Positions 1 through 64,000 of a DNA stretch of 64,000 bases are shown here, one piece after another. Every line of letters begins with the position of its first letter. Position 1 is the first letter of the stretch. The stretch covers positions 62,001-126,000 of the forward strand of contig RPFO01000138.1 of assembly GCA_009746045.1 (NCBI GenBank), written 5' to 3'. The DNA is from Mesostigma viride. Its lineage: Eukaryota > Streptophyta > Mesostigmatophyceae > Mesostigmatales > Mesostigmataceae. The notes beneath the pieces are model-generated. The model was not told the origin of the DNA and made no database searches. It saw only the letters and a program-made list of their open reading frames with translations. A program made the translations under genes and the position numbers.

Positions 1-1140
1 TCCAGGGCCGTGCGCAGGCGGTTCAGGATGAGCCGCATAAGAAGCTTGAGGGGGGCACTTTGAATGCACACCCCTCTGTAGTTGCCGGGGTCGGCAGGCG
101 ACCCCTTGTTCTTGTACAGCATCGTGCGAAAACTGTGTTGCCAGGCCGCTGGAGGTGGTTGCGACGACAGCAGAAGGCGGTTGCAGATGTCCCGGAAGAG
201 CAGCATAACACCTGTGTCCTCGAATTCGGCTGCAAGTTTTACAACTGCGGCCGGAATCTCGTCAGAGCCGGTGGCTGCGTCATAACGCAGGCGCTGGACC
301 GCCTCCGTGACCTCGCGAGAGGTGAAAGGAGGCATGTCAGACGGGTCGCCAAGTGGGCCGACCAGCGGGGGGACTAGGTAGTCCGCCGCTGACCTAGGCG
401 GGGCCGGGGGCCCTGCGGGGCCGGCCAGGGCGGCCGGGCGGGCGGCGGCGGCTGGGAGCAGGGGTGGGGGCGGCGCAGCTGTCCCCACGACCTCGGCCGT
501 GGCCGTGGCCCAGGTACGACTGAAGCCGCTTGGCTGGGGCGCCGGGGACGTCGTGGCGGTGGGGCCGGCCGAGGCCGTCCGGGTGCCCGAGGCGCTTGTA
601 CCAGAACCAGGCCCCCTTGCCGTCGTGTTTCTGCTGGCAGCTGCGCAGGTCCTTGACCATCTGCTGAGCATCTGCCTTCTCAGCCTGCTCGTAGGCGGCC
701 CTCAGAGCTGCTTGCAGCCCAGGTTTGGCGATCGGATCTCTGTTGCGTCGGAGCATCTGCCTGGCGGCGACCACTGTCGGTGCGTGACGGTGGACAGCAA
801 GCTGCCGACGCGGAGGCAAGGTGGGGAGGGTGCGGGCAGCCAGGCGATACTTGGCGGCGACACCACGGAGGATCACAGAAATATCCCCCGGCGGCGGAAT
901 GGCGTGTAACTGCTGTCGGCTGCCCCCGGCGTCGAATACGGCCAGGAAATCATCCCTGTGCGACATAGCGGCCTGCTCTGCTGCTGACATCTTGTCGGCA
1001 TCCTTCAGCACAATCCGGAGCACTTTCAGATCTGGCTGAGGTGCCAGCTGTCGCGACGGTTTCACCCCAGGAAACCGCAATCTGATGCGAGCGAGCACGA
1101 GACGATGATCAGATTCCACCGTGCTGACAGAATCTTGCAG
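1..1140 (-). mobile_element. LINE-A, 3' half of an interrupted copy (endonuclease C-terminus and start of reverse transcriptase)
   Basis: This minus-strand segment matches the fuller LINE copy at 5366-6482 almost base for base. It begins inside the endonuclease domain, just before the conserved SDH motif (VESDHRLV), runs through a basic linker, and enters the reverse transcriptase, leaving the window at position 1. The endonuclease frame stops in the GC-rich linker near 394 while the RT frame resumes about 80 bp later, as in the copy at 4421. Its upstream half lies at 22812-25530; the two were parted by the CACTA-like insertion. Unlike the other copy it keeps four bases (agtc) in the linker. 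Non-LTR retrotransposon ORF2 products nick target DNA and copy their RNA onto it. Confidence 0.9.
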
Positions 1141-1196
1141 CACTATACTTTTCGTCCGAGGGTAGTAAAAAGGATCCGAGGCGTAAATTACGAGGT
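1141..1196 (+). repeat. left terminal inverted repeat of the CACTA-like transposon
   Basis: Fifty-six bases identical to the reverse complement of 22756-22811, starting CACTATACTTTTCG. It abuts LINE-A sequence at 1140. Confidence 0.92.
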
Positions 1197-1440
1197 CTTA
1201 TCTTACTACCTAGATACGAGGCGTGAGATCCAACGCCGTAATCATTACTACCTATCATCCTACGTAGTAATTTTACTAGCCGTAAGTAAGAGTAACGTTA
1301 CGACTGCACATCTTTGGTAGTACATTACCGACAGAGTAAATTACCGCGACGGGTCTTGGTTGGTAATCTACCACCTGTAGATTAGGTGCCAGTGATCCGA
1401 TGCTGTAAGATACGTTTCAGTAAGTTACTTCGGGGATCTT
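1197..1440 (+). repeat. left subterminal repeats of the CACTA-like transposon
   Basis: AT-rich stretch with dispersed variants, in both orientations, of motifs such as TACTACCT, GTAAATTAC and TACGAGG. The same words build the tandem array inside the right end (22501-22755). In CACTA elements such repeats are binding sites for an element-encoded protein; that role is inferred here. Confidence 0.6.
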
Positions 1441-1647
1441 TGCCTGTACACGGCCAGATGGATAATTATATTGTAATGGAGAAGTGGGAGAACGTGCGTG
1501 TCTATTAGCAAATGCAGCGAAATATAAAAATGTAGTTATCAGCCTTTTTCGCCTATTCAGCAGTTGTCGTTGTCGGCCGTTGTCATTAAGCGGCTATAGA
1601 TTATGTGTGCTGGGGCCGGTGAAAAGACGCTAGCAAAGTTCGTCTGA

Positions 1648-3672
1648 ATGGCGTCCAATAGAGGGGATTTTATTCTTAGTGGATTGTTGGACGAGGAGAA
1701 GGCGAGGTTGCTGGCGGAGAATGCGAAAGAGCAGAGGGAAGCAGCGGAAGCCGTGCGTGGAAGATGAGGTAACGGGATGGAGTGTGGGCCCTGGCTTCTG
1801 GTTATGAAATGATGGCGGTTGCAGGCCAGCCGTGCTCGCTGGTAATGGGTGCGTGGTGTTGAAATCCAAGTTCTGCGCGTATTCTGTTTTTTGGTCAATG
1901 ATTGAAGGGATGTCGCCTTGTTTTATTTTTGTGCATCTGCGTCCCGTCGTGACTGCCTCGTCATGGACGCCCAGGGGTAGAAGTTCGAACGAGGGAATGA
2001 TTTTTCAAACGCCTGGATATGTTATGATAGTACGAATAAATGGTAATGGGTAGAGGCGGCCAAAATTTTGTTGGAAGTGTGCCAACGCCGCACATACGAC
2101 TTGAACAACCCTAGGTATCTTAGGAAAAGGAAACACGGATACGTCGGAGTGGAGGAAGAGGAAGACGATGACGATGGTGAAGACGGAGAGGTTTACAATG
2201 GAGGCCTTGAGAATGGGGAGACATTGAATCAGGAGAGCAGGGTAGCGGTGAGTGGCCCGTCATGAATTACATTGTGGTTGCAGTTGTTAGCGAGGCGTGT
2301 TGATTGCTTCTTGCCGCGGGTAATCGCTAGCGCGCATAACCTTCTTTTTTCAACAGGTGTTCTGGTGCATTGACTGCCGCAAAGCAATTAATGGGACTGA
2401 TTATGTGCCTATCATGCCGTTTGGGAATCATACATTGCCAACATTTCGTGTTTAGAAGGCGCGCCTTCAGAAGCATATTCAGCACCGCACGAGCCAGGTG
2501 CTGAAGGCGTGCTTGGAGAGGAAGGGGTATAAAGTGCGCATGACCGCATCGAAGAAGAAGAAGCAGCAGGAATCGGGCAAGACCATGATAACCGAGCCAG
2601 GATTGGCTTTCGTGCATGCAGTACATGGTGCGGCGCAGGCAGTGAATGCTGCATCGATTGCAGCGGTGCAGCCTGTGGCCATGGCGGTGCAGGGCGCGGG
2701 TCCTGAAGTGTGGGCGTTGGCGAAGCAGATTCACGATGCTGTCATGGCCACGTTGTGAAGCCAAGGAATGGGTGTTGGTTCCAGTCAGGTGCCTCGCCCG
2801 GAGGAAGCTTTTCTGCTGTAAGCAGAGGTGCGGCATCAAGCATTTGCAATCGCCATGAGAGCAGTGGAGATGTCAGCGGCATGAAGCATTTGCAATCGCC
2901 ATGAGAGCAGTGGAGATGTCTGCGGCATTGGGAGATCTGCAGACAATTGCAGGAGGACATTGTGCGGTACGCTTGTAGGGTGTATGCTGTGTTGTTCCGC
3001 TCGCTAATGGACATGTGCCCCTGTAACCTCTTCCAGGCTAGTATCTGCTATCCACCTCTTCAGGCTTGAAAAGTAAATTGCTGTACGGTTCACAATTGGC
3101 ATGGCTTGACATGCACGCGTCCTTGACTGTGGTCTGCATGGGTTTGGGGTTTAGCGGTTTACATCAGACTCTGCTGTGTGTCTGCTTAATCAGCCGACGT
3201 GTCACATGGGGACAGCAACGGCGCTGGGATGCAGCCCGGTGTGAATGCGAGTAAGGTACGCGCTGTCATGCATGGCGGATGGGGCGTGGAAGCCACGACC
3301 CACGTTTTTGTGTGTGCACGGGGGGCTAGGGGGCAAGTCGTTGTGTTGCTGCCATCCATATGGCCATGGATATGCGGGAAGCTTTCCCTGTACCCATACT
3401 TAATGATGCATGGACTGGTTGTGACAGCCAAGGGTTTAGCTGTCGTGGGTTTGCTGAGTGATCATGGCAGTCTGCTAGGCTGGTGCTAGAACAGCAATAG
3501 CGCGGTTACTGCTATGTCTTGCCCGTGCTAACTGATGCTGCAGCCATGCGTGGAGCGCGAATCGTCCCGAGAGGAGAAGGAGGAGGCGGGGCCGGTGCAC
3601 CCATGGGCAGGGCCGGAGAAGAAGGACGCGGAGCACCCAGTGTGGGAGAAGGAGAAGGCGGGGAAGCACTGA
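1648..3672 (+). pseudogene. candidate degraded multi-exon gene carried by the CACTA-like transposon
   Basis: No known family recognised. An ATG at 1648 opens 39 codons (MASNRGDFILSGLLDEEKAR...), ending in TGA beside a GTAACG donor-like site. A second open segment near 2053-2249 starts after TAG and reads EAAKILLEVCQRRTYDL, then an acidic run, ending at GTGAGT. A third starts after a CAACAG acceptor at 2357 with FWCIDCRKAI (a CxxC pair) and, past an in-frame TAG, reads KARLQKHIQHRTS and a lysine tract to a stop at 2757. Charged segments at about 2877-2967 and 3542-3672 look like further exons. The frame-matched fragments and plausible splice sites argue for a former gene of the transposon; two in-frame stops argue it is dead. 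Exon joins are uncertain. Confidence 0.4.
2831..2922 (+). repeat. two-copy 46-bp tandem duplication
   Basis: 2831-2876 and 2877-2922 are near-identical (cggcat...gatgtc). The duplication lies over a candidate exon of the degraded transposon gene. Confidence 0.85.
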
Positions 3673-3689
3673 AGCTCCACCCCATGTCA

Positions 3690-4100
3690 GGCCTCTAGTA
3701 TAGGTGCCAGTTAACTAAACCCATGCACGTGCAGGTTGTAGCTCAGAATGTATTTAAAATCATATGCCCCTTTTCAGGTATATGTGTAACAGTGACTCCC
3801 AACGGATATATGTTCCTAATTTATTAAATTCTTACTGAATAATTGTTGTCTTTATGAACCCATGAAGAGCAAAGCCCGGTGGGGAGTACATGTAACGCAT
3901 TACCACGAGAAGGGGTCCCCACACCGCATTTCTTCGCTCTCTGTTCCTATGCAGAACAAGAAGAGGTGGAAGACCAATGTCCCGGCTCACACGCCAGCCC
4001 ATGTGGGTAAGCCCCCTCCCCCAAAGCGGAAGGGGCGCTTTGGGGAGAAGTGTAGTGAGGATTTTGTAGACTAGATAGCACTAACTTACTTACACCAGAC
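3690..4100 (+). mobile_element. LINE 3'-end remnants
   Basis: Near 3787-3830 there is a terminal motif (GTGACTCCCAACGGATATATG) like the 3' tails of other elements here. Near 3950-4073 an open stretch reads MQNKKRWKTN...GKPPPPKRKGRFGE, matching the C-terminus of the LINE-B reverse transcriptase ORF ending at 60915. These are 5'-truncated or decayed LINE-B ends; no intact gene remains. Confidence 0.6.
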
Positions 4101-4309
4101 CTGGCAATAAACAAGCATTGATGGGATGGACCCAGCGATACATAATGGGCGTGCATGCGTAAAAAATATACACTCTGCATGGCCCAATGGGCATGCATTC
4201 AAATAATTACAAATGAAGGCCGCCATGAGAGCACTGAAGCTAAACCAGACCGGGCCACAATTAACCCTCCAGCACCAAAGTTCCACTGCATCATGTAAGA
4301 CAAGCCTGA

Positions 4310-4421
4310 CATCCATCCATCCATCCATCCATCCATCCATCCATCCATCCATCCATCCATCCATCCATCCATCCATCCATCCATCCATCCATCCATCCAT
4401 CCATCCATCCATCCATCCATC
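4310..4421 (+). repeat. (CATC)n microsatellite, about 112 bp
   Basis: Uninterrupted CATC repeats at the 5' edge of the LINE-A copy that starts near 4421. Together with 7997-8596 and 8973-9254 it shows LINE-A copies embedded in CATC arrays. Open frames across these arrays on the minus strand (MDGW repeats) are translations of the repeat only. Confidence 0.97.
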
Positions 4422-4628
4422 GAGTCAGTCGACACGCCGGCGACCCCAGCCAGGACGGAGACGACGCATATCCGTCCTGAAAGAAAGCCTCCATGCGTTG
4501 ACAAGCATTAACCCCAATTGCCACCCTCCCCCTCCCCCCCCCCCCCCCACCCCCCCCCACCTCCAGCACTACCCTTCTCCACCCCCACCCCCACCCCCAC
4601 CCCCCGCTAATAGGGCAACGGCCCATTC

Positions 4629-6125
4629 TTGGTTGCTAGTTTTAACGTGCGCACCCTCCCTGCAGATCCTTCTACGAGCGGCGGCACCCCAGCACGCCAA
4701 CGCGTCGACGAGCTGATCGCCCTGTGCGCCGACAACAAGATCGCTGTTCTTGGAGTCCAGGAGCACCGACGCACCGTTGACCCTCAGCACGCGGTCAACG
4801 GTCTGCTGGTCGACGACCTGCGTGCAGGCTGGCGGTTCCACTATGGTGGCGGCGACGCGCCGGGCCAAGGTGGTGTGGGCCTCTTGTGCTCGCCGGCAGC
4901 ATCAGAGCAGCTCCAGTCCATCGTGCTGCGGTCCCCGCGTGTGCTAGTGGCCACTTTTTCGGCCACTGAGGGCCATTCACACCACACGCTAACCGTTATC
5001 GTGGGATATGCACCACATGCGGGTCGAGCTCAGGCGGAACGTGAGGCCTTCTTCGACGCCCTCAAGGAGGAGGAGGCCAACATCCCAGCTCGGCACTTCC
5101 TGGTTATGCTGCTCGACGCCAACGCCACGCTGCCAGTTGGCACTGGGGGCGCTCAGTATTCCCCAACCAACACGACAGCCAACGGTAACACGCCTTTATT
5201 TGCGAATCTGCTGGCAGAATCTGCGCTGGTTGCATGCAATGCTTCTTTCGCACGCCCCGCTGAGCAGCTGGCCACCTTTTTTGGGCCGTCGGATCGGGTG
5301 GTGTGCCTTGATTATGTCTGCGTACGTCGGGCTCAGCGCCCCTCAGTTGTCGATGCTCGCGTCCTGCAAGATTCTGTCAGCACGGTGGAATCTGATCATC
5401 GTCTCGTGCTCGCTCGCATCAGATTGCGGTTTCCTGGGGTGAAACCGTCGCGACAGCTGGCACCTCAGCCAGATCTGAAAGTGCTCCGGATTGTGCTGAA
5501 GGATGCCGACAAGATGTCAGCAGAAGAGCAGGCCGCTATGTCGCACAGGGATGATTTCCTGGCCGTATTCGACGCCGGGGGCAGCCGACAGCAGTTACAC
5601 GCCATTCCGCCGCCGGGGGATATTTCAGTGATCCTCCGTGGTGTCGCCGCCAAGTATCGCCTGGCTGCCCGCACCCTCCCCACCTTGCCTCCGCGTCGGC
5701 AGCTTGCTGTCCACCGTCACGCACCGACAGTGGTCGCCGCCAGGCAGATGCTCCGCCGCAACAGAGATCCGCTCGCCAAACCTGGGCTGCAAGCAGCTCT
5801 GAGGGCCGCCTACGAGCAGGCTGAGAAGGCAGATGCTCAGCAGATGGTCAAGGACCTGCGCAGCTGCCAGCAGAAGCACGACGGCAAGGGGGCCTGGTTC
5901 TGGTACAAGCGCCTCGGGCACCCGGACGGCCTCGGCCGGCCCCACCGCCACGACGTCCCCGGCGCCCCAGCCAAGCGGCTTCGTACCTGGGCCACGGCCA
6001 CGGCCGAGGTCGTGGGGACAGCTGCGCCGCCCCCACCCCTGCTCCCAGCCGCCGCCGCCCGCCGGCCGCCCTGGCCGGCCCCGCAGGGCCCCCGGCCCCG
6101 CCTAGGTCAGCGGCGGACTACCTAG
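4629..6125 (+). CDS. LINE-A ORF2, apurinic/apyrimidinic-type endonuclease part
   Basis: The frame encodes an APE-like endonuclease, which nicks target DNA to prime reverse transcription. Landmarks in order are ASFNVRTL (first beta strand), GVQEHRR (catalytic Glu region), LLDANATLP (Asp-x-Asn), [13 protein letters not shown] and [12 protein letters not shown] (the SDH motif near 5390). A glutamine/lysine-rich linker follows. No ATG is obvious at the 5' end, so the start is uncertain. Compared with the copy at 1-1140 it has lost four bases (agtc) near 5983, which sends the last 45 or so codons out of frame to a stop at 6125. The RT follows in another frame from 6164. Confidence 0.85.
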
Positions 6126-6163
6126 TCCCCCCGCTGGTCGGCCCACTTGGCGACCCGTCTGAC

Positions 6164-7807
6164 ATGCCTCCTTTCACCTCTCGCGAGGTCACGGAGGCGG
6201 TCCAGCGCCTGCGTTATGACGCAGCCACCGGCTCTGACGAGATTCCGGCCGCAGTTGTAAAACTTGCAGCCGAATTCGAGGACACAGGTGTTATGCTGCT
6301 CTTCCGGGACATCTGCAACCGCCTTCTGCTGTCGTCGCAACCACCTCCAGCGGCCTGGCAACACAGTTTTCGCACGATGCTGTACAAGAACAAGGGGTCG
6401 CCTGCCGACCCCGGCAACTACAGAGGGGTGTGCATTCAAAGTGCCCCCCTCAAGCTTCTTATGCGGCTCATCCTGAACCGCCTGCGCACGGCCCTGGACG
6501 GTCACCTCAGCGAGACTCAGCACGGCTTCCGTTCAGGTCGCAACACAGTACAGGCGCTCTTCGCTACTCGCCGACTGGTGGAGGAACTGCAACGCCTTCA
6601 GCCTGGTGAGTCCCCTTTGCACCTTGTGCTGGTGGACTTCATCAAAGCCTTCGATTCGGTTTTCTGGCCTGCGCTTTGGGACATCCTCGAGTTGTTCCGG
6701 ATCCCCCGCCCCCTGATTGCTGTCATCCGCAACCTGTATGAAGGGTCCACCACTTCGGTGCGCACTTCTTACGGGACCACGCCCCCATGCCCTTTACAGA
6801 AGGGTGTGTGGCAGGGCTGCGTGCTGTCGCCCTACCTGTTCATTATTGTTGTCGAATACGTAATGATTCAGGCGCGCAAGCGATTTGCCCGCATCGTGGG
6901 CAGGGAACCAGGAGTGCAGGTTGCTAACAAATTCTGGCATGGCGGTGCGGACACGGAGATTCGGCTGGCAGACATCATTTACGCAGACGACACCACCCTC
7001 TTTGAGGACACTGAGCACGTGCAGACATGGCTTGACTGCCTGGCTCTCGAGGCCCGTGCAGTGGGGCTTGAGGTCAGCAAGAAGACAGAGGCCCTGGCGG
7101 TTGGGCTCACCACCTCAGCGCCGCCCCTCTATCTCCTAGACGGCTCTCGAGTCCTGTATCGGGACCGCGTTAAGCTGCTGGGCAGCCTGCTCCCTAGCTG
7201 CGAGGTGGATGTGGACCACCGCATCTCCCTCGCCTGGCACGCTTTACGCCAGTACCGGGCCCTATGGCGCAAGCCCCTGGGCAAGATCGAGAAACAGGAC
7301 CTGTTCAAGGTCCTCGTCCTTCCTGTTCTCACGTATGGCGCCGAGACGTGGACCCTCACCGCCGACCTGGCCCGCAAGCTGGACGGCGCGGTCACCAGCA
7401 TGCTGCGTTCCATTTTCAGAGTAGGATATGCTGCTCATGTCCGCAATGAGGACCTGTACCAGGGCATGCCCTATATCACCAGCACAATTAAGCAACGCCG
7501 CCTGCAGCTAGTAGGGCACCTAGCTCGCACCAACCAGGTAGACACCTCACGTGGCCCCCCCGCAGGACTGCGACCAGCCCAGCCTGGCCGGCACCTCCTG
7601 ACGTGGGCTGGGCCCAGTGATGTTAGACGCCGCAAGGCCCGCACCTTCAAAGAACAGCTAGTAGAGGACATGGGGGGCCTCGGCCTCTCCGTGATTTGGA
7701 AGAAGATGATGGACAAGGCCAAGTGGGCCCAGGTCATAGAGGACAACGAGCCCCCCCCAGTGGGGAAGCGCCCGCGTGTGCAATCCCACGGGAGGCACGC
7801 TAGATAG
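6164..7807 (+). CDS. LINE-A ORF2, reverse transcriptase part
   Basis: This 547-codon frame encodes a non-LTR reverse transcriptase. Visible motifs are the fingers entry (YKNKGSPADPGNYRGV), motif A (LVDFIKAFDSVFW), motif B (WQGCVLSPYLF), motif C with the catalytic pair (IIYADDTTLF, near 6980) and the thumb-side LLGSLLP. The C-terminal region (VLTYGAETWTLT, LQLVGHLARTN) is typical of L1- and RTE-like LINEs; no RNase H or cysteine finger is evident. Methionine 6164 precedes PPFTSREVTEAVQRL, but in-frame sequence extends back through the linker, so it is probably not the true start. The endonuclease frame lies one base off, in both LINE-A copies. Confidence 0.9.
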   Translation: MPPFTSREVTEAVQRLRYDAATGSDEIPAAVVKLAAEFEDTGVMLLFRDICNRLLLSSQPPPAAWQHSFRTMLYKNKGSPADPGNYRGVCIQSAPLKLLMRLILNRLRTALDGHLSETQHGFRSGRNTVQALFATRRLVEELQRLQPGESPLHLVLVDFIKAFDSVFWPALWDILELFRIPRPLIAVIRNLYEGSTTSVRTSYGTTPPCPLQKGVWQGCVLSPYLFIIVVEYVMIQARKRFARIVGREPGVQVANKFWHGGADTEIRLADIIYADDTTLFEDTEHVQTWLDCLALEARAVGLEVSKKTEALAVGLTTSAPPLYLLDGSRVLYRDRVKLLGSLLPSCEVDVDHRISLAWHALRQYRALWRKPLGKIEKQDLFKVLVLPVLTYGAETWTLTADLARKLDGAVTSMLRSIFRVGYAAHVRNEDLYQGMPYITSTIKQRRLQLVGHLARTNQVDTSRGPPAGLRPAQPGRHLLTWAGPSDVRRRKARTFKEQLVEDMGGLGLSVIWKKMMDKAKWAQVIEDNEPPPVGKRPRVQSHGRHAR

Positions 7808-7996
7808 CTCCCCCTAGGGCAGCGTGCGGCTGCCTAGATAGATGATGTAGTTAGAATGTTGCTAGATAGATGTAGTATGTAGCCAATGTAGATAGATTAG
7901 ACCGGTAGGAATGTTTGCACCCATCCATCCATTCATCGGGGTTAATGCTCCGTGACTCCCCAACGGGAGCACGAGTCTAATTAATTAATTAATTAA

Positions 7997-8596
7997 TCCA
8001 TCCATCCATCCATCCATCCATCCATCCATCCATCCATCCATCCATCCATCCATCCATCCATCCATCCATCCATCCATCCATCCATCCATCCATCCATCCA
8101 TCCATCCATCCATCCATCCATCCATCCATCCATCCATCCATCCATCCATCCATCCATCCATCCATCCATCCATCCATCCATCCATCCATCCATCCATCCA
8201 TCCATCCATCCATCCATCCATCCATCCATCCATCCATCCATCCATCCATCCATCCATCCATCCATCCATCCATCCATCCATCCATCCATCCATCCATCCA
8301 TCCATCCATCCATCCATCCATCCATCCATCCATCCATCCATCCATCCATCCATCCATCCATCCATCCATCCATCCATCCATCCATCCATCCATCCATCCA
8401 TCCATCCATCCATCCATCCATCCATCCATCCATCCATCCATCCATCCATCCATCCATCCATCCATCCATCCATCCATCCATCCATCCATCCATCCATCCA
8501 TCCATCCATCCATCCATCCATCCATCCATCCATCCATCCATCCATCCATCCATCCATCCATCCATCCATCCATCCATCCATCCATCCATCCATCCA
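7997..8596 (+). repeat. (CATC)n microsatellite, 600 bp
   Basis: About 150 uninterrupted tetranucleotide units between the 3' tail of one LINE-A copy and the 5'-truncated start of the next. Confidence 0.98.
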
Positions 8597-8972
8597 CGTT
8601 AGACGCCGCAAGGCCCGCACCTTCAAAGAACAGCTAGTAGAGGACATGGGGGGCCTAGGCCTCTCCGTGATTTGGAAGAAGATGATGGACAAGGCCAAGT
8701 GGGCCCAGGTCATAGAGGACAACGAGCCCCCCCCAGTGGGGAAGCGCCCGCGTGTGCAATCCCGCGGGAGGCACGCTAGATAGCTCCCCCCAGGGCAGCG
8801 TGCGGCTGCCTAGATAGATGATGTAGTTAGAATGTTGTTAGATAGATGTAGTATGTAGCCAATGTAGATAGATTAGACCGGTAGGAATGTGTGCGCCCAT
8901 CCATCCATTCATCGGGGTTAATGCTCCGTGACTCCCCAACGGGAGCACGAGTCTAATTAATTAATTAATTAA
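8597..8972 (+). mobile_element. LINE-A 3' fragment inside the CATC array
   Basis: It repeats 7614-7996: the last 60 or so RT codons ([16 protein letters not shown]... to RGRHAR, stop near 8781), then the same 3' UTR, stem-loop and TTAA tail. Few differences separate the two, so both are recent. It is a heavily 5'-truncated insertion into the microsatellite. Confidence 0.92.
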
Positions 8973-9254
8973 TCCATCCATCCATCCATCCATCCATCCA
9001 TCCATCCATCCATCCATCCATCCATCCATCCATCCATCCATCCATCCATCCATCCATCCATCCATCCATCCATCCATCCATCCATCCATCCATCCATCCA
9101 TCCATCCATCCATCCATCCATCCATCCATCCATCCATCCATCCATCCATCCATCCATCCATCCATCCATCCATCCATCCATCCATCCATCCATCCATCCA
9201 TCCATCCATCCATCCATCCATCCATCCATCCATCCATCCATCCATCCATCCATT
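8973..9254 (+). repeat. (CATC)n microsatellite, about 282 bp
   Basis: Third CATC array, ending ccattgatcgggg; it directly follows the TTAA tail of the LINE fragment. Confidence 0.97.
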
Positions 9255-10063
9255 GATCGGGGTATAGTCCTAGTACAGCCATGCTACGTCCTGGCTATGA
9301 TGAGATTACTTGCCCACGCTCCTAGTGTTATGCCATGCTCACATGGGTCTTATTGCACCCACAGATTGCCGGATCGTTGGCGTGTCCGTTTAGCTAGCGT
9401 TCCCGAATGCAGCTGTGGCATGCCTTAGGCATGAAGGAGACTGGGGGTCTCTGCCCTTTCTCCTGTTGTGCACACACAGGGATTAAAAGCACTTCGGTGC
9501 TCCGTGACTCCCCAACAGGAGCACGTGTTTAATTAATTAATTAATTAATTAATCGGGGTTAGCTAATGCTCCTTGACTCCCTAATGGGGGCATGAGTTTA
9601 ATAAATGAATTAAGTAGTTAGTTAATTAATCAGGTTGATTCAGATGAGGTCTGTGCTGGTTCCTTGTGGACTGGCCAGCCAGGGAGATATCTTCTTACAT
9701 GGTCAGGCCCTTGCCGACCATGTAAGAACCTGTTAGGCGACGCAGTGGCCAGCATTGGACATACCGCCATATGTTTGTCTCCGCGATATGATTTTAGCTG
9801 ACATGCAGAGCACAGACATTGTTGGCGTCATCCGCTCAACCCCTCTTATTCAGACATGGGACCTCGGATGTGTAGGATTAGTAGCGTTGCCCAGGCGGAC
9901 ATTGTCAAAGACTACGACCCCCCAGTTGTGGGTCCTAGGAAATTTAACAAGCATGATTGTCTCCTTGTTGATAGGCATTAATTAATCCTTGATGATAGGC
10001 ATTGCTTGCGTGCAAGATTAGCTCGAGGCCCATATTTTAGACTACTAGCTGAGCTGTGGACAT
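9255..10063 (+). other. decayed retroelement 3' tails, no gene
   Basis: Two degraded copies of the LINE-A terminal stem-loop and TTAA tail lie at about 9490-9552 and 9553-9640 (tgactccccaacaggagcac; tgactccctaatgggggcat). The rest has no recognisable coding sequence. Confidence 0.6.
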
Positions 10064-12035
10064 TGAATTGAATTGAATTGTAACATAACTCCGTTGGGAG
10101 TATATGTAGCACATAGCCCTTGAGAGGGGGCATATGGCCTATCATACATCCTAAGCTACTTCCTGCAAGGGTGGGGATGTAAAGGACCCTTGCTCTAGGT
10201 GCACCAGGGCACTTGCATCCCCATGATCTTCAAGCTATGCCCAGCGAAGGGGGAGCCTGTCATGGGGGGGAAGATCAGCATAGCTATACAAAAAGGCTAG
10301 GGCATGGCGTCTCAGCAGAGAGTTACTCCCTGCATGGGCACAACATAGCTAAATAAAGCTAGGCATCATCTGGAGTGTGGCACATCATAGGCACACATGT
10401 ACATGATTAAATAAAGCGTGTGGCTTAGCGAGGATAGTGCCTCTAGGAGGCGTACATGTACATGGCCACGGTCTATCTATTCTACACTACTACTGCTGTA
10501 TTCCCCTAAGCTGGGGCGTCTGGAGTCGTTGGGGCCGCGGGGGTCGCCTGCCAGGGCTTGTGGCCGACGTAGATGGCCGCCCCCTTCCAGTACACCGGCT
10601 GCCCCGCCTTGGTCTGCCGGAGCTGGAGGTAGATGGGCCATAGCTCCCGTCGCCGTTGTTGCTGCGCCAGGGTCAAGTCGTCGTCAAGGGTGAAGAGAGT
10701 CTTCTCGAGCCGCTTGCGGCGTCGGAGAAAAGAAATCTTGTCCGCCGGGGTCTTAAAGGTGAGAAGGAGCGGGGGCGGCCCTGCCTTACCCCGCGCGCGG
10801 GGAAGGCGGTGGGCGACCAGGTCGATCTCACCAGTAAGGCCCATGCGACTAAGAATTTCTCTCTCAAACGCACGTGCAAGCTTCTCGGAATTCTCACCTT
10901 CCTCCATGTCGAGGTTCTTGACAATGACGTTAAGGCTGCGCTTGGCAAGCTCGGCCTCCTCGCGGAGGTCAAGCGTCTGCCGCTGGAGCTGGGCTGCGAC
11001 GGCGGAGGTGGTGGAGGTGGTGTGCTGCTTAAGCATGTCCGCCCAGGTCGTGATGGGAGGAGCATCGCCGGCCAGGCCAGCAGAGGCTGGCTTGGCGGCA
11101 ATGTCCTTCACCGCCTGGGCGGTGAGGCCCGCGGTGTTCTGCAGGACCTCGATAGCGATGGCATTATCCTTAAGACGTTGGTCAATGTCGCGGAGCTGGG
11201 CGGTGATGGAGTCGGTGGAGGCGGAGGGGGGGGGGTGGAGGCGAGGAGGGTGGCGGTGGCGGTGGGGATGGTGGGGAGCTCAGCAGCCAGCGTGCGACCC
11301 ACAGCTGCCACATCTGCAGCTAGGGGCGTCACGTGCTGTGAGATGGTTTCTTGGAGGTGGAGGAGGAAGGTGGATTCGGTCAAGGGGGAGGGGGTCCAGA
11401 GGTCCGTGACAGAGCGGTCAAGGATGGAAAAGAGGGCGGCGAGCTGAAGACGGGGGCGAGACCAGCGGGCCAGGTTCTCAGGTCGGTGAGTAAACCGGCC
11501 GTCAGGTCCAGGGCGGAGGCGGTAATGGCTGTGAAGGCGCTGGCACAGGTCGAAAATGGAGGCGTATGACCCATAAAACACGAGCTCCAGTATCTTGATG
11601 GGTGGCATGTCGAAAAAGCCGGGTCTGGCACCGTCGAAGGTGGAAAATAACCCGTCAACGTCAAAGTCGCGTTCAGACCAGCTTGGTTCGGTTGGGCGGC
11701 TGCGTTTTGGCTCGGGCGAGGCTGAGGGCGAGGCAGGAAGCCCGGGAGGGTGCTGGGCGACAACCAGTGCGCGACTAGGGTCACCACCGCCTTCCGGCCC
11801 TGATGGCGAAGCTGCAGCCGGAGCTGCAGACGTATTTTCATTGCCGAGCGCAGCCGTCAGGCTGCGTTGCGTCGATGGGCGTTTGCTCATCGTATATTGC
11901 GTAATAGCGTCGGAAAATTATATCAGCATGTGCGTCGTAGAAAGACGCGTCGATTGTGATATTCACGGCTAAATTCGGTGCTCAAACGTGAAAGTTATGA
12001 GCTCCGCCGTCAGCCATGGCTACCTCGTGGCTCGA
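10064..12035 (-). mobile_element. ORF1-only retroelement, copy 1
   Basis: It runs from a 5' end with the shared leader (minus strand: ccatggctgacggcggagctc at about 12000) to a 3' UTR ending in the stem-loop ACTCCCAACGGAGT and an ATTCA-type pentanucleotide tail at 10064-10080. It encodes an ORF1-like protein but no endonuclease or RT. It is almost identical to the copy at 61507-63490, including the same frame break, and faces copy 2 head to head. Confidence 0.85.
10506..11890 (-). pseudogene. LINE ORF1-like protein, frameshifted
   Basis: Starts MSKRPSTQRSLTAALGNEN at 11890 and matches the intact 476-residue protein of copy 2. The frame breaks near 11230, in a G/C-rich run (nine or more G on the plus strand), and the C-terminal 200 residues continue in another frame to 10506. 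The C-terminal half has the RNA-binding pattern of L1-type ORF1 proteins (RSLNVIVKNL, HRLPRARGK, PLLLTFKTPADK, LDDDLTLAQQQRRRELWP). ORF1 proteins coat LINE RNA. Confidence 0.75.
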
Positions 12036-12387
12036 GTGGGATGGGCTGGACATACATGTTGTTATTGACGTCTTGACGGATATTGACGTCTTGGGGTGAC
12101 TTCCACTATATCTTCTTTGGGGAATTCAGAGATCCCGGTCCCCCAACATGGACATGAGACTAATTAAAATCAATTAAGGGGAGGTGGCACCCCAAAACCC
12201 AAAAAATCTGACATATGCTAATATCACTTGAAATTCATTTGCACAATGCTGAATTATGATTGGGGGCACTAAATAACATCTCTAGTGAGTTGTCCATGCA
12301 CTTGTTGGGGGTACTACCCCCATATATACGCCAATAATGCGCTATAAATAGCAAAAGACGCTAATTAGGGCTGAGTATGCCCCAGCC
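12036..12387. other. spacer between head-to-head retroelements, no gene
   Basis: AT-rich 350-bp spacer between the 5' ends of ORF1-only copies 1 and 2. No coding or structural feature seen. Confidence 0.6.
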
Positions 12388-14390
12388 CGAGAGCTACGAG
12401 CCACGAGGTTGCCATGGCTGTCGGAGCTCATAACTTTCACGTTTGAGCACCGAATTCAGCTGTGAATATCACAATCGCTTCGTCTTTCTTAGACGCACAT
12501 GCTGATATAATTTTCCGAAGCTATAACGCACTATACGATGAGCAAACGCCTCTCGACGCAACGCAGCCTGGCGGCTGCGCTCAGCAATGAAAATACGTCT
12601 GCAGCCCCGGCTGCAGCTTCGCCAACCGGCCCAGAAGGCAGCGGCGCCACTAGCCAAGCTCTAGTGGTCGCCCAGCCCCCTGCTGAGCCCGCCTCGCCCG
12701 CAGCGTCGCCTGAACCCAAGCGCAGTCGCTCTGCCGAGCCGAGTTGGACAGAGCTCGACTTTGTCGCCGAAGCCAGCCAGCCCGGCTTCCTTGACACGCT
12801 TAACCCGGAACGCATCCTGGTCTGCGTGTTTTATGGAACGCACGCCTCGCTTCTTGCACTATGCAAGCAGCTCTTCAACCAAGGTCGCCTCTTTGACCCT
12901 CGCTGGGTTCGTCTCGCCTCTTTCGACATCATTCCCAGCCTCCACCGCCCCTTCCTCCAGCAATTCGCTCTCTTTTCCCTCCTTGGACGCTCCATCGGGG
13001 AGCTTTGGCCCCCCAAGCCTCTCACCACCACCTTAACCGAATCCTCCCTCCGCTCACTCCTTAAGGAGGTCCTCGAGGAGCACGTGGACCCCATTGCTGC
13101 AGATGTGGCGGCCATCGGCGGCACGCTGACTGCCGAGCTTCCCCTCCTTTCCACCGCCACCTCCACCATCTCCACCGCCACCTCCACCCTCCTCGCCTCC
13201 TCCACCGCCACCACCTCCACCTCCGACGCCATCACCGCCCAGCTCCGTGACATCGACCAGCGTCTTAAGGACAACGCCATCGCTATCGAGGTTCTGCAGA
13301 ACACGGCAGGCCTCACCGCCCAGGCGGTGAAGGACATTGCCGCCAAGCCAGCCCCGGCTGGCCTGGCCGGCGATGCTCCTCCCATCACCACCTGGGCGGA
13401 CATGCTTAAGCAACATACCACCTCCACCACCTCCGCCGTCGCAGCCCAGCTCCAACGGCAGACGCTTGACCTCCGCGAGGAGGCCGAGCTCGCCCAGCGC
13501 AGCCTCAACGTCATTGTCAAGAACTTCACCATGGAGGAAGGTGAGACTTCCGAGAAGCTTTTGCGTGCGTTTGAGCGAGAAATCCTTGGTCGCATGGGCC
13601 TTATCGGTGAGATCGCGCTGGCCGCCCACCGCCTTCCCCGCGCACGGGGTAAGGCAGGGCCGCCCCCGCTCCTTCTCACCTTTAAGACCCCGGCGGACAA
13701 GATTTCTTTTCTCAGACGCCGCAAGCGGCTCGAGAAGACTCTCTTCACCCTTGATGACGACCTGACCCTGGCGCAGCAACAACGGCGACGGGAGCTATGG
13801 CCGACCTACCTCCAGCTCCGGCAGACCAAGGCGGGCCAGCCGGTGTACTGGAAGGGGGCGGCCATCTACGTCGGCCACAAGCCCTGGCAGGCGACCCCCC
13901 CCCCCCGCGGCCCCAGCGACTCCAGACGCCCCAGCTTAGGGGAATACAGCAGTAGTAGTGCAGAATAGATAGACCGTGGCCATGTACATGTACGCCTCCT
14001 AGAGGCACTATCCTAGCTAAGCCACGCGCTTTCCTTAATCATGTACATGTGTGCCTATGATGAGCCACACCCCAGATGATGCCTAGCTTTATTTAGTTAT
14101 GTTGTGCCCATGCAGGGAGTAACTCTCTGCTGAGACGCCATGCCCTAGCTTCTTTGTATAGCTATGCTGCTCTTCCCCCCCATGACAGGCTCCCCCTTCG
14201 CTGGGCATAGCTTGAAGATCATGGGGATGCAAGTGCCCTGGTGCACCTAGAGCAAGGGTCCTTTACATCCCCACCCTTGCAGGAAGTAGCTTAGGATGTA
14301 TGATAGGCCATATGCCCCCCTCTCAAGGGCTGTGTGCTACATATACTCCCAACGGAGTTATGTTACAATTCAATTCAATTCAATTCAATG
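12388..14390 (+). mobile_element. ORF1-only retroelement, copy 2 (intact reading frame)
   Basis: The leader (cgagccacgagg...ccatggct) carries a small hairpin (CGTCTTTCTTAGACG) and is followed by one ORF. The 400-bp 3' UTR ends with the terminal stem-loop around CTCCCAACGGAG and an ATTCA-repeat tail at about 14366-14390. No endonuclease or RT follows, so the element must be non-autonomous. Confidence 0.85.
12538..13968 (+). CDS. LINE ORF1-like RNA-binding protein (intact, 476 aa)
   Basis: The ATG at 12538 lies in a start context shared by all family copies (acgATGAGCAAACG). Residues 1-75 are low-complexity Ala/Ser/Pro. About 80-190 form a family-specific region (LVCVFYGTHASLLALCKQL). About 190-260 hold a helical Thr/Ser/Ala region ending DIDQRLKDNAIAIEVLQNTA, a likely coiled coil. 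From about 330 comes an L1-ORF1-like fold: RSLNVIVKNFTMEEGE, AAHRLPRARGKAGPPPLLL, FKTPADKISFLRRRKRLEKT, LDDDLTLAQQQRRRELWP. In L1-type LINEs this order (coiled coil, RRM, C-terminal domain) makes a trimeric RNA chaperone. The best preserved of six copies here. Confidence 0.8.
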   Translation: MSKRLSTQRSLAAALSNENTSAAPAAASPTGPEGSGATSQALVVAQPPAEPASPAASPEPKRSRSAEPSWTELDFVAEASQPGFLDTLNPERILVCVFYGTHASLLALCKQLFNQGRLFDPRWVRLASFDIIPSLHRPFLQQFALFSLLGRSIGELWPPKPLTTTLTESSLRSLLKEVLEEHVDPIAADVAAIGGTLTAELPLLSTATSTISTATSTLLASSTATTSTSDAITAQLRDIDQRLKDNAIAIEVLQNTAGLTAQAVKDIAAKPAPAGLAGDAPPITTWADMLKQHTTSTTSAVAAQLQRQTLDLREEAELAQRSLNVIVKNFTMEEGETSEKLLRAFEREILGRMGLIGEIALAAHRLPRARGKAGPPPLLLTFKTPADKISFLRRRKRLEKTLFTLDDDLTLAQQQRRRELWPTYLQLRQTKAGQPVYWKGAAIYVGHKPWQATPPPRGPSDSRRPSLGEYSSSSAE

Positions 14391-15080
14391 CCCCAGCCAA
14401 TGCACTTATTTGTTGGCTACCAAAAATCAAGGTCATATAGTTCCCTGAGTTTGTAGCTTGCTGAGCTATTTACATCATGGAAATGGCAAAACCTTGAACA
14501 GTTATTAATTTTCCCGCAAAACAGGTCATTTTTTACCGGACATTGGGAATATACATATCATAAACACTTCCGATAAGGCCACAAAATCAACAAAAATTCC
14601 GGCTAACAGGGGGACAGCAGTGTTCCAAGTCCCAGGTCATTCCGACAAGGCTAGCTCAAGTTATTGCGTCAGACGTGTTTTAAAAAAAATGCCCGCTAAA
14701 ACAGAAAATGTCACTATATCAGCCCTTGTAAGCATCCTGCACAAGGCAGGCAGGGCAAAACCAATCCCCCTTGGGCTCCTTAGTCAACGGGGGGTCAGCG
14801 CAGCACCCATGCAGTCCTCCCTTGCACCCGAATGTGCTGCACAGCAGGAAAGGGACACCGTCAATTTCATCCGGGGAAGCACATGCAAGGCAAGGAATAT
14901 TATCAACATCATTCTCATCATCACTACTACCTTCCCCATCGTCCCCCTGCCCCTCCCTTTGCATCACGTCGTGGCAGCCACCCTTAACACAGGTCATTCC
15001 GACAAGTCTTGCTCAAGTAATAAGGTTATGCGTGCTAAAACCTGAACATAAGCTTAAGGGGGGTTTCTTTGTATATGGCC
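14391..15080. other. flank of the PHD reading frame with a direct repeat
   Basis: A sequence like aggtcattccgacaag.ct.gctcaag occurs at 14636-14662 and again at 14994-15020, bracketing the PHD frame. Nothing else recognisable in this AT-rich stretch. Confidence 0.45.
14719..14997 (-). pseudogene. PHD-finger reading frame, possibly one exon of a transposon gene
   Basis: A 92-codon frame (start MTCVKGGCHD) with an acidic segment (GSSDDENDVDN) followed by a full C4HC3 PHD finger: CLAC, then CSTFGC, then H and C of LHGCC, then CPAC before LVQDAYKG and a TGA. PHD fingers read histone H3 tails. The frame is short, lacks other domains, lies inside the CACTA-like element and is bracketed by a direct repeat. 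It may be an exon or remnant of the element's own gene, or captured host sequence; there is no evidence that it is expressed alone. Confidence 0.55.
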
Positions 15081-15091
15081 ACTTAGGCATG

Positions 15092-15762
15092 TGTAGTACT
15101 CCTACACACAGATCTCGAGTGATTTATCTAGTACCAAATCCGAAAGGCTTGCATCACTCCCCGGACAGGAGAACTTTTGCGGATGACTGTAGGTGTAAGT
15201 TGGCGATGCCATGGTAACCGGAGACGTCCGTCCTATAGTCAGCAAAATTGGTGCGAGAGGTCCCCAGTTCGATTCCGGTCGGATTCATTTGCAGATCGCG
15301 TTTTCCGCGTTTTCCGCGGCCCGGCACTGAACGCAAAGGTTTTCACCTTTGCGGAGTGTCTGATCAGAATATACGCTTGGCTGATTTCGATAGTACCGGC
15401 TACGCCCCCTTCTAAAGAAGGATTCAGCCGTGTTCAGCCCGTCTCACGGTGCGAGACTGAACAAGTCTCGCGTGCAGACACGTGTGTAGTACTCCTACAC
15501 ACAGATCTCGAGTGATTTATCTAGTACCAAATCCGAAAGGCTTGCATCACTCCCCGGACAGGAGAACTTTTGCGGATGACTGTAGGTGTAAGTTGGCGAT
15601 GCCATGGTAACCGGAGACGTCCGTCCTATAGTCAGCAAAATTGGTGCGAGAGGTCCCCAGTTCGATTCCGGTCGGATTCATTTGCAGATCGCGTTTTCCG
15701 CGTTTTCCGCGGCCCGGCACTGAACGCAAAGGTTTTCACCTTTGCGGAGTGTCTGATCAGAA
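15092..15762 (+). mobile_element. tRNA-Pro-related dimeric SINE
   Basis: Two near-identical 278-bp monomers (15092-15369 and 15485-15762) are joined by a 115-bp linker. The whole is flanked by an 11-bp direct repeat, ACTTAGGCATG (15081-15091 and 15763-15773). Each monomer holds TTGGTGCGAGAGGTCCC followed by AGTTCGATTCC, the anticodon-to-T-arm half of a eukaryotic tRNA-Pro including a B-box-like motif. Monomers open with a hairpin (GTAGTACTCCTAC) and end with a stem-loop (GCAAAGGTTTTCACCTTTGC). A 5'-truncated copy of the monomer 3' end lies at 60080-60143. A TRIM-type small LTR element is the alternative, but LTR elements give 4-6 bp duplications. Confidence 0.7.
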
Positions 15763-15773
15763 ACTTAGGCATG

Positions 15774-18055
15774 CTGTTTTCCATCCAAAAAGCCAGAAAG
15801 CATGCCCCACTCGATCACAAAACATAAGCAAACGGCTAGGCACCACATCTTCCCTCATCTGCCCTCGGCATGGCCAACCTTGCCAGCGCAAGCATAGCAA
15901 CACGATCGCTAGGCATACATGCCAAGAGAGCATACACTATACTCTACCCAAGGTTACCTTGTAAACTTCATGCTAAGAACTCAGCAAATCTATGATCAAA
16001 AGCACATATAATTAACTCTAGCACACTGATGACGACACATGCTCAAGGTTGGGGGTCACTGTGGCACGCACTGATGGGTTTCCTAGACGACCACTCACTA
16101 CCTGACAAGGCGCTAAGGACCACTCAGAAAGCAAGTAAACACAATCACACTTTACATGCCATCAACATGGATCAAATCCATGCTGAATATGTTGTGAAGT
16201 ACAAAGGGGTGGCCACGCACCTCATACTCCTTCACCGTCCCTCGAGCATGGCCAGACTTATAAGTACGTGAATAGCAATAATGATGATGGCACTCACATG
16301 CATTACCAGCATTTTCTATGTTTCTCCCACGTTAGATTGTAAGGGTTATGCCAACCAAGCTTACCAACACAGCAACAACTCCTTAACTGCACTACCCGAC
16401 ATGGGCAACAAACTGGAACTATGGAGGGCAAGGAACCAAGGAGATCATGGCATACAAAGCTTGTATGCAGTCAACCATGTTAACCATGGTTGGCTCAGCA
16501 ACATTGCTGTCTTGTCACATCATCATAACAAGGAAAGCTCAAATAAACCAATGATGGCAGCTATCTACATGCAGTCACACGAATGCAATATCTCCAACAT
16601 GATGGTCGATTTCAAAAATTCCTTCCCTGCACGATAAAATGCAAAGAAACCAGTGGCGGCCGTTCAGCTTCTGACCGCTGTGATGCCGCTGCGAGGAAAG
16701 GGTGCGTCACTATCACACAACAAGAAGCGTCCATACGCACAACATCCTTGCCAGAACACGTGCTATGAAATCCCTTACGCCTTCCCTAGGATCTATCGGC
16801 TGAGACTAAAGCGGATTTGATCAAGACATCAACGAAAACAAGCTAAAGCTGCCAGGTATTCGTCAACACGACGGCACGCAACGGAGAGTTAACTGGCGGA
16901 AACTGACCAAAACGAACGCAAAAAACTTCGAACGATGAGCTCTTCGAAGAAAGAACTGATAGTAGATAACAGTCGCCACAAATCTATACCTTGCCCTCGT
17001 AGATCCCTCGCCCAGGCGCGCAACAACGGCCGTTCTTCCATGGAAGGTTCCGACATGCACTGCGCAGGCCTGAAAAAATACTTACAGAGAATGGCCGAAA
17101 ATGTAGCAAAAAGCACCCGTTCGGTTTAGAATTCGATGCTACCGATATGAATGCATCCTTCACGGTCAAAAAGACCCCCAAAACTGAGAATTTACTGCCG
17201 CAATCACGAATTCTATTTTATTCCGCGCGACCAAAAAATGCAGATTACCCCCCATGCCGATGGCAGTAAAAGAAAGCAGCGATATTGTAAACCAGCCACT
17301 TGCCGCCGCAATCCAACATCATTAAATCATCGTCTTCAACATCCAATCATTTTTTTTGCATTTCTCTAGCCCTACATTGCTAGTTTCGCCTAAACGCAGT
17401 CGCCATGGCCACTTCCGCAAGTGGTGCGCGCACGGAGCACCCACTTTTCACGGTACGGCCGGTGCCGCGAATTTTTTCGCGCGGAAAATATTCGGCGCGC
17501 CACGTCCCCTTAATCAATGTCATGAATAGAGCGCGTTCATGACGTTCAGTCATGAACAGAGCCCTAACCTTAAACACATAAGAAAACAATTATGGCGGGC
17601 CATGTGACTTGGAATGTAAGAAGCTTAGCCCCCAAACATATTGTTGTCTCACGTAATGAATCACTTGCTGATCAACAAATCGATGGTTATCTCATAGGCA
17701 CAATGTACCTCTGACCATCATTGCTGGCCCATGCATGCATGCACCAATGGCAGCCTACATGACACATACATCGCTTATTTGCCATGTAAAAAATGCGACA
17801 AAGTGTCCATATAGGTACTCATAGATTAGCACAAATTCCTTAGCACGATGTGGACAACTTTACTTAACGGTGAAAGCCTGTCTCGCCCTTATTGCCTTGA
17901 GGGTTCCCGGCGATAGGTCCTGTCTGTTGGTCGACATTTTTCTTTTGCAGCTGGCCATCGTCGGTAGGTATGAATGATCTCGATGCTAGCAATTACGATG
18001 ATGATACCCGAGGTAGTCTATACCTGGGATCGAGAGCTTCTTCTTGTATGGCAAT
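15774..18055. other. unassigned interior of the CACTA-like element
   Basis: No recognisable gene. Short open frames exist on both strands (for example 16281-16637 plus and 16889-17116 minus) without known motifs. The stretch at 17380-17530 is rich in GCGC words and resembles a promoter region, but no gene start could be tied to it. Confidence 0.4.
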
Positions 18056-18595
18056 GCCGGCAGGGCGATGACGGTGACGGCCGTCACCGTCATCGCTCTC
18101 GACGGGCGTGATGAAAAGTACCTGGTTGATAGGCGGCAGCTATTCACAATATAGGCCGTTTTTTATTACTCCGAATAAAGAGTTAAGAGGTTGGCCCTCG
18201 GCAGGGCGATGACGGGGCGCTGACGGGGCGATGACGGGGCGATGACGGGGCGTTCACGCGCGTGATTAATAGAACCTGTTTGATAGGCAGCGGCTATTGG
18301 TAATATACTTTGTTGATTAAGAGAAGAGTTTAGATGTTGGCCCGTCGAGGGCGATGACGGTGACGAGCGTCACCGTCATCGCCCTCGACGGGCGTGATGA
18401 AAAGCCCATGTTTTATATGCGGTAGCTATTGGTAGTCCGTAGTATATAGGTCGTTGACTATCACTCCGAATAAAGAGTTAACAGGTTAAGGCCCTCGGCC
18501 GGGCGATGACGGGGCGATGACGGGGCGTTGACGCTCGTGATGAATAGGACCTGTTTGATAGGCGGCGGCTATTGCTAATATATAGGTCGGATATT
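18056..18595. repeat. array of about four 145-bp units with perfect palindromes
   Basis: Units share GGGCGATGACGG, then a GTGATGAA(T/A)A.. segment, TTGATAGGC.GC.GCTATT and CTCCGAATAAAGAGTTAA. Units 1 and 3 carry palindromes: 32 bases around 18064-18095 and two 24-base arms with a 4-base loop (GAGC) around 18342-18393. Units 2 and 4 instead carry short tandem GATGACGGGGC repeats. Confidence 0.8.
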
Positions 18596-18995
18596 TGTGT
18601 ACCACCCCCCTCCTTCCCGCGGCAGGTACGCAGCGACCCGCTGTTGTCCTGGCTGCAATTGTGTATCACTTGTACGGTATTTGTGTATCACTTGTACGGT
18701 ATTTGTGTATCACTTGTCCTCCTTCCCACGGCAGGTACGCAGCGACCCGCTGTTGTCCTGGCTGCAATTGTGTATCACTTGTACGGTATTTGTGTATCAC
18801 TTGTACGGTATTTGTGTATCACTTGTCCTCCTTCCCACGGCAGGTACGCAGCGACCCGCTGTTGTCCTGGCTGCAATTGTGTATCACTTGTACGGTATTT
18901 GTGTACCACCCCCCTCCTTCCCACGGCAGGTACGCAGCGCCCGGCTGTTGTCCTGGCTGCAGTTGTGTACCACCTGTACGGTATTTGTGTACCAC
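18596..18995 (+). repeat. compound tandem repeat, 21-bp units within 85-110-bp units
   Basis: TTGTGTATCACTTGTACGGTA recurs one to three times in each of about four larger units that also contain CCACGGCAGGTACGCAGCG and CTGTTGTCCTGGCTGCA. Long open frames across it in several frames (for example 18597-19436) are periodic translations of the repeat, not genes. Confidence 0.9.
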
Positions 18996-20915
<1,920 letters not shown>

Positions 20916-21300
20916 ATGCAGCTTGCAAACGGCAAGGGCAAGCACCCGGGTAAGAGCAAAGGCAACCGCACGAGCAAAGGAAAGGGAAACTGGAAGAGCA
21001 AGCACAAGGCCAAGGAAAGGACAAAGGCACTTGTGCTTGCCAAAAGGGCAGGCTCAAGGGAAATGACAAGGGCAAGGGCAGGGGCAGGCACAAGGGAAGC
21101 GGATAAGGGCAAGGGCAGGCGCAAGGGAAAGAGATTAGGACAAGTCAAGCACGAGGGAACGGACAAGGGCAAGGGCAGGCACAAGGGAAAAGATGAAGAC
21201 AAGGGCAGGCACTAGGGAAAGGATGAGGGCAACGGCAAACACTGGGGATCAAAGGATAGGGGCAAGGGCAGATGCTAGGGTAACAGTTAGGGCAAAGGCA
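20916..21300 (+). repeat. degenerate purine-rich minisatellite (Lys/Gly coding in one frame)
   Basis: Irregular repeats of GGCAAGGGCAGGCACAAGGGAAA. One frame (20916-21215) reads as a Lys/Gly/Arg-rich 99-residue chain, more likely a repeat translation than a gene. Confidence 0.7.
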
Positions 21301-21561
21301 GGCACAAGAGAAGAATAAGGGGCCGTGAAGTATAAGTGGAAATGCGGGTGGCGACATGGGGTTCGATCGGGCCTGCTGATGCAAATGCAGATTTCAACTG
21401 CAGTGACAAACACAAGCGTAGACATAGGCAACGACAAATTCCTTGCATGTGTGCCTTGCTCTTCACCGGCTGGCTCGTTTGCTAGTTGTCTAACAGTTTC
21501 TACCGATAAACATCACTTGCCATTGTAAGGTCTGCCTTGCTGCCGTGCTAGTGGGTAGCTG

Positions 21562-21782
21562 GGTGATCGTGCTTGTTCCTTGTCAAGGGAGGGATGCATG
21601 TGGAGTAGGTGGGTGGGTGTGCTTGTTCCTTGCCAAGGAAGGGATGCACAAAGGTTAGATAGGTGCACGTGCTTGTTTCTTGTCAAGGGAGGGACGCACA
21701 AAGGGTAGGTGGGGGCACATGGTTGTGCCTCGTCAAGGGCGGGATGCACGAAGGGTAGGTGGGGGCATGTGGTTGGTCCTTG
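21562..21782 (+). repeat. about 50-bp minisatellite, four to five copies
   Basis: Units of the form TGCTTGTTCCTTGTCAAGGG..GGGATGCACAAAGGGTAGGTGGG start near 21567, 21617, 21668, 21719 and 21769. Confidence 0.88.
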
Positions 21783-21938
21783 TCTTTTCACCGCCCAAGC
21801 GATGGCGATGTAGCATGCATTATACATTTATTCGTGCATTAAAAATCACTTTCCTTACAAGCGGCCTTAGCCGACTCCATCTGCCGTTGCCATTTCTCCG
21901 TATTGCATTGTCCGGACACGGTTTTTGTGTCGCAGGTC

Positions 21939-22173
21939 TTCCCCCGTAAAGGCACAAGCTGCCTGCGCGCGGAATTATGTGCAGACACCTCGGTTTCCAA
22001 CACGACGGCTTCCCGCACATATCGAGCTCTGGATGTACAACATCTTCCCCCGGCGCACTTGCTCCCGGATGGAGCTTCTGTGCGGTGCCGACATCCCCGG
22101 AGCTGTCCTAAGCACCGCATGGAAACAGTATTTCAAGCCACGAAGAGAAGCCACGAATTTGATATTGACTTGA
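21939..22173 (+). other. candidate terminal exon of a CACTA-element gene
   Basis: After an acceptor-like GTGTCGCAG, a frame reads to a TGA at 22173 with ordinary protein composition (AHIELWMYNIFPRRTC, CGADIPGAVLSTAWKQYFKP). It lies 640 bp from the transposon's right end, where a last exon would be expected. No family recognised, and a second frame is open in the same region to 22211. Confidence 0.3.
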
Positions 22174-22500
22174 TATTGTCGTCAGAAGACTTGATATGCT
22201 ATTTTCTGTGAAGGCGTTGGATTTTTGTGCATGACATGTAATCCTGCATTTAATAATGAAATTTTTTATGAAATAGGAACTCGTCTTGCATGAGCCTTGC
22301 TGCAAATGCCATTCATTTTTTTCCCCCGGGTAAATGGGTGTTAGGGGTTAGGTTGACCGAAATGATAAGTGAAATCAAAGTGAAATTCTGATAAGTGACA
22401 TGCGTACTGCAATTCAGAACGACATAGCGACATGATTGTAGTACCGGTAGTGTACGCGAGAAGCATACGACGTCGTAACCTACGGGACCGAGTACCGGGA

Positions 22501-22755
22501 TCGTAAATTACCAACTCGTAAATTACTACCTCGCAAATTACTACCTCGTACCTTACTACCTCGTAAATTACTACCTCGTACATTACTACCTCGTACATTA
22601 CTACCTCGTACATTACTACCTCGTAAATTACTACCTCGTAAATTACTACCTCGTAAATTACGACGTCGGATCTTACCTCGGATCTAACTCGTAGCTTACG
22701 AGAAAGATCCGAACTCTTATACAAACGGTAAGAGTAGTCTGTGCCGTAAATTACC
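22501..22755 (-). repeat. right subterminal repeat array of the CACTA-like transposon
   Basis: About eleven near-perfect 15-bp copies of CTCGTAAATTACTAC (variants CATT, CCTT, GCAA) fill 22501-22665, followed by scattered variants up to the TIR. Related words occur inside the left end. Period 15 keeps a minus-strand frame open (EVVIY repeats), which is an artefact. Confidence 0.9.
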
Positions 22756-22811
22756 ACCTCGTAATTTACGCCTCGGATCCTTTTTACTACCCTCGGACGA
22801 AAAGTATAGTG
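22756..22811 (-). repeat. right terminal inverted repeat of the CACTA-like transposon
   Basis: Reverse complement identical over 56 bases to 1141-1196; LINE-A resumes at 22812. Confidence 0.92.
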
Positions 22812-23620
22812 AGGACGCGAGCATCGACAACTGAGGGGCGCTGAGCCCGACGTACGCAGACATAATCAAGGCACACCACCCGATCCCCCCCCGGAGGATC
22901 AGAATAATCAAGGCACACCACCCGATCCGACGGCCCAAAAAAGGTGGCCAGCTGCTCAGCGGGGCGTGCGAAAGAAGCATTGCATGCAACCAGCGCAGAT
23001 TCTGCCAGCAGATTCGCAAATAAAGGCGTGTTACCGTTGGCTGTCGTGTTGGTTGGGGAATACTGAGCGCCCCCAGTGCCAACTGGCAGCGTGGCGTTGG
23101 CGTCGAGCAGCATAACCAGGAAGTGCCGAGCTGGAATGTTGGCCTCCTCCTCCTTGAGGGCGTCGAAGAAGGCCTCGCGTTCCGCCTGAGCTCGACCCGC
23201 ATGTGGTGCATATCCCACGATAACGGTTAGCGTGTGGTGTGAATGGCCCTCAGTGGCCGAAAAAGTGGCCACTAGCACACGCGGGGACCGCAGCACGATG
23301 GACTGGAGCTGCTCTGATGCTGCCGGCGAGCACAAGAGGCCCACACCACCTTGGCCCGGCGCGTCGCCGCCACCATAGTGGAACCGCCAGCCTGCCCGCA
23401 GGTCGTCGACCAGCAGACCGTTGACCGCGTGCTGAGGGTCAACGGTGCGTCGGTGCTCCTGGACTCCAAGAACAGCGATCTTGTTGTCGGCGCACAGGGC
23501 GATCAGCTCGTCGACGCGTTGGCGTGCTGGGGTGCCGCCGCTCGTAGAAGGATCTGCAGGGAGGGTGCGCACGTTAAAACTTGCAATGCCAAGAATGGGC
23601 CGTTGCCCTATTAGCGGGGG
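22812..23620 (-). CDS. LINE-A ORF2 endonuclease, interrupted by the CACTA-like element
   Basis: Same APE-type endonuclease as at 4629: [32 protein letters not shown] and [13 protein letters not shown]. The frame is then cut at VVDARVL by the transposon; the SDH motif lies on the far side at about 1115. It has a 42-bp in-frame duplication (22862-22927) that repeats DRVVCLDY. The frame is open further upstream, to about 23950, across the C-rich spacer; the true start is not clear. Confidence 0.85.
22862..22927 (-). repeat. 24-bp duplication with 18-bp filler in the LINE endonuclease
   Basis: ATAATCAAGGCACACCACCC... at 22862-22885 recurs at 22904-22927, separated by a C-rich filler. The period of 42 bp preserves the reading frame. 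Confidence 0.9.
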
Positions 23621-23985
23621 GTGGGGGTGGGGGTGGGGGTGGAGAAGGGTAGTGCTGGAGGTGGGGGTGGGGTGGGGTGGGGGGGGAGGGGGAGGGTGGC
23701 GATTGGGGTTAATGCTTGTCAACGCATGGAGGCTTTCTTTCAGGACGGATATGCGTCGTCTCCGTCCTGGCTGGGGTCGCCGGCGTGTCGACTGGGCCTC
23801 ATCCCGCTCAAGGCGGGCTAGGAGGCGGGTGAGGCTGGTAAATTGGCGGGAAGGTTGACCGTGGCGTGCCTGGCGACCTTGCATCCTGATCATGCTCGCA
23901 CGGTGCGACATGAGGATGGAAAGGGGCTTGTTTATAAAGGCTATGCCCAAAGCCTATTGTACCGCGAGGCCGCGAGGGTGTGCCC

Positions 23986-25342
23986 TTACCGGGCGGCATC
24001 CATACCCGGGACGTGCGTAGACGATGATGACGCAGCTGGGGCGGGCCTGGTACGGCCCGACTTGTGCCGCTTGTTAGGAGCCTGCGCCTCCGTGCGCTGG
24101 CCGTTGATGAATAGCACAGGGGTGTCGTGGACGAGGCGGACGTAGACCTTCTGGCGGTCGTGCCTGGCCTTGATCGCCACGTCGCTGCCCAGCAGACCAT
24201 TCTTGATGACGAGCTGGGCCGGTGAGAGGAGGTCGTCGAGGCTCGGCGCGTTCTTCCCGCCTAGGAGCTTGCGGGCCTGGAGTACCTTCACCTTGCTGGC
24301 CACATTCGCAAAGGCCGTCACCCGGATGGGGCCAGGCTGGCCCGCCATCCAGGCTGCCGACTCAATGCGGATGCGTTCGTTGCCCAGTTGCAGCCTGCCC
24401 ACGATGAGGCTGTGGTACAGGCGTTGCGCTAGCATCAGGTCCGTTTCAGGCTGCTGTGCATGCAACCTGGAAATACCGGACCACTATACTGCGTGAGCGC
24501 AGGTCCTCCTCGACCGCAGTCTTGTGGGCTGCAGCCCCCCTGCGTGCTGCATCTTCCATCAGGTTGGCAATGTCCGTCTGTTTTACCACGTTAGCATAGC
24601 TGGTGAGTGCAGGGGCTGCTGGCTGGGGAGGTGTGGCCAGGGCGGCCTTGACCTCGGCAATGCTGGATTGGAGCGCAGCAGTGTCTTGACGGATAGCGGT
24701 GGACAAGGTGCCGAGTTGGGCAGCCATGTCTGCGACTTTCTTATTGAGCTTGTGCAGGTCTGCTGCTTCCGGGGAAGCGTCAGGGGTGTTGGCGGTGCCA
24801 TGGTCGGCGTCCTCGAAAGCGGCAAAGAGTGCCCGGAGGCAGGGGGCCTGCGCGTGGCTCAGGAAAACAGAAAGTCGAAGCTCTGGCTCGTCCATGACGG
24901 CAAGCTCGTCCACGGAAATGGTCTCGCCAAGCGTGCCAGGAAAATAGATCGGAGTTTTGTTGTCGTTCATGAGGTGCAGGATAGCCCGCGCCTCCTCGGC
25001 GGTAAGCGAAAAGAACCGGTGCTCGGCAACAACCTTGCCAGGCATGAAGTCCGCTGGGTCAAACTCAGCGTCGGCGATGGCGTCGTCGTCGTCGTCGTCA
25101 AGGGGGTCGGTCTCACGGGAAACCTCGCTGGAAGAAGGAGCCGCAGGCGGAGGGATCTGGCTGTCCATCTCGTCGACGGGGCCGGAGCAATGCCGCTTAG
25201 ACGAAACGTTAATGGCGGCATCAGCAGACGATGGCTGGGTCGCAATGGTGTCCACAGCGTCGACTAGTTGCGTGATGGTATGAGGCGCTGATTCCCCCCC
25301 ATCGGCGGGGGAGTGGGAGGCGGCTGAAGGTGATTCCGCCAT
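23986..25342 (-). CDS. LINE-A ORF1 protein, one frame break
   Basis: Starts MAESPSAASHSPADGG at 25342. An acidic stretch (DDDDDDAIADAEFDP) precedes a heptad-like region (LHKLNKKVADMAAQLGTL, IRQDTAALQSSIAEVKAAL) that looks like a coiled coil. RSIVVRYF then starts an RRM-like part, where the frame shifts near 24470. The second frame gives RVTAFANVASKVKVLQARK, LDDLLSPAQLVIKNGLLGS and VYVRLVHDTPVLFINGQR, ending at 23986. This coiled coil, RRM and C-terminal order is that of L1-type ORF1 RNA chaperones. The sequence is distant from the ORF1-only proteins. Confidence 0.75.
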
Positions 25343-25544
25343 GGCTACTTTCCGGAAAATACGATCCCTGCCTGCGCTGCGTTTTATGATATTGCGCTAA
25401 ATCTTGGGCGATGGCGGCTGAAAATTATATCATCGTGTTCGTCATCAAAAGACGCTTCTACTGCAATTTACCCGACCAAATTTCATGCCCGGATGTAAAA
25501 GTTATGAGCATTCTCGGCATCCATAGCTCGCCACACCGTTCAGT

Positions 25545-27215
25545 AAGATGAATGGATGTATAGGGTCCCTATACCGGTCAGTATAGGGTCATTATAGGCA
25601 TGGCTTGGCTAAATTCTGAAGGCAACATCCATGGGGGCCATTATGGGCGCACATGCGCGTGGGCCACATGCTAGGCTAAGCCTGACTAATCTAAACTACT
25701 GGTATGGATTCCCTAGTCTGAGGTGGCAGGAGGGGGCTGCCAGGGCTTGTGGTCAACGTGGATGACCGCCCCCCTCCAGTATACCGGCTTCCCCCCTGCG
25801 CGCTGCCGGAGCTGAAGGTAGGTCGGCCATAGCTCGCGTCGCCGCTGTTGCTGGGCCAGGGTCAAGTCGTCGTCCAGCGTGAAGCGAGTCCTCGAGAGCT
25901 TCTTGCGGCATTTAAGGAACGCCAGCTTGTCCGCCATGTACTTAAAGGTGAGGAGCACGGGTGCCGGGCCAGCCTTACCCCGCGCGCGGGGGAGGCGGAC
26001 AGCCGACATCCGCAGCTCACCAGTGCAGTTGCATGGGGGCAAAAATGGCGCGCTTAAATGCCTCGAGAAGGCTCGTGGAGGTCTCACCTGCCGGCTGGTC
26101 GAAGTGCTTGACGATGACATTGTTGCTGCGCTTGGCGATGTCGGCTTCCTCGCAAAGGTCGAGGGCTTGTTGCTTGAGTTGTGCCGTGGTGGTGGAGGTG
26201 GTGGAGGTGGTGTGATGCTTACGTCCGCCCAGGTGGAGGGAGCATCGCCGGCCGGGCCAGCAGGGGCCGGCTGGGCGGCGATGTCCTTCACCGCCTGGGC
26301 GGTGAGGCCGGCGGTGTCATGCAAGCTCTCAAGGGCGGTGGCGGTGGCTTGAAGACGGTGGTCGAGGTCGAGGAGCTGGGCTTTGATGTCGGCAGCACTT
26401 GGAGGCGGACATGGCAGTGGAGGTGGAGGCGGCGGCGGTGGAAATGTGAGGAAGTTCAGCAGTCAGCGTGCGACCGATTGCTGCTACGTCGGCAGCAAGG
26501 GGGGTCACGTGCTGCTGGAAGGCTTCCGTGAGGATGGAGCGGAGGGTGGGGGCGGAGATGGATGGAGCCCAGATCTCGCCGTCAGAGCGCTGGAGAAGGG
26601 AGTTGAGGATGGTGTGCTGGAGTTGGGGGCGGGGGCACCCGAACAGCAGGCGGATGTCGTTCCAGCGGCGGCCGTCCGGGAGGAGGCGATTGTTGTCGTG
26701 GAGATGGAGGCACAGGTCGTAAAGCGAGGCGTAGTCCCCGAAGAAGATGCAGTGCAGAGCATCGGACGGAGACATGTTGGTCCAGTCGTGATCATTGACC
26801 TGGAAAGGTTGGAGCCGACAGCGCGGTTCCGAGGGGCGTGAAGACCCTCCTGTTTTATTGGCTGAGCGGGCGCGTTCAGGGTCAGGCGATGCCCATGGCG
26901 AGGCATTGAGCCCGGGAGGTTGCTGGGCGACCACCAGTGCACGACTAGTGTCACCGCTGCCTGCCGGAGCTGGCAAAGCTGCGGCCGCAGCTGCCGCATT
27001 TTCATGGGCGAGCGCATCCGCCAAACTGCGTTGCGTCGAGAGGCGTTTACTCGTCATATATTGCGTTTCAGATTCGGAAAATTATATCAGCATGTGCGTC
27101 TTAGAAAGACGAAGCGATAGTGATATTCACGGCTAAATTCGGTGCTCAAACGTGAAAGTTATGAGCTCCGCCGTCAGCCATGGCTACCTCGTGGCTCGTG
27201 GCTCCTGGCTCGTGG
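25545..27215 (-). mobile_element. ORF1-only retroelement, copy 3 (divergent subfamily)
   Basis: Leader at about 27060-27200 with the hairpin CGTCTTAGAAAGACG, a broken ORF1, and a 3' UTR (25610-25712) resembling that following 57730. It lacks the terminal stem-loop seen in other copies, so its 3' end is probably truncated. It sits just upstream of the LINE-A leader. Confidence 0.7.
25713..27057 (-). pseudogene. LINE ORF1-like protein, frameshifted
   Basis: Starts MTSKRLSTQRSLADALAHEN at 27057. A central motif (DALHCIFFGDYASLYDLCLHL) marks the same family as copies 4 and 5. The frame is lost near 26330. The second half (VKDIAAQPAPAG onward) uses two frames and ends at 25713 with RELWPTYLQLRQRAGGKPVYW. 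Confidence 0.65.
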
Positions 27216-28059
27216 CTGAGGTTAGAGCACAGCAAAATGCTGTTTTGACATTGATACTATTGCGACTATAGACAGGTTAAAACTCCACTATGCCCCTTAT
27301 CCAAAGGGGTGTGAATGCTAGGCAGTCGCTCTCGCAATCATTGACTGCTGGTTGAGCACTGGCAAACAGCCATTTTCATACTGTCAACCAAATGCTGCAA
27401 GAATAAGCATGCCTGCCGCACCTCAAAAGAATACTTGCCAAGAAGCTGTTCAGCACATTTGAATGCTTGCGTGCAGTCAGGATCCTAAAATCAAAGATGC
27501 TCAAATACTGCTGGCATAAGAATTCATGCTGCCCTCAACACATGATGGAAAGACTTCGCTCAGGAACTATTTTTGGGCACTGCAACTTGTGCGGAAAGGC
27601 TGAAAATTTGTGTCCACTATGGACTGCCACATGTTAGGGGGGTTGCCATCAAACATAATATGTACAAGCACAACCATCTCGATAGGGTGGAGCGGCAGCC
27701 CAAATAGCTGCTGGTATGGTACAGAAGGACGCATGGCCAGCTGTCACCTGCAGAGGCACACATGGGGAAAACACAACATTGGCTAAGGACCCAGAGTCAG
27801 GATGGCGGCTCGGAACATACTCAAACATCCAATTCACCCCCCACCGAAAAAATGCCACCGCGAAGCGAAGGCGGCATGAGACACATGCAAATGATAAAAG
27901 AATAGAACTGCCACAATTCAACAACTGGGCAAGTCAGCGAGAACCACCCATCAAAGCCACCCAACCACAGCATATCCAGCCTTGAATGTCATCCCAACGC
28001 TACCCGGAGCTCCACAAGAAGCCTGCACACTCACCATGGTGACGGAGTGTTGTGCGCGC
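27216..28059. other. region downstream of the reductase gene, no gene seen
   Basis: AT-richer DNA without recognised coding potential; the part nearest 28059 is presumably the 3' UTR of the minus-strand reductase gene. Confidence 0.5.
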
Positions 28060-31000
28060 CTAAAAGTCAAGGTCGGTCGTGAACACGCGGTTGGAGCCGT
28101 CGATGGAGCTCATCACGCCAGCCTTCTGGTACTCGCCCACGCGCTTCTCAAAGAAGTTGGTCTTGCCCCTGGGGGATGCCACGGGCACGCACACGTCCAT
28201 CGCAACGGCACGGGATGCAAGCAGAAAGGAAGCAGAAACAGAAAGGGGGCACCAGGAAAGTGCGCAAGCCGGTGAGTAGGCTGTACGTGGCCCCAGTGCC
28301 AGGTCACCCTGGCGCAAAGATCAGAACCTGGCCAACGTATTAATGTGCAAGCCACAGAGGACGAATACAGATTGAAGGCCCTCACAGGGCCGCACACAAT
28401 TGTGCGACACCGACAAGGGGCACTGACAGCGCAAGCACTAAGGGGCACACATACAGGCACGCGTGTGCAGGTCATGCAGCGTGCAGTATTTTAAACACCA
28501 CGAAGGAAACCTGAAGCAGAGGCGCGCTATGGCGTGATGGTGGTGACGACAAACGTACTGGAGAGAGATGAGGTCCATGAAGTCGAACGGGTTGGTCGCA
28601 TTGTAATGCTTGGCGTAGCCCAGTGCAACCTGTAGGGCGGGCAACAGCACAAAAAGGTAGACACAGGCAGTTTCCGGTGCAGGCATAAGTGCTTGTGTTG
28701 CAGGGGATGGCTTACAAAGAGGCTGGTCCAAACCCATCCCAACAGGGCAGCCACACGCCAGGCATGTCCCATGCAGCTGCAGTGTAGACAAGGAAATCAA
28801 GGGAAGGGGGGAGGAGGGGAAAAAAGGTACACGCCAACGTCCCTTCCCCCCCCTCCCTCCCTCCCCCCCTCGACCCCACCCCCCATCGTACCAGCAGCCG
28901 GTCGGCCACAAACTCGATGTACTGGCGCATCATCTTGGCATTCATCCCGACCAGGTCCACCGAAAGTGACTCGCAGATGAACTCCTGCTCACCCTCCACC
29001 GCATTGGTGAGGATCTCCAGCACACGCGAGCGCTCCAGCTTGTTCTCCAGGTGGCTGGCAGGACAAGGAGGGGAGGGGAGCAGGGGGGAGGCAAGGAGGG
29101 GATGGTGCGGGCAAGCAACGAGGGGGCCGGCAAGTGAGGGGGAGGTGATGTGGGCACGTGGGACACCAAGGAGGAGAGGGGGCCGTTGGCAGAGGAACCA
29201 TTTGTCAGCGGAATGGAACAAAAGGGAGCAGATATGGCATGATATATGGTGCGGTGGGGCAGGGGCACGAGGGCGGGGGGAATGGCTACGCTGGGAGTGG
29301 CAGAGACCGAATGGGCATGGAGCACGCAAGGGCATTGAAACAGTGAGGGCAGGGCAGGAACCTGTGAGCACATGCATGGCCTGGGACTTTGTGGGTTAAG
29401 AGACACATCCATATGCCAGCATGACAGATGCCTCCCCTGGCAGCGGGACACAAGTCCCCTGGCATTACTCATTCACCAGCTGCCATGTGCATGCATGCGT
29501 GCGTGCTCATGTGTGACACTGTTTGTGGGTGGCAGGAAAGAGTTGGGCATAGGCATCAACGTGAGGGGGGGGGGGCGGATGCCAGGAAAACCACGCATGT
29601 TTTGGCGCACACCGCGGTGGTCACTTACGAGTATAGCAGGCAGGCGAAGTCGCAGTGCAGGCCCTCATCGCGCGAGATGAGTTCATTGGAAAACGTCAGC
29701 CCCGGCATCAGCCCGCGCTTCTTCAGCCAGAAGATGGAGCAGAAACTGCCGCTGAAGAAGATGCCCTCCACGCACGCAAATGCCACCAGCCGCTCTGCAA
29801 AGGATTGGTTGCTGCGACAGCGAGGGGCGGGGAGGGGCAGGCAGGGACCCAGAGGGGAGGGGGCGCAGGGTAGCCAAGGGGCAGGCGGGCACAGCACGCG
29901 GCAAGAGAGTTACGAAGGCAAGTCAGTGTGAACACGCATATTGGGCAACCTGAGGCAAGGGGAGCGTGATGGCACAGGTGCATGCGACAGTAACCATGTA
30001 ATCACAGTATCATGTAATAATCAGCAACCATGTAATCATGCATGTGATCGCACATGTGAGTAACCACGTGGGCATTGATATAAAAATTAGCACGGCTGTG
30101 GACGCGTGAAGTGGCGAGGACGGTGTTGCCAAACAACAAGCTTTTTGGTTGGCAGTGGTCAAAACCTTGGGGGGGGGGGGGGAGAGGGGGGGGGGAGAAG
30201 GGGGGGGGGGGGGGGGGAATTCCACATGGGAACCAGATTGCAGGGACTGTGCAGGGAGAGCATGGCAGCACCACCCGCTTGGTTGACTGCCCACCATCTG
30301 TGCCCGCAGTAATTGTCCCGGTACGTGCAGTGCCATATGCCAGGGGGTGCGTGCAAAGACACTACCCAACACACTCTACTTTATCGTTTACAAGTATTCC
30401 CCTGATAATCCTCGCCTGCGTGCCCTGCCAGGGGCACCACATGCATCGAGGTGGGCAGCTGCCTGGTGCCTGTTGAAGGAAACCACGCGGCAGCGCAGAT
30501 GAACAACAAAAGAAACTATTCAGAATTGCGAACTAATACTTCGCTAGCTGCACGGGTGCACCATGTTCCCATGGCTTGCTCTGTCGCTGCCGTGCGCACT
30601 TACACCAAAGTAATATCAAACCTACTTTGCGCCAGAGACAAGAAGCACCATGCCTGCATCATGGCAGTTACGACCCGCACACAGGCCTCACCTGTGGATC
30701 CACTTGATTGCCCACTCGGCCTTTGCCTTGATGCAGGGGATCTCCTCGATCGAGTTGAACAGGTGCTCCTTCTCGCGAGAGTCCTTGATGTACGTGTCAA
30801 TCAGCAGGCTATACATCTCTGCAGCGTCCGCAGCAGCAAACGACAAAAACCACGGAGCCAATGGACGCATCAGATAGTGATAGGAGGCAGATAGTGATAG
30901 GAGGCAGATAGTGGCAGTCGAGATGGGCAATCGCTTGCCGACATGATTGCGGAGGTCTCGTGCTACCAAACAAGTCGGTTTGGCTCACCTGAATGGATAT

Positions 31001-31651
31001 TCTCGATAGCAATCTGGAAACCGTAGAACGCCCGTGCCTGGAAAATGCACGGCAGACACGGCACGCAACAGCAAGACATTCAGTAACGTCCCAACGCGAT
31101 ACGAAGTGTACTGCTCTCACGAAAAGGCAGGCAGTTGCATTCGCAGTTCACAAAACTACTAACCTCAGGAATTTGAATGTCCATCATAAACCTGGACGCG
31201 AGGTTCTCGAGGACGATGCCATCGGACGCCGCGAAGAATGCCAGGACATGCTTGATAAAATGCTGCTCGTTTGCGTTAAGCGATTCCCACTGTTGAACAT
31301 CTGTAGACAAGTCAACCTCCTCAGCTGTGCACAATAGACAAGGCAGCACCGAAGGCATCATACACTTTCGTCAGGCTACGCATGCGGAAGTTTTGAAGTG
31401 GTGCACTGCAGATATTGTGTATATATCTTGGGGGAAGCGACAAGGCCTGCACGTGCAAACAGCCGACTGCTCTTACCTGTCCAAAAACTAGCCTCTGCCT
31501 TCTTGTACATCTCCCACACGTCAGGATACTTGATTGGGAACATGGTAAACCGGTTCTTGTTCTCCATCAACAGCGGTTCCATCTTCATTTTCATCGGATT
31601 AGAAGGCGCCGTTGTGATGGAAGGGCTGGAGGTTGGAGCAGAAGCCGGCAT
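28060..31651 (-). CDS. RNR2: ribonucleoside-diphosphate reductase small subunit (R2), eight exons
   Basis: Class I reductase small subunit, which houses the diiron-tyrosyl radical that lets the R1-R2 complex make deoxynucleotides. Exons, all GT..AG: 31651-31477, 31324-31164, 31037-30989, 30818-30692, 29811-29629, 29054-28892, 28629-28559 and 28168-28060. They join in phase to 345 codons plus TAG, the usual length. Motifs in order: [35 protein letters not shown] (metal-binding Asp), [20 protein letters not shown] (Glu-x-x-His ligands and the radical Tyr region), [10 protein letters not shown] (Glu), [13 protein letters not shown] (Glu and His), IEFVADRLL. The C-terminus FTTDLDF is the R1-docking tail. 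Exon 1 starts at the only suitable ATG. Introns are 139 to 880 bp, one with a long poly-G tract. Confidence 0.97.
30168..30220 (+). repeat. poly-G tract in a reductase intron
   Basis: Runs of 9-19 G broken by single or paired A within the fourth intron (poly-C in the transcript). Likely unstable and error-prone in sequencing. Confidence 0.9.
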
Positions 31652-32009
31652 GTAAGTGGTGGGTGCTGGTAATTTCGGTCCTCGGTGGTGGCGGGAAGCA
31701 CAGCGGATATGTCACGGGTGTGCGTTTGTCACAAAAAAGCCTTCAAACGACGCCGCGAGATGCGCGCTTATGAGGCCACGGTGCAAGCCGCGCGCTTCAC
31801 GCGTGACGTCGCTAACGGGATTTGATTTTGAATTCCCGCCACAAATCCCCGCGAGTTTTGAAACCAGATTTGATGAGGTTGCTTCCAAACAAACGCTTTC
31901 GAGTTTCGATTCGACTTGCGTGTTTGCAACGCAGGCGGATTGGCTCTGATGTCAGAAGCGCGCCGCGCCGACAGCCACACGTAAGAGTCAAGGGCCTGGG
32001 CAGTGATGG
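31652..32009 (-). promoter_or_regulatory. upstream region of the reductase gene with an E2F-like site
   Basis: This interval between the reductase ATG and the copia LTR holds TTCCCGCC at 31833-31840 (E2F-like), a second CCCCGCG word at about 31847, and a TGACGTCGC CREB-like palindrome near 31804. E2F sites upstream of R2 genes drive S-phase expression in plants and animals; function here is inferred. The transcription start is not known. The copia insertion lies 358 bp from the ATG. Confidence 0.45.
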
Positions 32010-32441
32010 TGTCAGAAGTATCGACACACCTGCCTGAAACTAGTACTTATAGTTTAGTGCTAGCTCTGGACTACATGAACGGGCATGTGCCGCATGTTTA
32101 AGTTCTGTTCCATAAGTGACCCAGTCATTCTGTGACTGACCTTGAACTTTGGTTGTGAATGGTTGGCTTGAGATCACGTTATGATTGTAACTGCCACACA
32201 GTCAGAAAAGAACCGGTTTGGTGTGGCCACGTTGTAGGTAGATCATAACTGCTACCCAGTAGCTGAGCCTGGAATTGTTTAAAAGGCGAAGCTACGCACC
32301 TTGTTTGCTCTCTTAGTACCTCACACCTCACACACTCCTGTGGTGGAACTAGCAGCCGGCCAGCTGCCGACTGAGACTTATTTTTATCTGAGTGAAATAA
32401 AGTAAAACTTTGTGGCAAACATTGTTTTCTCACTCCTAACA
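32010..32441 (+). repeat. copia 5' LTR
   Basis: Starts TGTCAGAAGTATCG and ends CACTCCTAACA. It contains a TTTAAAAGG word at about 32278, a possible TATA-type promoter, and GTGAAATAAAGT near the end. Confidence 0.95.
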
Positions 32442-32456
32442 TGGCATCGGAGTGCG
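32442..32456 (+). other. copia primer-binding site
   Basis: TGGCATCGGAGTGC begins right after the LTR and resembles the TGGTATCAGAGC initiator-Met tRNA complement used by plant copia elements. Confidence 0.6.
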
Positions 32457-32688
32457 GTTCGCACGCCTTTCGACCTGCTTACCGCTGGTAAAAGTCGTTT
32501 CCGGAGGCTCTGCTCGCGGTTGACTTTAGATTTGTGTATTTCGGCGAGATTTGCATGACGACAGCGTAGGCGGAGGTTTGATTCCCGTCTGGCGCGTGAT
32601 GCGAAAGGTGCTTGGTTCGATTCCTGGCCGGAATCTATTGGCCAACGTTACCTTTTTTTCCGGAGTTTTTTGCTGTTTTTTTGCTGGA

Positions 32689-33687
32689 ATGGCTTCCGGC
32701 ATTCGCAGCCAGGTCGCTTCCGCGGGTCGCGCTGCTGGCAGTAACGATTTTGATGCCGATGACGCTGCCGGTCTGGCCGCTTTGACTGCATCATCCGTAA
32801 CTCTTACCGATTCGGGTCTCCCAGGCGAAGTATTTTTTGACGCAGCAGCTGGGCTGGCTGCCCTGGCTTTGCACCCGCCAGGTGGTGACGAGGACGCCGC
32901 CCACGGTGCTCCCGACGGTGAGAATCCGGCGGTTGACGGTGGTGGTTTGAGCCGCGGTACGGCGGGGGGGGGCCCCGCCCGAGCCTGCTTTGTGGCTTGC
33001 AAGGAGCTTTTGAAAGATGTTCGTGGGGTCAAGGTTTTTACCGGCTCAGATTGGACGCTGTGGATCCCTTTTAAGGACCATTTCTTGGGCCTTGTTTCCC
33101 TTTATGCTGGCCTCCTTGGAGTGCTGGCAGGTGTTGTCCAGAACGTGCAACTGGATCGGCTCCTTTACGTTGCCTTGTTGGCCGTCGTCGATGGGCCTGC
33201 GCGTGCCTTGATGCAGACGCTCCCCCTGGATCGTCGCCTGGGCAGTCTGGCCATCACCAAGCTCATCCAGGTCTATGAGCATGGCAAGCTCACCAAGTCC
33301 ATGCGTCTGGACTTGTGGAAACAAATGGCCCAACTTCGTCAAACTGCTCGCGAGACTGTGGAGCCGTATGTGAACCGCTCGGAACTGCTGTACGCCAAGC
33401 TACAGGCTGCAGGCATTACGTTCCCAGTCGCTGCCTTCATTGCCAGCGTCCTCAGCGGTCTGCGCGCCGAGTACAGGCCCGCGCTAATCTCCCTCCGTCT
33501 TGACGAGGTCGAGACTGTTCCGGTCCTGCGGCAGCGCCTGATGGAAGTTGAAGATCTGCTGACGGGTGGCCTCCCGTCCCCTGCAGATTCTGGCTCTGCC
33601 TCCAACCACGCATACCATACCCCTGGCCGGGGGCGTGGCCCACGGCATGGCGGTGCCCGCGGCAACGGCAACGGCAGCAGCAACGGA

Positions 33688-33718
<31 letters not shown>

Positions 33719-33735
33719 ACGGCACCGGCAACGGA

Positions 33736-33783
<48 letters not shown>

Positions 33784-34352
33784 CACGGCAACGGCCGCGC
33801 CCACGGCAATGGCCACGGCAACGGCCACGGCCATGGCGGCAGCAGCGGGGGGCGCGGCGGGCGCGGTGGTGGTCGCGGTGGTGGCGCAGGGGTCGGGCGT
33901 GGCCGCGGGCCGCCCTGCTCCGTCTGCGCCAAGCCTGGACATGACGCCGCCACCTGCTGGACTGCCCATCCCGCCCAGCGCCCTGCTCACCTCCGCGGTG
34001 ACGGCGCCGGGCACGCCCATCACACCGACGCAGGCCTGCCTCCCTTGGAGACGACGTACGCGTTCCACGTGGGTCGAGGCCCTTTGTGTGCTTCCCTGCG
34101 CGCCAACCCTTTGGGTGCTTCCCTGCGCGACGGTGTGCAGCCCCACGGGCAGGCCTCGCTTCGTCCCGTGCACGGCCTTGCGCCTTCCCCGTCCCGCTCG
34201 GGCAGTCGTCTCTCGGCACCCCGCCCCAGCACCTCCTCGGACTCGACGGCTGGTTCCTCAACCACCGCTCCTTCTGTGCTTCACACGGCCGCAACGGCCA
34301 CGGCTAGGTGTGCCCCGGAGTGGGTGGTTGACACGGGTGCCACGTACCACAT
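32689..34352 (+). CDS. copia Gag and start of protease (5' part of the split polyprotein)
   Basis: The first likely ATG is at 32689 (MASGIRSQVASAGRAAG), although the frame is open from 32551. A Gag capsid region follows (DWTLWIPFKDHFLGLVSLYAG, LWKQMAQLRQTARETVEPYV). Then comes a long Asn-Gly/Asn-Ser low-complexity stretch (about 33660-33830), a Gly/Arg-rich run, and one CCHC zinc knuckle (CSVCAKPGHDAATC). The frame reaches the aspartic protease site WVVDTGATYH and is cut after position 34352 by the gypsy element. The frame resumes at 45500. Confidence 0.92.
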
Positions 34353-34490
34353 TGTCGCGTCTGCGTGCCACAATCTCCGGCGCCACCATGGCGGCTGGCC
34401 ACTCAGCTTAATTTGGTAAAACCCAAATGAGCTGAGCTGACGTGCCTGCCTTAACTGCATGCCCTGTGGGGTGGGCGAGGACCTGTCCCA
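34353..34490 (-). repeat. detached 138-bp LTR segment at the left end of the gypsy insertion
   Basis: Identical to 35752-35889, the right part of the complete LTR. This segment is missing from the LTR at the other end (44247-45495), so the two pieces together make one LTR. It joins the complete LTR through 7 bases (tgattaa), matching a blunt LTR-LTR junction. Confidence 0.88.
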
Positions 34491-34496
34491 TGATTA

Positions 34497-34781
34497 ATGA
34501 AAAGAGGGCTCTCAGCCGAGGACAAGGAACTGTCCCTCGTGCCTGATGACCACCTTCTTGATCCCCTTGTGTACCGTCGCGTGCCGCGTTTGAATATCCT
34601 TGCTGGGGCGTTAGCTAGACGCTCCAACTACTCTAATTGCGACAATATGATGGTGCAAGAGGGTGCTTTTGCCTCCCCTGCTATAGAACAATGCTTTCAC
34701 AACACACACTTTGCACAGTCTGATGATGAAGCCGCACATGCGGAATTTATTGAGAAAGTTAATACAATTACAACACGTTGA
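34497..34781 (+). other. 94-codon antisense ORF within the gypsy LTR
   Basis: Opens MKRGLSAEDKELSLVPDDHL and is antisense to the gypsy genes. An identical frame occurs in the other LTR at 44246-44530. No family recognised; it may be chance or captured sequence. Confidence 0.3.
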
Positions 34782-35889
34782 TAGTCTCAATATCGATGCA
34801 CTCCATGCTCACGAGCCCGCAGTTAGGCAGCGCTCCATGACATGCTACCGGCCTTGCTCCCAAGGAAAGGGAGAAACACGAAGGCCACTAACGAGAGACT
34901 CGAAGAGACTACACGCTGCGTGAGAGTCCTCTTCGACTATGAACCAAACCATTCGTCATGCATGCCACACGCATGACACACGCCACACTTGTCAGTCCAG
35001 CCAGGAATGCCAAAACTATCTTGCTGCCTGAACCATGCAAATAGAAACCGCATTCCAGTTGCCGTCCTGGCTTTCTACCACACATGCCAACAAAAGCAGG
35101 AAGGCATCCCGACAAATCTAAATTGCTACCCTGTTGCCGATCTCATCTCCTAGAGGCTCCGGCATTTCTGTCCCTGGGAATGTCCGACATTGAGTCACGT
35201 CCAGCAAGGTCGAAGCATAATATCCTTCAGACAATCTGCACGCTCACACCTTGCGTGTGAGTGGCCCAGCAAACATTGCGTCTAATCGTTCCTTTCTAGA
35301 AGAAATCCCTTTGTAGGGCTGCCAGCGATTTCGCATTCATTCCAGCGATCTGGCTCCGCACCGCAAATTGTCCTTTTCCATTTTCTGTCCAGTCCTCATA
35401 ACGTTGACCCGCTATTCTACACCACAAAGACACCTGGCCTGTCAATAGCCTCGGCGCTGTTGAAGTCCAGCAGTCCAGCTTCAGCTCCAGCTGTCCACTA
35501 ACACGCGTATGATCCTCTCGACGCTGCGCACTTGTGCTGCCGTCCGCTCAAGTCAGTGCTGCGCGCCCAGCTGTGCCTGGCCCGGCGCGCATGCACGTAC
35601 ACTTTCGTCCGCTCTTATGCTGCAAGTGCTAGTGTCCCCCCCGGTCACTAGCCTTTGTCGAAAATGCGTAGAAAACAAATTCCTTGCGCACGTCACCGGT
35701 CTTGTGCATAGTGGGCGCCGCCCGGATGACATAGCTCGCGTCCGTGACAGCTGTCGCGTCTGCGTGCCACAATCTCCGGCGCCACCATGGCGGCTGGCCA
35801 CTCAGCTTAATTTGGTAAAACCCAAATGAGCTGAGCTGACGTGCCTGCCTTAACTGCATGCCCTGTGGGGTGGGCGAGGACCTGTCCCA
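34498..35889 (-). repeat. gypsy LTR, complete copy (3' LTR in element orientation)
   Basis: On the minus strand it starts TGGGACAGG, directly after a purine tract (GAGGGGGGG, 35894-35902), and ends CTCTTTTCA. It contains the palindrome GACAGCTGTC centred at 35750, where the permuted insertion was opened. A 94-codon frame on the opposite strand (34497-34781) lies at one edge. Confidence 0.88.
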
Positions 35890-35920
35890 TGATTCCCCCC
35901 CTCGCTGGCGACCGGCCCCA

Positions 35921-36400
35921 TCACGAAGACAGCGATCGTACCAAGACAAGGGCAGCGGTGACCGCAGTCAAGCTGCGGGAGGTAAACTGCGCAGCGGTGC
36001 ACACTGGACAAAACCAATCCCCCTCCGGAATGCTGGTGACCACTGGCTGCAAGCACTGCATGTGCCAACCACAGTTACACTGATCACACAATAACATGGA
36101 CTCCGCCTGATCGACCCGGTGACAAACCTGACACTGGGCGTCCTTGACTCGGCGAGACGTGTGCGGTTGGAGGTCGTGGACCAAATTGGGCAGCGAGCAG
36201 GGACTGAGATTGCTGAGGTTGTCAGTCGTACGGCTCCCGTCGGCGCCCTCCAAAATTGCCACTCCCGATGGTTTGATAGCCACAATGCGCAAAATGGTGG
36301 GCCCCGCCTCCACATCCAAAGTGTGCTTCAGCTGAGTGCGCAGGAAAACATACTGCCCTGGCCTAAACCGCAGCTGGCGAGCCATGTATGCGCCCCCCCG
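35921..36400 (-). CDS. gypsy Pol C-terminus: integrase tail and PHD finger
   Basis: This frame continues the integrase after a break in a run of seven G (minus strand, near 36392). It reads MARQLRFRPGQYVFLRTQL, a small beta-rich integrase tail (ILRIVAIKPSGVAILEGADG), then a C4HC3 PHD finger: CQVC, CDQC, GWHMQC, and CPVC at the end of IPEGDWFCPVC (about 36130-35990). It stops at 35921. In many gypsy elements a chromodomain takes this position and steers integration to modified histones; a PHD finger could play the same part here. The one-base break may be an assembly error. Confidence 0.88.
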   Translation of the reverse strand, partial: RGGAYMARQLRFRPGQYVFLRTQLKHTLDVEAGPTILRIVAIKPSGVAILEGADGSRTTDNLSNLSPCSLPNLVHDLQPHTSRRVKDAQCQVCHRVDQAESMLLCDQCNCGWHMQCLQPVVTSIPEGDWFCPVCTAAQFTSRSLTAVTAALVLVRSLSS

Positions 36401-39400
36401 GCGCTGAGCGTACGCAGGGAGTCCCTGTGCTGAGCAATGAACAAGTTGTTCATCGCGATGGGCATGACCTTCTTAAAAGTCTCTGCCCTGGCCAGCACCT
36501 CAACCAAAAATTGCTGAGCGTTGTCGAAGGCCATGGGTTCGGGGTGCGCAACCTGTGCCTCCGTAGGCAAAAGAGGATTACGCCCGAACAGAAGGAAATA
36601 CGGGGAGAAGGTAGCGAGAGACTCCTGGGGAGACATGCGATAACCCATGGCAATCCATGCCAACTCGCGATCCCACCTGGCCGACTCCGGCACCTGCAGG
36701 CTCCACTTGCGCAGCGCCTGCTTGACGGTCTGCACCAATCTCTCAGCCAAACCATTGGCCTGAGGATGCTCCCGAGAAGTGCGACGGTGATCAATAAGAC
36801 ATCCATCCAGCAACTCCTGGAACTCACCCCTGAACTCACCACCCTGGTCCGTGACTACCTCCGCGGGAGCCCCAAACCTGGTTATGATGTCCGCAAAATG
36901 CTTCGCTGTGGTAGCGGCATGCTTGTCAGCAATGGGGATCAACTCAACCCATTTGCTAAAGCTCTCCACGCATACCATGACATAGAGGTTGCCGTCAGGG
37001 CTCTCCTGAAACGGCCCGCACAGATCGACGTGCCAGCGATAAAACAAGCCCTTGATGGGAAGCGACATCAGCTCCTTGGCACCATGATCTGCGCTAAAGT
37101 TAGCCTTGGTTCGAGCACACGGGACACAGCTGGCCACTACCTGGGCCACCGTGTGTCGCATGTTATTCCACCAATAGCTGGTCCGTACGAGGCTGAGCGT
37201 GCGATTGCCACCCAAGTGACCATACCGCTCGTGGTACGCCTGCACTATAGCAACGCGCTTGTCAGGCGGTGGGACGACCACCCTACGCTTGCCCAACAGC
37301 TTGTACAAAACCCCATCTTCCCAACCATAGGTTGCAGCCCTGTGCTGCACCCTGTTCAACTCCGTTGCCTTCTGAGCAGGAGTCCAATCGACTGGAGTAG
37401 GAGTCAAGACAGCACCCTGCACTTGCTCCAACACTCGACCATCTAGCCAGATATCAGCGGTGTAGCAATCAGCAAGAGAGCTACGCGCTAAGAGAGCCTG
37501 CACAGCGATCAGCTGCTGCAGAGAAGGATCAATGTCAAAGGACAGAGACCTACCCTCTTCCATAGCGCACACAGCTTTGGATGGCGTGAATGGCGACGGC
37601 CGCACCGGGTCGTCGCTGATGCCGAAGTCCGCCACAGAGTACTCGACACTGCGCCACCACGCCTCCTCCTCATCGTCGGCCGCATACCCAGCAGCGTTCA
37701 CAAAGACCACAGAACCAGACGAGCCCTCGGCACCCATGGCCCGGGCTCCAGTGTGGTCAACAGTGGTAGGCATGGCGTATCGGGATAGCACATCGGCGTT
37801 GACATGGTCCTTGCCGGCCCGATGCACAATGGTCATGTGGTACTCCTGGATAATCATGGCCCATCGGGCGAGCTTACCCGTCAGGTTGGTGTTGGTCATT
37901 AGCCACTGAAGCGGCTGGTGGTCTGTCACCAGAGTAAACACGCGCCCAAATAAATACGGGCGAAAGTGCTTGATGGCCCACACCACAGCCAGTGCCTCCC
38001 CCTCATAGGAAGAATACCGGCTCTCCGCTGGGTTGTTGCTGCGACTAGCATAAGCAATAACGTGCTCGCGCCCATCACCATCCTTTTGCGCCAAGACCGC
38101 ACCCAGTCCTACCTTGGACCAGTCGGTATATAACACAAATGGCAAAGCATAGTCAGGGGCGCGCAGAATCGGTGCCGACGTGAGCTCCTGCTTGATTGTC
38201 TCGATGGCGCGTTGCTGTGCGGGACCCCACGCCCACACGCACCCCTTCTTGAGTAACTCGGTCAAGGGCTTCACCTTGCTGCTGAAGTTCTCAATGTAAC
38301 CTCGGTAATAGCCAGCCAAACCCAAATACGCCCGCACCCCTGAGACATCCGTGGGTACGGCGGCCTGCGCAATGGATTCGACCTTGGCGGCATCAGGCGT
38401 CCGGCCACCCGGCACAATCTGATGACCAAGGAATGAGAGGGTCCGCTGGGCGAACTTGCACTTCTCAGGGTGCAGCCGCATATTATGCTCCTCGAGAGCC
38501 AAGCGAACCTGCTCCAAGTGCGCCAGGTGCTCCTCAAATGTCGCGCTAAAGACGATTACATCATCAATGTAACAAGCGGCGAAAGGAAGACCTGCAAGCA
38601 CTTTGTCCATAGCTCGTTGGAAAACAGCACTAGCGTTGCGGTGCCCAAAGGGCATGCGCACCCACTCATACAAATTGCCGCCCCCCAGAATGCAAGCTTC
38701 CGCTGATCCTCCGGCGCAACTGCGATCTGATGAAAGCCGCTACGCAGGTCCAGCGAGGACACAAACTTCACATGAGGAGATATCTTATCCAGGACATCAT
38801 CCACACGTGGCATGGGGTAACGGTCCACGGGTGTGTGTGCATTCAGCAACCGCAGATCGGTGGCCATGCGCATACCCGTCCATGCCCCGGTGATAGCGTC
38901 CTTCTTGGGCGCAACGACAACGGCAGCAGCATAGCTGGAGGAAGATTGCCTGATGATACCGGCATCCTCTAACTCCTTGCATTGCTCGGCTACAAAATCC
39001 AACTCGGCCTGACTCAGGCGATGCTGGCGTCGGAACAAAGGAGTGTCAGTGTCCAATGGAACACGCATGGTCCCACCATTGAAACACCCCAGTTCATCAC
39101 TTGTGAAAGCGAAGGCCCCCCTTGCAGTGCCTAGCCACTTTAGCATGGCTGAGCGCTGCGCATCAGAAAGGTGTTCGCCAATAGCCCAGGGGTGCGTATC
39201 CGCGGGATCACCCACAGCTACCGCATGTGCCTCAAGATGCGGCGCCCTAGCCGCATCGTCGTGGAACAAGGAAAAGGCTGCCACACCTGGTGTGACACCC
39301 ACCGCCGGAGCCTCGCGTGCCGCACGGTGTATTACCCGATGCAGCGTGGGCTCGCCGGCCAGCACGGTGCTGGTCAGCAGGGCGGTCATGAGAATGATAG

Positions 39401-39535
39401 TCCACACCTGTCGCAGACGCCACCCCCATGCTGATGAAGTCCCCGTCGCTGCAGGGCGCTTCAGTTTGGCTGCGCGCGCCTCAACCTGCTGAGGCGGATT
39501 GGCTGGGGACGCCCCCCCAGACTGGCGCACGGCAA
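36400..39535 (-). CDS. gypsy reverse transcriptase, RNase H and integrase
   Basis: In order on the minus strand: a membrane-like hydrophobic run (VWTIILMTALLTSTVLAG, about 39380), then RT from LDTDTPLFRRQHRLSQAELD, LRLLNAHTPVDRYPMPRVDD, SSLDLRSGFHQIAV, MPFGHRNASAVFQRAMD and the catalytic YIDDVIVFS near 38570. RNase H follows (FVLYTDWSKVGLGAVLAQ, EGEALAVVWAIKHFRPYL). Integrase has an HHCC zinc site (HERYGHLGGN...CVPCARTKA), then the DDE core (WHVDLCGPF, VVTDQGGEF, HPQANGLAERLVQTVKQAL). One base is missing from a run of six G near 38685, inside RT, splitting the frame. The integrase frame ends at about 36328 after the next break. Confidence 0.93.
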
Positions 39536-40510
39536 CCGATGCAAGCAGCACATACCCGACCTGCAACACCGACATAGCCTGGCCTATCAAAGACCAGCGC
39601 TCACTCTCGAGCACGCCCGGCAGCGCCGAGGCCCCGACATGAAAACCCATGCTGGCCTCACGAAATTCTGCGGGTGGCTGCACCAACAGACCGGTGGTAG
39701 TGTCCCAAACGAGACCCTTACCCCGATCACGGTATGCTGTCGACCCTTGGTAACTGACCAGGGTCGGCAGTGCACACATGGGGCTCCCGACCCGGTTGAC
39801 GCGTGCATACGGTGGGCGATCCTCGCTATCCACCTTCTGCGTGACTAGGTGGGAAGGCAATGCTACCTCCGCAGACACACTCGGATGCTGCCTTGCTACG
39901 GCCCCAAGACCGCCTGCACACCGGTCGCACACGCCACGTTGGTCCAATAGGCACGCAAACGATGCGTGAGCCCACCCAGCCCTGCGTTGTCACACACGAT
40001 GGGCTCCCCCAGGAGTGCCACGATTGTAGCCCAGTCCTCCCGCACCGCCTGATGTGGGCTGTCACCCGCCACAACGTTCTCAAACAGATACGCAGGCGGA
40101 TGGGGCTGACGCGACTGCAACAGTCCCACCACACGCAACAGTTCCCAGAACAGCGCGCTACGCGGATCGGCTAGCCCCCGCCCTTGCCCTGCCTGGCTCA
40201 GGCCCTGGCACTCCCAACCCGCAATTACCAAGTCGATGGCATGATGCCTGCGCAACAACTGCTGCACCTGCACCTCACCGATGGCTCGGATATCTTGAGG
40301 ACATTCCCCAAACGGGTCACGCCATGCTGATGGCGGAAACTGCGCGGGATACTCTCGCGACAACACGCCACAGTGACTGAAGTACACCTGACGCGCCTTG
40401 TGCGATGGCTCTACCGCGATGAGTTTACGGCACACGCCGCCTGCGGCCAAAAAGCCTGCAATGCCCCCTCCGATCCCCGCAAACAGTTCCAACACTACCG
40501 CACCCTTGGC
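39536..40510 (-). CDS. C5-cytosine DNA methyltransferase domain inside the gypsy polyprotein
   Basis: Between protease and RT lies a full-length methyltransferase fold. Motif I is VVLELFAGIGGG (SAM binding, about 40490). IAVEPSHKARQVY is motif II. Motif IV is DLVIAGWECQGLS with the catalytic Cys near 40210; the usual Pro before it is Glu. Motif VI is LFENV (about 40080), and motif VIII is LTHRLRAYW. After a one-base loss in a G run near 39910, the next frame supplies a short target-recognition stretch, REASMGF (motif IX-like) and LIGQAMSVLQVGYVL (motif X). The domain order is complete. Such enzymes transfer a methyl group to carbon 5 of cytosine. Retrotransposon-borne methyltransferases are known from dinoflagellates and a charophyte. 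Confidence 0.9.
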
Positions 40511-40869
40511 AAAATCAGGGGCCTGCGGTAAGATTGCAGCAGAAAAATTACCTTGGGCCTCCGAGACACCCGGTTGCACCAAAGTGAGGCCATGGCTGGC
40601 CATCTGAGGAATGGTGATGACGGCTTCAGTCACCCGCTTGCGCATAGCCAGCTGCCGCGTGGACGTCACAGCATCCAGCGACCACTGCGTGCGCATCTTG
40701 GCAATGCTCGCCGTTGGCTGAGGCAGCACCGTCCGATGCTTGTCCCACGCCGATGAGCCCGCCGCCCGTACCTCCACCATGCTGACCTCCACCACGCCCG
40801 CAGCCGCGAAGGGTTGAGGCGTGCAGCCCCGGCTGAAGAACTGAAGCATGAGACCGGCACACTGGCCCG

Positions 40870-43800
40870 CTTCAGGCCAGCCCCATCCCAATCAGGGATG
40901 TAAGATGCCTCCTCCGCCCTATAGTCCACCTGAACCATGGCGCGAGCAAGGACATCCACCCCGAGTAGTGCGGAATATCCACACTTGTTGACCACCAGCG
41001 CATACGCGGACACGGTGGTCATGCTAGAGGCGCGCAACGGATTGAAAATCACGTTGACTTTAACCGCCGTCATAGCGTACGGCTTACTAGCCGGACCCTG
41101 CCAACCTGACACAGACACGGGGCTTTCTACTAAGCCACCGTTCTCGTAGGTCAGGTTCAGCATGGTGGCCAAGTCTGTGCTGATGACTAGCGGCTGAGCA
41201 CCGCTATCAAGCTTGACTGCGCCAACCAACGGACATGTCACCATGTCGCTCCATACATCTCCACAGGCTCCAACTGCTTGGAACGCTATGGACGGCTCAC
41301 CATTGGGGTATGGAACCACCGTGGGAACCTGGGGAACTGCACTAGTGCGCTGCTGGCTACTTGTGCTGACCACTCCCGCTTGCACCACGGGCACTGCGGC
41401 TTCTACCGGCTGACGCCCGTAGGTGACGGACTCAGAATTGCGCAAGGTGCGCACATCATGCCCATCTGCGAACAACTGGATCTCGGACACAACCGACCCC
41501 AGCCACTCAACCCCCTTCTGCCCGAAGGTGTCGACCACCTGCCGTGCTGAAAACATGGGTACGTCCACAATGAACGGCATTGGGTACACAGGCGCCAATC
41601 GCCTACGCTGCTCCAGCCCAGCAGGGTTCGCATGCTCAAAAGCAGATTGCACCCCAGCCAGCGGCATGGAAAAGGACGCGGGCAACTGCCCGGCAGGCAA
41701 CATGGGTGCCTGCTGAAAAGAAAGCGGGCTGCGTGCCTGCTTGCCTTTGGTAGCCTCCGCAGCGTTGATCTCGACGTCACCCGGCATGGGCGCCCAGAAT
41801 GGGTCCTCCCGGTACACCGTCGCGAATTGGTTGGGGGGCGCCGTCGCCTCCTCACCATGCTTGATGGCAGCCACCTGGGCTTCCATCGAGTCGGTCTTGC
41901 CCGCCATCTCGGCGAAGTGGACCGTCTTGATGCCCGCGGCTGGACACTTGTTCATCAGGTGCCACTTCGTGTCTGCCCCATGCGGCTTCGTGCAGCGGCT
42001 TGGACACTCGCGACTAAGGTGCCCATCCTTGTCGCAAAGGTAACATTTACCGCGTGACGGGGTGGGTGCGCCCAGCGCGCCTTGCACGCCCTGCGCCTCC
42101 TGAGTCCCATCCGATGACGGCGGACGACCGCCTCCGCCTCGACCACCACCGCGACCCCGACCACCGTAGCCACTGCCGCCGCCACCACGACTGACACCGC
42201 CACTGCCACCCTGACCGCCACCGCCGCTGCCACCCTGACCGCCACCGCCGCTGCCCCCGTGACCGGCGTTGCCACCACCCTGAGTGCCGACATATTCACC
42301 GCGCCCCGCACCAGGCAGCCGCTGGCCACCCTTGACCGCGATGGCCTTCTCCATCTCAGCCATCTTCTTGCGCATCTCAGCCAGCTCAGACGAGATACCC
42401 TTCTCGCCTTCCGCACGCTTCCTGAGCAGCCGCTTGAATGCTGCACAGAGAGTCACCAAAGTCCACTCCCCACCGGGCGGCTCCGGAAGATCGATGGCCA
42501 GCAGGGGCACTGCACTCCGCCATAACCGGCAAGCCTTGGTCTGCGTATAATCAGGCACTTTGCCCGCAAACGCGAGAAGCCGGTCAAGGGAGAAAGCCGG
42601 ATCCTCACCCTCGGCGACGGTGAACGCTCCATTCCATTCCGCGATGGCCTTGACGTGCTCAACTGGGTACTCCAGCCGCAGTTGCTGCCACAGCTGCTCT
42701 GCCGGGTCGACATCGAAGATGATCGAGTCGAGATCCGGTGTGCCCATGTCCGTGAGCGCAAACCATATGTCCGTGCGATGACATCGGTCCACGAGCGCTC
42801 GGTAATGCTGGACCAAAACCTGGACCTTCTTCTTGGTCAGGTCATGGAAAAAAAGGTGAATAAAATCCATCACCATCTCATGGCGAAGAGGATACCCCGA
42901 GGCATAACGATAAGTGTTACAATGAGCTCGGAAGAGCTCATAGGCTTCCTCTAAAGTCGCACCCGTGCCTGCTGAGGTGAACTTCTCGCGAAGCTCCACC
43001 TTGGGCAGCGATGGCACACGAGTGGATTCGCCATGCACGCCGTACGGCATGCGGTGGGGTCGCTGGACGTCGTCGCCCTCACCCCATGGTATGCTGGCTA
43101 CCTCCCGATCGACTTGGCCCCAGCCGAAGTCTGACCGAGTGCCGCCAAGCCTGGGCCGCCCTGCGGTGCCACCCAACGGCGTTGCTGCCGCCGTCATGGG
43201 TGGCCGACCTGTGCTAAACAAGCCACCTGATGCTCCCCCCCTGGGGGCTGCACCATACCCGCCGCGCCACGATAACGTGCCTTGGTTGGGTGCCCGTAGG
43301 TTCCCCCCCAGCGTATAAGATGCGTCGGCAGTCGACCGGGTGCCTACCCGACCGACGTTCGGCTGCAGCTCGTCATCCTGCGCCATTTCCCCGTCGCCCC
43401 GCCGTTGACCGCTTGGTCCGACGCGTGGCTGACTGGGCTCAACGTTGCGTAGTGGACCTGTCCCACTGCGCTCTTCGTCGAAGTGTCCGCGTTGGTCGCG
43501 CAGCGCCTCATGTCGCCGCGCTTCCTCGGCAGCGGCCTCCTCGTCGGCAGCCTGCCTGGCCTCGGCGTCGCGTTGGGCCGCAGCTTGGCAGGCGCGTGCA
43601 GCTTCCGTGGTTGCCTCCGCCTGCCGCCGTTGCTCAGCGCGCTCCGTAGCACGCCTCGCTTCAGCCGTAGATTCCGCGCGCTCCAAAGCAAGTCGCACAG
43701 TTTCTTCAACAAGCGTCGCCTGTTGCGATAACTGCGTCGCTTGCTGAGCTCGGAGTGCCGCCAGCTCTGCCGCTTGCTCTTGCAGCAGGCGCAGCACTTG

Positions 43801-44085
43801 GGTAAGAGCACCACCGTCCCCTGCCGAAGAAAGGGAAGGCGCTCCATTACCTAACAAAGCGGTGTCCGCACTAGTGCCGAGACGACCGCTGGGCGGGTCA
43901 GTTGCTTGACCGCCCGTAGCTGCCGGCGCTGACCCACCACTGCCTGATGCTGTGGGGTCAGTTCCTGACATGTTGATGGTGGTATCGACCCTGGAGAGCT
44001 CCTGCCCGTCGGTGTCGACGCCCGTGTTGGCACAGCCTGCGTGGCTTGCCAAAAACGCTGTGACCGACCTAGTGTGATATGACAT
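40870..44085 (-). CDS. gypsy Gag and protease
   Basis: The frame is open from 44097, but no ATG occurs before 44085; a better start may be 43971 (MSGTDPTASGSGG). A long Ala/Glu/Arg coiled-coil region (LTQVLRLLQEQAAELAALRA) is followed by a capsid-like region (LEEAYELFRAHCNTYRYASG, LWQQLRLEYPVEHVKAIAEW). A Gly-rich linker then leads to a CCHC knuckle (CYLCDKDGHLSREC, about 42040). The protease site is VKLDSGAQPLVIST (about 41210) with the later LLGVDVLARAMV. Around 40870 the frame passes into that of the methyltransferase, again beside a run of G, so Gag to integrase may be one polyprotein. Confidence 0.88.
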
Positions 44086-44246
44086 AAACTGCCACAACCA
44101 CTACCAAGTAGCAACGGTCTAATCTGAAAGACTTAATGGTTGATCAGGCCACTATGTGTGCTAGTCTTCCCCAGAAAACTGCACACCGTCTCTCTTTGCT
44201 GAAATGAAAATGTTCCTTTGCAGATGGAGCTAGTCTCTTCGAGTAA

Positions 44247-45495
44247 TGAAAAGAGGGCTCTCAGCCGAGGACAAGGAACTGTCCCTCGTGCCTGATGACC
44301 ACCTTCTTGATCCCCTTGTGTACCGTCGCGTGCCGCGTTTGAATATCCTTGCTGGGGCGTTAGCTAGACGCTCCAACTACTCTAATTGCGACAATATGAT
44401 GGTGCAAGAGGGTGCTTTTGCCTCCCCTGCTATAGAACAATGCTTTCACAACACACACTTTGCACAGTCTGATGATGAAGCCGCACATGCGGAATTTATT
44501 GAGAAAGTTAATACAATTACAACACGTTGATAGTCTCAATATCGATGCACTCCATGCTCACGAGCCCGCAGTTAGGCAGCGCTCCATGACATGCTACCGG
44601 CCTTGCTCCCAAGGAAAGGGAGAAACACGAAGGCCACTAACGAGAGACTCGAAGAGACTACACGCTGCGTGAGAGTCCTCTTCGACTATGAACCAAACCA
44701 TTCGTCATGCCACACGCATGACACACGCCACACTTGTCAGTCCAGCCAGGAATGCCAAAACTATCTTGCTGCCTGAACCATGCAAATAGAAACCGCATTC
44801 CAGTTGCCGTCCTGGCTTTCTACCACACATGCCAACAAAAGCAGGAAGGCATCCCGACAAATCTAAATTGCTACCCTGTTGCCGATCTCATCTCCTAGAG
44901 GCTCCGGCATTTCTGTCCCTGGGAATGTCCGACATTGAGTCACGTCCAGCAAGGTCGAAGCATAATATCCTTCAGACAATCTGCACGCTCACACCTTGCG
45001 TGTGAGTGGCCCAGCAAACATTGCGTCTAATCGTTCCTTTCTAGAAGAAATCCCTTTGTAGGGCTGCCAGCGATTTCGCATTCATTCCAGCGATCTGGCT
45101 CCGCACCGCAAATTGTCCTTTTCCATTTTCTGTCCAGTCCTCATAACGTTGACCCGCTATTCTACACCACAAAGACACCTGGCCTGTCAATAGCCTCGGC
45201 GCTGTTGAAGTCCAGCAGTCCAGCTTCAGCTCCAGCTGTCCACTAACACGCGTATGATCCTCTCGACGCTGCGCACTTGTGCTGCCGTCCGCTCAAGTCA
45301 GTGCTGCGCGCCCAGCTGTGCCTGGCCCGGCGCGCATGCACGTACACTTTCGTCCGCTCTTATGCTGCAAGTGCTAGTGTCCCCCCCCGGTCACTAGCCT
45401 TTGTCGAAAATGCGTAGAAAACAAATTCCTTGCGCACGTCACCGGTCTTGTGCATAGTGGGCGCCGCCCGGATGACATAGCTCGCGTCCGTGACA
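44247..45495 (-). repeat. gypsy LTR, incomplete copy at the 5' end of the element
   Basis: Matches 34498-35749 with very few differences (for example one 4-base indel near 34962/44709 and a C-run length change). It lacks the last 140 bp (gc plus the 138-bp segment). On the minus strand it ends CTCTTTTCA, followed by TTACTCGAAGAGACTAGCTCC where a primer site would lie. Confidence 0.88.
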
Positions 45496-48400
45496 ACATG
45501 ACGCCTCACCGGGTGGACTTTGGCGATGGATTTGATCCCGCCTTCCGGCTGCGCATCACCGGCTCGGGCGGCAATCTGCATGCGGGCGGCAGGGGCCCTC
45601 TGCTTCTCCGGCTCGGCACCCCGGACGTGCACCTCGGCCCAGCTTTGTATGTCCCAGGCCTTCAGGCCCGCCTACTCTCGGTGAGCCAGCTCTTTAAAGC
45701 CGGCCATGATGTGGACTTTAAGCACCTGCGCCTCACTTTGGGGACCCGCACGTTCCCCCTCGTGGAGTGTGACGGCATTTACTTGCTCCGCGGGGTGGCG
45801 CCCCATGCCCTCGCCACATCGGCCGCCCCCGTGGACCTGATGCAGTGGCACCTGCGCCTCGGACACGCTGGCGCGGATCGTATTGCTCGGCTAGCCGCCG
45901 ACCCCGCCTCAAACATGGTGACCCACGGTCCCAAGGCTCCCACGTGTCCTTCCTGCCCTGCCGGTCACTTGCGGCGGAGCAGCTTTCCCCCCAGCACGAC
46001 GCCACGCTGCGCGACCCCTCGCCATCGCCTGCACTGCGACCTGCTAGGTCCCATGCGGACCCCTGCCGTGTTGGGGGACTGGCGGTATGTCCTGGGCATC
46101 ACGGATGAAGCCACTCGTTTTCACTGGGTTTACTTCTTGAAGACGAAGGACGCTGCCGTTGGGAGCCTGCGTCACTTCCTGGCCACGGAGATCAAGCCGT
46201 TCCGGGCGTCCGCGGCCACGGCGCCTGTGGAGCTTCGCTCCGACCAAGACGCGGTTTTCACTGGCCAGGACTGGCGCGCCGTCTGCGCCGAGTATGGCGT
46301 GCGGCAAGAGTTCTCGTCCCCCTATACGCCGGAGCAGAACGGCGTGGCGGAGCGATTCTGGGGCGTCGCAGTTAGCATGACCAGGAGCATGCTGGCGCAT
46401 GCTGGCCTCGGCAAGGAGTTCTGGGCTCTAGCCTTTGCATGCGCCATCTACATCATCAACAGGCTGCCCTGCCGCAGCAACCCGGAGCACGCAACGCCCT
46501 ACTTCCTCATGTATGGGCGCCCTGCGGATTTATCCGGCATGCGTGTGTTTGGCTGCCCCTCCCACGTCTTGGTTGAGGGGGCAGCCCGTGAGAAGTTTGA
46601 TTCTCGCGCTGAGGATGGCCTCTTCGTGGGATACAAGCTTGACTCCCCGGCCTACCTCGTATGGGTGCCCGACAAGGCGACGGGCGGCGGGCGTGTCATC
46701 GAGCGCAAGCACGTGCAGTTCGACGAGACGTGGCGCAACCGGGCCCCGCAGGCTGCGCAGTGGCTCCCGGCGGCCCCCTTTGCGGAGGCCGACCTCTTTC
46801 CCGCCGACATGCTGACTCCTGCCCCTTTGCAGTTACCCTCTGCCTCTGCCGAGGACTCTGGGGGGCCGGCAACGCCCTCCACTGCCTTGCCCGCAGGCCG
46901 TGAGGACAGCTATGTCAGCATCGGGGGGACTCCTGAGCGTTTCGTTCTCCCCCCGGCCGCCGCTGCGGCCATCCAGGCACTTGTGCGGAACGGCCCTGCT
47001 CCGACGGCTCCGGCTCCTGCCTCGGCGCCGACATCTTACCTCACCGTGTCAGATGCTCGACAGCATGCCCCTCTGTTGCGCGGACAGGCCTCTGGCCACT
47101 CGCGTTCTGCGGCGTCATATGAACACGCCGGGGCGGGGATGCCTCCGCCGCATTTGAGTACCTCGGTTGACCTGGAGAGCACGGCTGACAGCACCGGCTA
47201 TTCTCCTCCGGCGTCCCCTGGTGCCTCTGCAGGTCTCCTCCCCGTGTGGGGTTCCCGTGGTGCTGCCTTGTGTGGCGACCTTTCTCATGGCAGTAACACC
47301 CCCGCTCCCCCTGGTTTCGGGGGCGATGATGTATTGGATGACGCACTTTCTTCCTGGCCGGATCAACCTGTCACCAAGGCTGCACGGATCCACGCGCATC
47401 ACTCACTTGTCGCTGACCTGTGCTTCGCTGCTGCTTTTCATAGCCAGCCTGCGTCCGTGCCCTCCTCTCCCGCTGCCGCCCTTGCCTTGCCGGAATGGCG
47501 CACGGCCATGGAGAGTGAGCTGGCCAGCCTCCAGGAGCACCAGGTTTACGAGCTTCTGCATATGCGTGATCTTCCGCGCGGTGCCAAGCTCCTACCCACC
47601 AAGTGGGTCTTCGCCCAGAAAGCTGATGGGCGGTGCAAGGCCCGGTTTGTGTGCAAGGGGTTTGCACAGCGCGAGGGCATTGATTTCGGTGAGACTTTTG
47701 CTCCCACCGTCCGTGCTGCCACCGTGCGCCTGGGCTTGGCTCGTGCTGGCACTGCTGGCCACCCCATCCGGCAGCTGGATGTCCGCACCGCGTTCCTCTA
47801 TGCTGAGTTGGAGGAGGACGTGTATGTCCTTCCCCCCAAGGGCTTTGAGGAGCGCGACCCCACTGGCCAAACGTACCTCTGGCGCCTCCGGCGGAGCCTC
47901 TATGGGCTCAAACAGGCGCCCCGGAACTGGCACCACACGCTCCGGGACTACCTCATCCATGAGACTGGCGCTGTCCAGAGCACCACGGACACGTGTCTGT
48001 TCCTGTATGTTGGTGGTTTTGCCTTCGTCCATGTCGACGATCTCCTGGTCTCCCACTCCTCGGCGGAGTGGCTATCGCAGTGGACCCAACGGGTGTCCCA
48101 GCGCTTCCAGATCACCGAGACGGATGCCCCCTCCCTCTTTCTGGGGGTCTCCCTGGTCCTCGACCCGCCGGCGCGCACAGTTTTTCTGCACCAAGGCCCG
48201 TATCTGGAGGCCCTCGCTGAGCGCTTTGGGGTCTCCCCACGGGCGGTGAAGACGCCCGTCGTCCCCAACACCCCCCGTGGTGAGGGGGGGCTTCTCAACG
48301 CGGACGACACTCGCGTCTACCAAGCGATCACCGGGGCACTCCTGTATGCGATGGGATGCACTCGGCCTGACCTGGCATTCGCAGTCAACCTGCTGACTCA

Positions 48401-48967
48401 GAATATGAAAAACCCTACTGTAAGCGACCTTGGGCTGGCACGCCGGGTGCTTCAGTACGCGGTACACACCAAGGACCTGGGTCTGTCCTACTCGGGGCAG
48501 GGGGGGCTGGTGGCCTACTCGGATGCCGACTGGGCAAACGATCCTGTGGACCGCAAGTCAATCACTGGCAACGTGGTCATGTACCGCGGTGCTGCGGTGG
48601 AGTGGACCAGTCGCAAGCAGCCCACTCCAGCCCTGTCCACCTGTGAGGCCGAGTACATGGCCCTGTGCGGTGTCACGCAGCAGGTGGTCCCCTTCTCACC
48701 ATCACCAAGGAGTTGGGTGACCCGGCCTCAGGGCCAATTCAGGTGTTTTGCGACAACACTGGTGCTGTGGCTCTGTCACGAGACCCTGTTCACCCTCGGC
48801 GTACCAAGCACATCGACGTCAAGTACCACTACATTCGCGCGAAGGTCGCGGATGGCACCGTTCAGGTGTCTCACCTTCCTGGGGCAGCGATGATCGCCGA
48901 CATGCTCACCAAGGCACTACCTGAGCCACGTTTTGTGGAGCTCAGACACAAGTTGTTGGGTATTTGA
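45496..48967 (+). CDS. copia protease remainder, integrase, RT and RNase H (3' part of the split polyprotein)
   Basis: Resumes with MTPHRVDFGDGFDP, the sequence expected after the protease DTGATYH. Integrase: zinc motif WHLRLGHAGADRI...CPSC, core CDLLGPMRTP, RSDQDAVFTG, TPEQNGVAERF, and the C-terminal FGCPSHV, EDGLFVGY. RT: LPTKWVFAQKADG, QLDVRTAFLYAELEEDVYV, SLYGLKQAPRNWH and the catalytic FVHVDDLLVS (about 48025). RNase H: AYSDADWANDPVDRKSITG, SRKQPTPALSTCEAEYMAL. One base is missing in a C run near 48695; the true C-terminus continues in the next frame (DNTGAVALSRDP, MLTKALPEPRF) to a stop at 48967. Confidence 0.95.
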
Positions 48968-49099
48968 GTTACTGGCAATTAGTGATGAGACAACATAAGG
49001 ACACACTTGCTAGCCTGTGACACTGGTCCCATACTACAGTTCTTTTAGTGAACATTTGTTCTGGCTTGCTTGAGTTTGTTTTCCGGCCTGTGTGCCGAG

Positions 49100-49108
49100 T
49101 AAGGGGGG
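49100..49108 (+). other. copia polypurine tract
   Basis: TAAGGGGGG directly precedes the 3' LTR; it would prime plus-strand DNA synthesis. Confidence 0.8.
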
Positions 49109-49540
49109 TGTCAGAAGTATCGACACACCTGCCTGAAACTAGTACTTATAGTTTAGTGCTAGCTCTGGACTACATGAACGGGCATGTGCCGCATGTTTAA
49201 GTTCTGTTCCATAAGTGACCCAGTCATTCTGTGACTGACCTTGAACTTTGGTTGTGAATGGTTGGCTTGAGATCACGTTATGATTGTAACTGCCACACAG
49301 TCAGAAAAGAACCGGTTTGGTGTGGCCACGTTGTAGGTAGATCATAACTGCTACCCAGTAGCTGAGCCTGGAATTGTTTAAAAGGCGAAGCTACGCACCT
49401 TGTTTGCTCTCTTAGTACCTCACACCTCACACACTCCTGTGGTGGAACTAGCAGCCGGCCAGCTGCCGACTGAGACTTATTTTTATCTGAGTGAAATAAA
49501 GTAAAACTTTGTGGCAAACATTGTTTTCTCACTCCTAACA
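49109..49540 (+). repeat. copia 3' LTR
   Basis: Same 432 bases as the 5' LTR, followed by the target duplication GATGG. Confidence 0.95.
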
Positions 49541-49545
49541 GATGG

Positions 49546-50609
49546 CATGGGCTCATGGCATGGCAGTTGGCATGGAGACGTCACCCTGGCCGCCACTCGT
49601 TTCTGTGTGAGCCGCACTGGCCCGGTACGCTCCGGTACGACGGTCGGAACTATCTCGGATATTTGTTCGTACGCAGCAGTACAAGTTCAAGCGATTCCGG
49701 ATAATGAAGCTACCAAAATCTGATTGCCTTCACATCTAAACAAAATGGCAGGTAATTTTGATCAGACCCTGATCAGACCAGGAATCACGCAACTATGAGC
49801 CTCCGCGGTAGTATGTAGCACGCCGTACGAGCCCGTTCCTGTCCCCTTATTTGCGCGGTTCCCCGTCCGGCTCCACGATATTAGACCATTATCCGGCCCT
49901 CGGCCGCTGTACAATCTCTGCCTGGCCATGACCGGCGTTGAATCCAACAACAACAACAACAACCGTCCGGCTCCGCTGGCCTGTTTGCAACGTCCCAATG
50001 CAGGCAGTCATGACTAGAGAGATGCACCATTCTTTCTCATTTCTGACGATTACGCACGCAAATTTATTTGCCGCGAGGCTGCACAGGAATTGCCGCTGCT
50101 TAAACTACTCGGCAAAGGGAAATGACAGTGAAATTTCTAGTCGCGATGCCGCTTATTTCGTCGCAATAGGCAGGGAGTCGCCGCGCGTGGACTCCTGACC
50201 TGCGACATTGTTTCGGCACATGCCCGTACCAGTCGTTTTGGAAGGGCATGAAAATGCTGCTTTGTGCGCTGACTACGTCCACACTACGTCGCTGTTCCAG
50301 AGGCGGGTGGGCGAGACAAATTCACACGTAGTACCTGGACTTAATGGGAAACCGCCTCCGTAATTGTAATGGCCGCCGCTTTGTCCGGCTGTGCCTAGCA
50401 GACTGATCTGTACCAGGAACGGTGACATTAACTCATGTGAGGTGTAATTGCAAGCATACGCGTCTAACGAGCATGGGCCAGTGCAGCGTCACGGAGAAGA
50501 ATTTAAGAAGCATGGGGCAACGCGAGAAAAGTAGTGTAAGCGTCTCTCAATCCTGCTGACCTCGGCAGGCGCATTGCTGCCGGCACGGGTGAGCTGAGAT
50601 TCTCTCCCA
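49546..50609 (+). other. intergenic region upstream of the transporter
   Basis: No gene seen. Contains a short (CAA)n run near 49950 and a direct repeat CTGATCAGACC near 49765. The last few hundred bases presumably hold the transporter promoter and 5' UTR. Confidence 0.5.
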
Positions 50610-51578
50610 ATGGCGAGGACAACTCTCGTAAAGAAGGTTTCGGTCGCGATCATCCTGATGCTTCTCGCTTGCTCCCAAGGCCTGCTCATGCAGCACTCCA
50701 AGGTGGATGGCGAGTACCCGTTCAACGTCGGTGTTGTCATCCTGACGTCGGAGATCATCAAGCTGGCCATGAGCGGGCTGATGCTGCTCCACGAGCTGCA
50801 CCGCGACCCCAAGGGCACCCAGATCACGGTGCAGTGGGAGGTGATGCGGCTGTATCCCATCCCCTCAATAATCTTTGTGCTCGTGAACAACGTGCAATTT
50901 GCGACGGTCTACTACCTGGACGCGTCCACGTTCCAGATCCTGGGCAACCTCAAGATCCCCGGCACGGGCCTCCTCTCCTGGTGGCTGCTCAAGCGGGGCA
51001 TGACGCGGCTGCAGTGGCAGGCCATGCTCGTGTTCATGCTGGGCGCGGTCATGTCGCAGATACAGGGCTGCGGCCGGCTGGAGCTCTCGGGCGCGTGGCA
51101 GGGGTACTTCATGGGGATCATGGGTGCATGCCTGTCCGCGCTGGCGGGCGTGTACACCGAGTTCCTCATGAAGAAGAACATCCACGACAGCATCAACTGG
51201 CAGAACATCCAGCTCTACTTCTTCGGTGCCGTGTTCAACCTGTTCTGGCTGCTCTGCAGCGACAACCGGCCGCAGGCGCGCGGTGAGGACGCCGCCCCCT
51301 TCAACCCCTGGTGGCTCCCCAGCTACTACCACGGCTTCACGTGGACCACTTGGGTGATCGTATTCAACTACTCGTTCGTTGGCCTGTTCATATCCTGGAT
51401 CACCAAGCACACGAACAGCCTCATCCGCGTCTACTCCACCAGCTGCGCAATGCTGCTCACCGCGGTGGCCGCCATCTTCCTCTTCAACATGCGGCCCACC
51501 GAGGAGCTGTTCCTGGGCATCACCATCTCCGCGCTGTCGCTGCGGCTCTACTTTGTGAACCTGGTGGATGACACGTAG
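50610..51578 (+). CDS. nucleotide-sugar transporter, CMP-sialate/UDP-galactose transporter-like (SLC35A/NST family)
   Basis: A 322-residue membrane protein of the Golgi antiporter family that exchanges nucleotide sugars for the nucleoside monophosphate. About ten hydrophobic segments span the length (first VAIILMLLACSQGLLM, last LGITISALSLRLYFVNLV). Family motifs are NNVQFATVYYLDASTFQILG followed by NLKIPGTGLLSWW, GYFMGIMGACLSALAGVYTE and VYSTSCAMLLTAVAAIFLF. It is closest in pattern to the plant CMP-sialic-acid-transporter-like proteins, whose real substrates vary; the substrate cannot be told from sequence. ATG at 50610 gives the expected length. It has no intron, unlike the nearby reductase, so a retrocopy origin is possible. 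Confidence 0.93.
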   Translation: MARTTLVKKVSVAIILMLLACSQGLLMQHSKVDGEYPFNVGVVILTSEIIKLAMSGLMLLHELHRDPKGTQITVQWEVMRLYPIPSIIFVLVNNVQFATVYYLDASTFQILGNLKIPGTGLLSWWLLKRGMTRLQWQAMLVFMLGAVMSQIQGCGRLELSGAWQGYFMGIMGACLSALAGVYTEFLMKKNIHDSINWQNIQLYFFGAVFNLFWLLCSDNRPQARGEDAAPFNPWWLPSYYHGFTWTTWVIVFNYSFVGLFISWITKHTNSLIRVYSTSCAMLLTAVAAIFLFNMRPTEELFLGITISALSLRLYFVNLVDDT

Positions 51579-53091
51579 GGCGGCATGGGAGGGGCCAGCA
51601 GGCGAGCAAGCGAAAGGGCAGCAAATGACATGGCAACATTGCGAGAGCACTCAAAGCCTACGAAGGAGCCTGCGAACGACAGGCAGCCGGCAACGTCTGC
51701 GCGGGCACGGGCGTACGGGTGGACACAGGGGGCTTGAGACGAGCGGGGCGCCACAGGTCTAGCATGCAGGTTGACGCGGTGGGTCATGCAGGGGAGCGGC
51801 GGAGGGGTTACGGCAGGTTGTGGCGGTGTGTGTCCCAACGCAGCAGCTCTTGTGGCCATGTGGCGGCAGTCGGTGGCCGTGGGCGCACCAACGTGGGTCA
51901 TGTGGGGCAGCACGTGTGGGCAACCATTACCTACAGCCCTGGTGCGTGCGACCAGTCATCACCCAGGGGTGGCTAGCCGCGTGCGTGCTAGACGAGTGGC
52001 CTTGAGGGGAAGCGCTTCCCTGCGGGCTGGTGCAGGGTCCTGGTACTAACCGGCTGCCACGGCAGAGACCAGCATTCCCTTGCGTGCCTGATGTCAGGCG
52101 AAGGGCTTGTGCAGGTGCCAGCATCCAGCACTTGTTGCCCTGTAGGACAGCCACACGGCGTGCAGCGATGTGGCCCGTTTGGTGGTGCCCTACTGCTGGT
52201 CCGGCGTCCCAGGTCCATGGACCACATGGGTTCCCAGGTCCATGCACCCCGTGGGCCGACCATGCGGGCCAAGAGTTGGCACATCTCCCACGGAGGGTGC
52301 CGCGCTTGTGGAACTATTTATGGATACGAATTGGTGGCCCATTGCTCCGGAATGTGCCACCATGTGTGCATGCATGCGTGGGTCAAGCGAGCACTAGCAC
52401 GGGAAAGGGCCTGACGCTGCCATGCCATCGCCATCCAAGAATTGTGCAAGTGAGCTAGGCCTCGCGTTGTACATCATTCGATCTGAGCTGCTTAGTGGGT
52501 GTAGGCCCGCGTAATTAAGGGAGCATAGTGCGCTCACTTGTTGTTTAGAGATGTGATCGATGACAAAAATGCTGATTGTAGTGCAGTCTTCTAATCGACG
52601 GTAGGGTAGGCAATTTTATCTATGATAGTGGGCGGCTTTGGCTGTTATTTTTTCTCATATGTGTGGCTTGCAGCTCTACGGCCATTGGTAGCTTGTCTCT
52701 TGCTGTTAGGCATGCATGTTGGTACGTCTGACAGATGTGTCGGCATCTTGGGAAAGTAGGACAAGATCCAGTTGCGAGCATCGTCAGAAGTGCCAAGTGA
52801 TCTTAGAAATCCGATAATCAAAGCAGATGTTCTTCTCTCTGTGCCCCGGCCATGCCGAAATTCCAGCGGTGACCAATATATCAATGAGACAACCTGCAGC
52901 ATATATCGATTGTGTACATAGAGTCTGTACCCGGCCATTAGTGTCCCATTATGGCAAGCGCGTTACCTCTGTCCGAATTACGACATGCATGTATATTAAC
53001 TCATTCCCTGCCCGCGTCATCGATAATTAAACACCAGGAAACCTACGCGGACCTATTCTGCACACGGCGGACTGGATCGTGGCTCTTTTAG
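51579..53091. other. region downstream of the transporter, no gene seen
   Basis: The first part is presumably the transporter 3' UTR. Small open frames (for example 52030-52458) have no recognised domains. No repeat or RNA gene was identified. Confidence 0.5.
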
Positions 53092-53940
53092 ATGCACATC
53101 TTGAGGTCGACCTCAACGCCCAGGGTCGCGCGTGGAGCTGTTCTCCCTCTCGCTGCGGAGTGTAGGCTCGGCTTACCTCCGTGCTCTCCTCATGGGCCCC
53201 CCATTTATCCTGCGCATGGCGCCCAGTCACTTTCCGGTGGCGCTGCAACACCAACTGTTTGCCCCGCAACCTCTTGTTCCCACAGGGCGGCCCTTTGTAG
53301 CTGCAGGCTGACCTTGGACCCCACTGGGACCCACCGGCCTGTCATGCATGGGTGGCCAACAGAATCAGAATTGACCTACTTGCCGCACTTGCATACGTAC
53401 GGTCCTCCTGACGGTGGTGCTTGCCATGGTCCGGTCCGTTTTCCCCTACGCAAACATATCCTCCGGTCTGAGGATGCGGACGGCGCGGCTTTCTACTCCC
53501 CCAATTACCACCCACCTGACATCGTGGTTTTGGACTTTGAGGGAGGCGGACGGCACTTGCTCATTGACGTTTCTGTGGCTCGCCCCCTGGCTCTTAGCCA
53601 TGTGGTTGGTGCATCCCAGGCGGCAGGCTACACGGCGGATAGGGCTGAGCGGGCCAAGCTCACGGCCTATGGCGACGTCCGGCACCACCGGGAGGCGCCC
53701 TTTGTCTTGGAGGAGTTCGGGGCCATGGGGACCCTGACCGCCGGCTTCTGAAGTGCTTCTGGTGTGCTGCCGGCCCCAGGAGGACCGCCTGGACCTGGAG
53801 GGCCAGCGGGCCGGGCCCCTTGGTTGGCGCGGACCTGGCCCAACGCCTTTCGGTAGCGCTTACCCAGGCTATGGCTGACATCTTGCTCCGCCGCACGCGG
53901 GCTGACTTTGCGGCGCAGCATGGTTATTGGGCTGTTTTAC
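53092..53940 (+). pseudogene. LINE C-terminal fragment with a nuclease-like domain
   Basis: The conserved part reads PPDIVVLDFEGGGRHLLIDV, SVARPLA, then ERAKLTAYGDVRHH and FVLEEFGAMG (about 53510-53735). After a frame change come LAQRLSVALTQAMADILLRR and ADFAAQHGYW (to about 53935). Similar PD..D/E-x-K-like tails follow the RT in some LINE lineages. The upstream part is broken by stops, and no RT remains here. Function is inferred from resemblance only. Confidence 0.5.
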
Positions 53941-54639
53941 TTTATTCCGCAGTGTGGATTGTCCCATGCCGGCTAGTGAGTTGTAGTTATTTAATTTGTT
54001 GTGGCGGTATCTCTTGTTAGCGTTGGGCGTTGGCTTGGGTGCATTCACTCTGATGTAAGTAATTATAGTTTTTAATGTATATTAAGTCGCATGCGCACAT
54101 CGACCAGGATCAAAATCAAACTGAGTTTAATTAGACAGTGGCCAACTGCTTGCATTATCATGAGTTATGGGCAGCAAAGTTGCATGTTGCATCCAACCAA
54201 ACATGCGTCCGAGATTGAGGCAGGATCCGTTCGGCCACAAATGGCAAAGTTTAATTATTGTTGGAGGTCGAGACGTATATGAACTAATTAACTGATTATG
54301 AACATAACTCCGTGGGGAGCTTATTTAACACATAGCCCTGAGAGCGGGCATATGGTTTGTACTGATGCATTCCGAGCTACAATTAACCTGCAGGTGGGGG
54401 GATGTAAACCGCCACCTACCGATCTGGGTGCACAAGGTGCACCTGCACCACCGTGATATATCATACCTACAGAATCGGCCTGGCATGTGGGGTGGAAGAT
54501 TATTACATATCAAGGAGACCACCAGCGACATGCGATCGATGAAAAGCACTATTCCATCCGTGCATCTCCCTCCCCACCGTTCCATCCTTCCCCAACCCCA
54601 TCTTCCGCAGCATCCATGCACGGCACCCCCTGATCTCCC
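53941..54639. other. no gene; remnant of an ORF1-element 3' UTR
   Basis: Near 54296-54400 the minus strand carries a decayed terminal stem-loop (plus strand: aacataactccgtggggag) and the associated 3' UTR (ctgagagcgggcatatgg). Nothing else recognised. Confidence 0.5.
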
Positions 54640-55800
54640 CTCCTCGCTCTCCCCTGTTGGGCCAGCAGGCATCCTTGGCCAGTCCTCGCAACTTTCAACG
54701 TACGCACATTGCTAGCAGATAGCGACCATAGCTACCGGGTGGAGGAGCTCATTGCCTTGTGCATTGCACACCGTGCATGTGTCTATTCTAGGAGTGCAGG
54801 AGCACCGTCGCACGGTGCCCACGCTAGCTGGCACGGTGCTCGCTGATCGCCTGGCACGGGTTGGCGTTTTTACTTTGCTGGCAGTGGGACGTCAGGCCGG
54901 CAAGGTGGCGTTGGCCTTTTGTGATCGCCGCTGGCAGCTGCCAGCCTCATGGCATGCACGCTTAAGTTTTTAACCCCACGCCTTATGGTGGCACATTTCA
55001 CCTCATGCAGTAATTGAGGGGCGGTCTAAGCACCACCTCACGGTTGGGGTGGGTTACGCACCCCATATAGTGGTCTACCCTTGGTCTACCCCAGTTGCCC
55101 AACGCCAGAAGTTCTTCGAGGACTTGCATAGCCTTGAGGGGGGCACCCCGGCCGGCCCGCCACTTTCTTGATTATGCTGCTCGACGCCAACGCCACGCTC
55201 CCCGTGGGCACTGCATGCTGCATGGCAGGCGCTTTGCGCCTGCCGGCACGGCTGCTAACTAACAACAACGTACACCCCCTTGTTTTCTGCCTTTTTGCGG
55301 GATAGCGGGATGGTTGCTGTCAACTGCCACTTCCAACGTCCCTCACTGGCCTCACAGGACTTGGTTACTTTTCGGGGCCCTAACGACCGTCAGGCGTCTG
55401 GACTACGTGGTGGAACGGCAGCCCAGCCGGTGCAATTCGGTTCTGGATACTCGAGTGTTCGACCCACCCACGGTGTGTTCTGACCACCGGTTGGTGCGTG
55501 CGACCATTCGGCGATCCGGTTCCACGCCACCAAGCGCCGCGCCCCAGTGCATGGCCTGTCCTGACTGGACAGTCTGCGCTACGCCCGGTCCGTTCGTGGG
55601 GATCGATCCTGAGGACTGGACGGACGCCGAGCAAGAGCGGAACCGGTGCCGACAGGCGTCAGTCCCTGGCGGCCCTGGACGCCCAGGCGGACGTCGACGC
55701 GCTGGCCCATGGTGCTCCCAACGCTGCCATTTTTGCGGGCTTTGCTGCCCGCGCCCCGTTGCTGGCGGCCCGGCACCTGCCAGTCATGCCACGCCGACGG
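54640..55800 (+). pseudogene. LINE-B endonuclease remnant
   Basis: Broken APE-type endonuclease related to [36 protein letters not shown], a stop-ridden middle, [11 protein letters not shown] (about 55170), RLDYVVERQPS and SDHRLVRATIRRS (about 55480). Then comes an Ala-rich linker (QADVDALAHGAPNAAIFAGF). Multiple frameshifts and stops show it is dead. The divergence from LINE-A suggests a second family whose RT end appears at 60168-60915. Confidence 0.75.
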
Positions 55801-55844
55801 CCCAGCTCGAGTGCTTGTCGCTTGAGCTGCATGTGCCGCGGCCC

Positions 55845-56905
55845 GCGATGGTGGAGGTGGTGGAGGTGGTGTGGTGCATAAGCATTGAAGTCCGACCATG
55901 CAGGTCTGGGTGGAAGGAGCATCGCTGGCCGGGCCAGCAGATCGATGCCGGCTGGGCAGCGATGTCCTTCACCGCCTAGGGGCGGTGAGGCCTGCGGTGT
56001 CTTGCAGGCACTCGATCAATGGCGATCGATGGCATTGCATGGCGTGGATGCGCTTGTCGATGTCGAGGAGCTGGGCCTTGATGTCGGCAGTGGAGGCGGA
56101 AGTGGCAGTGGAGGTGGAGGCGACGATGATGGAAAGGTGAGGGAGCTCAGTAGCCAGCGTGCCTCCCATTGCTGCCACATCGGCAGCAAGGGGGTCACGT
56201 GCTGCTGGAAGGCTTCCGTAAGGATGGAACGGAGTGTGGGTGCGGAGATGGATGGAGCCCAGATCTCGCCATCAGAGCGCATGAGGAGAGAGTTGAGAAT
56301 GGTGTGCATCTGGAGTTGGGGGCCGCGGGCGCACCCGAACAGAGCGCCGGGATTAAACCATTTGCTGTCCGGGGTGATGAGGCGGTTGATGCTGTCCAGA
56401 TGGATGCACAGCCGGGTCGTAATTAAAGCGAGGCGTAGTCCCCGAAGAAGAGGCAATGCATGGCAGTTGCCGGGAACATGTTGGTCCAGTCGTGATCGTC
56501 GACCTTGAAAGGTTGGGGCCGAAACGGCGCGGTTCTGTTAATTGGGCGCGATTCTGCTGGGCGACTGCGTTTAGGATCAGGCGATGCCGATGGCGAGGCC
56601 GCAGGAGCCGAGTGCACTACCAACGCTTGAGTAGTGGCCTCGCTGCCTGGCAGGCCGGGTGGAACTACGTACAGCCGGAGCTGCAGGCGAATTTTCTTGG
56701 CTCATCGCAGCCGCCATGCTGCGTTGCGTAGTCGAGCGTTTTCTCGTCATAATATTGCGTTTTAGTTTAAGAAAAATATATTGATCAGCGTGTGCGTCTT
56801 AGAAAGACGAAGCGAAAGTGATATTCACGGCCGAACTTGGTGCCCAAACGTGAAAGTTACGAGCTCCACCGTCAGCCATGGCTACCTCGTGGCTCGTGGC
56901 TTAAT
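55845..56905 (-). mobile_element. ORF1-only retroelement, copy 4 (truncated and decayed)
   Basis: The leader with the ACGAAGCG hairpin (about 56800) is followed on the minus strand by a damaged ORF1 of the copy 3/5 subfamily (AMHCLFFGDYASL at about 56430, TLRSILTEAFQQHVTPL at about 56220). It ends at the Thr/Ser-rich and KDIAAQPAS region near 55970, merging with the LINE-B remnant. Confidence 0.65.
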
Positions 56906-57089
56906 TGGCGATTTGATCCAGGATATGATGAGCTACATATACTCCCAACGGAGCCGTATGTTCCTTTATTAATCCTCACATTGCATGGAATGGCCGCCCA
57001 AAGAGGGGGCAACAGTGGCATGCACACACGCGCCATCAGAATGTGGCATGGCAGCCTGCGCGCATGTCGACACGCACTGGCGATTGGGC
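56906..57089. other. short junk spacer with a terminal stem-loop
   Basis: Contains TACTCCCAACGGAGCCGTATGTTCC at about 56940-56965, a decayed element 3' tail. Confidence 0.45.
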
Positions 57090-57470
57090 TCACCGGCACC
57101 CACCGGCCGCCAGACCTCTTTCTCCTTGACGGCTCTCGAGTCCTGTATCGGCCGGGACCGCGTCATGAAGCTGCTGGGCAGCCTGCTTCCCAGAGTCCAG
57201 CTGCGAGGTTGATGTGGACCACCGCATCTCCCTCGCCTGGCACGCTTTACGCCAATTAACCGGGCCCTGTGGCGCAAGCCCCTCAAGTGGCAAGATCGAG
57301 AAACAGTACCTGTTTAAGGTTCTCGTCCTTCCTGTTCTTACGTATGGGGCCAAGACGTGGACCCTCAGTCACCGCCGACCAGGCCCGCAATTAGCTGGAC
57401 GGCGCGGTCACCAACATGCTGTGATCCATTGTCAGAGTACATAGGAAATGCTGCTCATGTCCGCAATGCG
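57090..57470 (+). pseudogene. LINE-A reverse transcriptase fragment, decayed
   Basis: Matches 7120-7450 (LLDGSRVLYR, LGSLLP, VLVLPVLTYGAKTWTL) with several small insertions that break the frame. Confidence 0.8.
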
Positions 57471-57484
57471 CAAAATGGACAAGC

Positions 57485-57745
57485 TGGCGTTCCTTAATTA
57501 AATGCCGCAAGAAGCTCTCACTCGGAGACTCGCTTCACGCTGGACGATGAGTTGACCCTTGCCCAGCAACAGCGGCGACGCGAGCTATGGCCGGCCGACC
57601 TACCTTCAGCTCCGGCAGAGCGCAGGGGGGAAGCCGGTATACTGGAGGGGGGCGCCGGCGGTCATCCACGTTGACCACAACAAGCCCTGGCAGGCACCTC
57701 CTGCCACCTCATGCAGACTAGGGAATATATACCAGTAGTGTAGAT
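57485..57745 (+). pseudogene. ORF1 C-terminal fragment and 3' UTR
   Basis: Matches the end of the copy 3/5 ORF1 (TRFTLDDELTLAQQQRRREL, PAELRQSAGGKPVYWRG-like) followed by that subfamily's 3' UTR (tagtgtagattagtcaggctt). Confidence 0.7.
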
Positions 57746-58076
57746 TAGTCAGGCTTAGCCTAGCACTGTGGCCCACGCGCATGTGCGCCCATAATGGCCC
57801 CCCTGGATGATGCCTTCAGAATTTAGCGGCACGCCATGCCTATAATGGGACCCCCATGGATGTTGCACTAAGAATTTAGCCATGCTATGCCTCCAACGTG
57901 TGGCTAGGAACTATATAGCTAGCCACAAGCCACGAGGTAGCCATGGCTGACGGCGGGGCTCATAGCTTTCACGTTTGAGCACCGAATTTAGCCGTGCATA
58001 TCACTATCGCTTCGTCTTAATTTCTAAGACGCACATGCTGATATAATTTTCCGAATCTAGATGTATTACGCAATAT

Positions 58077-59401
58077 ATGACGAGCAAACGCTCCTCGACG
58101 CAACAAAGTTTGGCGGATGCGCTCGGCCATGAAAATCCGTCTGCAGCTCAGGCTGCAGCTTCGCCATCAGGTCCGGCAGGCAGCGGTGACACTAGTCGTG
58201 CACTGGTGGTCGCCCAGCAACCTCCCGGGCTTATAATTAATGCCTCGCCATCGGCATCGCCTGACCCTAAACGCAGCGCCCGCCCAGCCGACAACACAGG
58301 AGGGTTTTCACGCCCCAAAGAACCGCGCTTTCGGCCTGAACATTTCAAGGTAGATGATCACGACTGGACCAACATATGTCCCCGGCAACTGCCCTGCATT
58401 GCCTCTTCTTCGGGGACTACGCCTCGCTTTATACCTGTGCCTCCATGATTCTCCACGACATCAATCGCCTCATCTGCTCGGACGGCAGCTGGCGGTACAA
58501 CATCAGCACGCTGCATGGACGGGCGCAGCCGCGCCCACCTCCAGCACGCCATCCTCAACTCCCTTCTCATGTGCTCTGACGGCGAGATCTGGGCCCCATC
58601 CATCTCCGCCCCCACCCTTCGTTCCATCCTTACGGAAGCCTTTCAGCAGCACGTGACCCCCCTTGCCGCCGATGCGGCAGCAATGGGTGGCACGCTGGCT
58701 ACTGAACTTCAGTTCCTCACCTTTCCACCACCGCCGCCTCCACCTCCACTGCCCTTTCCGCCTCCTGGCACTAGCTGCATGCCGACATCAAAGCCCGGCC
58801 AGCTCCTCGACCTCAACCATGCAACGTCTTCAAGCCACCGCCACCGCCCTTGTTGAGTGCTTGCACGACACCGCCGGCCTCACCGCCCAGCTAGGCGGTG
58901 AAGGACATCGCCGCCCAGCCGGCACCTGCTGGTCCGGCCGGCGATGCTCCCTCCACCTGGGCGGACTTCAGTGCTCATCACACCACCTCCATGCACCACC
59001 TCCACCATCGCGGCAAAACTCAAGCAACAAGCCCTCGACCTTCGCGAGGAGGCCGTCGGACATCACCAAGCGCAGCCACAATGCATGTCATCGTCAAGCA
59101 CTTCGACCAGCCGGCAGGTGAGACCTCCACGAGCCTTCTCGAGGCATTTAAGCGCGCCATTTTTGCCCCCATGCAACTCACTGGTGAGCTGCGGATGTCG
59201 GCTGTCCGCCTCCCCCGCGCGCGGGGTAAGGCTGGCCCGTGCTCCTCACCTTTAAGTACATGGCGGACAAGCTGGCGTTCCTTAAATGCCGCAAGAAGCT
59301 CTCGGAGACTCGCTTCACGCGAGACGATGACTTGATCGACCCTGGCCCAGCAACAGCGGCGACGCGAGCTATGGCCGACCTACCTTCAGCGATCCGGCAG
59401 A
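58077..59401 (+). pseudogene. LINE ORF1-like protein, multiply frameshifted
   Basis: Opens MTSKRSSTQQSLADALGHEN. LHCLFFGDYASLY, TLRSILTEAFQQHVTPLAAD, VKDIAAQPAPAGPAGDAP and ELRMSAVRLPRARGKAG follow in different frames. It has many short indels, so it is older than copies 1, 2 and 6. The TIR element interrupts it at RQR (59401). Confidence 0.75.
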
Positions 59402-59894
59402 GGCCGGGCCCACTTCAAATGTTCCGAAAAGTGTGACACTTTTGGTCGTTTTTTTGACTTTTTCGACGATCGTCACTCTGCAGAGTGATTCGTCGTGCGA
59501 AATCGTGCGAAATTGTGCGAAATTTGCTGAAATCGTGTGAAATTTGCTGAAATCGTGCGAATTTGTGCGAAATTTGCTGAAATTGTGCGAAATTTCATGT
59601 GAAAAATGTCGACGGTAAAAAATTTTGATGTGCACAACGTGTGTGAATTCATGCGAAATTTTGTCAAACGTCACTCCCCAAAACGACCCTTGGTTGAAAT
59701 CCATGCGAAATTGTGCGAAATCATGCAAAATTGTGCGAAATCGTGCGAAATCGTGCGAAAATGTGTGAAAATTTTGCGAAAATCACGCGAAAATCACGCG
59801 AACTCGTGCGAAATTTTATTTTTTTTTTGCGAAAAACGACCAAAAGTGTCACACACTTGGCTTGGACGGCGGAACATTTGAAGTGGGCCCGGCC
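59402..59894. mobile_element. 493-bp non-autonomous TIR element (MITE-like)
   Basis: Ends carry GGCCGGGCCCACTTCAAATG in inverted orientation, then a second inverted block (GTGACACTTTTGGTCGTTTT). A 4-bp duplication CAGA (59398-59401, 59895-59898) flanks it, and removal restores the ORF1 sequence seen at 57610. The core is made of imperfect repeats of GAAATCGTGCGAAATTTGC in both strands' sense. No coding capacity. Superfamily not assigned. Confidence 0.82.
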
Positions 59895-60079
59895 CAGAGC
59901 ACAGGGGGGAAGCTGGTATACTGGAGGGGGGCGGTCATCCACGTTGACCACAAGCCCTCAGTGGCAGGCACCTCCTGCCACCTCAGACTAGGGAATAGTA
60001 TACCAGTAGCCGGTGTAGATTAGTCAGGCTTAGCCTAGCACGTGGCCCATGCGCATGTGCGCCCATAATGGCCCCCATG

Positions 60080-60143
60080 TTTGTTTTCCGCGGACTGGCA
60101 CTAAACGCAAATGGTTTTCACCTTTGCGGCGTGCCAAATCAGA
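60080..60143 (+). mobile_element. 5'-truncated SINE insertion (64 bp)
   Basis: Matches the last 64 or so bases of the SINE monomer (15306-15369), including the stem-loop ACGCAAA..TTTTCACCTTTGCG and the ending TCAGAA-like. It is flanked by a 15-bp duplication ATAATGGCCCCCATG (60065-60079, 60144-60158). Confidence 0.85.
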
Positions 60144-60167
60144 ATAATGGCCCCCATGGATGATGCC

Positions 60168-61064
60168 GCTGCCACGCCTGCTCGACGGGACGACGGTCCC
60201 GTTCCGCGATTGCTTCAAACTGTTAGGGAGCTGGCTCCCTGACACCGCCGACGATGTGGACACGTACCGCATTGGCCTGGCCTGGGCTTGGCTCCGTTCG
60301 CTCAACACCTACTTGGCGCTCCAAGGGCCTGGGCGAGCACCGCAAGCGCATGCCGGTCTTCAAGGTCCTCGTCCTCACGGTGCTCACGTACGGCGCCGAG
60401 GCGTGCACACTCACACCCACTGACCCCGGCCTGGCATCTAGGCTAGACGGCACAGTTTACAGGATGCTCCGACAGGTCCTGAACGTAGGGTTTTCCAAGC
60501 GCCCGTCATCAGAGTCTTTGTATCAGGGCATGCCTCGTATTTTGGACGAGATTAGACAGCGTAGGATAGCATTCGTAGGACACCTAGCTTGCTCGCACCA
60601 GCCAGGTCGACACCGCTCTTGGTCTGGCAGGCCCCAAGCGGCTTGGCCATGCAGCCAGGGCGGCACATTCTGACCTGGCCTGGCCCCAAGGGCATTGCCA
60701 AGAAGGTAGGGAAACATGTCACGAACTACGTACAGATGTTGCTGGATGACCTACTGGTCCCAGCCCAGTTTAAATACCGCATCCACTCTCTCTCCCTTCT
60801 TTGGACTGCCATGCAGAACAAGACGCGGTGGCAGAAGATTGTCAAGGCTCACACGCCCGACCCTGTGGGCAAGCCACCTCCCCCCAACAAGAGGAGGAGG
60901 CGTTTTGATGAGTAGGGTAGTTATAGGATTTTTCTAGACTAGATAGACTAGAGTTAGGTTAGTTAGATTACGCGGCTCTCTCCATTCCGCCATCCATCAA
61001 GGAATATGTGCTACATGATCTCCCAACGGAGGCATGTTATAATTTAATTTTTTTTAATTTTTTA
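60168..61064 (+). mobile_element. LINE-B 5'-truncated insertion with RT C-terminus
   Basis: Encodes the end of a LINE reverse transcriptase: RLLDGTTVPFRDCFKLLGSW, VLVLTVLTYGAEACTL, LYQGMPRILDEIRQRRIAFVG, then after a frame change WTAMQNKTRWQKIVKAHTPD, stop near 60915. The 3' UTR ends with ATCTCCCAACGGAGGCATG and an A/T tail. A 12-bp duplication ATGGATGATGCC (60156-60167, 61065-61076) marks insertion into the 3' UTR of copy 5. The same C-terminus occurs at about 3950. Confidence 0.85.
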
Positions 61065-61506
61065 ATGGATGATGCCTTCAGAATTTAGCCAAGCCATGCC
61101 TATGATGGGACCCCATGGATTTTGCATTAAGAATTTAGCCATGCTATGCCTGTGCAGAGAGATGCCCTCTGTTGAGAAGCCATGCCTTAGCTCTTGTATA
61201 GCCATGATTTCTGGCCTGCGCTGGTTGTCTCCTTGATGATGATCTTCCCCCACATGACATGCTCCCCCTTAGCTGGGCATAACGTGATAGATCATGAGGG
61301 TGCAGGTGCCCTGGTGCACCTCTAGAGCAAGGGTAGCTTACATTCCCACCCTTGCAGGAAGTAGCCCAGAATGTATTAAAAGCCATATGCCCCTTCTCAG
61401 GCATATGTGCTACATGAACTCCCAACGGAGTTATGTTCCTAATTAGTTAATTAATTAATTAATTAATTAATGCCTATGCAGAGAGATGCTCTCTGTCGAG
61501 AAGCCA

Positions 61507-63490
61507 TTGAATTGAATTGAATTGTAACATAACTCCGTTGGGAGTATATGTAGCACATAGCCCTTGAGAGGGGGCATATGGCCTATCATACATCCTAAGC
61601 TACTTCCTGCAAGGGTGGGGATGTAAAGGACCCTTGCTCTAGGTGCACCAGGGCACTTGCATCCCCATGATCTTCAAGCTATGCCCAGCGAAGGGGGAGC
61701 CTGTCATGGGGGGGAAGATCAGCAGAGCTATACAAAAAGGCTAGGGCATGGCGTCTCAGCAGAGAGTTACTCCCTGCATGGGCACAACATAGCTAAATAA
61801 AGCTAGGCATCATCTGGAGTGTGGCACATCATAGGCACACATGTACATGATTAAATAAAGCGTGTGGCTTAGCTAGGATAGTGCCTCTAGGAGGCGTACA
61901 TGTACATGGCCACGGTCTATCTATTCTACACTACTACTGCTGTATTCCCCTAAGCTGGGGCGTCTGGAGTCGTTGGGGCCGCGGGGGTCGCCTGCCAGGG
62001 CTTGTGGCCGACGTAGATGGCCGCCCCCTTCCAGTACACCGGCTGCCCCGCCTTGGTCTTCCGGAGCTGGAGGTAGGTGGGCCATAGCTCCCGTCGCCGT
62101 TGTTGCTGCGCCAGGGTCAAGTCGTCGTCAAGGGTGAAGAGAGTCTTCTCGAGCCGCTTGCGGCGTCGGAGAAAAGAAATCTTGTCCGCCGGGGTCTTAA
62201 AGGTGAGAAGGAGCGGGGGCGGCCCTGCCTTACCCCGCGCGCGGGGAAGGCGGTGGGCGACCAGGTCGATCTCACCAGTAAGGCCCATGCGACTAAGAAT
62301 TTCTCTCTCAAACGCACGTGCAAGCTTCTCGGAATTCTCACCTTCCTCCATGTCGAGGTTCTTGACAATGACGTTAAGGCTGCGCTTGGCAAGCTCGGCC
62401 TCCTCGCGGAGGTCAAGCGTCTGCCGCTGGAGCTGGGCTGCGACGGCGGAGGTGGTGGAGGTGGTGTGCTGCTTAAGCATGTCCGCCCAGGTCGTGATGG
62501 GAGGAGCATCGCCGGCCAGGCCAGCAGAGGTTGGCTTGGCGGCAATGTCCTTCACCGCCTGGGCGGTGAGGCCCGCGGTGTTCTGCAGGACCTCGATAGC
62601 GATGGCATTATCCTTAAGACGTTGGTCAATGTCGCGGAGCTGGGCGGTGATGGAGTCGGTGGAGGCGGAGGGGGGGGGGTGGAGGCGAGGAGGGTGGCGG
62701 TGGCGGTGGGGATGGTGGGGAGCTCAGCAGCCAGCGTGCGACCCACAGCTGCCACATCTGCAGCTAGGGGCGTCACGTGCTGTGAGATGGTTTCTTGGAG
62801 GTGGAGGAGGAAGGTGGATTCGGTCAAGGGGGAGGGGGTCCAGAGGTCCGTGACAGAGCGGTCAAGGATGGAAAAGAGGGCGGCGAGCTGAAGACGGGGG
62901 CGAGACCAGCGGGCCAGGTTCTCAGGTCGGTGAGTAAACCGGCCGTCAGGTCCAGGGCGGAGGCGGTAATGGCTGTGAAGGCGCTGGCACAGGTCGAGAA
63001 TGGAGGCGTATGACCCATAAAACACGAGCTCCAGTATCTTGATGGGTGGCATGTCGAAAAAGCCGGGTCTGGCACCGTCGAAGGTGGAAAATAACCCGTC
63101 AACGTCAAAGTCGCGCTCAGACCAGCTTGGTTCGGTTGGGCGGCTGCGTTTTGGCTCGGGCGAGGCTGAGGGCGAGGCAGGAAGCCCGGGAGGGTGCTGG
63201 GCGACAACCAGTGCGCGACTAGGGTCACCACCGCCTTCCGGCCCTGATGGCGAAGCTGCAGCCGGAGCTGCAGACGTATTTTCATTGCCGAGCGCAGCCG
63301 TCAGGCTGCGTTGCGTCGATGGGCGTTTGCTCATCGTATATTGCGTAATAGCGTCGGAAAATTATATCAGCATGTGCGTCGTAGAAAGACGCGTCGATTG
63401 TGATATTCACGGCTAAATTCGGTGCTCAAACGTGAAAGTTATGAGCTCCGCCGTCAGCCATGGCTACCTCGTGGCTCGTGGCTCGTGGCT
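61507..63490 (-). mobile_element. ORF1-only retroelement, copy 6
   Basis: Near-identical to copy 1 (10064-12035) from tail to leader, with the same 3' stem-loop, pentanucleotide tail and frame break. Only scattered substitutions differ (for example 10632/62076 a versus g). Confidence 0.88.
61950..63334 (-). pseudogene. LINE ORF1-like protein, frameshifted (copy 6)
   Basis: MSKRPSTQRSLTAALGNEN at 63334; the frame breaks in the same G/C run as copy 1 (near 62674) and the C-terminal half ends at 61950. Sharing of the break shows both descend from one defective source or that the same homopolymer was mis-called twice. Confidence 0.75.
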
Positions 63491-63512
63491 CGTCTACCGG
63501 GTTGGTGCGAGA

Positions 63513-63976
63513 AGCCATGCCCTAGCTCTTGTATCAAGGAGACAACCAGCGCAGGCCAGAAGTCGGGAGAATCCGGACCATGGTAGCTCGAGCCTGCCGT
63601 TATCTTGTCCGCGTGTTCGAGTCGTTCAGGATGATGAAGATGAATGGTGCAATGGAAATGTGTATCCTTGTGCATTGAAATTATGGCTGGCTTACGTGTA
63701 GAGCGACTAGATTGTATAGCCATGATGATCTTCCCCACCTAGGACGGGCTCCCCTTAGCTGGGAGTTGCCCGGCGAGACTCTGGGTGGTGCAGGTGCCCT
63801 AGTGCACCTAGAGCAAGTGTTGTTTACATTCCCACCCTTGTGCAAGGAAGTAGCTTAGAATGTATTATAGGCCATATTGTCTCCTTGATTGTCATATGCC
63901 CCTTCTCAAGGGCTATGTGCTACAGATACTCCCAACGGAGTTATGTTCCTAATTAAAAACATTAATTAATTAATGT
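63513..63976 (+). mobile_element. ORF1-element 3' UTR fragment
   Basis: Resembles the copy 5 3' UTR (agaagccatgcc..agctcttgtat at about 61180; tgcaccta gagcaag; cccacccttg) and ends in the stem-loop ACTCCCAACGGAGT plus a TTAA tail at about 63920-63976. An unrelated 150-bp stretch (63535-63710) interrupts it. Confidence 0.65.
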
Positions 63977-64000
63977 CCGCAATGAGGACCTGTACCTTGG
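63977..64000 (+). mobile_element. start of a LINE-A RT fragment at the window edge
   Basis: GTCCGCAATGAGGACCTGTACC equals 7439-7460 of the LINE-A RT frame; it continues out of the window. Confidence 0.7.

Follow-up and report, generated by a model that had tools for sequence, protein, structure and literature searches.

The closest described system is KnitGypsy-Dnmt3 of Klebsormidium nitens (de Mendoza et al. 2018; PMC5890265), whose isolated Dnmt3 domain produced no methylation in yeast, an outcome its authors call "inconclusive" (PMC5890265). The locus described here lies in a 64,000-nucleotide stretch of the Mesostigma viride genome (the window). On balance, and with moderate confidence, we read it as a Ty3/gypsy element of the KnitGypsy-Dnmt3 kind that appears to have been mobile recently and whose Pol contains both a Dnmt3-class methyltransferase and a PHD finger; the element likely methylates its own new DNA, and the PHD finger likely steers it to chromatin of a given histone state.

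The element, its copies and its ends

The gypsy element is nested within a host Ty1/copia element (Table 1). Its insertion site is the copia protease gene, the reading of which is regained once the two flanks are joined: WVVDTGATYHMT. Target site duplications (TSDs) of 4 bp were found in all eight copies with both ends read (the window copy and seven of seven others; ten were fetched). A sequence-only reading of the window had placed the element at 35921..44085 between LTRs; there are indeed repeats at both ends, but the element is larger and its repeats are not plain LTRs.

Table 1. Features of the element in the window (TSD, target site duplication)
Feature	Position	Strand	Remarks
Host Ty1/copia element, gypsy element nested within	32008..49548	+	
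TSD ACAT, left	34349..34352		
Whole element, 11,143 bp, termini TGTC...GACA	34353..45495	-	limits set from the TSD and the regained copia frame
Repeat B2, 143 bp, at the 3' end	34353..34495	-	100% identical to B1
Repeat A2, 1,254 bp	34496..35749	-	vs A1: 0 substitutions, 5 gap columns
B1/A2 junction, palindromic, GACA-GC-TGTC	35746..35755	-	identical in 21/21 legible copies
Repeat B1, 143 bp	35752..35894	-	abuts polypurine tract
Polypurine tract adjoining B1	35895..35904	-	
PHD finger, C-terminal side of integrase	35999..36133	-	
Integrase: H2C2 zinc finger and rve core	36763..37272	-	
RNase H	37840..38154	-	
Reverse transcriptase (RT)	38416..38909	-	split over two frames in window copy
Methyltransferase part 2, motifs IX-X	39564..39947	-	other frame in window copy; within open stretch 38556-39947
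Methyltransferase part 1, motifs I-VIII	39896..40891	-	catalytic Cys codon 40208-40210 in GWECQGLS
Gag-protease frame	40666..44097	-	CCHC knuckle ~41998-42051; protease-like stretch ~40840-41355
Repeat A1, 1,251 bp, at the 5' end	44245..45495	-	
TSD ACAT, right	45496..45499		

The collinear, one-strand domain order claimed in that reading, including the methyltransferase and the C-terminal PHD finger, was borne out by Pfam matches, which run on the minus strand as CCHC knuckle, DNA_methylase (PF00145; E = 1.3e-12), RVT_1, RT_RNaseH (3.5e-39), Integrase_H2C2, rve, and PHD finger (4e-10). Pol reads protease, methyltransferase, RT-RNase H, integrase, PHD, with the protease assigned solely from a D-[SG]-G-A motif and its resemblance to P0001, and it has the Ty3/gypsy order of protease, RT, RNase H, and integrase with H2C2 and rve core. 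In the window copy, frame breaks leave the coding region as five open pieces distributed over three frames.

At least 40 near-identical copies, the window's own included, were listed from 224 first-look candidates, each match spanning 994-996 of 996 bases, and a second family of the element was found in the genome. One copy (L045) runs from protease to PHD in a single uninterrupted frame of 1,688 aa. Methyltransferase motifs I-X lie in a single frame in 11 of 18 copies, ten of which were picked by match length, and are disrupted in 7 of the 18. Between the two families (350 codons; pS 0.743, pN 0.246), protein changes are, as judged from these codons, few against saturated silent changes; inside family 2, dN/dS was 0.33-0.54, values resting on very few changes. 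The element is young, high-copy, and apparently recently mobile.

From its 5' end the element consists of A1, the coding region, the polypurine tract, B1, GC, A2, and B2, a split repeat of the form A-coding-B-A-B; counting the window, 21 of 30 pieces had every part legible. Its TG...CA ends and 4-bp TSDs are those of Ty3/gypsy LTR retrotransposons (4-6 bp), but split repeats take the place of complete direct LTRs at the two ends, and a plain LTR reading was ruled out because the 143-bp B follows A2 but is absent before A1. The element is gypsy by its Pol and atypical by its ends. Inspection by eye downstream of A1 recognised no tRNA primer site, and no Rfam family was found within the element at gathering scores. 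Observed/expected CpG was 0.86 in the element, 0.85 in the copia flanks, and 0.81 in the rest of the window, so that CpG depletion as a trace of self-methylation was not seen.

We suggest that such ends would arise from a conventional cDNA, with an LTR equal to B+A, joined end to end; the integrase would then cut the palindromic B/A junction and leave a permuted A-coding-B-A-B insert. An alternative is a DIRS-like route of reverse transcription, since DIRS elements typically show this layout, which is also given for KnitGypsy-Dnmt3 (PMC5890265); we consider it a substantial though minority possibility. Against it stand several LTR-type features, namely the DDE-type integrase, the polypurine tract exactly before B1, the TG...CA ends, and the 4-bp TSDs; tyrosine recombinase, the DIRS hallmark, gave no Pfam match in the element, which has an rve integrase instead. 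In addition, while the B1/A2 junction is without variation, three of the 20 copies (from 29) that could be aligned carry a single extra base, different each time (G, A, or C), precisely at A2/B2, which fits end joining; this signal consists of three copies, two of which were known before the second copy set was added.

The methyltransferase and its relatives

A profile of the methyltransferase matched the PDB sequences of DNMT3A (3.2e-20), the plant methyltransferase 4onj (4.4e-13), DRM2 (2.2e-10), and HhaI (7e-9), and all 50 rows among the Foldseek matches listed were DNMT3 complexes, at TM-scores by model length of 0.40-0.45 for a model that is one third disordered. A bacterial-type methyltransferase, which a single-sequence search had left possible, was set aside because profile and fold favour Dnmt3. 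By this profile and the predicted fold, the enzyme is Dnmt3-class.

The motifs named in the sequence-only reading (I, IV as GWECQGLS, VI, VIII, IX, and X) were all recovered, and the putative active site has its catalytic Cys, preceded in motif IV by Glu where Pro is usual. The same reading took this Pro-to-Glu change as the mark of a divergent clade, which did not hold up: the residue before the Cys changes at least nine times on the tree, with ECQ in 39 and PCQ in 14 of 64 aligned rows. The Cys itself is kept in 56 of these rows, the remaining eight including two fragments, and the EN of motif VI is likewise kept in 56 of 64. In five volvocine-type polyproteins (C. reinhardtii, Pleodorina, and three more), however, the whole domain is matched (E-values of 1e-46 to 1e-72 against a model from which these rows were excluded) but the ENV motif is lost; four lack the Cys, and the Pleodorina row has a Cys one column off. 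Activity is therefore dispensable in parts of the clade.

These decayed rows, together with the inactivity of KnitGypsy-Dnmt3 in yeast (PMC5890265), are what favours a methyltransferase domain that is mainly a structural or nucleic-acid-binding part of Pol, its catalysis dispensable. We consider this unlikely, given the retention of both Cys and EN in most rows and the fact that both Mesostigma families keep the methyltransferase despite saturated silent sites; moreover, the five decayed rows form one group in the RT tree, as expected of a single late loss.

The methyltransferase was present in 61 of 121 polyproteins examined, before RT in 18 and after RNase H in 43. The combination of domains and the position of the enzyme, judged unusual at first reading, thus both recur in a large clade, and the position after RNase H is the commoner. 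All 61 polyproteins fall into one RT-integrase clade with one protein each from Klebsormidium, Chlamydomonas, and Pleodorina, and the position of the enzyme changes once, in the RT-integrase and methyltransferase trees alike. A clade of 93 rows including the window element and the K. nitens polyprotein P0063 has an SH-aLRT of 100 with weak internal order; this RT tree was inferred quickly and with no mixture model, and the forks near the Mesostigma row, where long branches meet, are weak. In the methyltransferase tree, where a single bacterial-type sequence serves as outgroup and host Dnmt rows are absent, the Mesostigma and K. nitens rows share a 51-row group (support 90/58). Absence of the enzyme is not inferable for the 32 RT-integrase-PHD relatives in which none was seen, as 30 of these records begin less than 350 aa before RT. 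The nearest enzymes found sit in elements wherever their context is known. Among phage records, 243 had a match, in every case with identity below 60% and coverage short of 80% of the query, and no relative was confirmed among IMG/VR viral contigs. The published "independent acquisition" in Klebsormidium may, on a tree without host Dnmt3 rows, be one twig of an older clade. Because of the 61 polyproteins and the at least 40 near-identical copies, we do not regard the element as a product of chance.

The PHD finger and the proposed function

A PHD finger was found in 88 of the 121 polyproteins, and its nearest solved relatives include the BAZ2A/B, KDM5-type, CHD4, and ATXR5 fingers. Several of these read H3 unmethylated at K4, as does the ADD domain of DNMT3A; the ligand proposed here is assigned by similarity to solved relatives only. 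In the mechanism we favour, the protease would release the methyltransferase and an integrase-PHD product inside the particle, the methyltransferase would act on the double-stranded cDNA, and the PHD finger would bias integration towards chromatin without H3K4 methylation, a coupling that may resemble that of DNMT3A with its ADD domain. A more ambitious version strikes us as doubtful: an ancient green-algal Ty3 lineage would pair a Dnmt3 writer with an H3K4me0-type PHD reader, much as DNMT3A combines a catalytic part with ADD, to methylate the circularised form of its cDNA and place it in silent chromatin, and its DDE integrase would use the palindromic two-LTR-circle junction, making each insert circularly permuted relative to the usual LTR element, while the volvocine enzyme would have decayed to a pseudoenzyme with its fold kept. 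If the ends do mean circle-junction integration, they would be relevant to an early idea about how retroviruses integrate, which has since been abandoned for retroviruses themselves.

The enzyme could instead work in trans on host chromatin, target sites, or RNA rather than on the element's own cDNA. Nucleosomal DNA is a substrate of Dnmt3 enzymes, which are of the de novo class, and the methyltransferase adjoins the integrase in the 43 polyproteins in which it follows RNase H; we nevertheless think this improbable. The idea that a methyltransferase gene was joined to a retrotransposon in an isolated capture event, or by chimeric assembly, draws only on the broken frame of the window copy and is refuted for practical purposes by the copies that the sequence-only reading had proposed to seek, by the second family, by the open frame of another copy, and by the same architecture in other records. 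Neither finding that the sequence-only reading said would count against it, full-length copies devoid of the methyltransferase or a tree grouping it with the species' own enzymes, was seen within the copies listed and trees containing no host Dnmt rows.

A feature printed for one charophyte is now set within a broad clade of elements, and why a parasite carries an enzyme of a parasite-silencing class becomes testable by comparison (two positions, intact versus decayed enzymes). The genome of this unicellular alga is sequenced and carries 5mC (mainly CG in M. viride, according to the part of PMC6947507 consulted), and its near-identical copies of the element make the methylation of brand-new insertions measurable.

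Comparison with known systems

Among other retroelements, the dinoflagellate SymbioDIRS-Dnmt3 and SymbioLINE-Dnmt (PMC5890265) also carry a C5-methyltransferase, and the former shares its repeat layout and Dnmt3 class with the Mesostigma element, but they use tyrosine recombinase or LINE machinery where ours has a DDE-type integrase, and the main text of PMC5890265 names no PHD finger in them. Ginger1 DNA transposons with Ulp1 and PHD have, in the portion of PMC2836005 consulted, a gypsy-type integrase and, in one listed family, a PHD finger on the C-terminal side as in the Mesostigma element; unlike it, they are described there as DNA transposons with terminal inverted repeats and without a methyltransferase. 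The Mesostigma element differs from the chromodomain gypsy elements in that a PHD finger replaces the chromodomain and a methyltransferase lies in Pol. These elements (chromoviruses) carry their histone-reader module at the C-terminal end of the integrase.

KnitGypsy-Dnmt3 comes from a different host, has PCQ where the Mesostigma element has ECQ, and shares 30% identity with it over the methyltransferase piece; a PHD finger is present in the Mesostigma element, and none was found in the partial P0063 or named in the main text of PMC5890265, which does not equate P0063 with its authors' copy. P0063 has PF00145 before RT, as the Mesostigma element does. In both KnitGypsy-Dnmt3 and the Mesostigma element, the Dnmt3-class domain is encoded within the frame of a gypsy-type Pol, the repeats are arranged as A-coding-B-A-B around gypsy domains, and introns are absent; the Mesostigma element shares its RT-integrase descent with the K. 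nitens polyprotein.

The window copy and its repeat ends

The sequence-only reading had described a Ty3/gypsy element that encodes its own C5-cytosine DNA methyltransferase together with a C-terminal PHD finger; the element is real and was nearly correctly named, and both domains were confirmed in a gypsy Pol. On the minus strand, the Gag/Pol order is a CCHC knuckle, a protease-like stretch, the C5-methyltransferase, RT, RNase H, integrase, and the PHD finger. The coding pieces of this copy are spread over three frames; breaks fall in the linker between protease and methyltransferase, past motif VIII, within RT, and ahead of the PHD. Two criteria set the element ends, namely a 4-bp duplication (ACAT) and restored reading of the protease of the surrounding copia element, which reads through when the flanks are rejoined without the gypsy element (WVVDTGATYHMT).

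Features of the window
Feature	Position	Strand	Basis or remark
Gypsy element, whole	34353-45495	minus	4-bp duplication ACAT and rejoined flanks
Gypsy coding region, five overlapping open pieces	35921-44097	minus	open-frame reading
Ty1/copia host element	32008-49548		LTRs 99.5% identical; 1,147-aa open frame downstream of gypsy insertion
Endonuclease and RT frames, likely non-LTR type	4629-7807		Exo_endo_phos, RVT_1
(ATCC)n arrays	7996-8596, 8972-9253		601 and 282 bases; 100% match
Similar stretches	7622-8277, 8598-9253		99% alike
2-kb pair	10061-12034, 61505-63478		99.6% identity
Inverted relative of the 2-kb pair	13163-14384
Tandem array	18588-19003		22-bp and 109-bp units

In its own direction, the element is laid out as A1, coding region, polypurine tract (PPT), B1, GC, A2, and B2, where A1/A2 and B1/B2 are split repeats. 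In the window copy, A1 and A2 differ by no substitutions and by only five gap columns (one 4-base indel and one base in a C run), and the insertion is therefore young. The target duplication was 4 bp in all seven copies with both ends read (10 fetched). B1-A2-B2 could be read in 21 of the 30 pieces (counting the window) and was unreadable in the fetched piece for the remaining nine. The B1/A2 junction was the palindrome GACAGCTGTC in 21 of 21 readable copies, and the PPT/B1 junction was invariant in 20 of 21, with a shorter G run in one copy. The A2/B2 junction took ten forms among 20 readable copies, several of them ordinary point changes close to the joint. A single extra base lay exactly at A2/B2 in 3 of 20 alignable copies (of 29), a different one each time (G, A, and C), and two of these copies were known before the second set was fetched; other insertions among the 20 were repeat-unit changes, a T-run base, or 3-5-base stretches in single copies.

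We propose a mechanism in which transcription would start and end within A, and conventional LTR-type synthesis, the PPT preceding B1, would yield LTRs composed of B+A. If the ends of these LTRs were joined and then cut at B/A, the observed A1-coding-B1-A2-B2 order would result, and we infer that end joining and B/A cutting gave rise to the layout.

Copies in the Mesostigma genome and the encoded domains

A search of the window's assembly (440 Mb, 2,243 contigs) returned at least 40 matches to the methyltransferase stretch, the window's own included, each covering 994-996 of 996 bases at a stated identity of 100%; these are the matches scored among 224 first-look candidates. The M. viride gene model P0004 (JGI Mesvir1) gave a 100% alignment over 48% of the query part, in line with M. 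viride as the host. A second family, with ∼50% protein identity to that of the window copy (family 1), has tens of copies and an unchanged protease-methyltransferase order. One family-1 match (G000:C1912:4405675-4407102) was reported within a 12,852-aa open frame, perhaps owing to masked or unknown bases. Motifs I to X occupied a single frame in all ten copies fetched for longest match, one of which was stop-free from protease to PHD (1,688 aa), the remaining nine having frame breaks or ends further on; with eight other loci added, the count was 11 of 18. Because other copies hold these motifs in one frame, the breaks in the window copy are either peculiar to it, common to some copies, or assembly errors.

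A profile of eight element enzymes, compared with solved-structure sequences, matched DNMT3A first (3.2e-20), followed by DNMT3B, plant enzymes (4onj, 4.4e-13; DRM2, 2.2e-10), and HhaI (7e-9). In a structure model of the window methyltransferase piece, the core was mostly above 85 pLDDT and residues 1-112 were below 50; among the Foldseek matches listed for it, all 50 rows were DNMT3 complexes. Silent sites have reached saturation between the two Mesostigma families (pS 0.743), against a pN of 0.246, a contrast that favors long purifying selection on the enzyme. Within family 2, dN/dS was 0.33-0.54, from few changes. The best solved relatives of the PHD are the BAZ2B, Lid, BAZ2A, CHD4, WSTF, and ATXR5 fingers, several of which bind H3 unmethylated at K4.

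Enzyme position and decay among relatives

An RT-to-PHD search yielded 705 proteins among 7,990 scored candidates, and the best 120 were examined together with the Mesostigma frame. A methyltransferase was present in 61 of these 121 polyproteins, preceding RT in 18 and lying between RNase H and integrase in 43, and a PHD was present in 88. In the RT-integrase tree (101 of 121 rows; 18 RT-IN, one IN-RT, and one RT-IN-PHD left out), all 61 fell inside one 93-row group (SH-aLRT 100), and enzyme position shifts once, the after-RNase-H group comprising 44 rows (support 99). Position again shifts once (38-row group, 98/84) in the methyltransferase tree, whose 56 rows include one bacterial-type outgroup and omit six Cys-less rows, two fragments, and one duplicate. 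As the trees contain no host Dnmt3 rows, one enzyme capture followed by one move is proposed only as the simplest reading. Several long rows (P0061, P0109, P0023, and P0121) are unsurely placed and could be separate captures. The RT-integrase group includes one protein each from K. nitens, C. reinhardtii, and Pleodorina starrii; most other relatives, because their rows are metagenomic, are only presumably algal.

The motif IV column of 64 rows read E-C-Q in 39, P-C-Q in 14, and other Cys forms in three; six lacked the Cys and two were fragments. At least nine changes between E and P before this Cys were counted on the tree (55 rows). Five relatives (P0041, P0049, P0052, P0057, and P0060, from C. 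reinhardtii and Pleodorina, with three further relatives) matched the whole domain at 1e-46 to 1e-72 with a model built without them; the ENV motif is gone from all of them and the Cys from four, and the Pleodorina Cys is shifted by one column. In the RT tree these five cluster as a single group. Row P0034, the sixth, gave only a weak match to the domain (3e-7).

Comparison with known elements

Green algae and charophytes are among the hosts described for methylase-bearing Ty3/gypsy and DIRS elements (2019 opinion paper, PMC6338049), and the streptophyte and dinoflagellate reports are restated in a 2025 paper (PMC12344493). The word 'gypsy' was not found in the main text of two Mesostigma genome papers, and no gypsy Pol combining a PHD with a methyltransferase was found in the literature searched, which covers few subscription journals and preprints. 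KnitGypsy-Dnmt3 of Klebsormidium nitens, which combines gypsy domains with DIRS-like repeats, was termed an independent acquisition in its lineage and in yeast showed no activity, a result reported as inconclusive (de Mendoza et al. 2018, PMC5890265); 'PHD' is absent from the main text of that paper, figures aside. The Mesostigma element shares with it Pol, repeat layout, and enzyme class, and by these is a Mesostigma member of the KnitGypsy-Dnmt3 kind. To this known kind our analysis adds the split-repeat ends and their junctions, a PHD common in the clade, one change of enzyme position, and enzyme decay in five relatives.
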